The notes under the pieces are model-generated. The model had not been told where the DNA came from and did no database searches. It saw only the letters and a program-made list of their open reading frames with translations. A stretch of DNA of 35,403 bases, taken from NCBI RefSeq assembly GCF_944387675.1, contig NZ_CALXFV010000010.1, positions 1 to 35,403 of the forward strand, in the 5' to 3' direction. Both the position numbers and the translations under genes were made by a program. Of the stretch, positions 1 through 35,403 are shown one piece after another; within the stretch, counting starts at the first letter, position 1, and the number at the start of each line of letters is the position of its first letter. This DNA is from an uncultured Flavonifractor sp. (GTDB taxonomy: Bacteria > Bacillota > Clostridia > Oscillospirales > Oscillospiraceae).

Positions 1-1263
1 GGGGAGGTCCCCCTGGCGGCGGTGCTGGTGGCCAACACCCCGGTGTTCGTCATCCAGCTGGTGATCTTCGGGCTGCAAAGCGGCTCCTCCGTGCTCATCA
101 GCCAGTTCTGGGGCAAGGGGGACACCGACTCCATCAACCGGGTCATGGGCCTGGGCTGCTACGTGGCGGGGGCCATCGCCGCCCTGTTCGCGGCAGTGAT
201 GTGCTTTTTCCCCACCCAGTTGATGGGGCTGCTCACCGATAACCCGGCGTTGGTACCCCTGGCCGCCAGCTACGCCCGCATCGTGGGTCCCTCCTACCTC
301 TTCAACAGCATCACCGGGGTGTATGTGGGCGCTCACCGGTCCATGGAGAATCCCAAACTGGGCATGAGCGTCTTCGCCCTCTCCATGAGCGCCAACACCT
401 TTCTCAACTGGGTTCTCATCTTCGGCAACCTGGGCGCCCCCGCCCTGGGCGTGGAGGGGGCGGCGCTGGCCACCCTGCTCTCCCGCATTCTGGAGTTTCT
501 CATTATGGGGACCTACGCCCTCACCAACCGCCGCTTCCGCCTGCGTCCCGCCCTGCTGCTCCGCCCCGGTACCCTGCTGATGGAGAAGTTCTTCCACTAT
601 TCCGGACCGGTGGTGCTCAATGAAACCCTGTGGGGTCTGGGTACCGCCCTGCACAAGGTGGTAATGGGCCACATGGAGGGTTCCACCGAAATTCTGGCCG
701 CCCGGGCGGTGGCGGGCAGCATTGAGGATCTGTGTACCGTGGCCATCTTCGCTGTGGGCGGTACCACCGCCATTGTCATCGGCCGTGAGATCGGCGCCGG
801 CCGGCGGGAGCATATTTACGAGATCGGCGGGGCGCTGAACACCCTGGCCATGGCCTGCGGTCTGGTGATCGGGGTGCCGCTGGCCCTGTGCGCCCATCTG
901 GTCTTCCCCTGGTCGGTCTATCCCCTCTTCCAGCTGTCCCCCGCGGCCATGGAGATCGCCACCATGATGCTCACCTTTATCGGCGTGGTCCTCCCCCTCC
1001 GGGCCTTCAATACGGTGAATACCGTGGGGGTGCTCCGGGGCGGGGGCGATGTGCGGGCCGCCACGGTGATCGATCTGATCCCCCTGTGGCTGGTGGCGCT
1101 CCCTCTGTCCGCCCTGTTCGGGCTGGTGCTGAAGTGGGGCATCTTCTGGGTCTATGTGGGGGTAATTATGGAGAGTACCTCCAAATTTTTCCTGGGCGTT
1201 CCCAGATTCCGCTCCCGGGTATGGATCAACGACGTCACCCAGTTTTCCCACATCAAGCAGTAA
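1..1263 (+). CDS. MATE family efflux transporter (5' end missing)
   Basis: The reading frame is open from base 1 (first codons read G-E-V-P-L-A-A), so the start lies outside the window and roughly 35 N-terminal residues are missing. About 420 residues remain, against about 450 for intact MATE proteins. They form successive hydrophobic segments typical of a 12-helix MATE antiporter, with family-like stretches such as the SGSSVLISQFWGKGD region near the start and the RGGGDVRAA motif near residue 345. MATE proteins sit in the cytoplasmic membrane and expel drugs or metabolites in exchange for Na+ or H+. The substrate cannot be read from sequence. The stop codon is 12 bases before the next start, whose ribosome binding site follows directly, so the two genes are probably co-transcribed. 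Confidence 0.9.
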   Translation, partial: GEVPLAAVLVANTPVFVIQLVIFGLQSGSSVLISQFWGKGDTDSINRVMGLGCYVAGAIAALFAAVMCFFPTQLMGLLTDNPALVPLAASYARIVGPSYLFNSITGVYVGAHRSMENPKLGMSVFALSMSANTFLNWVLIFGNLGAPALGVEGAALATLLSRILEFLIMGTYALTNRRFRLRPALLLRPGTLLMEKFFHYSGPVVLNETLWGLGTALHKVVMGHMEGSTEILAARAVAGSIEDLCTVAIFAVGGTTAIVIGREIGAGRREHIYEIGGALNTLAMACGLVIGVPLALCAHLVFPWSVYPLFQLSPAAMEIATMMLTFIGVVLPLRAFNTVNTVGVLRGGGDVRAATVIDLIPLWLVALPLSALFGLVLKWGIFWVYVGVIMESTSKFFLGVPRFRSRVWINDVTQFSHIKQ

Positions 1264-1275
1264 GGAGGCCGCTTT

Positions 1276-2037
1276 ATGAAGATCACCGTTTTGATGGAAA
1301 ACTCCGCGCCGGAGGGACTGATCGCCGAGCACGGGCTGTCCTTCCACCTGGAATACCGGGGTGGGCGCTATTTGCTGGACGCAGGCGAGTGCGGCGCGGT
1401 GCTGTACAACGCCTACAAGCTGGGGGTGGACCTGGCCGGGGTGGAAAAGGCCGCCCTGTCCCACGGCCACTACGACCACGCCGACGGCTTCAACGCCTTT
1501 TTTGCCGTCAACTCCGCCGCCTCCGTCCACGCCCGGCCCAGAATTGTGGAGCCGGAATACTGGGAGGAAACGGAGTACATCGGGGTCAATTCCGGCATGC
1601 TCTGCCGGCACGAAAACCGCTTTGATCTGGCCGACGGCCCTCGGGATCTGGCCGACGGCCTTCACCTCATCCCCGACCGGGTGAAGCATGAGCAGTCCCT
1701 GGTGGCCGAGACCGCGGAGGGACTGGTGGTGCTCAACTCCTGCTGCCACGCCGGGGTGGTAAAAATTCTCACCCAGCTGACCGAACAGTTTCCCGGCCAG
1801 CCCATCCGGGCGGTGCTGGGGGGATTCCACCTGATGGGCAGGGGCGGGGTCTCCACCCTGGGTCCCGCTCCGGAGCGGGTGCGCGCCATTGCCGCCGCCC
1901 TCCGGGACGAACTGAAGGTGGGGGAGATCTACACCGGCCACTGCACCGGCTCCCCCGCCTATGCAATTTTAAAGGAGGAGCTGGGGGACCGGCTCCACCA
2001 CCTCACCACCGGGGCGGTTTACGAGTTCGCGGATTAA
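1276..2037 (+). CDS. Metallo-beta-lactamase-fold hydrolase
   Basis: A protein of 253 aa. The metal-binding signature HGHYDH is at residues 63-68, followed by CCHAGV near residue 157, GGFHLMG near 182 and a late TGHCTG motif. This pattern fits the MBL subfamily often annotated as 7,8-dihydropterin-6-methyl-4-(beta-D-ribofuranosyl)aminobenzene-5'-phosphate synthase-like. That name comes from methanogens, and the reaction in Firmicutes is not established. No signal peptide is seen, so it is cytoplasmic. The start is fixed by AAGGAGG 6-8 bases upstream, overlapping the stop of the MATE gene. It ends in a strong terminator shared with the convergent acetyltransferase. Confidence 0.85.
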   Translation: MKITVLMENSAPEGLIAEHGLSFHLEYRGGRYLLDAGECGAVLYNAYKLGVDLAGVEKAALSHGHYDHADGFNAFFAVNSAASVHARPRIVEPEYWEETEYIGVNSGMLCRHENRFDLADGPRDLADGLHLIPDRVKHEQSLVAETAEGLVVLNSCCHAGVVKILTQLTEQFPGQPIRAVLGGFHLMGRGGVSTLGPAPERVRAIAAALRDELKVGEIYTGHCTGSPAYAILKEELGDRLHHLTTGAVYEFAD

Positions 2038-2074
2038 AAGAGGAAGGACGCGCCGGGCGCGTCCTTCCTCTTTT
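2036..2074. terminator. Bidirectional intrinsic terminator
   Basis: Perfect 19-bp inverted repeat (left arm 2036-2054, right arm 2056-2074) with a GC-rich core and A-rich/T-rich ends. It works for both converging genes, the MBL protein on plus and the acetyltransferase on minus. Confidence 0.9.
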
Positions 2075-2075
2075 C

Positions 2076-2543
2076 CTATAGATCCCGCTCCATTCTGATA
2101 TCCGAAAGTTGAAACCACTTATCAGAATACGTCACGTATTCAAATCCAAACTTCTCATACAGCCGCAGGGCGGCTTTCAGCTTGTGGTTGGAGGTGACCA
2201 CAATCCGTTTCTGTCCCGCGTCCCGGGCAGCCTGAAGGGCCGCCTCCATCAGCGCGGTACCCACCCCCCGCTCCCGGAAGGCCTCCTTCACGCCGAACTT
2301 CAGGGCCTCGCATACGCCCTCCCCCTGAAGCTCCAGCATCACCATACCCACAATCTCATCCCCCAGGCGGGCCAGCAGTACCCGGCCTCCCCCGGCGATG
2401 AACCGATGGGGATCGGCCAGCATCTCCAGATCCACCGGCTCCAGCAGATCATACTCCAGCAGCCAGGGCAGGGAAATGTCCTCCAGTGCCTGCTTGTAGC
2501 GGTCCTCATAGTCTATGATCTCGATCGGCAAGCCGTCCAACAC
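2076..2543 (-). CDS. GNAT family N-acetyltransferase
   Basis: A protein of 155 aa with the GNAT acetyl-CoA-binding core. It has a beta-strand that reads IVGMVMLE, then FGVKEAFRERGVGTALMEAAL (the R-G-V-G-T pyrophosphate loop near residues 92-96) and a C-terminal YEKFGFEYV motif. It would transfer an acetyl group from acetyl-CoA to an amine, but the acceptor is unknown. The start is a GTG codon, supported by GGGGAGG about six bases upstream on the minus strand; the nearby ATG is out of frame. It stands alone on the minus strand between two plus-strand operons. Confidence 0.85.
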   Translation of the reverse strand: MLDGLPIEIIDYEDRYKQALEDISLPWLLEYDLLEPVDLEMLADPHRFIAGGGRVLLARLGDEIVGMVMLELQGEGVCEALKFGVKEAFRERGVGTALMEAALQAARDAGQKRIVVTSNHKLKAALRLYEKFGFEYVTYSDKWFQLSDIRMERDL

Positions 2544-2666
2544 GCATACCTCCCCTTTTGCCCATCATATCATTGAATCCCCCCGCCGTCAACCGGACCT
2601 TGCTTGCAGTCTCCGCCTCCGTCTGCCACGGTTTTTCCGTTCACATTTAATTTACATCCCTGCCTA

Positions 2667-2695
2667 TTGACTTTTTCGGCGGAGGGTGCTACATT
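2667..2695 (+). promoter_or_regulatory. Sigma-A promoter of the hrcA operon
   Basis: The -35 box TTGACT (2667-2672) and -10 box TACATT (2690-2695) are separated by 17 bases and sit directly upstream of the CIRCE operator, so HrcA bound there would block initiation. Confidence 0.75.
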
Positions 2696-2699
2696 ATGA

Positions 2700-2726
2700 T
2701 TAGCACTCAGGTTGTATGAGTGCTAA
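2700..2726 (+). promoter_or_regulatory. CIRCE operator (HrcA binding site)
   Basis: TTAGCACTC, nine bases, then GAGTGCTAA. This is an exact match to the CIRCE consensus, which HrcA binds to repress class I heat-shock genes. It lies between the -10 box and the hrcA start, giving autoregulation of the whole operon. No other copy was seen in the window; groES/groEL would be the expected second target elsewhere. Confidence 0.97.
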
Positions 2727-2747
2727 AACTATGGAGGGGTGGCCGGA

Positions 2748-3800
2748 ATGGATTTAACAGAGCGAAAAAGACGAATTCTCCGCGCCATCATTGAAAGCTA
2801 CATCCAGTCGGCGGAGCCGGTGGGTTCCAAGGCCATTGCCCAGGCCATCGGCATGGAGGTCTCCTCCGCCACCATCCGCAATGAGATGGCGGATTTGGAG
2901 TCCATGGGTCTGCTGGAAAAACCCCACACCTCCGCCGGACGCATCCCCTCCGTCCAGGGCTACCGGCTCTACGTCAATGAGCTGATGGAGGAGCACAAGC
3001 TCTCCCTCCAGGAGACGGAACGGATCAACCAGGCCCTGCGGCTGAAAATGCAGGAGCTGGACCGGGTACTGGACCAGGCGGGCCGGGTGGTGTCTCAGCT
3101 CACCAATTACCCCGCTTTTGCCCTCTCTTCCGGCATGGAGCGGGTGACCATCCGCCGGTTTGACCTGCTGATGGTGGAGCGCAACGCCTTTATCATTGTG
3201 GTGATGACCGACAGCAACATTGTCCGCAACCGGCTGATCCGGCTGCCCTCCGATTTGACGGAGGCCCAGCTTCAGCTGCTGAACACCCTGCTCAACACCA
3301 CCTTCACCGGCCTGACTCTGGAGGAAATTACGCCGGAGCTGATGCGGGTGGCCCAACACGCCGCAGGGGATTCCTACGGGCTGATCAGCCTGGTGGTGTC
3401 CTTCGCCATTGAGGTGCTGGAGAGCCTGGAGCGGCGCACGGTACACACCTCGGGGCTGGCCCATCTGCTGGAGCTGCCGGAATACCGCTCCCTGGACCGG
3501 GCTCAGCCCCTGCTGAGTTATTTGTCGGAGGACACCGACCCCGCCCGCTTCCCCATTCCCAAGGACGACCCCATGAAGATCCTCATCGGCCCGGAAAACG
3601 TGGCCGACGCCTTGAAGGACACCAGCGTGGTGGTGGCCAGCTACGACATTGGAGACGGGATGCGGGGCGTCATCGGAGTGGTGGGACCCACACGGATGGA
3701 CTACGCCAAGATTACCGCCCGGCTGTCCTATCTGGCCGAAGGGCTGAGCCGCCTGTTCGGCCGGGGTGAGCTGCCGGACGGCAGGGACGATCATAAATAG
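2748..3800 (+). CDS. hrcA: Heat-inducible transcription repressor HrcA
   Basis: A protein of 350 aa, the usual size for HrcA. The N-terminus (ERKRRILRAIIESYI, then a winged-helix DNA-binding segment with SSATIRNEMADLE) and the HTSAGRIPS motif near residues 63-71 are diagnostic. The C-terminal part holds the dimerisation and GroE-sensing region. HrcA binds CIRCE and represses chaperone genes until unfolded protein titrates GroEL. ATG 2748 is chosen because GGAGGGG (2733-2739) is spaced eight bases from it; an in-frame GTG at 2739 overlaps that site and is less likely. It is the first gene of hrcA-grpE-dnaK-dnaJ, with a perfect CIRCE just upstream. Confidence 0.96.
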   Translation: MDLTERKRRILRAIIESYIQSAEPVGSKAIAQAIGMEVSSATIRNEMADLESMGLLEKPHTSAGRIPSVQGYRLYVNELMEEHKLSLQETERINQALRLKMQELDRVLDQAGRVVSQLTNYPAFALSSGMERVTIRRFDLLMVERNAFIIVVMTDSNIVRNRLIRLPSDLTEAQLQLLNTLLNTTFTGLTLEEITPELMRVAQHAAGDSYGLISLVVSFAIEVLESLERRTVHTSGLAHLLELPEYRSLDRAQPLLSYLSEDTDPARFPIPKDDPMKILIGPENVADALKDTSVVVASYDIGDGMRGVIGVVGPTRMDYAKITARLSYLAEGLSRLFGRGELPDGRDDHK

Positions 3801-3816
3801 GAGATGAGTGGACTCA

Positions 3817-4377
3817 ATGAGCAGCAAGAAAGAAAAAGAGCCGGCCCAGGCTCAAGACGTGGAGCAGATTTCTTGTCAGCAGTCCGAGGAGCAGGCTGCC
3901 GAGCCCGCCGCTGCGGAGGAGACCCCCAATCCCCTGCTGGAGGAGCTGGAGGCGCTTCAGAAAACCCTCAGCGAACAGGAGGACAAATTTCTCCGCCTGG
4001 CCGCGGAGTATGACAATTACCGCCGCCGCAGCCAGAAGGAGAAGGAATCCGCCTGGGCGGACTCCCGGGCGGAGACCGCCGGGGCCTTTCTGCCGGTTTA
4101 CGATAACCTGGAGCGGGCCTTGAAGCAGGAGACCTGCGATGAGGCCTACAAAAAGGGCGTGGAGATGACCATGTCCCAGCTGAAGGAGGTCCTCTCCAAG
4201 CTGGGCATTGAGGAAATTCCCGCCCTGGGCCAGACCTTTGATCCCAACCTCCACAACGCGGTGATGCATGTGGAGGACGAGAGCGCCGGGGAGAACACCA
4301 TTGTGGAGGTGTTCCAGGCCGGTTTCCGAAACGGGGAGAAGATCATTCGCTTCTCCATGGTCAAGGTGGCAAATTGA
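3817..4377 (+). CDS. grpE: Nucleotide exchange factor GrpE
   Basis: A protein of 186 aa with a charged, Glu-rich N-terminus, a long coiled coil (LEELEALQKTLSEQEDKFLRLAAEYDNYRRR) and a C-terminal beta domain ending in the family-typical FRNGEKIIRFSMVKVAN region. It releases ADP from DnaK and thus resets the chaperone cycle in the cytoplasm. The start is uncertain: ATG 3817 is 13 bases after AGGAG, whereas GTG 3808 in the same frame is only four bases after it. The difference is three residues. The short gap to hrcA indicates the same transcript. Confidence 0.95.
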   Translation: MSSKKEKEPAQAQDVEQISCQQSEEQAAEPAAAEETPNPLLEELEALQKTLSEQEDKFLRLAAEYDNYRRRSQKEKESAWADSRAETAGAFLPVYDNLERALKQETCDEAYKKGVEMTMSQLKEVLSKLGIEEIPALGQTFDPNLHNAVMHVEDESAGENTIVEVFQAGFRNGEKIIRFSMVKVAN

Positions 4378-4453
4378 CCCTCCGGGCGCCTGTGCGCCCC
4401 ATCATCCCATTTCTTTGTGAAAAACCAATTTCTTTAATATTGGAGGAATCATT

Positions 4454-6313
<1,860 letters not shown>

Positions 6314-6336
6314 GCGCGGAGGCCGTGAGCAGGGGA

Positions 6337-6494
6337 GCCAAGGCGGGACGCAGACGGAAAAACAGGCGACGGGCATCGCCCGGAGCGGCATTTTCCGCGC
6401 AGTCCCGGCTTGGCGACCCGACCGCGAGCGTGCCTCAGCGTGAGAGCAAGCCACGGAACGCAGCGGCGGGAGCATACCCCCGCTGCTTTCCGTG
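6337..6494 (+). other. Structured spacer RNA between dnaK and dnaJ
   Basis: The 200-base dnaK-dnaJ gap folds on paper into two units. Unit 1 (6337-6414) is a nested stem: outer arms 6337-6349 and 6402-6414 pair in 12 of 13 positions, middle arms 6355-6361 and 6391-6397 pair perfectly, and an inner hairpin with a 3-base loop is at 6370-6382. Unit 2 (6452-6494) is a long hairpin with a six-base loop and small bulges, ending 20 bases before the dnaJ ATG. No T-run follows, so it is not a standard terminator. It could stabilise or process the mRNA, tune the DnaK:DnaJ ratio, or be a dispersed repeat. Function is not known. Confidence 0.55.
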
Positions 6495-6513
6495 TGTAAA
6501 GAGGTGAACACCA

Positions 6514-7674
6514 ATGCCTGAACAGAAACGTGATTATTACGAGGTCCTGGGGGTGTCCAAGGGGGTCTCGGACGACGAGCTGAAAAAGGCCTACCGCAAG
6601 CTGGCCAAGCAGTACCACCCTGACCTGAACCCCGGGGACAAGACCGCCGAGGCCAAATTCAAGGAGGTCAACGAGGCCTACGAGGTGCTCTCCGACAAGG
6701 AGAAACGGGCCAAGTACGACCAGTTCGGCCACGCGGGGGTAGACCCCAACTTCGGCGCCGGCGGGTTCGGCGGCGGCGGGTTCGGCGGGTTTGATATGGG
6801 GGACATCGACCTGGGCGACATTTTCGGCTCCTTCTTCGGCGGCGGGTTCGGCGGCGGTGGAAGCCGCCAGCGCACCGGCCCCGTAAAGGGCGAGACACTG
6901 CGGGCTTCGGTGACCATTAGCTTTGAAGAGGCCGCCTTCGGCTGCGAGAAGGAGATCGTCCTCACCCGCACCGAATCCTGCGAGGAGTGCCACGGCACCG
7001 GCTGCGCCCCCGGCACCACTGCCGAGGTGTGTCCCGACTGCCACGGCACCGGCACCATCCGCATCCAGCGGGGAGGCGGCGCCTTTACCTTTGCCACCAC
7101 CACCACCTGCCCCAAGTGCGGCGGCAGGGGCAAGCTGATCCACCAGCCCTGCAAGTCCTGCGGCGGCACCGGCACCGCCCGGAAGCAGCGGAAAATCACC
7201 GTCAACATTCCCGCCGGCATTGACAACGGCCAGGCGGTCTCCCTCCGTGGTCAGGGGGGGGCGGGCCGCAACGGCGGACCCGCCGGGGATCTGCTTATCA
7301 GCGTCACCGTGCGCCCCCACGCCTTCTTCAAACGGGAGGGGACATCGGTGTATCTGGAGCACCCGGTCACCTTCCTCCAGGCCACCCTGGGGGCGGAGCT
7401 GGAGATTCCCACCATCGACGGCAAGGTGAAATGGACCCTCCCCGCCGGTACCCAGCCCGGCACTACCTTCCGGCTGCGGGGCAAGGGCATCCCCAGCGTC
7501 AACGGCCGGGGCCGGGGCGACCAGTACGTGACCGTCAACGTACAGGTCCCCACCAATCTCAGCCACGAGCAGAAGGAGGCGCTGCGTGCCTATGGCGAAG
7601 CCATGGGCGAGATTCAAGCCGGCCCGGTGGACAGCGTGAAATCTTTCTTTGACAAAAAGAAGAAGAAGAAATAA
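6514..7674 (+). CDS. dnaJ: Chaperone protein DnaJ (Hsp40)
   Basis: A protein of 386 aa, a complete type I DnaJ. The N-terminal J domain carries the HPD triad ([10 protein letters not shown], residues 29-38 region), which stimulates DnaK ATPase. A Gly/Phe-rich linker with [11 protein letters not shown] repeats follows. Four zinc-binding CxxCxGxG repeats come next ([32 protein letters not shown]), then the C-terminal substrate-binding domain. The tail is a run of lysines (DKKKKKK). The start is set by AGAGGTG eight bases upstream. It is the last gene of the CIRCE operon and is followed by a strong terminator. Confidence 0.98.
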
Positions 7675-7712
7675 AATAAGAGGATGAGTGCAGACTCATC
7701 CTCTTATTTTTT
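7673..7712 (+). terminator. Intrinsic terminator after dnaJ
   Basis: Perfect 17-bp stem (7673-7689 with 7694-7710), four-base loop GCAG, then further T residues. It closes the heat-shock operon, about 28 bases before the next gene. Confidence 0.92.
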
Positions 7713-7739
7713 CTATTCTGACGTGGAGGTGTGTTCCCT

Positions 7740-9671
7740 GTGGGTTCCATCCGATACATCGTCTATCTCTTCCCCGTACTCACCGCGGCGGCCCTGTTTT
7801 ATTTCTTCGTCTGGTACGTGCAGACTCAGCGCCGGCCCCTGGCTCAGCGGCTGGCCCCGGCTCCGGACAAGCGGCGGCTGACCTTTGCAGGCACCTGCCA
7901 CCCCATGGTGAAGAAGGACGCCGTCCCTCTGCTGCTCATCACTGCCATCTACGCCGTCACCGCCTTCGTCCAGCTGGGGGACCTGGAGGCGCCCCAGAGC
8001 GCCCGGGACTTTGGGGACGAAACCGCCCAGACCTTTGTACTGCCGGAGCAGGTGCAGGTATCCAAGCTCTGGTATTTCTGCGGCCTGGGTACCGGCTCTT
8101 ACCAGGTGGAGATCTCCAGCGACGGGGTGAACTGGCTGTCCCTGTGGCAGCGGAAGGACGACCCGGAGGACGCGGACAAGGTCACCGGTTACTACTGGGC
8201 GGACGGCACCGGCTACAGCAGCAGCTACGCCATGACCCAGAACTACAACCAGCTGTTCAAGTGGAATGAGATTACCATTGACAATCCCCAGTATATCCGC
8301 TACCTGCGCCTCACCGGGCGGGCCAACAAGCAGCCGCTGGAGCTAAATGAGTTGGCTCTTTTCGACATGGACGGCAAGTTCGTGGACCTGAGCGACCCCA
8401 CCAATCCCCTGCTTGATGAACAGGGGCTGGTGCCGCAGGCCATCACCTTCCTGAACAGCGCCTACTTTGACGAGATTTATCACCCCCGCACCGCCTATGA
8501 GCATATCCGGGGGGTGTACCCCTACGAGGTCACCCACCCGCCCCTGGGCAAGCTGATTATGAGCGTGGGCATCCGGCTGTTCGGCATGACCCCCTTCGGC
8601 TGGCGGTTCATGGGGACCCTGTTCGGGGTGGGGATGCTGCCCCTGCTGTACGTGTTTTTGAAGAATCTCTTCGGCCGCACTTCTATTGCCACCTGCGGCA
8701 CCATTCTGCTGGCCGCCGACTTCATGCATTTGACTCAGACCAGACTGGCCACCATCGATACCTACGGCTTCTTCTTCGTGCTGCTGATGTATTTCTTTAT
8801 GTACCGGTATCTGGTGCTGCCTGCCGGGACCTGCTTCAAGACCTGCGCCCTACCCCTGTTCCTGTCGGGACTGTTCTGGGGGATCGGAGCGGCCTCCAAG
8901 TGGACGGTGATCTACGGCTGCACCGGGCTGGTGGTGCTCTACTTCCTGGCCCTGTACCAGAAGCTGCGGGACTGGCCGGAGGAGCTCCGCCACCAGCGGG
9001 CGGCCTGGACGGTGAAGATTCTGGCCTTCTCCCTGCTGGTGTTCGCCCTGATTCCGGCGGTTATCTACACCCTGTCCTACCTGCCCTACGCCGCCGCCTC
9101 CGGCGAGATGTCCCTGGGCAATCTGCTTCGGGAGATGTGGAAAAACCAGGAGTACATGCTCTCCTACCACAGCGGAGTGACCGATACCCACCCCTACTCC
9201 TCCCGGTGGTACCAGTGGCTGGTGGACGCCCGGCCCATTCTCTATTATATGGATAACTCGGTGGAGGGGGTCACCACCCGCTTTGCCGCTTTTGTCAACC
9301 CGGTGATATGCTGGGGCGGACTGCTGGCCATTCTGGCCTGCGCTTTCCACGGTATTGTCCGCCGGTACGGCAAGGCCCTGTTTATTCTCATCGGCTACCT
9401 GGCCCAGCTGGTCCCCTGGCTGTTTATCGGGCGGATTACCTTCGCCTACCACTACTTCCCCTCGGTGCTCTTCCTCATTCTGGCTCTGTGCTGCGTGTTT
9501 GACACCCTTGCCCAAAAGGAGGAGCTGGTGCGCTGGAAGGGCGCCATGTATGCCGTCACCGGCGGGGCGGTCGCTCTGTACGCCCTGTTCTATCCGGTGC
9601 TGGTGGGCATCACCTACCCCACCTGGTACGGCACCTGCGTGCTCAAGTGGTTCCCATCCTGGCCGTTTTAA
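7740..9671 (+). CDS. PMT-type phospholipid-linked glycosyltransferase with discoidin-like insert
   Basis: About 643 aa. There is one membrane segment at residues 5-22 and another near 60-75. A soluble, beta-rich stretch (about residues 80-220) with SYQVEISSDGVNW and YIRYLRLTGR resembles an F5/8 type C (discoidin) carbohydrate-binding fold. Then comes the protein-O-mannosyltransferase core: YFDEIYHPRTAYE with the catalytic acidic pair, THPPLGK, and many membrane helices to the end (FAYHYFPSVLFL is typical of the PMT C-terminal block). Such enzymes move a sugar from a polyprenyl-phosphate carrier to an acceptor on the outer face of the membrane. GTG 7740 is chosen because GGAGGT lies nine bases upstream; GTG 7731 is the alternative. 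It starts a three-gene plus-strand run with the two genes downstream. Confidence 0.85.
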   Translation: MGSIRYIVYLFPVLTAAALFYFFVWYVQTQRRPLAQRLAPAPDKRRLTFAGTCHPMVKKDAVPLLLITAIYAVTAFVQLGDLEAPQSARDFGDETAQTFVLPEQVQVSKLWYFCGLGTGSYQVEISSDGVNWLSLWQRKDDPEDADKVTGYYWADGTGYSSSYAMTQNYNQLFKWNEITIDNPQYIRYLRLTGRANKQPLELNELALFDMDGKFVDLSDPTNPLLDEQGLVPQAITFLNSAYFDEIYHPRTAYEHIRGVYPYEVTHPPLGKLIMSVGIRLFGMTPFGWRFMGTLFGVGMLPLLYVFLKNLFGRTSIATCGTILLAADFMHLTQTRLATIDTYGFFFVLLMYFFMYRYLVLPAGTCFKTCALPLFLSGLFWGIGAASKWTVIYGCTGLVVLYFLALYQKLRDWPEELRHQRAAWTVKILAFSLLVFALIPAVIYTLSYLPYAAASGEMSLGNLLREMWKNQEYMLSYHSGVTDTHPYSSRWYQWLVDARPILYYMDNSVEGVTTRFAAFVNPVICWGGLLAILACAFHGIVRRYGKALFILIGYLAQLVPWLFIGRITFAYHYFPSVLFLILALCCVFDTLAQKEELVRWKGAMYAVTGGAVALYALFYPVLVGITYPTWYGTCVLKWFPSWPF

Positions 9672-9683
9672 AGGAGAGGTTTT

Positions 9684-10475
9684 ATGTACTGCTCTGATTA
9701 TCATACCCACAGTCAGCTCTCCCCCGACAGCACCGCTCCCCTAGAGCAGATGGCCCGGGCGGCGGCGGAGGCGGGGCTGGCCGAGCTGTGCGTCACCGAC
9801 CACTGCGACCTGCTGAGCCTGTACGGAGAGCCGGTGGACCGCTACGACTGGCCCCCCGCCCTGGCCCAATACCAGGAGCAGGCCGCCCGGTTTGCCGGGA
9901 CCGTCACCCTGAAGCTGGGGCTGGAGCTGGGGATGGCCCACCTGAATCCCGAGGCCTCCCAGGTCATCTTGGACCGGCCGGAGCTGGACTTCGTGCTGGG
10001 TTCCGTCCACAACCTCTGTCCGGAAAAGGGGGGGACCGATTTCTATTACGTCCCCTATCCCGACAGCCAGGCCTGCTATGCCGCCCTGGACGACTACTTC
10101 ACCTCCATGGCGGCGCTGGCCGCCACCCCCTATTACGACGTGCTGGCTCACATCATTTATCCCCTGCGGTACATGGAGGTCCCGGTGTCCCTGGACCGGT
10201 ATTCCGCACGCATCCGCGCCATCCTGCGCACGGCGGTGGAAAACGGCAAGGGTATGGAGCTCAACACCTGGCGGGGCCGCACCATTGAAGCGTGGAAGCC
10301 CGTGCTGGCGCTGTACCGGGAGTGCGGCGGTGAGATTGTCACCATCGGCTCCGACGCCCACGTACCGGAGGGGGTGGGCAAAGGGGTGCGGGAGATCCAG
10401 GGCCTGCTGGCCGACTGCGGCTTCCGGTACGTCTGTACCTATGACAGGCGCAGGCCTGTCTTTCACAAATTGTAA
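9684..10475 (+). CDS. hisJ: PHP-family histidinol-phosphatase
   Basis: A protein of 263 aa, the normal size for HisJ. The N-terminal DYHTHSQLSPD (metal ligands H7 and H9), VTDHCD near residue 38, LGSVHNL near 108 and IGSDAHVPEGVG near the C-terminus are the PHP metal-site motifs. The enzyme would remove phosphate from histidinol phosphate in histidine synthesis, although related PHP proteins act on other phosphates. AAAGGAGAGG precedes the ATG. It begins 12 bases after the glycosyltransferase stop and is followed by rpiB after 15 bases, so the three are likely one transcript. No other his gene is in the window, which leaves the exact substrate open. Confidence 0.8.
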   Translation: MYCSDYHTHSQLSPDSTAPLEQMARAAAEAGLAELCVTDHCDLLSLYGEPVDRYDWPPALAQYQEQAARFAGTVTLKLGLELGMAHLNPEASQVILDRPELDFVLGSVHNLCPEKGGTDFYYVPYPDSQACYAALDDYFTSMAALAATPYYDVLAHIIYPLRYMEVPVSLDRYSARIRAILRTAVENGKGMELNTWRGRTIEAWKPVLALYRECGGEIVTIGSDAHVPEGVGKGVREIQGLLADCGFRYVCTYDRRRPVFHKL

Positions 10476-10490
10476 GAGGAGGATTTTGTG

Positions 10491-10916
10491 ATGATCGCGT
10501 TGGGTTGTGACCATGGGGGACTGGCCCTGAAGCAGCACGTGATGGCCTGGCTGGACGCCCACGGCCTGGCCTACCAGGACTTCGGCTGCTACACGTCCGA
10601 GAGCTGCGACTATCCCGACTTCGGCCGGGTGGCGGCGGAGGCAGTGGCCTCCGGGGCCTGTGACCGGGGGATTGTCATCTGCACCACCGGCATCGGCATC
10701 TCCATTGCCGCCAACAAGGTAAAGGGCATCCGCTGCGCCCTGTGCAGCGAACCTCTGTCCGCCGAGATGACCAGGCGGCACAACGACGCCAACATGCTGG
10801 CCATGGGGGGCGGGATGATCGGTCCCAACATGGCCGACCGGATTGTAGAGGTATTTCTCAACACGGAGTTTGAGGGGGGACGCCATCAGCGCCGGGTCAA
10901 CAAGCTGGAAGGCTGA
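10491..10916 (+). CDS. rpiB: Ribose-5-phosphate isomerase B
   Basis: A protein of 141 aa, the usual RpiB length. It begins IALGCDHGGLALKQH, with DYPDFG near residue 43, the catalytic-cysteine loop VICTTGIGISIAANK (cysteine near residue 64), and the RRHNDANMLAMGGG motif near residue 95. It interconverts ribose 5-phosphate and ribulose 5-phosphate in the cytoplasm. A GTG lies one codon earlier, but ATG 10491 with AGAGGAGG upstream is preferred. LacAB/RpiB-family proteins can also act on allose or galactose phosphates. The length and loop favour RpiB. Confidence 0.88.
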   Translation: MIALGCDHGGLALKQHVMAWLDAHGLAYQDFGCYTSESCDYPDFGRVAAEAVASGACDRGIVICTTGIGISIAANKVKGIRCALCSEPLSAEMTRRHNDANMLAMGGGMIGPNMADRIVEVFLNTEFEGGRHQRRVNKLEG

Positions 10917-11000
10917 GCCGGCGCAGGCGCCGGGCAGGCCGGACGCAGCGCAGCCCTGTTCCCGCCTGCGGTCGGGAACTCCGGGGGGATTTTCAACAAA
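10917..11000. repeat. Small inverted repeats after rpiB
   Basis: The stretch has GC-rich dyads: GGCGCAGGCGCC near 10920 and GTTCCCG (10958-10964) with CGGGAAC (10973-10979). The same GGCGCAGGCGCC word and a similar CCCGCCTGCGG-type hairpin occur near 29193-29222, which hints at a shared intergenic repeat family. No gene is visible. Confidence 0.4.
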
Positions 11001-11005
11001 TTGGA

Positions 11006-11035
11006 GCGGGCAGGTCTTGTGTAAGACCTGCCCGC
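11006..11035. terminator. Terminator between rpiB and the radical SAM gene
   Basis: Perfect 13-bp stem (11006-11018 with 11023-11035) and loop GTGT. It lies between convergent transcripts and can serve both, although the trailing T-runs are short. Confidence 0.7.
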
Positions 11036-11096
11036 CTGCTTTCGCCCGGGGAGTCCTCTTCGCCGGGGCGCGGTCCTTCAAGGTTCCGCCGTCCCG

Positions 11097-12485
11097 TCAC
11101 GTATGGATGGGCGTATCGTTATGGTAATCCCTCAGGGCTTCCGCGATTTTCTTCTCATACCGCTCCCGGAAGAAGAGGCATTTGGAGGGGTCGCAGCCCA
11201 GCTTGTCCCCGGTCAGGGCCAGGGCCACCGCCCGGCAGCCGCCCGTGCAATAGGGGAAATAGGGGCAGGCGGCGCAGGTCTGGTTGCGGGCCTTCAGGAC
11301 CCCCACTGTGGTACACACCTCGTCCAGATACCGGCCGGACTGGAGGAGCTTTTGCAGCCCCTCCCGCTTGACGTTCCCCAGGCTGTCGCTGTGCTGCTCA
11401 TAGTAGCCCGACATCTGGTGGCAGGGAAACACATTGCCGTTGGCCGCCACGGCTACCATGCCCCGGTTGCCCCGGCAGACCGGTATGGTATCCCGGTACG
11501 TTCCCGCCTCGCACAGGACAGGCCGCAGGCGGTAGCTCCGCTGTGCGGGAAAGAAGGTGAGCAGCTGCCAGATGTCCAGCTCCATGTACTCCAGCTCCTC
11601 CTTGCAGCGAGCCAGCAGCGCCACCATCGCATCAAAATATTCCCGCAGCGTCAGGGTGTATGCCCCGCCGTTGCACACCCACCTGGGAGCCTCGGTGGTG
11701 CGGATGATGCGCATGCGGTTCACCCCCAGCGCCTCCATCCGCTTGATGGTGGGCAGCATACTCTCCAGGTTCCGCTTATGCACATTGGTCTGAACCATAA
11801 CCTGGAAGCCGTTCTCCCGGCAGAGCCGGATGGCCCGCAGGGCGTCCGCCTCCGCGCCCTGGCGGTTGCGCAGCCAGTCGTGATGGCCCAAGCCGTCAAA
11901 GGAGAGTTTGATGAGCGGGAGGCACCCCATGGAGCGAAGCCGGTCCAGGGCCTGCTGATCCAGGAAAAAGCCGTTGGTGTTCAGCTCTTCCACGTACATG
12001 CCCCGCTCGCAGATGCCCTGCATGATCTCAAAGAACTGCCGGTGCAGCATGGGCTCGCCGCCGGTGATGGTAAAGGCGTTGATGCCGCAGTCCCTGGCCT
12101 GATCCAGCAGCCGTTCCGCCTCCGCCAGGCTCCACTCGTCCATCAGCGGGGCGTTGTCCGCCGCGTTGAAGCAGTGCAGACAGTTGTAGTTGCACTTGCC
12201 TGTAATCATCCAGTTCATGGCGGGAAAGTAGCGGTTCTCGCACGCCAGAGGCCGCTGCCACGGAGTCAGTCCGCCCGCCCCCTGGCAGGGCGCGCACAGC
12301 CCACGCTCCGCCAGGGCGGACAAGAGTGCGCTCTCCTCCAGCTCCTGCCGGCCGTCACAGCGGCAGAGCAGCTCAAATTCCTCCTTTTTCAGCCCAAAGG
12401 CGTTGCGCGTCCCCCGCCTGTAGTAGGCATAGGGAACCAGCCACCAGGAACGCAGGGCAATCTGCTCCTTAAGTTGATATCTCAT
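11097..12485 (-). CDS. Radical SAM/SPASM peptide maturase
   Basis: A protein of 462 aa. The N-terminal about 80 residues look like a small winged-helix peptide-recognition region (GLKKEEFELL, then LLSALAERGLC). The radical SAM cluster motif CNYNCLHC has Cys at 98, 102 and 105, and TGGEP follows at about 141-145. The C-terminal SPASM/twitch part is rich in cysteines: VLCEAGTY, VCRGNRG, GNVFPCHQMSG, then CAACPYFPYCTGGCR and GCDPSKC, enough for two extra iron-sulfur clusters. Such enzymes install carbon-sulfur or carbon-carbon crosslinks in ribosomal peptides. ATG 12485 is preferred, with TTTGGAG about ten bases upstream. It is the last gene of the minus-strand RiPP locus, separated from the precursor by a terminator-like hairpin. 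The actual modification is unknown. Confidence 0.9.
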   Translation of the reverse strand: MRYQLKEQIALRSWWLVPYAYYRRGTRNAFGLKKEEFELLCRCDGRQELEESALLSALAERGLCAPCQGAGGLTPWQRPLACENRYFPAMNWMITGKCNYNCLHCFNAADNAPLMDEWSLAEAERLLDQARDCGINAFTITGGEPMLHRQFFEIMQGICERGMYVEELNTNGFFLDQQALDRLRSMGCLPLIKLSFDGLGHHDWLRNRQGAEADALRAIRLCRENGFQVMVQTNVHKRNLESMLPTIKRMEALGVNRMRIIRTTEAPRWVCNGGAYTLTLREYFDAMVALLARCKEELEYMELDIWQLLTFFPAQRSYRLRPVLCEAGTYRDTIPVCRGNRGMVAVAANGNVFPCHQMSGYYEQHSDSLGNVKREGLQKLLQSGRYLDEVCTTVGVLKARNQTCAACPYFPYCTGGCRAVALALTGDKLGCDPSKCLFFRERYEKKIAEALRDYHNDTPIHT

Positions 12486-12509
12486 ACACTTCGCTCCAAA
12501 CATAAAATA

Positions 12510-12550
12510 GGGCAAGGCGGCAGCCTTCCATGAGACCTGCCGCCTTGCCC
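12510..12550 (-). terminator. Attenuator between precursor and radical SAM gene
   Basis: Perfect 14-bp stem (12510-12523 with 12537-12550), 13-base loop, followed on the minus strand by TATTTTATG. Being 25 bases before the maturase start and after the precursor stop, it is likely a leaky terminator that lowers enzyme relative to precursor expression. Confidence 0.75.
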
Positions 12551-12606
12551 CGTCGTTCCATACGCTTCCGCCCCGACCGCTCTCGCCGGATGGAAGACCG
12601 CCGGGT

Positions 12607-12852
12607 TCAGAAGCCGGGCATCCTGTTGCCGCCCAGGACCGAAAACGCATTGCGCTGGGTCTGGGCGCCGCAGTCTCTGCAAACCAGGTAATTGGTGGTA
12701 CCCACCGTCTGATAGTAGGTATTCCTGCTGCCGCACTTGGGGCAGGGGGATTCCAGCGCAGTTTCCTGCGGGGCAAAGCCACCGCCGGCCACGCCGGCCA
12801 GCTGCTCCTCGGACAGCTCCGCCTGACCCTGGACCTTCTTTTCCTCGCTCAT
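12607..12852 (-). CDS. Double-glycine peptide precursor with zinc-ribbon-like core (copy 2)
   Basis: An 81-aa protein. Residues 1-25 form a short charged leader ending ELSEEQLAGVAGGG, the pattern cut by C39 peptidases after Gly-Gly. The remaining core carries C37, C40, C58 and C61 as CPKCGS and CRDCGA, separated by 17 residues, with NTYYQTV and YLVC between them. The core closely matches that of the Nif11-leader protein at 13763-14113. The tail GGNRMPGF is not shared. The start has AAAGGAGGAA upstream. The gene sits between the sigma factor and the radical SAM maturase. It is probably the substrate of both maturase and exporter; a plain cytoplasmic zinc-ribbon protein is the alternative, but the leader argues against it. 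Confidence 0.8.
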   Translation of the reverse strand: MSEEKKVQGQAELSEEQLAGVAGGGFAPQETALESPCPKCGSRNTYYQTVGTTNYLVCRDCGAQTQRNAFSVLGGNRMPGF

Positions 12853-12931
12853 AGTAATTCCTCCTTTTCATTGAGACGTTCCCATCCGCGCTCCTGCTGC
12901 GGACAGGTCTGCGCCTTGTGTCTTGATTCTT

Positions 12932-12948
12932 GTTCCGTCTTTTTATAC
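12932..12948 (-). promoter_or_regulatory. Shared upstream motif, copy in front of precursor 2
   Basis: On the minus strand this reads GTATAAAAAGACGGAAC and ends 79 bases before the precursor ATG. It matches 15 of 17 bases of the motif before the Nif11 precursor (14189-14205). It may be a promoter element for the locus-encoded sigma factor or an activator site. Confidence 0.5.
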
Positions 12949-13004
12949 ACCCGTGGAATCTGTTGGGCTATGGGCATATGGATATAAAATAAATTGGCGG
13001 AGCG

Positions 13005-13493
13005 CTACGCCAGCTGATCCCGCAGCCGGCTCAGCGCCTTTTGGTGGATGACTTTGGCGTTGGCGTAGGACATCTGCATCAGCGCCGCAATTTGCTTCAG
13101 GGTGCGGTTTTCATAGTAGTGGAGCAAAATCAGATCCCGCTGGCGCCGGTCCAGCTCCTCCAAGGCCCGGGCCAACCGCTCCAGCATCTCCTCGCTGAGC
13201 AGGTGTATCTCCAGTCCCTCCGACGGGTCGGCCAGCTCCTCGTTCAGCTCCTGCACCGGCCGCATCCCCCGGTAGTGGTTGAGCACCGTGTTGTGGGTGA
13301 TGGTGTAAATCCAGGTGGAGAGGGAGGCCCGCTCCCGGTCAAAGGTGTCCAGGTTCTGAAAGACCTTCAGAAACACGCTGGACACCAGGTCCTCCCGCTC
13401 CTGGATGTCTCCGACCTTGCCCGCCACATAGCGGGCCACCTTGTCCCGGTACTCCATGTAGATTTGTTCCTTCTGCGCCGCCGTATGCATCAT
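13005..13493 (-). CDS. Sigma-70 family (ECF-like) RNA polymerase sigma factor
   Basis: A protein of 162 aa, the size of an ECF sigma factor. Region 2 is seen in REDLVSSVFLKVFQNLDTFDR and STWIYTITHNTVLNHYR (residues about 34-75). Region 4 is seen in LDRRQRDLILLHYYENRTLKQIA with the helix-turn-helix that follows (SYANAKVIHQKALSRLRDQL). There is no region 1 or 3. ATG 13493 overlaps the TGA of the upstream 63-aa gene as ATGA, with GGAGGG six bases before it, so translation is probably coupled; ATG 13499 is an alternative start. It lies between two precursor genes that share an upstream motif, which makes a locus-specific role likely. A weak hairpin overlaps its stop codon and is followed by T-rich sequence. 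Confidence 0.88.
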   Translation of the reverse strand: MMHTAAQKEQIYMEYRDKVARYVAGKVGDIQEREDLVSSVFLKVFQNLDTFDRERASLSTWIYTITHNTVLNHYRGMRPVQELNEELADPSEGLEIHLLSEEMLERLARALEELDRRQRDLILLHYYENRTLKQIAALMQMSYANAKVIHQKALSRLRDQLA

Positions 13494-13681
13494 GGCCATC
13501 CCTCCGGAAGGTCGGGCGGACGGCGGACCGGCTCCGCCTCTCCGGCGGCCCAGACCTGCTCCAGCGCCTCGTCGCTCAAACCCTCTCCATACCGGTGGAA
13601 GGTGTCCGCGATGAGGGCGTCCAGGCGCTGGTTTTCCTGAAACCGCTGGTAGTCCAGCAGCAGCCTTAAGATCTGCTCCAT
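13490..13681 (-). CDS. Small protein translationally coupled to the sigma factor
   Basis: A protein of 63 aa with no membrane segment, mostly helical and charged (MEQILRLLLDYQRFQENQRL, then ADTFHRYGE and ending in a Pro-rich tail). Its stop overlaps the start of the sigma factor gene, and GGGAGAG precedes its own ATG. I do not recognise a family. Position suggests a cytoplasmic partner of the sigma factor, perhaps an anti-sigma-like regulator, but it lacks the zinc-binding HxxxCxxC motif of the ZAS anti-sigma group. Confidence 0.7.
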   Translation of the reverse strand: MEQILRLLLDYQRFQENQRLDALIADTFHRYGEGLSDEALEQVWAAGEAEPVRRPPDLPEGWP

Positions 13682-13762
13682 AGCTTTCTCTCCCGTTTTA
13701 ATGCCCAGTCTGAGAAACAGATACTCGCCGTCCTTTACAAGCCGGGTATCCCGTTGGCTTCA

Positions 13763-14113
13763 TTATATAATCAGCGGACCGCTGAGATAGATCTCAACCT
13801 TGGCGCCGCAGGAATTGCAGATGAGGTAGCCCTTCTTGTAGGTCACCGACTGATAGGTGGTGTTGGTGGAACCGCATCGGGAGCAGGCATCCCCGGACTT
13901 GGGTCCTCCCTTGCCGCAGCCGCCGCCGGTCACGTTGTCCAGCTCCTGGTCGGACAGCTCTCCCGTCTGGTGCAGCTTGGCAAAATATTCCGCCGCCTGC
14001 TCCTGCGTCAGTTCCATCCCCGCCGTCCCCGCCAGGACAAGCAGTTCTTCCGGCGTCTTGCACGCGTTGGCTTTGCTCAACAGCTCCGGAGTCACAATCT
14101 GTTCCCAATCCAT
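13763..14113 (-). CDS. Nif11-leader RiPP precursor with zinc-ribbon-like core (copy 1)
   Basis: A 116-aa protein. Residues 1-65 match the Nif11-like leader domain, a nitrogen-fixation-protein-derived leader used by many RiPPs: ELLSKANACKTPEELLVLA, then GMELTQEQAAEYF, and GELSDQELDNVTGGG with the Gly-Gly cleavage point at 63-65. The core holds C66, C77, C80, C99 and C102: a CSRCGS pair and a CNSCGA pair separated by 18 residues, with NTTYQSV and GYLIC between. The start is set by GGGAGGAG upstream. It follows the two ABC exporter genes, so export after leader cleavage is expected. Whether the cysteines are crosslinked or bind metal is unknown. Confidence 0.87.
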   Translation of the reverse strand: MDWEQIVTPELLSKANACKTPEELLVLAGTAGMELTQEQAAEYFAKLHQTGELSDQELDNVTGGGCGKGGPKSGDACSRCGSTNTTYQSVTYKKGYLICNSCGAKVEIYLSGPLII

Positions 14114-14188
14114 ATAAATCTCCTCCCAATATTATAATTGCATTTTCTCCCCGCCGGCAGGCGGGGCATCCTTACGAGGATAAAACCC

Positions 14189-14205
14189 GTTTCATCTTTT
14201 TATAC
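14189..14205 (-). promoter_or_regulatory. Shared upstream motif, copy in front of the Nif11 precursor
   Basis: On the minus strand this reads GTATAAAAAGATGAAAC and ends 75 bases before the precursor ATG. TGAAAC resembles an ECF-type -35 box, and an AAGG word follows 15 bases later here and 14 bases later in the second copy. A GC hairpin (about 14148-14166) lies further downstream. Confidence 0.5.
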
Positions 14206-14255
14206 CCCGCCGGCTCCGGGCGGGCCAATCGTACCGCCGCTTTTTCTGCCGGCGC

Positions 14256-16469
14256 TCAGCCCCCTGTTTCCGTCCGGTCTCCCTGAGGAATGTCCAGGCG
14301 CTGGCGGGCCACCAGTTCGGCAAAAAAGCCGCCCGCCGCCAGCAGCTGCTCGTAGGTCCCGTCCTCTATGATTTTACCCTTGTCCAGCACGATAATCCGG
14401 TCGCACCGGCGGATGGTGGACAGCCGGTGGGCGATTACCACCCGGGTGCAGTTAAGCCCGTCCAGGGACTGGGACACCAGCTTCTGGGCCAGATTGTCCA
14501 GGGCGGAGGTGGCCTCGTCAAACGTCAGGATACGGGGCTTGGGGGCGACGGCCCGGGCGATCATCAGCCGCTGCCGCTGTCCGCCGGAGATGCCGCCGCT
14601 CCCCTCGGAGATAATGGTGTGCATCCCCATGGGCATACGGCGGATATCCTCGGCAATCCCGGCCAGCTCCGCCGCCTCCCACGCGTCCTCCAGGGTGAGC
14701 CAGGGGGCGGAAATCACGATGTTGGAGTAGATGTCCCTCTGAAACAGCTTCCCGTCCTGCATCACCACCCCGATCCGCCGGCGCAGGGATTTCAAGTCGA
14801 TACTGTTCAGGTCCTTCCCGTCATAGTAGATGGCCCCCTTCTGGGGCGTCTCAAAGCCCAGCAGCAGCCGCATCAGGGTGGACTTGCCGCAGCCGGTGGT
14901 CCCCACAATGGCCACATACTGACCCGGCTTGATTTTCAGGGAGAGGTTATCCAGCACATTGGGCATGCTCTCATCATACCGGAAACAGACGTTGCTCACC
15001 TCGATCCCGCCGGAGAGCTGGGTGAGCACCTGCTTCCCCTCCGAAATTTCCGGCACGGCGTCCAGAATGGGCTGCACCATATCCAGGGCCGGCTTGAGCT
15101 GTGCCACAGTCAGGGCGATGGAGGACAAGGAGACAAAGGCCCCCGACACCACACCGTAGGCGGTCTGAAAGGCATAGTAGTTTGCCACGCTGACTCCGCT
15201 GATTACCGCGCCGTAGTACAGCGCCAGGGTGCCGAACAGGGTGATGGCCAGGCTGATGACCGGGTTAAGCTTTACAAACATAGGGGGATTGTAGCGCAGG
15301 GCGGTCTCCTTGGCAAACAGGCCGCCCCAATGGGCGAAGGCCCGCTTTTCCGCCCCCGACAGCTTGAGCTTCTGCACCCCGGAAATCAGGGAATAGCTGA
15401 CGCCGCTCTCCTTGGCGGCAAACTCCATCTGCTTTTTCGTGATCCGCCCCTGAATCACGGTGGACAGCAGGGAAAAGCCCGCCGTGGCCAGAAGGATGAC
15501 AATGGCCGGAACGGCCAGAGCGGGGGCATAGAGAAAAATCTGGGGCAGATACACCAGGGAGCACACCGAGGTCAGAGCTGTGGAGAGCAGCGACGAGATG
15601 ACCATGGTGCAGAGGACGTTGATGTACTGGGTGCGTTGAAACAGTTCGCCGGAACTGTAACTGCGGAAAAAAGCGGCCGGCAGGGACAGCACCCGCATCA
15701 TGGTGGCCGCCTGAACGGAGAACTGAATCTTGGTGCTGATTCTGGCCATGAGCAGAGCCTTGACTGAGCCAAACAGCGCCGTGCTGACAGACACACACAC
15801 CAGAAACACCGTCATGGCCATCACCGGCTGAAGGCTGTCCCCCGTTACGATATCGGAAAAGATGATATGATTGAGCACAGGGTTGAGCAGGCCCACCAGG
15901 GTGACCGCCAGGGCGGCCAGCCCGGTCAGAACAAAATCCGCCGGCTGCAGGGCCTCCACCATATAGCGCAGCAGGCCAGCCACCGTCATCCGCGTCAGGG
16001 GAAAGGGTTTGTAAAAACAGATGGCCTCCGGATCAAAGCCCCCCTCGTTTTTCCGGTTCACCTTGACGTACTTGCCCCGGACACGGTCATAAAAGCGGTA
16101 CCCGGAGAGGCCGGCGGGAATCAGAGCGATTACGCCGCCGTCCCCCTTGCTCACCGCCAGCATGGGACCCATGGCGTCCCGGTACCAGCCCGGCTCCAGC
16201 CGGACCATCCGGCGCATGACTCCGTGGGGCCGCATCAGATACTCCAGCTGCTCGTTGAGGTCCCGGAATCCCTCCGGAATCTCCCGGCTTTTGATGTGAT
16301 AAACTTTCAGAATTTCCGCCACCGCGTCCTGGACAGCCTGCCGGTCGTCCTCCATGGCTTTGGAAAACCGCCGGCCCATCACCGCATCCCCGATGTGGAC
16401 AAACACATCGGAGAACAGCTCGTCGTCGGCCTCCCTGCGCTGCCGGATCTGTTCGTCAAACCAGCCCAT
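14256..16469 (-). CDS. ABC exporter without peptidase domain (NHLM-type, second transporter)
   Basis: About 737 aa. A soluble N-terminal part of roughly 175 residues is followed by a six-helix ABC exporter membrane domain (about 180-470) and a C-terminal ATPase domain: Walker A GTTGCGKST near residue 520, signature SGGQRQR, Walker B ILTFDEATSALD and switch VVIAHRLST. It has no C39 peptidase. Pairs of one C39 and one non-C39 ABC protein are known from Nif11/nitrile-hydratase-leader (NHLM) microcin loci, and this gene fits the second member. ATG 16469 is preferred over GTG 16478 because GGGGGTGGG lies just upstream. It starts 13 bases after the C39 transporter stop, in the same operon. It could form a heterodimer with that protein or export separately. 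Confidence 0.9.
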   Translation of the reverse strand: MGWFDEQIRQRREADDELFSDVFVHIGDAVMGRRFSKAMEDDRQAVQDAVAEILKVYHIKSREIPEGFRDLNEQLEYLMRPHGVMRRMVRLEPGWYRDAMGPMLAVSKGDGGVIALIPAGLSGYRFYDRVRGKYVKVNRKNEGGFDPEAICFYKPFPLTRMTVAGLLRYMVEALQPADFVLTGLAALAVTLVGLLNPVLNHIIFSDIVTGDSLQPVMAMTVFLVCVSVSTALFGSVKALLMARISTKIQFSVQAATMMRVLSLPAAFFRSYSSGELFQRTQYINVLCTMVISSLLSTALTSVCSLVYLPQIFLYAPALAVPAIVILLATAGFSLLSTVIQGRITKKQMEFAAKESGVSYSLISGVQKLKLSGAEKRAFAHWGGLFAKETALRYNPPMFVKLNPVISLAITLFGTLALYYGAVISGVSVANYYAFQTAYGVVSGAFVSLSSIALTVAQLKPALDMVQPILDAVPEISEGKQVLTQLSGGIEVSNVCFRYDESMPNVLDNLSLKIKPGQYVAIVGTTGCGKSTLMRLLLGFETPQKGAIYYDGKDLNSIDLKSLRRRIGVVMQDGKLFQRDIYSNIVISAPWLTLEDAWEAAELAGIAEDIRRMPMGMHTIISEGSGGISGGQRQRLMIARAVAPKPRILTFDEATSALDNLAQKLVSQSLDGLNCTRVVIAHRLSTIRRCDRIIVLDKGKIIEDGTYEQLLAAGGFFAELVARQRLDIPQGDRTETGG

Positions 16470-16482
16470 TTCGCCCACCCCC

Positions 16483-18663
16483 TTATTCGTTGGATATCAG
16501 CCGGGTGTACACCCCGCCCAGGGCGTACAGCTGGTCATGGGTCCCCCGCTCCACCACCTTACCCTGGTCCAGCACGATAATTTCGTCGCAGTCCCGGATG
16601 GTGGACAGCCGGTGGGCCACCACAATACAGGTGATCCCCCGGTCCTTGATGGCCTGAACCACACCGTACTCGGTCTTTGCGTCCAGAGCGGAGGTGGCCT
16701 CGTCCAAAATCACAATGGTTGGGTCCTGGGCCAGGACCCGGGCAATCTCCAGCCGCTGCCGCTGCCCGCCGGAGAAGTTCTTGCCCCCCTCGGTAATCAT
16801 GCAGCGGTACCCGCCGTCCCGCTGCATGATGTCCTCATGGAGCTGGGCGTCCCGGGCGGCCAGGATCATCTCAAAGTCCTCGATGGAGCTGTCCCACATC
16901 TTGATGTTGTCGGCAATGGTGTCCTCAAACAGGATGATGTCCTGATCCACCACCGCCAGGGAGCCGGTAAATACGCTGCGGTCAATCTCCAGGATAGGCT
17001 TGCCGTCAAACAGGATTTCCCCGCTCCAGGGCTGGTAGAGCCCGGAAATCAGCTTGGACAGGGTGGATTTCCCACAGCCGGACGGTCCCACAAAAGCCAC
17101 CCGGCTTCCCGGCCGGAGGGTCAGGTCAAATCCCTCAATCAAAGGCGGAGCCAGGCGGGAGTACCCAAAGGTCACATTCCGCATTGCCAGGGCTCCGGAC
17201 AGCTTGCTGTACTGATCGGATTTCTCTTCCTTTCCCCCATAGACCACGTCGATGGGATACTCCATCACATCCTCCACCCGCTCCATCTGGGTGCGCATCT
17301 CCTGGATGGTCTGACCGGCTGAGATGAGGGTGACGGCGGGCTGGGTAAAGGAGGACAAAAAGCCCTGGAAGGCCAGAATCATACCGGCGGTAAACTGCCC
17401 CCGGATGGTCAGCCACACCCCCAGCATAAGGACCGCCGTGTTGGCCAGGGTGGCCACCAGCTGGGGCAGCATCCCAAGGTACTGGTTCAGGCGGGTAAAG
17501 CGCACCGTCTGAGCATTGACGCTGGCCTGATAGCCCGCCCATTTTTCAAAAAAGCCGTTCTCCGCCCCGCTGGCCTTGATGGTCTCAATCATCTCAATAC
17601 CGGCCACGGTGGCTCCGGCCAGCTTGCCCTCGTCCCGCATCTGTACCCGGGTGATGTTGATCCGCTTCCGGGAGATCAGGTTGGACAGGCCCAGGTTGAT
17701 GGCAATGGAGGCCACCCCCACCAGGGTCAGCAGTACATTGTACCGGAGCATGACCACCAGATAGACCACCATCAGAATTCCGTTCAGCGCCAGGGGGGCG
17801 AAGGTGTTGACCAGGGTGTTGGCAATCTCGGCGTTGGTGCTCTGCCGCGTCTGGATGTCCCCCGCCATCCGCTGGGAGAAAAACTCCATGGGCATGCGCA
17901 GCACCTGCCACATAAAGGTGGTGCTGCCCACCACCGCCAGCTTGCCGTCAATGCGCAGGGCGTAAATGGCCTGGAGCCATGCCACCACCAGCTGCAAAAT
18001 ACTGATTCCCGCCAGGGCGGCCAGGAAGGGCAGCAGCCACTCCGGGTTTTGGCCGGTCAGCAGTCTGTCCAGGAAGATACGGGAAAAAACCGGATTCATC
18101 AGACCCACCAGGGCGGAAATCAGGGTGGTCAACACCAGGAAGGCCACCGCCGCACCGGCGCCTTTCAACCGATTCCGGGCAAAGGCCAGCATGGATTTTG
18201 GCTTGCCGCTGGGGGTGAAGTCCTCCCCCGGCTCTATCATCAGGCACACACCGGTAAAGGACCTGTCAAAGGTCTCCGCCGAGACCAGATAGGTCCCCTT
18301 GGCCGGGTCATTCAGCACCGCCCGGTCCCCCTTAAAGCCATCCAGCACCACAAAATGATTGAAGTTCCAGTGGATAATGCAGGGAAACCTGCCGTTCTGC
18401 TTCAAAAATTCCGGCTCATAGCGGTAGCCCTTGGCGGTCATGCCATAGCTCCGGGCGGCCCGGAGCACATTCTTGGCGCTGGAGCCGTCCCGGGATACCC
18501 CGCAGTCCGCCCGGACCTGCTCCAGGGGAATCCACTTGCCGTAGTAGGCCAAAATCATGGCCAGGGAGGCCGCGCCGCACTCCAGCGCCTCCATCTGCAT
18601 AATCACCGGCACCTTTGCATAGCCGGTGCGCACCGGCTGCCTGGTCTGGTTTTTCCGCTTCAT
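16483..18663 (-). CDS. C39 peptidase-containing ABC exporter (NHLM-type)
   Basis: A protein of 726 aa. The N-terminal C39 peptidase has the catalytic Cys at 29 (ALECGAASLAM), His near 101 (HWNFNHFVVLDG) and Asp near 118 (LNDPAKG). The six-helix membrane domain spans about 160-440, and the ATPase domain has Walker A VGPSGCGKST, signature FSGGQRQR, Walker B IVILDEATSALD and switch VVAHRLST. It cuts leaders after Gly-Gly and pumps the core across the membrane, so all three catalytic residues needed for processing the two precursors are present. It is nine bases from the HlyD-like gene upstream and 13 from the second ABC gene downstream. Confidence 0.95.
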   Translation of the reverse strand: MKRKNQTRQPVRTGYAKVPVIMQMEALECGAASLAMILAYYGKWIPLEQVRADCGVSRDGSSAKNVLRAARSYGMTAKGYRYEPEFLKQNGRFPCIIHWNFNHFVVLDGFKGDRAVLNDPAKGTYLVSAETFDRSFTGVCLMIEPGEDFTPSGKPKSMLAFARNRLKGAGAAVAFLVLTTLISALVGLMNPVFSRIFLDRLLTGQNPEWLLPFLAALAGISILQLVVAWLQAIYALRIDGKLAVVGSTTFMWQVLRMPMEFFSQRMAGDIQTRQSTNAEIANTLVNTFAPLALNGILMVVYLVVMLRYNVLLTLVGVASIAINLGLSNLISRKRINITRVQMRDEGKLAGATVAGIEMIETIKASGAENGFFEKWAGYQASVNAQTVRFTRLNQYLGMLPQLVATLANTAVLMLGVWLTIRGQFTAGMILAFQGFLSSFTQPAVTLISAGQTIQEMRTQMERVEDVMEYPIDVVYGGKEEKSDQYSKLSGALAMRNVTFGYSRLAPPLIEGFDLTLRPGSRVAFVGPSGCGKSTLSKLISGLYQPWSGEILFDGKPILEIDRSVFTGSLAVVDQDIILFEDTIADNIKMWDSSIEDFEMILAARDAQLHEDIMQRDGGYRCMITEGGKNFSGGQRQRLEIARVLAQDPTIVILDEATSALDAKTEYGVVQAIKDRGITCIVVAHRLSTIRDCDEIIVLDQGKVVERGTHDQLYALGGVYTRLISNE

Positions 18664-18672
18664 GCTCTCGCC

Positions 18673-19146
18673 TCAGTTCCACAAAAAGGAGATGGGGGCC
18701 GTGCGCTCGGTCACAACCTCGGCCCGGTACACGCCGCTCTCCACGCTTCCGTCCAGCGTCAGGGTGTACACCCACTCCCCCGGCTGAAGCTGGCCGGCAT
18801 ACTGGAGGGTCTCCTCCAGCTCCTGGGGCGGGGCAGCGGGGAAATCAGACACCGAGGCAACGGTATAGGCCGTGTCGTTGATTCGCACCGTCATCCCCGC
18901 TTCAAGGTCCGCCCCGGCGCTTTCCGCCACATAGCAGTTGGTGCATCCCGCCTCGCTCACCGCCACGGCAGGCACCACCGTGTCCAGCCGTCCAAATACC
19001 CCCCACACACAGGCCCCCGCCAGCAGCACAATTACCCCCGCCAGAGTCGCCCAAACGCCGGGGGAGGATACCCGGATATAGTCGTTCAGCTGCTCCGGGG
19101 AGGAGATGGTATCTATGCTCTTCTGTCTGAAAACTTGTTTTTCCAT
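18673..19146 (-). CDS. Short HlyD-like secretion adapter
   Basis: A protein of 157 aa. The N-terminus is cytoplasmic (SIDTISSPEQLNDYI, typical of the NHLM secretion adapter), followed by one membrane helix near residues 32-52 (VWATLAGVIVLLAGACVWGVFG). The outer part is beta-barrel-like (MTVRINDTAYTVASVSDFP, GEWVYTLTLDGSVESGVYRAEVV). It is far shorter than usual HlyD/NHLM adapters and lacks the coiled-coil hairpin, so only the lipoyl/barrel portion is kept. The start is uncertain; ATG 19146 or ATG 19161 are possible and neither has a strong ribosome binding site. It is the first gene of the export operon, downstream of a clear promoter and palindrome. Confidence 0.78.
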   Translation of the reverse strand: MEKQVFRQKSIDTISSPEQLNDYIRVSSPGVWATLAGVIVLLAGACVWGVFGRLDTVVPAVAVSEAGCTNCYVAESAGADLEAGMTVRINDTAYTVASVSDFPAAPPQELEETLQYAGQLQPGEWVYTLTLDGSVESGVYRAEVVTERTAPISFLWN

Positions 19147-19206
19147 AACCACGGCCCCCATATCACCCTGCGGCGTCCAAACCGGCGGCGGGCCGATTTT
19201 CTCCCT

Positions 19207-19234
19207 ATAATTGGGATCATAAGATCCCAATTGT
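19207..19234 (-). promoter_or_regulatory. Palindrome at the export-operon promoter
   Basis: AATTGGGATC (19209-19218), ATAA, GATCCCAATT (19223-19232): a perfect 10-bp inverted repeat that overlaps the -10 box and the expected transcription start. The position fits a repressor operator. No regulator for it is visible except the sigma factor and GntR protein, neither of which is a clear match. Confidence 0.55.
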
Positions 19235-19258
19235 ATAATTTTCTGCCTCAAAAGGCAA
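19230..19258 (-). promoter_or_regulatory. Sigma-A promoter of the RiPP export operon
   Basis: On the minus strand, -35 TTGCCT (19258-19253) and -10 TACAAT (19235-19230) are 17 bases apart, upstream of the HlyD-like gene. Confidence 0.65.
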
Positions 19259-19295
19259 GGGTACAATAAAAAAATGATATCCCTCTGGACAGGGA

Positions 19296-19335
19296 AAAAG
19301 GCTTACTGCCTACAAAGCAGGGCAGTAAGCCTTTT
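19296..19335 (-). terminator. Intrinsic terminator after the AEC transporter
   Basis: Perfect 15-bp stem (19296-19310 with 19321-19335), ten-base loop, followed on the minus strand by TTTTTCCC. It separates the catabolic block from the RiPP locus. Confidence 0.85.
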
Positions 19336-19368
19336 CCTGAATCAACGGAAACACAACTGATGTTTTGA

Positions 19369-20304
19369 TCACCAAATAAACTCATAGAGAATTTGGGCAA
19401 GCACCGTCAAGGCGGGCAATGTCAGCAGGCTGAGAATGGTGGATTGGATCACCGCCCGGGCGCCCGTTTTGGCGTCACGATGATATAGCTGGGAAAACGT
19501 GCTGGAGAGCGTGGCAACCGGACACGCGGACAAGATTACCATCGTAAGATAGAGCATTCTCTCCAAATGTAACGGCAGAAGGGCCACTAAAACGCACACC
19601 GGAACAAAGATCAGCCGCACAAAGGAAGTAAAATAAAGCGTTTTATCATAAAAAATACTGCGGATATCCGCGCTTGCCATCTGAGCACCTACAATCAGCA
19701 TGGCCAGCGGCGTATTCATGCCGGCCAAAAGGCTCACCGCTTTATCCGCCGGCTCAGGCAGTCTTTGACCCAGAACCATCAGCAGCACACCCAGCAGAAA
19801 GCATAGGGTACCCGGATTCAGTATCGCCTTGGACGACAGCTTTTCCTCGCCGGAGCCCATCAACCAAATGCCATGGGTCCAGACCATCAGATTAAACGCC
19901 GCCCCTCCGACGGCCACATAGACCATTGCCTCCCCTCCGAAGGTGGCCTGTACCAACGGCACTCCCAGGTATCCGATATTTCCGTATATGATACTGTAGC
20001 GCAGGGTAATTTTCAGATCCCTAGGCTGTCTGCGGAACAATACCTGTGCCAAAACAGCGCTGGCAGCCAGGATGACCATCATTATGACAAAGGTCTTGGC
20101 AAATATCTTCCAGGTCTCTTCATTGCTCTTTTCCGGCATATTGGTTAAAATGAGGCAGGGTGTGATAATGGTGTTTAACAGCTTTGCCAGTTGGTTCTGG
20201 GTTGGTTCGGATAAGGACCCGCGCTTTCCCAGCAAGAGGCCAACCACCATAATCAGCAGCAGCGTGATCACATTGGTCACGATCAGCAACGCGTTTGAAA
20301 GCAT
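19369..20304 (-). CDS. AEC family transporter
   Basis: A protein of 311 aa with ten hydrophobic segments arranged as two five-helix halves, as in the auxin efflux carrier (AEC) family. Family-like stretches include NTIITPCLILTNM near residue 45, YGNIGYLGVPLVQATFG near 115, and VILSACPVATLSSTFSQLY near the end. Bacterial members carry small organic acids such as malate, malonate or lactate. ATG 20304 is used because AGAGG lies about six bases upstream; a GTG two codons earlier overlaps that site. It follows the aldo/keto reductase on the same strand after a terminator and may move a substrate or end product of the pathway. Confidence 0.85.
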   Translation of the reverse strand: MLSNALLIVTNVITLLLIMVVGLLLGKRGSLSEPTQNQLAKLLNTIITPCLILTNMPEKSNEETWKIFAKTFVIMMVILAASAVLAQVLFRRQPRDLKITLRYSIIYGNIGYLGVPLVQATFGGEAMVYVAVGGAAFNLMVWTHGIWLMGSGEEKLSSKAILNPGTLCFLLGVLLMVLGQRLPEPADKAVSLLAGMNTPLAMLIVGAQMASADIRSIFYDKTLYFTSFVRLIFVPVCVLVALLPLHLERMLYLTMVILSACPVATLSSTFSQLYHRDAKTGARAVIQSTILSLLTLPALTVLAQILYEFIW

Positions 20305-20413
20305 ACGCACCTCTTTTCTCGCAAACGGAATCCTATTTCCCTTTCCCGGTTATCCGTTTTACGAGCATCCTTTGAACGCCGCTTCCCACAGCCGGCTGAG
20401 ATGGGATAAAAAC

Positions 20414-20450
20414 GCCTTTTGCCGCCGCAAAACATGCAGCGGCAAAAGGC
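20414..20450 (-). terminator. Intrinsic terminator after the aldo/keto reductase
   Basis: Perfect 12-bp stem (20414-20425 with 20439-20450), followed on the minus strand by GTTTTTATC. Confidence 0.85.
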
Positions 20451-20527
20451 AGCCATATGCGCAGCAGTCAGATAGGGGGTATCTGGCTGCCGGCATCTTT
20501 TCCGCCGGGCCGTTCCCAGTTTTTTGC

Positions 20528-21517
20528 CTATCGCATGGGTGCCGACCCGTCAAAGTCAATATAAGTCCCTATGGCCCGGTTTAGTTCCGTCATATCTGTT
20601 TCTGTTAGGGACCAATCAAAGGCCGCACAGTTCTCATCCGCCTCCGCCGGGTTCCGCACGCCGCAGAGCGCAGTGGCAACAAAGGGCTGCTGCGTGGTCC
20701 AGTTCAGGGCAATTTGAGGCAGCGGTTTGCCCGTGCGGGCTGAAATCTGGTCCATGACCGCAAGAACCTTCATGACCTTGGAAAATTGTGGCTCCTGGAA
20801 GAAGGGATAAAAGCTGCTGCGGGGATCATCAGCGCCGAATTGAGGCAGCGTGCGGAAGGTTCCCGTCAGGATGCCCGCCCCTAAGGAACCATAGGTCATG
20901 GCGTCTATCCCCCGCTCCATGGCCCATTTCATCAGCGGTTCATCCCGACGGACCACCATGGAGAAAGGAGGCTGGATGACGTCGATTTGGGCAAATTTCT
21001 GGCACTCCTGGATCTGTTCCCGATCAAAGTTGGAAAGGCCAATAAACCGAATCTTCCCCTGCGCCTTTAACGTATTCAGCGCCTCCATGGTTTCGGCCAG
21101 CGGCGTGTCATAGTCGGGCCAGTGGACAAAATAGAAATCAATATAGTCCGTACCCAGCCGCCGCAGAGACTGTTCGCACTCAAACAGAACGTTGGGATAG
21201 CTTCCATCTCTCAGCGGTTCCTTTGAGGGGTAACGCATTTGCTTGGCGGTGGTATTGCCGATTCCGAATTTGCTGGAAATAAGCAGTCTGGTACGGTCGC
21301 ATCCTTTGAGCGCCTTACCCACCACTTCTTCAGAGCAGCCCTCTCCATACACGGGGGCTGTATCAATTAAATTTACACCGTGCTCAAACATGGCATGGAT
21401 GGCGTTTATGGAATCCTTCTCCGTTACCGTCCCATATCCAAAGTTGCCCAAGGCCCATGTACCCACGCCCAGCACGGAAAGATCCACGCCGGCGCTGTCC
21501 AGGTGTTTATACCGCAT
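20528..21517 (-). CDS. Aldo/keto reductase
   Basis: A protein of 329 aa. The catalytic tetrad is visible: Asp in NLIDTAPVYG, Tyr in the same segment, Lys in LLISSKFG and His in YFVHWPDYD. NADPH-binding residues lie in the C-terminal part (TALCGVRNPAEADEN). It reduces aldehydes or ketones to alcohols, or the reverse, in the cytoplasm. ATG 21517 has GGGGAGG upstream; a TTG codon just before it is an alternative. It lies 89 bases downstream of the iron alcohol dehydrogenase on the same strand, so both probably handle aldehydes or keto groups produced in the block. The substrate is not readable. Confidence 0.9.
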   Translation of the reverse strand: MRYKHLDSAGVDLSVLGVGTWALGNFGYGTVTEKDSINAIHAMFEHGVNLIDTAPVYGEGCSEEVVGKALKGCDRTRLLISSKFGIGNTTAKQMRYPSKEPLRDGSYPNVLFECEQSLRRLGTDYIDFYFVHWPDYDTPLAETMEALNTLKAQGKIRFIGLSNFDREQIQECQKFAQIDVIQPPFSMVVRRDEPLMKWAMERGIDAMTYGSLGAGILTGTFRTLPQFGADDPRSSFYPFFQEPQFSKVMKVLAVMDQISARTGKPLPQIALNWTTQQPFVATALCGVRNPAEADENCAAFDWSLTETDMTELNRAIGTYIDFDGSAPMR

Positions 21518-21606
21518 CAATCACAACCTCCCCACAAAGCCAAAGTCCGGCGGCGGGGCGATACCATTGGACACCGGCCCCATTTCCGCGTGGTCTTCTG
21601 GCAGAG

Positions 21607-22776
21607 TTACATATAGTTATCATACAGCGATGCCAGATAGGCTTCGCACAGCGGCAGGTCAATTTCAATATCAAAGGCGTGGCTCAGGAAATTCTCGTTG
21701 ATCATAGGAGCATAAGCCATTGTCTGCTCTCTGCTCACGCCATGGGCGGCCAGGGAGGGAATTCCCACCCGGCGCATCAGCGCCCTGGCCTCATTTGCCA
21801 CAGTTTTACCCAGATTGCTTGCGGTCTCGGACACGTCCAGACCCATGGCCCGGCCTAGAGCCGCCGTCTTCTCTGGAAAATGTTTTCCCATCAGCTCAAT
21901 GATGGGCGGAACGTTCAGCGCACAGGCCCATCCGTGGGCCATATGGAAATCGTGGCCGATAAAATGGGCGGTGCAGTGGCCGATATGGACACCTGCCTCG
22001 CTGAAAGAAATTCCGGCAAAGTTGCTGGCCAAGGCGGTATATTCCCGCGGTTCCAGCGCGTTGACATCCTGGCAGGCTTTGGGCAGCCACTGGTATAGCA
22101 GGCGAATGGCCTCATACGCCAGCAGATCGGAATGGGGGGTGTTTTTCTTTCCGCCCAAAGCCTCCAACGCGTGGGAAAAAGCGTCCATGCCGGTAAACGC
22201 GGTCCCCTGGGCGGGCAGCCCCACTGCCAGCGTGGGGTCCACAATGCCGTAGGAGGGATTGCACAAAACGCCGATCTTCGCATTTTCCACCTCGCTGCTT
22301 ACGACGCCGCAATAGGTGGACTCCGCACCGGTACCAAAAGTGGTAGGAACTAAAACCACTGGCAGGGCGGGATTGGCATACTTCTTTTCCCCAAAGAGAT
22401 AGGTATTGAGGTGGTTCAGGATATCGTCAATGTCATTGGGAATCATGATGGAAGAAATTTTTGCTGTATCCATGCTGCTTCCGCCGCCCAAGCCAATCAG
22501 GCCGTCAATCTGATGCTCTAGGGCAAAGGTCCGGGCCTCGCGCAGCGCTGAATCCGGGCATTCTGGCTGCGCCCTATCCCAGAGCAAGGCCGTTACGCCC
22601 GCTTTTTCCAGGGAAGCCATTACCTTTTTGTCGTGTCCCACACCCACGACGCCGGCATCCGTAATTACCATTGCCTTGTTGATCCCCAGATTTTTTGCAA
22701 TCTCTCCCACCATTTCAACGGAACCGTTTCCGAATTGGATCGGCGCCAGCTGGGTATAGACACCCGACTTCAGCAT
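21607..22776 (-). CDS. Iron-containing alcohol dehydrogenase
   Basis: A protein of 389 aa, standard for the group III alcohol dehydrogenases. The NAD-binding motif GLGGGSSMDTAK is near residues 92-103 and PTTFGTGAE near 138. The metal ligands are the Asp in GIVDPTLAVGLP and the histidines in DAFSHALEALGG, IGHCTAHFIGHD and HMAHGWACALN. Related enzymes reduce lactaldehyde, butanal or similar aldehydes. ATG 22776 has AAGGAGG upstream; longer readings upstream lack this. It sits after the aldolase terminator and before the aldo/keto reductase. Reduction of an aldehyde released by the HpaI-type aldolase is a reasonable guess. Confidence 0.92.
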   Translation of the reverse strand: MLKSGVYTQLAPIQFGNGSVEMVGEIAKNLGINKAMVITDAGVVGVGHDKKVMASLEKAGVTALLWDRAQPECPDSALREARTFALEHQIDGLIGLGGGSSMDTAKISSIMIPNDIDDILNHLNTYLFGEKKYANPALPVVLVPTTFGTGAESTYCGVVSSEVENAKIGVLCNPSYGIVDPTLAVGLPAQGTAFTGMDAFSHALEALGGKKNTPHSDLLAYEAIRLLYQWLPKACQDVNALEPREYTALASNFAGISFSEAGVHIGHCTAHFIGHDFHMAHGWACALNVPPIIELMGKHFPEKTAALGRAMGLDVSETASNLGKTVANEARALMRRVGIPSLAAHGVSREQTMAYAPMINENFLSHAFDIEIDLPLCEAYLASLYDNYM

Positions 22777-22824
22777 ATGCGTTTTTCCTCCTTTTTTATT
22801 TGGCCCTCCGGCCCACACAAAAGA

Positions 22825-22865
22825 AATGCCGTGGGGCAAAGCAGACCCCTTTGCTCCACGGCATT
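22825..22865 (-). terminator. Terminator or attenuator after the HpaI-type aldolase
   Basis: 16-base arms (22825-22840 and 22850-22865) pair with one mismatch, and TTTCTTTTG follows on the minus strand. It may reduce readthrough into the alcohol dehydrogenase gene. Confidence 0.75.
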
Positions 22866-22879
22866 ATTGACTTGATTCT

Positions 22880-23653
22880 TTATCCCAGTACGCTCTTGAC
22901 CGCCGCGTTCAGCGCATTGTAGTAATAGCCGTAGTCGCAGCCCACCGTCACATGCTTGAAACCCTCAGCCAGGCGGGTCTTGGCCACATTCTCGTCGCCG
23001 CAGAACACCATGCAGAACTTGCCGGCCTCCTCGCAAGCCAGGCGGATCCGTACCAGCGCGTCCTTGAAACTGGGATGGTCAAACTGGCAGGGAATACCCA
23101 TGGCAATGGACAGGTCAAAGGGGCCAATAAAAATGCCGTCCACGCCGTTCATCTTTGCGATCTCCTCAATGTGCTCCAGGGCGCCAACTGTCTCGCACTG
23201 GGGAATAATCAGGCTCTCACTGTTGCTAATCTCCGTATACTTGTTCAGGCCCTGCATCACATGATCCGCATGGCCGTAGCCGGCTCCTCTGCCGTAGGCA
23301 AAACCGCGATCGCCAATGGGGAAATACTTGCCGTAGGAGATAATCTCCTTGACCTGCTCCACACTGTGTACCTGGGGAATGATCAGGCCCTTGGCGCCAA
23401 CATCCAGCATCTTCAAAATGGAGTTCCGGTTGGAGTCCTTGACCCGCACCAGGGGGGTGCTGTTGTGCAGTTCAAACACACGGATCATGTTCATGGCGCT
23501 CTCCACATCAAAGGGACCATGCTCGGTATCGATAATGGCGTAGTCCATATCCGTCATGGCCACGATTTCCGCGGTGCTGGCGTCCCCGGCATTGATGAAG
23601 AGGCCCATAGTCTTTTCGCCGCGCATGATCTTTTCTTTCCAGATGTTTTTCAT
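22880..23653 (-). CDS. HpcH/HpaI family aldolase
   Basis: A protein of 257 aa. It shows the class II pyruvate aldolase pattern: IIDTEHGPFD near residue 41 (active-site His), LVRVKD near 68, GLIIPQVHS near 89, the metal ligand Glu in PQCETVGALEHIE near 152, and the Asp in FIGPFDLSIAMG near 178. Relatives split 2-keto-3-deoxy sugar acids or 4-hydroxy-2-keto acids into pyruvate and an aldehyde. AAAGGAGAA precedes the start. It follows the hydroxyacid dehydrogenase by 27 bases, so both should be translated from one mRNA. A dehydrogenase producing the keto acid followed by this cleavage is consistent, but unproven. Confidence 0.9.
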   Translation of the reverse strand: MKNIWKEKIMRGEKTMGLFINAGDASTAEIVAMTDMDYAIIDTEHGPFDVESAMNMIRVFELHNSTPLVRVKDSNRNSILKMLDVGAKGLIIPQVHSVEQVKEIISYGKYFPIGDRGFAYGRGAGYGHADHVMQGLNKYTEISNSESLIIPQCETVGALEHIEEIAKMNGVDGIFIGPFDLSIAMGIPCQFDHPSFKDALVRIRLACEEAGKFCMVFCGDENVAKTRLAEGFKHVTVGCDYGYYYNALNAAVKSVLG

Positions 23654-23680
23654 TTTCCGTTCTCCTTTCTAAACCTATGA

Positions 23681-24679
23681 TTATCCAATCTGAGCGCTCA
23701 GTTCCTTGCGGTTGACAATCCTCCGCACCAGAGTGTCATTGAAGTCCTTCTTCAGGATCTGGCAAGCGGTTACCGCCACCTTCTCCAGCAGTTCGGCGTT
23801 GGAATCCACGGTGGAGAACGCCGCATGGGGGCTTACCACCACCCGTCCGGAATCAAACAGTCGGTAATTGGGCTGTGTCAGCGGCTCAAATTCCACCACA
23901 TCCAGGCCTGCCGCAGCAATCTTGCCGGAGTGAATGCCGTCCAGCAGATCCTCCTCGCAGATCAGCGGCCCGCGGGAGGTGTTGACAATCATCACCCCGT
24001 CCTTCATCCTGGCGATGGTATCCTTGTTGATAATATGGTAGGTGCTGTCAAACAGCGGCGTATGCAGGGAGATGATGTCGGAGCGCTCCAGCAGTTCGTC
24101 CAGCTCCACCTTCACGGCGTGATTCTGCTCAAATACCTCATTGGGCAGGAAGGGATCGTACGCCACGATCTTTCCGCCGAAGGCCGCCATATATCCCGCA
24201 GCCCGGCGGGCAATGTTGCCAAAGCCAACAAAGCCCACCGTCTGCTTGGACAGCCGGTGCATGGGATAACCGCTGGCCGCCACCCACTTGCCCTTGCGCA
24301 CCTCATCGTTGTAGAACGTCACTTTACGGCAGACATCCAGGATCATGGCCACGGTGTGGGTGGCTACCTCTTCGATACAGTAGTCCGGTACGTTACACAC
24401 AAAAATGCCCTTTTTGGTGCAGGCATCCACATCGATTACGTCGTAGCCGATACCAAAGCGCACCATAACCTTGCACTTTTCCAAGGAATCAATGATCTTG
24501 GGGGTCATTTTGGTGTAAATGTCCAGAATAGCGTCCGCGTCTTTGCAGGCTGCAATGACTTCCTCCTCCGACGCACAGTTCAGAGGCACATACTCCATCC
24601 CGTAGGCATCGCATACTCTTTGCTGAATGCTGATGTCCATCGAATAGACAGGCTTGTTATCCACGAGCACAACCTTCAT
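23681..24679 (-). CDS. D-2-hydroxyacid dehydrogenase (phosphoglycerate dehydrogenase/CtBP type)
   Basis: A protein of 332 aa. The NAD-binding fold reads VGFGNIARRAAGYMAAFG near residue 150. The catalytic set is the Arg in VNTSRGPL near 233, a Glu shortly after in VEFEPL, and the His in SPHAAFST near 290. The family oxidises or reduces 2-hydroxy/2-keto acids with NAD(P). CtBP-like members are common in Firmicute catabolic loci. ATG 24679 has GAGGAGG upstream. A promoter-like pair (TTGGAA, 17 bases, TATAAA) precedes it but leaves almost no leader. It is downstream of the TRAP genes after a terminator hairpin and upstream of the aldolase. Confidence 0.9.
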   Translation of the reverse strand: MKVVLVDNKPVYSMDISIQQRVCDAYGMEYVPLNCASEEEVIAACKDADAILDIYTKMTPKIIDSLEKCKVMVRFGIGYDVIDVDACTKKGIFVCNVPDYCIEEVATHTVAMILDVCRKVTFYNDEVRKGKWVAASGYPMHRLSKQTVGFVGFGNIARRAAGYMAAFGGKIVAYDPFLPNEVFEQNHAVKVELDELLERSDIISLHTPLFDSTYHIINKDTIARMKDGVMIVNTSRGPLICEEDLLDGIHSGKIAAAGLDVVEFEPLTQPNYRLFDSGRVVVSPHAAFSTVDSNAELLEKVAVTACQILKKDFNDTLVRRIVNRKELSAQIG

Positions 24680-24731
24680 GCCGGATTCCTCCTCAGATTT
24701 TTATATTCCGCGTTGCATATGATTCCAAACC

Positions 24732-24763
24732 CTCCACGAGCCGCCGTAAGGCGGCTCGTGGAG
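24732..24763. terminator. Hairpin between dctP and the hydroxyacid dehydrogenase
   Basis: Perfect 14-bp stem (24732-24745 with 24750-24763), loop GTAA. The T-run is better on the plus strand (CTTTTTG) than on the minus strand, so for the minus-strand genes it is probably a partial terminator or an mRNA 3'-end stabiliser for the TRAP transcript. Confidence 0.7.
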
Positions 24764-24789
24764 CTTTTTGTTTGAGCCGCTGGTCACTT

Positions 24790-25866
24790 TTACCCGTTGG
24801 ACGCGTTATAGTTCTCAATGGAGGTCATAAACGCCTCATAGACCTCAGGAGATACCACTTCGCGAATCATGTCGCCCACACTGGCGGTAGCCTCGGCAAA
24901 CGGCTCCAGCTGCTCGGGGCTCAGTTCAATCACCTCAATGCCGTAGTCCACCATCTCCTGGAGCCGGTCATTTTCCTCCATGAACTGGTACAGGGCCTCC
25001 TCGCCTACCTTGTAACCCTCGTCCACCACGGTCTTCAGGTCGTCGGGCAAGGAGTTATAGAACTCCAGGTTCATAACCCAGGGAGCCATCTGCCCCAAGT
25101 GATTTGTCATTACAATGTACTCCTGCTGCTCATAGAAACGCTGGGTATAGATCAGCTCCACAGGGTTTTCCTCCGCGTCCACGGTCCCCTGCTGCAGGGC
25201 GGTATACAGTTCGGTAAACGCCAGAGGTGTGGGATTGGCGCCCAGCAGCCGCCAGGCCTCCATATGATACTCGTTCTCCATCGTGCGGATGGTCATGCCC
25301 TTCAGGTCCTCGGGGGAATAGACGGGCTTGTTGCAGCTCAGCACCCGGAATTCCTGGTCTGTCACACCCATCAGGAGGAAGCCGCTGTCGGCATAGGATT
25401 GCTTAATCACGTCCAAATAGGTAGGATCATTCAGCGTATATCGCATGGCCTCTACAGTGGAGAAGGTAAAGGGAATGTCCAGGATGAAAGCATCGGTTAC
25501 AAAGTTGGCCTGCACTGCGTTGGCAGTAACCGTCATGGTCACCTCATTGTTCTGGACCGCCTCCAGCACCTCACGGTCGGCGCCCAGCTGCCCGTTGGGG
25601 AAAATATTTACCGTGATTTGTCCGCCAGAGTTCTCTTCCACATAGTCCTTGAAGGCCAGCGCAAAAATCTGTGCGGTGCCGTTTTCGGCTGTGGCGTGAG
25701 CGAGGGTAATAATATAGTTTCCATCGCCGCCACCCGTCGTCTCTCCGCCGCCACCGCTAGGAGTTTCCTGTCCCGCCGACCCATTGCTGCTGTTGCCGCA
25801 GCCCGCCAACAGGCCGACCGCCATGACAAGGGACAAAAGCAATGCCAGAGTTCTCTTCATTTTCAT
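24790..25866 (-). CDS. TRAP transporter solute-binding lipoprotein (DctP family)
   Basis: A protein of 358 aa with a lipoprotein signal peptide: MKMKRTLALLLSLVMAVGLL and then AGC, with the lipidated Cys at residue 23. A Ser/Gly-rich linker follows. The mature part has the DctP pattern: AHATAENGTAQIFALAFKDYVEE, NGQLGADREVLEAVQNNEV, IRTMENEYHMEAWRLLGANPTPLAF and NPVELIYTQRFYE. The Arg in the IRTMEN segment is the residue that usually binds the ligand carboxylate. It captures an organic acid outside the membrane and delivers it to DctQM. The gene follows dctM by 72 bases in the same direction. Confidence 0.93.
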   Translation of the reverse strand: MKMKRTLALLLSLVMAVGLLAGCGNSSNGSAGQETPSGGGGETTGGGDGNYIITLAHATAENGTAQIFALAFKDYVEENSGGQITVNIFPNGQLGADREVLEAVQNNEVTMTVTANAVQANFVTDAFILDIPFTFSTVEAMRYTLNDPTYLDVIKQSYADSGFLLMGVTDQEFRVLSCNKPVYSPEDLKGMTIRTMENEYHMEAWRLLGANPTPLAFTELYTALQQGTVDAEENPVELIYTQRFYEQQEYIVMTNHLGQMAPWVMNLEFYNSLPDDLKTVVDEGYKVGEEALYQFMEENDRLQEMVDYGIEVIELSPEQLEPFAEATASVGDMIREVVSPEVYEAFMTSIENYNASNG

Positions 25867-25938
25867 TACCCTTCTTTCTTTGTTTTTGGTTATTCCAGGT
25901 GCTTTGCATGACGTATTAAGGGATCGCTGTCTGTTACA

Positions 25939-27225
25939 TTACAGCAGGCAGAGACTGATCGGCTCAACAAAGGTAATCAGCAGCAGTGCAATCAGGAACA
26001 TACAGATATACGGTATTGCGTGCCGCGCCACACGCATAACCGGCACACCGGTCATGTTGGAGGCGGTGTAGAGGTTGACGCCCACCGGCGGGGTCACGAA
26101 GCCGATGGCCAGGTTGACCACCATCATTACGCCGAAATGGATGGGGTCCATACCAATAGCCGTCACTACCGGCAGGAAAATAGGGGTCAGAATCAGGATG
26201 GCTGCCAGAGTCTCCATCACCATGCCCACAAACAGGAGGAACACATTGATGGCCAGCAGCAGCGCAACTTTGGAGGTAAAGGTATCCAGCAGGCCGGAGG
26301 CAATCATTTGCGGCACATTGATCATGGTCAGAATGCGTCCGAAGCAGGTGGCGGCAGCCACAATCAGCATCACGGGAGCGCAGGAGTGGATGGTGCTGCT
26401 GGTAATGGGAAGCAGATCTTGGAAGCTCATGGTCTTGTAAATAAACAGGCTTACGATCAGGGCATATACCACAGAGATGGTGGCGGCCTCGGTGGGGGTC
26501 ACGATGCCGCTGTAAATACCGCCCAAAATAATAACAGGAGTCAGCAGCGCCCAGAAACCGTCCAGGAATACCCTCAGCAGCCCCCGCTCATGCAGCGCCT
26601 TGGCATTGGCCTCCAGCAGCGCCTTATCTTCGCCCTTGGTCTTGCAGCGGAACCAGGTATAGGCGCTCATGATCAGGGCGATCAGGCAGCCGGGGACGAT
26701 ACCGGCAATAAACAAATCGCCCACAGAGTAGGTGGAGGAAACGCCATACATGATGAAGGGCAGTGACGGGGGGATAATCACGCCCAGGCCACCGGCGGTA
26801 GCCACCATGCCTACCACGAACTCCTTTTCATATCCCAGCTTGGTGAGAATGGGGATGGTCATGGCGCCCACGGCAGCCACCGTGGCCGGACCGGAACCAG
26901 AAATCGCCCCGTAGAACAGGCAGGTCACAATGGCAGCAATGGGCAAACCGGCGGTCTTGTTTCCTACAAAGTAGGCAAAGAAGTCAAACAGCTTTTCGGA
27001 AATACCCCCTCTGGCCATCAGGTTGCCGGAGAGGATGAACAGCGGAACCGCCAGCAGCGAGGTGGAATCCAGCGCGGTAATCATGTTCCGGTAGATGTAC
27101 TCGATGCTGATAGGCAGATCGGGATTCATCAGCACACAGGAGACGGCGGAGGAGGCAATGGCCACGCCGATGGGTACGCCAATCAGCAGGATTCCAAAGA
27201 ATACAGCAAAAATTGCAACAACCAT
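25939..27225 (-). CDS. TRAP transporter large permease (DctM family)
   Basis: A protein of 428 aa made almost wholly of membrane helices. Family-like stretches are IPIGVAIASSAV near the N-terminus, MARGGISEKLFDF, YGAISGSGPATVAAVG (a re-entrant loop), GGLGVIIPPSLPFIMYG, and the mirrored NLAIGFVTPPVGVNLYTAS near the C-terminus. It forms the Na+-driven elevator of the TRAP system. The start has AAAGGAGGAGACG upstream inside the end of dctQ, and the two genes abut, so translation is likely coupled. Confidence 0.94.
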   Translation of the reverse strand: MVVAIFAVFFGILLIGVPIGVAIASSAVSCVLMNPDLPISIEYIYRNMITALDSTSLLAVPLFILSGNLMARGGISEKLFDFFAYFVGNKTAGLPIAAIVTCLFYGAISGSGPATVAAVGAMTIPILTKLGYEKEFVVGMVATAGGLGVIIPPSLPFIMYGVSSTYSVGDLFIAGIVPGCLIALIMSAYTWFRCKTKGEDKALLEANAKALHERGLLRVFLDGFWALLTPVIILGGIYSGIVTPTEAATISVVYALIVSLFIYKTMSFQDLLPITSSTIHSCAPVMLIVAAATCFGRILTMINVPQMIASGLLDTFTSKVALLLAINVFLLFVGMVMETLAAILILTPIFLPVVTAIGMDPIHFGVMMVVNLAIGFVTPPVGVNLYTASNMTGVPVMRVARHAIPYICMFLIALLLITFVEPISLCLL

Positions 27226-27717
27226 TTATAACGTCTCCTCCTTTCCTTTTCCACGCCCCAGGAATATGCGTACATACTTCTGTACCAGACGAATCAGGGA
27301 GAGAATCAGCCCGCAGAACAGGGAAAAATAGACGACGTACATGGGCAGGCGCATGGCGGAGCTGGTCTGTCCGGATTCAATCAGCTGGGCCACCACGTTC
27401 CAGCCAGGCTGAATCATATAAATGCAGAACAGGGCAAAGCCCACGTCGCACACAACACCCAGCGGCTTTTTCAGCTTGGGGATCAGGGTCTCAAGGATGT
27501 CGATACGGGTGTGGCAGTTGTAGCGCACGGAGTAGCTCAGCGCCAGATAAGAGAACCAGATGAACAGGTAGCGGTTCAGCTCCTCGGGCCAGGACAGCGA
27601 GTTAGTGAATACGTACCGCATGACAACCTGGAGTGTGGATACTGCGGTGGCAATCCAAACAATGGCAATCATAATGGTCTCTTCAAAATGTTTGTCCAAC
27701 CAGCTAAGTACCTTCAA
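27226..27717 (-). CDS. TRAP transporter small permease (DctQ family)
   Basis: A protein of 163 aa with four membrane helices and the DctQ-like middle segment SLSWPEELNRYLFIWFSYLALSY and RIDILETLIPKL. It caps and stabilises the large permease. The predicted start is TTG, with GGGAGG seven bases upstream; no ATG is near. It is the first gene of the TRAP operon and is preceded by a strong promoter about 140 bases upstream. Confidence 0.9.
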   Translation of the reverse strand: MKVLSWLDKHFEETIMIAIVWIATAVSTLQVVMRYVFTNSLSWPEELNRYLFIWFSYLALSYSVRYNCHTRIDILETLIPKLKKPLGVVCDVGFALFCIYMIQPGWNVVAQLIESGQTSSAMRLPMYVVYFSLFCGLILSLIRLVQKYVRIFLGRGKGKEETL

Positions 27718-27859
27718 TCAAATCCTCCCTTTCTTTTCTCTGCCCATAAAGCACCGGGCAGCTTTTTGCCGGCGAAGAGGCTTATTTTGCCTGCGTTGCG
27801 CGTTACAGGCACTTCCCACAAAAGACCTCCTTCTGCTTCATCCTCTTCTGTGCAAATTC

Positions 27860-27888
27860 ATTGTAGTACACACTATAAAATTTGTCAA
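27860..27888 (-). promoter_or_regulatory. Sigma-A promoter of the TRAP operon
   Basis: On the minus strand, -35 TTGACA (27888-27883) and -10 TACAAT (27865-27860) are 17 bases apart. This is a near-consensus promoter reading towards dctQ, with a 5' leader of roughly 135 bases. Confidence 0.85.
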
Positions 27889-27897
27889 CAATTTTAT
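27875..27897. promoter_or_regulatory. Palindromic operator overlapping the TRAP promoter -35 box
   Basis: Arms ATAAAATT (27875-27882) and AATTTTAT (27890-27897) flank TGTCAAC; the inner TTGT-CA-ACAA (27882-27891) is itself dyadic and resembles FadR-type GntR sites. The neighbouring GntR regulator is the likely binder. The rest of the 420-base AT-rich gap (27718-28136) holds only this site and the two divergent promoters, with no gene seen. Confidence 0.55.
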
Positions 27898-28066
27898 TTT
27901 AATGTCGACTAATAATTTATATAAAATACTTTTCTTACATTTTGTAGCCTAATTTTTATCCGCCCTTTGGCTTTTTATATATTTTTTCTCCGTAATTCTT
28001 TCATCTTTTTGTTGCTAATGCGCACATCATTTGGCGTATAATAGACATATTTTCCCTGCAAAGATA

Positions 28067-28096
28067 TTGACAATCTTCTCACAGAAAGTGTACAAT
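28067..28096 (+). promoter_or_regulatory. Sigma-A promoter of the GntR gene
   Basis: -35 TTGACA (28067-28072) and -10 TACAAT (28091-28096), spacing 18, about 40 bases before the start codon. The words TTGACAATCTT and GTACAATCTT repeat within it, possibly a second binding site for autoregulation. Confidence 0.75.
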
Positions 28097-28136
28097 CTTA
28101 AAAAAAAGTATATTTATTAGGCAGGAAGGTAGACGA

Positions 28137-28841
28137 ATGGAGCAGACATTTGACATAAATATGGGCAGTTCGGACTCTCGGATGGCGGCAGTGGAGTGTG
28201 CCATCATAAAAATTCGAAATAAAATTATTTTAGGGGAATATCCCAAAAAAATGTCGATCACGGAAGCTAAGCTGGCGGAAGACTGCGCCCTGTCCAGAGG
28301 TTCTATCCGCAGCGCGCTGAGCAGACTGGAAACCGAGGGTTTGATTACCTCCAAGTCCAATGGGCGCAAAGAGATAAGCGGAGTGTCTATGGCGTATGTC
28401 CGTGATCTGTACGACATGCGTGAGCGGTTTGAACAGCTTTGCATTCAGACCATTATGAACAGAAAGACCGATTCCGAATATGAATATATCAGCGGTATCG
28501 TGGGGCCGCTAAGCCAGCTTCCGAGTGCAGAAGGTCAATTTATGGACCTGCGGGCGGTTGCGGATATGAATTTTCACAAAACGCTGATCCAAATTTCTCA
28601 AAACAGAATTCTGGCCGCGTGTTGGAATGTAATCGGTCCAGTGGTGTGGAATTTGCAGTCCGTCAACGCAATCTATGGACGGACAGTGGGAAACTATGAG
28701 CTCCACGTAGCCGCTGAACACAATGAAATTATCAAACTGCTTATGAATCGGGACGAAAGAATTTACCCGCTTATGGAATCCCATGTCAGAAATGCAGAAA
28801 AAGCGACTGTTATGCTGCTTTCTGAAAAGGGCATTATTTAA
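28137..28841 (+). CDS. GntR family regulator with FCD domain
   Basis: A protein of 234 aa. The N-terminal winged helix (about residues 18-85) shows the GntR form: KIILGEYP, EAKLAEDCALSRGSIRSALSRLETEGLI. The C-terminal FCD all-helical domain has the DLYDMRERFEQLC start, a DMNFHKTLIQIS metal/ligand segment and a late AAEHNEIIKLLMNRD helix. FCD regulators bind organic acids and usually repress the adjacent divergent genes until the ligand is present. AGGAAGG precedes the ATG. The gene is richer in A+T than its neighbours. Its position makes it the probable regulator of the TRAP and dehydrogenase block. Confidence 0.9.
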   Translation: MEQTFDINMGSSDSRMAAVECAIIKIRNKIILGEYPKKMSITEAKLAEDCALSRGSIRSALSRLETEGLITSKSNGRKEISGVSMAYVRDLYDMRERFEQLCIQTIMNRKTDSEYEYISGIVGPLSQLPSAEGQFMDLRAVADMNFHKTLIQISQNRILAACWNVIGPVVWNLQSVNAIYGRTVGNYELHVAAEHNEIIKLLMNRDERIYPLMESHVRNAEKATVMLLSEKGII

Positions 28842-28875
28842 AATGCCGTCAGGTAAAATTTCAAAAATATATATC

Positions 28876-28920
28876 AAAAAACAGGCTGGACAGCTCGAAA
28901 GAGTTGTCCAGCCTGTTTTT
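28876..28920 (+). terminator. Intrinsic terminator after the GntR gene
   Basis: About 20-bp stem (28876-28896 with 28901-28920) capped by a GAAA tetraloop, with one G-T pair and ending in TTTTT. Confidence 0.93.
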
Positions 28921-29000
28921 CCATCCTATTTAAATAAATTTAAATAAAAACGGAACTCGATTCCGGTTTCTCCGCATCATTCACGCCAGGGGAGAGTAAA

Positions 29001-29086
29001 CAGACCCCGTTCCCGTCCGCTTACTCCACCAGCTCCACGGTATAGCCCAGCTCCCGCAGACCGGATACGATCCCGCCCGGGTCCCA
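29001..29086. repeat. Duplicate of the TraB gene 3' end
   Basis: Bases 29019-29083 repeat 29244-29307, which encode the last 20 or so codons and stop of the TraB gene, with one substitution (G for A). A weaker match extends outward to about 29001 (compared with about 29226). The copy has no gene of its own, so it is a remnant of a duplication. Confidence 0.85.
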
Positions 29087-29087
29087 C

Positions 29088-29222
29088 CCCATGGGATGCC
29101 TCCCATGGGGTCCCCCTTCTTCTTTCACCCCCGGGGCGAAATGAATCCGCCCCGGGGCAAGGATTTGCCCAAGGGCAAATCCCTTGTACGGCGCAGGCGC
29201 CGCCCCGCCTGCGGCGGGGACA
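29088..29222. repeat. Array of five consecutive hairpins
   Basis: Between the two copies of the TraB end are five dyads in a row: CCCCATGGGA/TCCCATGGGG with a TGCC loop; CCCCGGGGCG/CGCCCCGGGG with a nine-base loop; CAAGGATTTGCCC with GGGCAAATCCCTTG (one bulge); GGCG-CAGG-CGCC; and CCCCGCC-TGC-GGCGGGG. No reading frame is convincing. It looks like a non-coding, hairpin-rich intergenic element. Confidence 0.75.
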
Positions 29223-29245
29223 TGGCGGACCCAAAATCCGTCTGC

Positions 29246-30622
29246 TTACTCCACCAGCTCCACGGTATAGCCCAGCTCCCGCAGACCAGATACGATCCCG
29301 CCCGGGTCCACCATGTGGCCGGCGCCTACCGCTAAAAAGAAGGTGTTCTCCCCCTCGGTCTCCAGATAGGCAGCGGCCGCGGCAATCATGCCGGGGTCCC
29401 GCTCCGTAAACAGCTTGGCGTTGAGCTCATCATCACTGGTGAGGACGGCGGCCTTGTCATACACCTGGGCAAATGCCTCCGGGTCTCTGTCCTTCCAGGC
29501 GGCAAACATACCGGCCAGCATCTGCTCCTGCTCCTGAGCTGCCTGCTGGATTTCCGGGGACACCGTCCCGCTCTGGGCCAGTTCCAGCAAAGCCAGGGCA
29601 GAATCCAGGTAGGCCTCCTGGTACTCGGCGGACAGGCCGTCAAAGATGCCGCCTTGGAAGGCGTAGGTCTCCACCGCGTCAATAGTCTTGCCAGCGTTCA
29701 CCGCCCGGGCATTGACATACAGATCAATGGCCATGGCGTTTGCCCCGGTGGTGTCATCAGTCATGCTCAGGCTGGAGAAGGTGGAAGCCAGGACCCAGGG
29801 CTTATAGGCATCCAAGTCGTTGGGACCCATGCCCAGCAGCTGAGCCTGGGTCTGCACCCTGGCGTACAGCTGGGGGGCGATGTGGTCGGCCAGGGTGGTG
29901 CCGTCGGTATAGGTCTGAAGGGCCTGGAACTCGGCCAGTCCCGCCTGGTCGTTGAGGTCCAGCTCAAAGCTCACGGTCTGAGCGGCGTCAATGGCGTCCC
30001 GCAGGGACTTGTGGAGGGGGTAGATGTTGTCCCGGTCCAGATGGATGGTACCCAGCAGATAGAGGGTATTCTCCCCGTTGGTGGCCTTCCACAGCAGACC
30101 CAAGGAACCGGCGTCGTTTGCGTCATACACCGCCAGAATCAGGCGGTTGGCCATCACCATGGCCTCCTGATAGGTACAGGTGCGCTCCAGGGCCAGGTCG
30201 CCTGTCTGGTCCCCCTGGACCACCCCCAGCTCGGTCAGGAAGGCGGCCGCACCCGCCTCCACACCAGGCAGCTCATAGGCCGCCGCCTGCTGGTAGAGGG
30301 CGTTCATCACCCCGCCCCGGGTGGTATCCACCACCAGACCCACAGTGTCCGCCGTTCGCCGGGGCAGCTCCAGCAGGGCCAGCTTGCCCGCCGCAATGCC
30401 GCACATGTTGTCCAGCTGCTCCATGGTCACGGGGCTTTGAATGTAAGTTGCATAGTTGTCGTCCACCAGACCCAGAGCGTAGCTGTCCGCCAGGGCGCTT
30501 ACCGCCCAGGCATCGGGCAGTTGGGGCTGGGGCGTCTCCTCCGCCGCCAGGGCGGGCAGGCTCACCAGGACCGCAGCCAGCACACCGGCCAGCCCCCGCT
30601 TCAACCAATTGCTCTTTCCCAT
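29246..30622 (-). CDS. TraB/GumN family protein with signal peptide
   Basis: A protein of 458 aa. A signal peptide is clear (KRGLAGVLAAVLVSLPALAA, cleavage near residue 27). About 150 residues of unassigned helical sequence follow, perhaps an S-layer-like region. The TraB/GumN domain begins at LYLLGTIHLDRD, with the GxxH motif and a Glu in VSFELDLND. It ends with NTFFLAVGAGHMVDPGGIV, which carries the second GxxH. These motifs resemble those of TIKI-type metalloproteases, so an extracytoplasmic peptidase role is possible. ATG 30622 has AAGGAG upstream; GTG 30631 is the alternative. It follows the AAA ATPase by 12 bases. Its last codons are duplicated downstream. Confidence 0.85.
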   Translation of the reverse strand: MGKSNWLKRGLAGVLAAVLVSLPALAAEETPQPQLPDAWAVSALADSYALGLVDDNYATYIQSPVTMEQLDNMCGIAAGKLALLELPRRTADTVGLVVDTTRGGVMNALYQQAAAYELPGVEAGAAAFLTELGVVQGDQTGDLALERTCTYQEAMVMANRLILAVYDANDAGSLGLLWKATNGENTLYLLGTIHLDRDNIYPLHKSLRDAIDAAQTVSFELDLNDQAGLAEFQALQTYTDGTTLADHIAPQLYARVQTQAQLLGMGPNDLDAYKPWVLASTFSSLSMTDDTTGANAMAIDLYVNARAVNAGKTIDAVETYAFQGGIFDGLSAEYQEAYLDSALALLELAQSGTVSPEIQQAAQEQEQMLAGMFAAWKDRDPEAFAQVYDKAAVLTSDDELNAKLFTERDPGMIAAAAAYLETEGENTFFLAVGAGHMVDPGGIVSGLRELGYTVELVE

Positions 30623-30634
30623 AGAAGTCACTCC

Positions 30635-31825
30635 TTATTTAATATGCAGGTTGGCAATAAACTGCTTGGCCGTCCGCGGGGTCCGGCCAGGGTGGCGCAT
30701 CTCCCAGCGGAGGGCGCCGGTGCGCAGTTCCTGCCGGTCCATCTCCACTCCGTACAGGTCGGCCATCCGCTCCACCAGCTCCAGAAACTCCTTTTGGTTC
30801 AGGGCCAGATAGGGGATGCGCAGGCCGAAGCGCTCAGCCAGGGAGGTCTTCTCCTGAATGGTCTCGCTGGCGTCCACCTCGTCCCCCGCCCGGTCGGAGA
30901 AGGTCTGCCGCACCAGATGGCGGCGGTTGGAGGTGGCGTAAATGGCCACGTTGGCCGGCCGCTTCTCCAGGCCGCCCTCCAGAATGGTCTTCATCACGGA
31001 ATAGGTGGTGTCATCCTGGTCAAAGGCCAGATCGTCAATAAACAGGATAAACTTCAGCCGCCGGCCCCCCAGGGTGCGGATGAGCCGGGGCATACCCGCC
31101 AGCCCCTCCTTCTGCACTTCGATGAGCCGCAGGCCTTCAAAGCCGGGCAGAGAGAGCAGGCTCTTCACCGTGGCCGATTTGCCGGTTCCACTGTCCCCAT
31201 AGAGCAGCACGTTGTTCACCGCCCGCCCCTCCAGCATGGCCTGGGTGTTGGCAATGACCTGGTCCCGCTGGAGTTCATAGCCCAGCATTTCATCCGCTCC
31301 GGGACAGTCCGGGTCCGCCACCGGGTAGAGCTCCCCGTCCTCCCACAAAAAGGCCCGGCAGCGGGCAAACAGCCCGGAACCGTGCGTGCGGTAAAATTCC
31401 GTCAGCGACGCAAAGGTAAAGGGACAGCCCGCCGTCCATCGGGGCAGCAGCCTCGCCGCTTCCGGCGCAGTCTTCTCCAGCTCTGCCAGCAGCACGCCGC
31501 AGTCCAGCTCTGACAGGGCTCGGAAGACCTCCACCTCCCGCTCCGCTGCCGCCGACAGGGCGGGGTCATCCCCCTCCCGTTCTATCAGGAGGGCGTAGGG
31601 AAAGCTCTTATCCCGCAGCTGATCGTGCAGCCAGTCCCCCAGGCCCAGATATCCCCCCTGGCGAAGCAGGTAGAACAGCTCTGCATAGTCGTCCGCCGCC
31701 CCGCCGCCGTCCTCCGCCGCCAGCCCGTCCAGCAACCGGCGCAGCGCCGCCATCTCCGGTGTGTCCAATATAGGCCGGTAAGCCGCCAAGCTCCGTAAGG
31801 CCCGGCCCAGAATCTCCAAGTTCAT
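30635..31825 (-). CDS. DUF815-type AAA ATPase
   Basis: A protein of 396 aa. The N-terminal half is helical and poorly conserved. The ATPase part has Walker A LYGDSGTGKSATVKSLL near residue 210, Walker B FILFIDDLAFDQDD near 270, and the sensor segment YATSNRRHLV near 308. It ends in a C-terminal helical region with TPRTAKQFIANLHI. This matches DUF815 proteins, AAA+ ATPases of unknown role common in Firmicutes and proteobacteria. GAAGGAGG precedes ATG 31825. It is upstream of, and likely co-transcribed with, the TraB-like gene. Confidence 0.88.
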   Translation of the reverse strand: MNLEILGRALRSLAAYRPILDTPEMAALRRLLDGLAAEDGGGAADDYAELFYLLRQGGYLGLGDWLHDQLRDKSFPYALLIEREGDDPALSAAAEREVEVFRALSELDCGVLLAELEKTAPEAARLLPRWTAGCPFTFASLTEFYRTHGSGLFARCRAFLWEDGELYPVADPDCPGADEMLGYELQRDQVIANTQAMLEGRAVNNVLLYGDSGTGKSATVKSLLSLPGFEGLRLIEVQKEGLAGMPRLIRTLGGRRLKFILFIDDLAFDQDDTTYSVMKTILEGGLEKRPANVAIYATSNRRHLVRQTFSDRAGDEVDASETIQEKTSLAERFGLRIPYLALNQKEFLELVERMADLYGVEMDRQELRTGALRWEMRHPGRTPRTAKQFIANLHIK

Positions 31826-31892
31826 GCTTTGTGGCCTCCTTCACAGATGGCACTATTTTATGCGTCCCCATTCTCCCTGTCAATCCCGGGCC

Positions 31893-31921
31893 TTGACTTT
31901 TTCGGCCGCCTTTCGTATCCT
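31893..31921 (+). promoter_or_regulatory. Sigma-A promoter of the class II aldolase gene
   Basis: -35 TTGACT (31893-31898) and -10 TATCCT (31916-31921), 17 bases apart. The -35 context TTGACTTTTTCGGC is identical to that of the hrcA promoter. Confidence 0.6.
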
Positions 31922-31946
31922 TAACCAAAAGAAAGGAAGGATGTAT

Positions 31947-32591
31947 ATGCTGCTTCAGGCACAGCGGGAGCTGGTGGTGGCCTACGGCAAAAAGCTGGTC
32001 ACCGCCGGCCTGACCGACGGCACCTTCGGCAACCTCAGCGTCTTCGACCGGGAGAGCGGGCTGATGGCCATCAGCCCCTCGGGCATGGACTACTTTCTCA
32101 CCACGCCGGAGGATGTGGTGGTCACCGATCTGGAGGGACAGGTGGCGGAGGGCCGGCGGAAGCCCTCCAGCGAGCTGGACCTTCACCGCCTTTTTTACCA
32201 GCGCCGTCCGGATGTCCAGGGCGTGGTCCACACTCACTCCCCCTTTGCCACCATTCTGGCCTGCTTGGGCTGGTCTATCCAGCCGGTCCACTATCTGGTG
32301 GCCTACTCCGGTCCCTCGGTCCCCTGCATCCCCTATTATCCCTTCGGCTCCCTGGAGCTGGCGGAGGCCGCCTGGGACGCCATGAAGGACACCTACAACG
32401 CCTGCCTGCTGGGCAACCACGGCCTGCTGGCGGTGGGCGGGAGTCTGAGCTTTGCCTTTGACGCCGCCCAGCAGCTGGAGTTTCTCTCCAAGGTGTACTA
32501 CCACACCCGACTGGCCGGAGGAGGGATCAGCCTCACCGACGACCAGCTCCAGGCGGTGCTGGGGAAATTTCAGTCCTACCGGCAGGCATAG
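31947..32591 (+). CDS. Class II aldolase/adducin family protein
   Basis: A protein of 214 aa, the size of L-fuculose-1-phosphate aldolase. Motifs are GTFGNLS near residue 25, ISPSGMDY near 42, SSELDLH near 72 (catalytic Glu), VVHTHSPFA near 93 (zinc ligands HxH) and GNHGLLAVG near 153 (third His). It would split a sugar phosphate into dihydroxyacetone phosphate and an aldehyde, or act as a related epimerase or decarboxylase; the C-terminal specificity residues were not assigned. ATG 31947 is six bases after AGGAAGG; ATG 31941 is too close to it. It is a single-gene plus-strand unit ending in a strong terminator. Confidence 0.85.
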   Translation: MLLQAQRELVVAYGKKLVTAGLTDGTFGNLSVFDRESGLMAISPSGMDYFLTTPEDVVVTDLEGQVAEGRRKPSSELDLHRLFYQRRPDVQGVVHTHSPFATILACLGWSIQPVHYLVAYSGPSVPCIPYYPFGSLELAEAAWDAMKDTYNACLLGNHGLLAVGGSLSFAFDAAQQLEFLSKVYYHTRLAGGGISLTDDQLQAVLGKFQSYRQA

Positions 32592-32607
32592 CAGCCGCCA
32601 GGCAAAA

Positions 32608-32651
32608 CAGGCCCGGCGGGGAGCTGACCGCTCCCCGCCGGGCCTGCTTTG
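32608..32651. terminator. Bidirectional terminator
   Basis: Perfect 17-bp stem (32608-32624 with 32630-32646), five-base loop, then CTTTGATTTTT on plus and TTTTG on minus. It lies between the aldolase and symporter genes. Confidence 0.9.
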
Positions 32652-32669
32652 ATTTTTGGAAAGGATGGC

Positions 32670-34214
32670 TTACATGACGTCCTTGCGGATCTTGTGGGCC
32701 AGCTCCAGGGTCTTGGCGCTGACATTGTCGGTGAAGTAGCTCTCGTAGGCTTCCACGGGAGGCTTCTTGCCGATGAGGATGCAGATAACAGCAGCCACCA
32801 GGGACAGGCCGCAGGAGACGATGAAGGCGGGCAGTCCGAAGGGAGCGCCGGCCAGCATGCAGTAGGCATAGGCAATCAGGCCCACGATCATGGAGGCGAA
32901 GGCCGCCAGATTGTTCATCCGCTTGATGTACAGGCCCAGCCAGATGGAGGCGAAGAACATGGAGCCGAAGGCGCCGTACACATAGGTGAAACCATCCGCC
33001 AGCAGGGAGAATTGCCCGATGGCGCAGATCACGGCGATGACGCCCAGGGACAGGATGGTAATGCGCAGCTGCTTGGTGGTCTTGGCATCCTCCTCGGCGG
33101 AGGCGGCCTTACCCTGAATGACGCGCTTGATGTCGTAGATCAGGGAGGTGGAGCAGTGCAGCAGCATGGAGTTGGCGATGGACACGGCGGCGGCGCAGAT
33201 GGCGGTGAGGGCCAGGGCGCCCAGAATGGGATTGATGTGATCCATAATCAGACGGGGGAACATGTAGTCGCTGGTGATGCCCTCGGGCAGGCTGGGCATA
33301 ATCATCTTGCCGCCCATGCCGATGACGATCAGGGGGATAAACACGGCCACCAGGATGACCATGACCAGGAACATCTGGAGCGCGGCGGTCTTGGCGTTGC
33401 GGGGGGCCATGAAGCGGGACACCCAGTGGGGCGCCACGGTGGAGCCGAAGCAGTTGGACAGGAAGTAGGAGATGCACACGCTGGCGCCCAGAGTACCCCA
33501 GTTGCTGCCCAGGATACCGGCCACCAGGGGCTCGCCGCCCTCGGTGACAGGAGCGGTGGTGGTGCCAAAGTTCTCAAAGATGGCGCCGATGCCGCCGCAC
33601 TCGGTGAGCACGGCTACCATGGCGGCGATGACGCCCACCAAAATCAGAGAGGCGTTCAGGGTGTCGGTAGCGGCCACGGACTCAAAGCCGCCCATGCAGG
33701 TGAAAATCAGCAGGACCATGAAGAACAGACAGGCGATGGTGTAAGGCACCCCGGTGAGGGTGGAAAACACGATACCGAAGCCCTGGATCTGGATGTAGGA
33801 AAACACGAAATAGCCCACCAGCTCAATCACGGCGGAGAAAATCTGGATGGGACTCTTCTCCGTATAGGGATCATAGCGCATGTGCATAAACTCGGGGAAG
33901 GTGCGGCTGGGGACCTCGGGGCGGCGGATCTTGTACGCCACCAGGGGCATCAGGCCGGTAGCCAGGAACCAGCCGGCCACCCAGCCGAACACGGCGCACA
34001 CGCCCCGGGAATAGATGTTGCCAGGCACACCCATGACGGATGCCACGGACAGCCAGGTTGCCATGGACGTACCCACGCCCAGCAGCAGGCCCATCTTGTT
34101 GCCGCCGGTGGTGAAGTCGCTCATGGTCTCCACCTTCTTGGCACTCATCAGGGACGTGATAATGATAAACCCAAAGTAAATCACAAACACGCCAATGTAA
34201 ATCATGCTTTTCAT
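32670..34214 (-). CDS. Sodium:solute symporter family protein
   Basis: A protein of 514 aa with 13 or so membrane helices of the SSS (LeuT-like) fold. SSS hallmarks include SDFTTGGNKMG and GTSMATWLSVASVMGVPGNIY near the N-terminus (helix 2, Na+ site) and ICAAAVSIANSMLLHCSTSLIYDI near residue 340 (helix 9 Na+ site). It imports a solute with Na+. Acetate, pantothenate, proline and monocarboxylates are all known SSS cargoes, and the neighbouring CoA-linked genes favour an organic acid. AGAGGAGG precedes the ATG. It ends the minus-strand run that includes the 52-aa protein, the MaoC hydratase and the reductase fragment. Confidence 0.93.
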   Translation of the reverse strand: MKSMIYIGVFVIYFGFIIITSLMSAKKVETMSDFTTGGNKMGLLLGVGTSMATWLSVASVMGVPGNIYSRGVCAVFGWVAGWFLATGLMPLVAYKIRRPEVPSRTFPEFMHMRYDPYTEKSPIQIFSAVIELVGYFVFSYIQIQGFGIVFSTLTGVPYTIACLFFMVLLIFTCMGGFESVAATDTLNASLILVGVIAAMVAVLTECGGIGAIFENFGTTTAPVTEGGEPLVAGILGSNWGTLGASVCISYFLSNCFGSTVAPHWVSRFMAPRNAKTAALQMFLVMVILVAVFIPLIVIGMGGKMIMPSLPEGITSDYMFPRLIMDHINPILGALALTAICAAAVSIANSMLLHCSTSLIYDIKRVIQGKAASAEEDAKTTKQLRITILSLGVIAVICAIGQFSLLADGFTYVYGAFGSMFFASIWLGLYIKRMNNLAAFASMIVGLIAYAYCMLAGAPFGLPAFIVSCGLSLVAAVICILIGKKPPVEAYESYFTDNVSAKTLELAHKIRKDVM

Positions 34215-34269
34215 TGGTTACTTTCCTCCTCTTTAGCCTCTGGAATGTTGCTTGCTCACCATCCCGGGT

Positions 34270-34428
34270 TTACTTTTTCTTTTTTCCCGGGTCGCAGGTG
34301 AAGAGATTGCCCGTGGCGCCCAGACGCTCCAGGCCGGTCTTTTCGATGGCACTGGCCACGCCCAGATAAACCACCAGACCGATCACCAGCACAACAATCC
34401 ACGCGATAAAAGGGAACATGGATACCAT
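34270..34428 (-). CDS. 52-aa membrane protein upstream of the symporter
   Basis: This small protein has one membrane helix near residues 5-26 (MFPFIAWIVVLVIGLVVYLG), a short polar stretch (SAIEKTGLERLGATGNLF) and a C-terminal CDPGKKKK tail. AGAGAGGT lies before ATG 34428; an in-frame ATG three codons later is possible. The stop is 55 bases before the symporter start. Small single-helix proteins are known beside SSS and other symporters as accessory subunits, and this position and layout suggest the same, but I cannot name a family for certain. Confidence 0.75.
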   Translation of the reverse strand: MVSMFPFIAWIVVLVIGLVVYLGVASAIEKTGLERLGATGNLFTCDPGKKKK

Positions 34429-34473
34429 AAGAATACCTCTCTTTCGTTTGGAATTTATCTAGCAACAGAGACG

Positions 34474-34887
34474 CTACGCCCTGTCCCTGGGGAGCAGTGC
34501 GGTGGCCTCGCCGGTGAGGACCACCGTACCCTCCTGATTGGCGCAGGTGGTGGTGAGCACCACCCGGTTGCGCTCCAGGTCAAGGGACTTGATCTCTGCT
34601 GTAGCCGTAATGGTATCGCCGATATGAACGGGAGCCAGGAATTTCAAGGTTTGGCCGGTATAGATGGTCCCCGGTCCGGGCAGGTGCATCCCCAGCACGG
34701 CGGAAATCAGCCCGGCAGACAGCATGCCATGGGCGATGCGGGTTTTGAAATGGGTGGTTTTGGCGTACTCCTCATTGGTGTGGGCGGGATTCAGATCGCC
34801 GGTTACCCCGGCGAAGAGATACACGTCGCTTTCGGAAATGGTCCGGCTCACCGACGCCTTCTGGCCCACAAAATAACGGCTGCTCAT
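34474..34887 (-). CDS. MaoC-like (R)-specific enoyl-CoA hydratase
   Basis: A protein of 137 aa, a single hot-dog fold. The hydratase-2 motif AGVTGDLNPAHTNEEYA (Asp near 31, His near 36) and the following IAHGMLSAGLISAVLG are diagnostic of PhaJ/MaoC hydratases. They add water to trans-2-enoyl-CoA, giving (R)-3-hydroxyacyl-CoA. GAAAGGAGG precedes ATG 34887. It is 20 bases after the reductase fragment on the same strand and 45 before the 52-aa gene. The neighbouring beta-keto acid cleavage enzyme suggests a short-chain acyl-CoA or beta-keto acid route. Confidence 0.9.
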   Translation of the reverse strand: MSSRYFVGQKASVSRTISESDVYLFAGVTGDLNPAHTNEEYAKTTHFKTRIAHGMLSAGLISAVLGMHLPGPGTIYTGQTLKFLAPVHIGDTITATAEIKSLDLERNRVVLTTTCANQEGTVVLTGEATALLPRDRA

Positions 34888-34907
34888 CAGACAGCCTCCT
34901 TTCTCCC

Positions 34908-35104
34908 TTACAGCGGATAGGTAAACCACTCCTTGGGGAACAGCTCCACGTTCTCCATGGACAGGGGCAGCCGTCCCGCCTCAATACCGGTGACGATCTC
35001 CACCACCTTGTCGTTGAAGGGCGTGGGAATGCCGTGCTGCCTGCCGGTCTGGCAGACAAAGCCGTTGATCATGGTGACCTCGGTTTTCTTTCCCTTCTCC
35101 AGGT
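34908..35104 (-). pseudogene. C-terminal fragment of a ketopantoate-reductase-like protein (minus copy)
   Basis: From the palindrome centre to the stop, about 65 residues match the C-terminal (ApbA/PanE C) domain of 2-dehydropantoate 2-reductase-like proteins: LQDLEKGKKTEVTMINGFV, then GIPTPFNDKVVEIV and ending EWFTYPL. Upstream of the palindrome the sequence switches to the opposite strand of a related gene, so the N-terminal NADP-binding domain is missing. It lies just before the MaoC gene and would be its operon partner if intact. Either a true rearrangement or an assembly error truncated it. Confidence 0.8.
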
Positions 35105-35117
35105 CCTGGAGAAGGGA
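35091..35117. repeat. 27-bp palindrome at a head-to-head gene junction
   Basis: TCCCTTCTCCAGG, one base (T, 35104), CCTGGAGAAGGGA: a perfect inverted repeat of 13-bp arms. In either gene it encodes the conserved LQDLEKG turn, and its centre is the point where reductase homology changes strand. Confidence 0.95.
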
Positions 35118-35300
35118 CGGGCCACCGAGATCGACTTCATCAACGGCATCGTCTGCCGCAAAGGCGACGAGCACGGCATCGACACCCCCTATAACGACAA
35201 GGTGGTGGAGCTGGTGAAGCGGGAGGAGGCCACCAAGGTACTCCACACCATGCAGAATAAAGAAGAATTCCTGCCCCTGCTGGCAGCTGACGAACAGTGA
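35104..35300 (+). pseudogene. C-terminal fragment of a ketopantoate-reductase-like protein (plus copy)
   Basis: About 65 residues in the plus direction, reading LEKGRATEIDFINGIVC, GIDTPYNDKVVELV and ending LLAADEQ, match the same domain as the minus copy but with many substitutions, so it is a paralogue rather than a duplicate. Homology ends abruptly at the palindrome, so the first two thirds of the protein are absent. The stop is 11 bases before the next start, so it was probably the gene upstream of the beta-keto acid cleavage enzyme. Both fragments end exactly 196 bases from the palindrome centre. Confidence 0.8.
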
Positions 35301-35311
35301 GGGATACAACC

Positions 35312-35403
35312 ATGAGTGACAAGACAATTATCACCGTAGCCACCACCGGCGCCTGGCCCACCAAGGCCAACAACCCCAACGTACCCATGACCCCCGAGGA
35401 GAT
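35312..35403 (+). CDS. Beta-keto acid cleavage enzyme (BKACE/Kce), 3' end outside window
   Basis: Only the first 30 residues are present: SDKTIITVATTGAWPTK and then NPNVPMTPEEI. This is the highly conserved start of the BKACE family (3-keto-5-aminohexanoate cleavage enzyme type), which cleaves a beta-keto acid with acetyl-CoA into acetoacetate and a CoA ester. The first Thr/Gly-rich stretch forms part of the active site. The ribosome binding site (GTGAGGGA) is modest. The substrate cannot be told from this fragment. Confidence 0.85.
   Translation, partial: MSDKTIITVATTGAWPTKANNPNVPMTPEE

Follow-up and report, generated by a model that had tools for sequence, protein, structure and literature searches.

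A locus on the minus strand of the window (the whole stretch of DNA analyzed, 35,403 nucleotides, which is a complete contig of a 2.23-Mb assembly with a completeness of 85.6%) appears to encode leader-bearing peptides with zinc-ribbon-like cores, an NHLM-type exporter and a peptide-type radical SAM/SPASM enzyme (rSAM). Sequence evidence thus supports the original prediction of such a system. Since the gene set also occurs in dozens of related bacteria, its secreted peptides likely represent a new class. Machinery of this kind is already known, and the zinc-ribbon cargo is new as far as the literature search shows, in which titles and abstract openings, largely open-access, contained no description of zinc-ribbon cores for such peptides.

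All genes named in the original prediction were found on the minus strand within positions 11097-19266; a conserved 63-aa sigma partner (13490-13681) was missing from its list. In reading direction, the genes follow the order HlyD-like adapter, ABC1, ABC2, preA, 63-aa protein, ECF sigma factor, preB and radical SAM/SPASM enzyme. The following features were assigned:

18673..19146, minus strand: short HlyD-like export adapter, 157 aa (partial TIGR03794 match, similar ORFs in relatives)
16483..18663, minus strand: ABC1, C39 peptidase-permease-ATPase exporter of the NHLM type (TIGR03796 and Peptidase_C39 matches)
14256..16478, minus strand: ABC2, second exporter subunit of the NHLM type without peptidase (TIGR03797 match)
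14189..14205, minus strand: upstream element GTATAAAAAGATGAAAC, 76 nt before preA (sequence comparison of the preA and preB upstream regions)
13763..14113, minus strand: preA, 116-aa precursor consisting of a Nif11-like leader ending in Gly-Gly and a core (TIGR03798 and TFIIB zinc-binding matches below cut-off)
13922..14113, minus strand: preA leader, residues 1-64, ending in LDNVTGG (sequence, alignment A3)
13916..13918, minus strand: cysteine C66 of the preA core, adjacent to where cleavage is predicted (column nearly invariant in A3)
13808..13885, minus strand: preA zinc-ribbon pattern C77-x2-C80 ... C99-x2-C102 (four invariant A3 columns, beta strands in the model)
13490..13681, minus strand: 63-aa conserved sigma partner with a leader-like LSDEALEQVWAAGE motif (homologues in sigma-bearing loci)
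13005..13499, minus strand: ECF-type sigma factor (TIGR02937, 101 bits, cut-off 42.9)
12932..12948, minus strand: upstream element GTATAAAAAGACGGAAC, 80 nt before preB (sequence comparison of the preA and preB upstream regions)
12607..12852, minus strand: preB, 81-aa precursor with a short non-Nif11 leader and a zinc-ribbon core (sequence, similar short-leader ORFs elsewhere)
12670..12744, minus strand: preB zinc-ribbon pattern C37-x2-C40 ... C58-x2-C61 (sequence, weak Pfam zinc-ribbon matches)
11097..12485, minus strand: radical SAM/SPASM enzyme, 462 aa, with an N-terminal RRE-like domain (residues about 1-67, from the model; PF04055, PF13186, invariant cysteines)

Both exporter subunits exceeded the cut-offs of their families, ABC1 with 961.8 bits for TIGR03796 (cut-off 853.3) and ABC2 with 718.3 bits for TIGR03797 (cut-off 709.4). 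The Peptidase_C39 match of ABC1 (3.9e-34) covers positions 2-132 of the 133 Pfam positions, and the domain carries the motifs ECGAAS, HFVV and NDP, which we take to represent the catalytic residues of the C39 peptidase. The HlyD-like protein, most likely starting with the ATG at 19146 (157 aa), scored 31.5 bits for TIGR03794 over 46 of 421 positions and hence stayed below the cut-off of 156.2. A one-off truncation of an HlyD protein was rejected as an explanation because the short form recurs in the loci of rSAM relatives, where HlyD-like ORFs were present in 42 of 80 cases with lengths of 129-239 aa (129-170 aa in 38 of the 42).

The junction of leader and core in preA reads LDNVTGG/G, and its core possesses one cysteine straight after Gly-Gly followed by the pattern CxxC-x18-CxxC. 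The preB leader ends in VAGG and precedes the same kind of CxxC pattern. Four-cysteine cores had been predicted for both peptides; this holds for preB, which contains four only, but not for preA, which contains five, namely the four of the ribbon and the one next to Gly-Gly. Profile matches of the preA leader remained just under the cut-off for TIGR03798 (30.2 vs 32.3 bits) and below that for PF07862 (17.8 vs 23.8), and preB was not among the TIGR03798 matches listed. Likewise, scores of 24.9 bits for the preA core (TFIIB zinc-binding, Pfam) and 26.4 for the preB core (Pfam zinc-ribbon) did not reach the gathering value of 29. In alignment A3, the columns C77, C80, C99 and C102 show no variation across all 29 rows, which were mostly picked for the ribbon pattern, with row P0008 featuring C-x-C at the second knuckle. 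The model of the preA core, which is of moderate confidence, has three strands in what may be a beta ribbon, and its structure matches include zinc-ribbon chains of NrdR, TFIIS, RNA polymerase I, Trm112 and ELOF1. A homologue search for preB (E <= 0.001) yielded a near-identical copy alone; short-leader ribbon ORFs resembling it were observed in loci L057, L087 and L170.

The radical SAM/SPASM enzyme matched PF04055 (4.1e-21) and PF13186 (2.8e-06), both above cut-off. Its CxxxCxxC motif and seven SPASM cysteines are invariant (C98, C102, C105, C337, C355, C404, C407, C413, C417 and C436). A longer frame of 561 aa was rejected as originating from a false GTG start overlapping preB, the alignable start being the ATG at 12485. 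Residues 1-67 of the model (pLDDT 92.9) form a beta-beta-beta-alpha-beta-alpha-beta unit that may be read as RiPP recognition element-like. RiPP maturases are closest among the solved structures, where SkfB, SuiB, PqqE and anSME come first and TigE, ChlB and EpeE lower down, and SkfB is also the best sequence match among solved structures (8e-19). No NCBIfam cut-off was reached among the matches listed (25 of 72), including those for StsB (88.6 vs 625), PapB (63.8 vs 340) and TIGR04103 (69.7 bits vs 725). The enzyme family appears to be uncharacterized. Furthermore, no LanC-like match was obtained among the eight locus proteins in the Pfam scan, so that the locus does not qualify as one encoding a lanthionine synthetase, and the Rfam scan of the window returned no match at gathering score.

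With E <= 1e-40 as threshold, the enzyme was detected in 14 of 394 genomes of the order, counting the window's own; identity is at least 41% in nine of them and only 31-32% in five. A scan of named genomes revealed 220 places encoding an rSAM relative, and the best 80 were retained. Within these best 80 of 220 loci, Nif11-leader ORFs were present in 64, ABC1 in 46, ABC2 in 43, the HlyD-like gene in 42 and a sigma factor in 22, all of which are lower bounds since many contigs end close by. The co-occurrence of ribbon cores with this enzyme family, which the original prediction had left to a database comparison, was found in the relatives' loci: 35 of the best 80 feature the ribbon pattern on at least one Nif11-leader ORF. 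Frequently, HlyD, ABC1 and ABC2 are followed by one to ten Nif11 genes and then by rSAM and sigma factor; in a rumen-type group, the rSAM gene comes first and the exporter after it. Nif11 leader genes per locus reach 10-11 (L039, L096), with eleven in L096. A profile built from 29 ribbon precursors retrieved 1385 predicted proteins at E <= 0.001. Considering the 124 proteins among the matches listed for this and another search, 99 contain at least two CxxC motifs, and in 116 one of the first three residues of the core is a cysteine, shares that are biased upward because ribbon sequences had gone into the profile (two near-copies of the window precursors were excluded). Named isolates harboring the enzyme include Sporofaciens musculi, Petralouisia muris, Murimonas intestini and Eubacterium sp. 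14-2. Within the genus, preA matches at E <= 0.01 were found in 0 of 19 other genomes, and for this reason the locus looks accessory.

Among the spacings x0 to x8, C-x2-C alone was enriched in related cores. In 211 distinct cores, C-x2-C was observed 296 times compared to 105.9 (sd 9.6, maximum 133) over 500 shuffles, and the cysteine spacings x0, x1 and x3-x8 all occurred less often than expected from the shuffles. Proline after the first and glycine after the second cysteine were enriched 5.5-fold and 4.6-fold over background, respectively. This set was drawn from 216 distinct precursors in 72 loci, three of the cores originating from distant-rSAM loci, and the core start was defined by a regular expression that cut some leaders too early. 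In a stricter set of 155 cores, where the core starts at the profile end, C-x2-C occurred 222 times vs 83.7 expected. From this set, 62 of 244 Nif11 ORFs without a nearby GG, including the shorter rumen-type leaders, were dropped, and it also excludes the control loci L169 (rSAM in the genome) and L184 (rSAM in the stretch), the distant-rSAM loci L042-L044, loci L045-L048 and the duplicate loci L035 and L036.

For comparison, 31 places encoding an NHLM ABC2 in 391 genomes of the class were surveyed, and the 30 outside the window were examined. A cysteine at the cleavage site was present in 174 of 211 rSAM-locus cores vs 4 of 20 control Nif11 cores, and ribbons in 74 of 155 cores of the stricter set beside rSAM vs 2 of 20 control cores; as cores within one locus are not independent, Fisher values are descriptive. 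The 20 control cores comprise all distinct control precursors, judged by eye, with L169 left out. The N-terminal cysteine was found in 4 of 16 cores of the stricter control set, which omits both L172 precursors, one from L167 and one from L182, and in 4 of 18 once the two L172 precursors were added; by hand addition of the latter, ribbons amounted to 2 of 18.

Whether enzyme and ribbon belong together can be judged from loci in which they part. A LanC-like cluster protein is encoded in ten rSAM loci, eight of which have readable cores. Ribbon cores were found in 0 of 22 cases in these LanC-like rSAM loci vs 97 of 189 in the other rSAM loci, and N-terminal cysteine cores in 17 of 22 vs 157 of 189. 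Counted per locus, and for Nif11-leader cores only (so that L054 and L057 were scored ribbon-free despite their short-leader ribbon ORFs), ribbons occurred in 0 of 8 LanC-like loci vs 39 of 62 without LanC, while the remaining 23 of the 62 are also without ribbons on Nif11 cores. The phylogenetic pair test of LanC vs ribbon comprised three independent pairs, too few to reach significance. Conversely, L170, located in the single-contig, complete genome G530, features an exporter followed by two ribbon ORFs with Gly-Gly, and this genome encodes no rSAM of the window family at E <= 1e-25. L172 contains two Nif11-type ribbon precursors whose cores do not start with a cysteine, and the 19.7 kb examined there gave no rSAM match; rSAMs of 26-30% identity are encoded elsewhere in its genome. 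In L057, whose rSAM is 62% identical, the Nif11 precursors lack a ribbon and have only one cysteine, close to where the core begins, and two separate short-leader ribbon ORFs without a start cysteine overlap a longer frame. The LanC loci, L170/L172 and L057 point the same way and suggest that rSAM and ribbon are separable. Because of these results, the cleavage-site cysteine appears to be the better correlate of rSAM, following it more closely than the ribbon does, without being exclusive to it, as the four control cores illustrate.

On balance, we lean towards the reading that the locus produces secreted, folded zinc-ribbon peptides, the C39 domain cutting the preA and preB leaders and rSAM acting beforehand near C66 of preA, with the ribbon cysteines left for metal. 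What the sequences show is the gene set with its Gly-Gly motifs and paired CxxC, its recurrence, and a single-contig genome in which exporter-linked ribbons occur without this rSAM family. The enzyme would bind the preA leader via its RRE-like N-terminal domain and would edit leader-bound preA at a presumed site near the cysteine following the cut, by a reaction whose type is likewise presumed. The four ribbon cysteines would likely stay free for metal, putatively zinc. Subsequently, the Gly-Gly leaders of both precursors are predicted to be removed by the exporter's C39 domain. PreB may be exported without an rSAM edit, since it possesses neither a Nif11 leader nor an N-terminal cysteine.

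The linked sigma factor may control both precursor genes through a common upstream element, GTATAAAAAGAYGRAAC, located 76-80 nt ahead of each gene start. In the 2.23-Mb assembly, the preA and preB sites are the only mismatch-free occurrences of its last 16 bases, the element having been derived from the very two sites that define it. An ECF-type promoter common to relatives was rejected: when the regions preceding Nif11 genes were scanned with a regular expression in 14 loci, the majority of which have a sigma match, only scattered matches resulted, and the putative element is therefore proposed for the window alone. Homologues of the 63-aa protein were present in 20 of the 27 loci that have a sigma match, counting the window, and the C-terminal motif of this protein, LSDDDLExVNAAGE, resembles the ends of Nif11 leaders. 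Recurrent nearby clusters in 86 loci comprise SpoIIE phosphatases (24), MATE transporters (18) and STAS proteins (17), these families and the LanC-like one being BLAST clusters that were annotated by a Pfam scan of a single representative. This recurrence suggests partner-switch control in some lineages.

The original prediction had considered thioether crosslinks, and it is unlikely, in our assessment, that rSAM installs these on the ribbon cysteines in the manner of sactipeptides or ranthipeptides and that the ribbon look is a side effect of paired cysteines. Such chemistry would fit the closest solved relative by sequence, the RiPP maturase SkfB, which presumably forms a thioether, as well as the frequency of ribbons beside rSAM and their scarcity in control NHLM loci. 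However, ribbons adjoin the exporter without such an rSAM nearby in L170 and L172, LanC-like rSAM loci are devoid of ribbons, rSAM relatives also adjoin non-ribbon cores, some of which have one cysteine (L035/L057), and in L057 both features reside on separate peptides. Moreover, the zinc-knuckle proline and glycine have, to our knowledge, no role in thioethers. Crosslinking of the four ribbon cysteines by rSAM was consequently not sustained, and thioethers as the only reading of the CxxC pairs were rejected in view of ribbons without rSAM, one-cysteine partner cores and ribbon-free LanC loci.

Regarding the function of the folded peptides, a first guess is that of a secreted weapon, because the cores are numerous and variable while the leaders are alike. 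It seems improbable that they serve as metal scavengers (zincophore-like) or in metal buffering instead of as antagonists. The metal-site pattern, the export and the several variants per locus would suit a scavenger, and copper peptide metallophores have already been published, going by the available portions of those reports. On the other hand, there is no obvious need for so many divergent cores, and neither a zinc uptake transporter nor a Zur-type regulator was found among the annotated recurrent neighbor families (SpoIIE, STAS, MATE, LanC-like, DUF7005 and others). Zinc ribbons are usually intracellular and several structure matches of the core are chains of transcription or translation complexes, but it is very improbable that the ribbons are intracellular regulators resembling precursors, next to an exporter with other cargo, given the Gly-Gly leaders, the directly adjacent C39 exporter in many loci, the 10-11 leader genes in L039 and L096, and the absence of preA core matches at E <= 0.001 from 146 further genomes belonging to the order. 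Stand-alone homologues of the cores, which the original prediction had regarded as incompatible with it, likewise did not appear at the limited scale of these 147 genomes, where the preA core matched only the window's own two precursors.

Individual parts of the folded-peptide system have known counterparts. The NHLM exporter, Nif11/NHLP leaders and rSAM partners were described by Haft and co-workers (PMC2887384, PMC3023750), as far as the available portions of these papers go. Shared with the NHLM cassette (Haft 2010, PMC2887384) are the TIGR03796/TIGR03797 pair, Nif11-type leaders joined to hypervariable cores, and several precursors per locus, whereas the window's HlyD is short and fails TIGR03794, and the preA leader lies just under TIGR03798; the available part of that paper contains no mention of zinc-ribbon cores. 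Nif11-associated rSAM maturases (TIGR04064, Haft 2011, PMC3023750, again by its available part; TIGR04103) resemble the window's enzyme as an apparent sole maturase beside Nif11-type precursors, but the latter scores far under TIGR04103, and TIGR04064 is absent among the matches listed (25 of 72). The SPASM radical SAM fold is common to the sactipeptide/ranthipeptide maturases SkfB, StsB and PapB as well as SuiB, with SkfB and SuiB as the closest structures; in contrast, the window's substrates bear zinc-knuckle patterns, and its enzyme stays below the StsB and PapB cut-offs. Cellular zinc ribbons such as those of TFIIB, NrdR, TFIIS and RPB9 are domains of intracellular proteins and share the CxxC-CxxC pattern and modeled beta strands with the window's cores, whereas the window's ribbon sits behind an export leader.

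A wider proposal is made tentatively, namely that folded zinc-ribbon mini-proteins form an extensive and rapidly diversifying repertoire which Clostridia secrete via bacteriocin-type exporters, a class of product with a scaffold held by metal instead of by crosslinks that enzymes install, with the rSAM edit at the cleavage-site cysteine being independent of the fold. If true, RiPP-type export would deliver ready-folded metal-binding mini-proteins, unlike the crosslinked peptides known for the NHLM exporter. The 1385 ribbon-profile proteins would thereby become a large, so far unstudied set amenable to testing, and for the uncharacterized rSAM family the question posed is that of the reaction at the first core cysteine. 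Since named isolates encode the enzyme, these peptides may be studied without recourse to uncultured bacteria.

The conserved small protein accompanying the ECF sigma factor (63 amino acids in the window) ends in a leader-like motif; the protein is encoded at the following positions:

window 13490-13681, sigma-linked small protein
L096, 599-796, sigma-linked small protein of a fetched locus
L103, 2076-2255, sigma-linked small protein of a fetched locus

In L096 and L103, a true Gly-Gly (AAGG) is present in this protein. Based on the leader-like end and the AAGG motif, the sigma-linked protein may therefore represent a leader mimic or may itself be a processed peptide.

A second Nif11-type precursor featuring CxxC pairs was observed in the window's own genome on the 7-kb contig C106 (L048, 82-636); no match to the radical SAM enzyme or to the exporter was found on this contig. 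Furthermore, a ribbon precursor and a radical SAM enzyme 50% identical to that of the window were located in a record titled Methanosarcina sp. UBA11020 (L095, 9528-11344), which likely reflects binning contamination, or else transfer to an archaeon.

Nif11 precursors whose cores repeat a motif of the C-x-C-V-x-G-G-G-G type adjoin a more distant radical SAM enzyme (31% identical) and seemingly represent another RiPP type:

L061, 12146-13050 onwards, repeat-core precursors and distant enzyme
L064, 12146-13084 onwards, the same combination
L043, 3426-4687, the same combination

The control NHLM exporter locus L163 (11943-15398) encodes four Nif11 precursors, whose cores open with LFGI- or NIFGD-type motifs and contain spaced cysteines; no match to the window's radical SAM enzyme was obtained within the fetched stretch.

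Beside the cluster, GC content amounts to 0.43-0.57 versus 0.60-0.65 in most of the flanks, and this region is perhaps an acquired catabolic island:

window 19369-28444, Mem_trans transporter, Fe-ADH, HpcH aldolase, 2-hydroxyacid dehydrogenase, DctPQM TRAP transporter and, assigned by eye, an aldo/keto reductase-like ORF

Moreover, a precursor ending in GG-D-C was observed near a 47% identical radical SAM enzyme (L105, 12854-13264). Its leader, as judged by eye, resembles the nitrile-hydratase type (NHLP), and the enzyme may therefore be able to serve a leader type other than Nif11.
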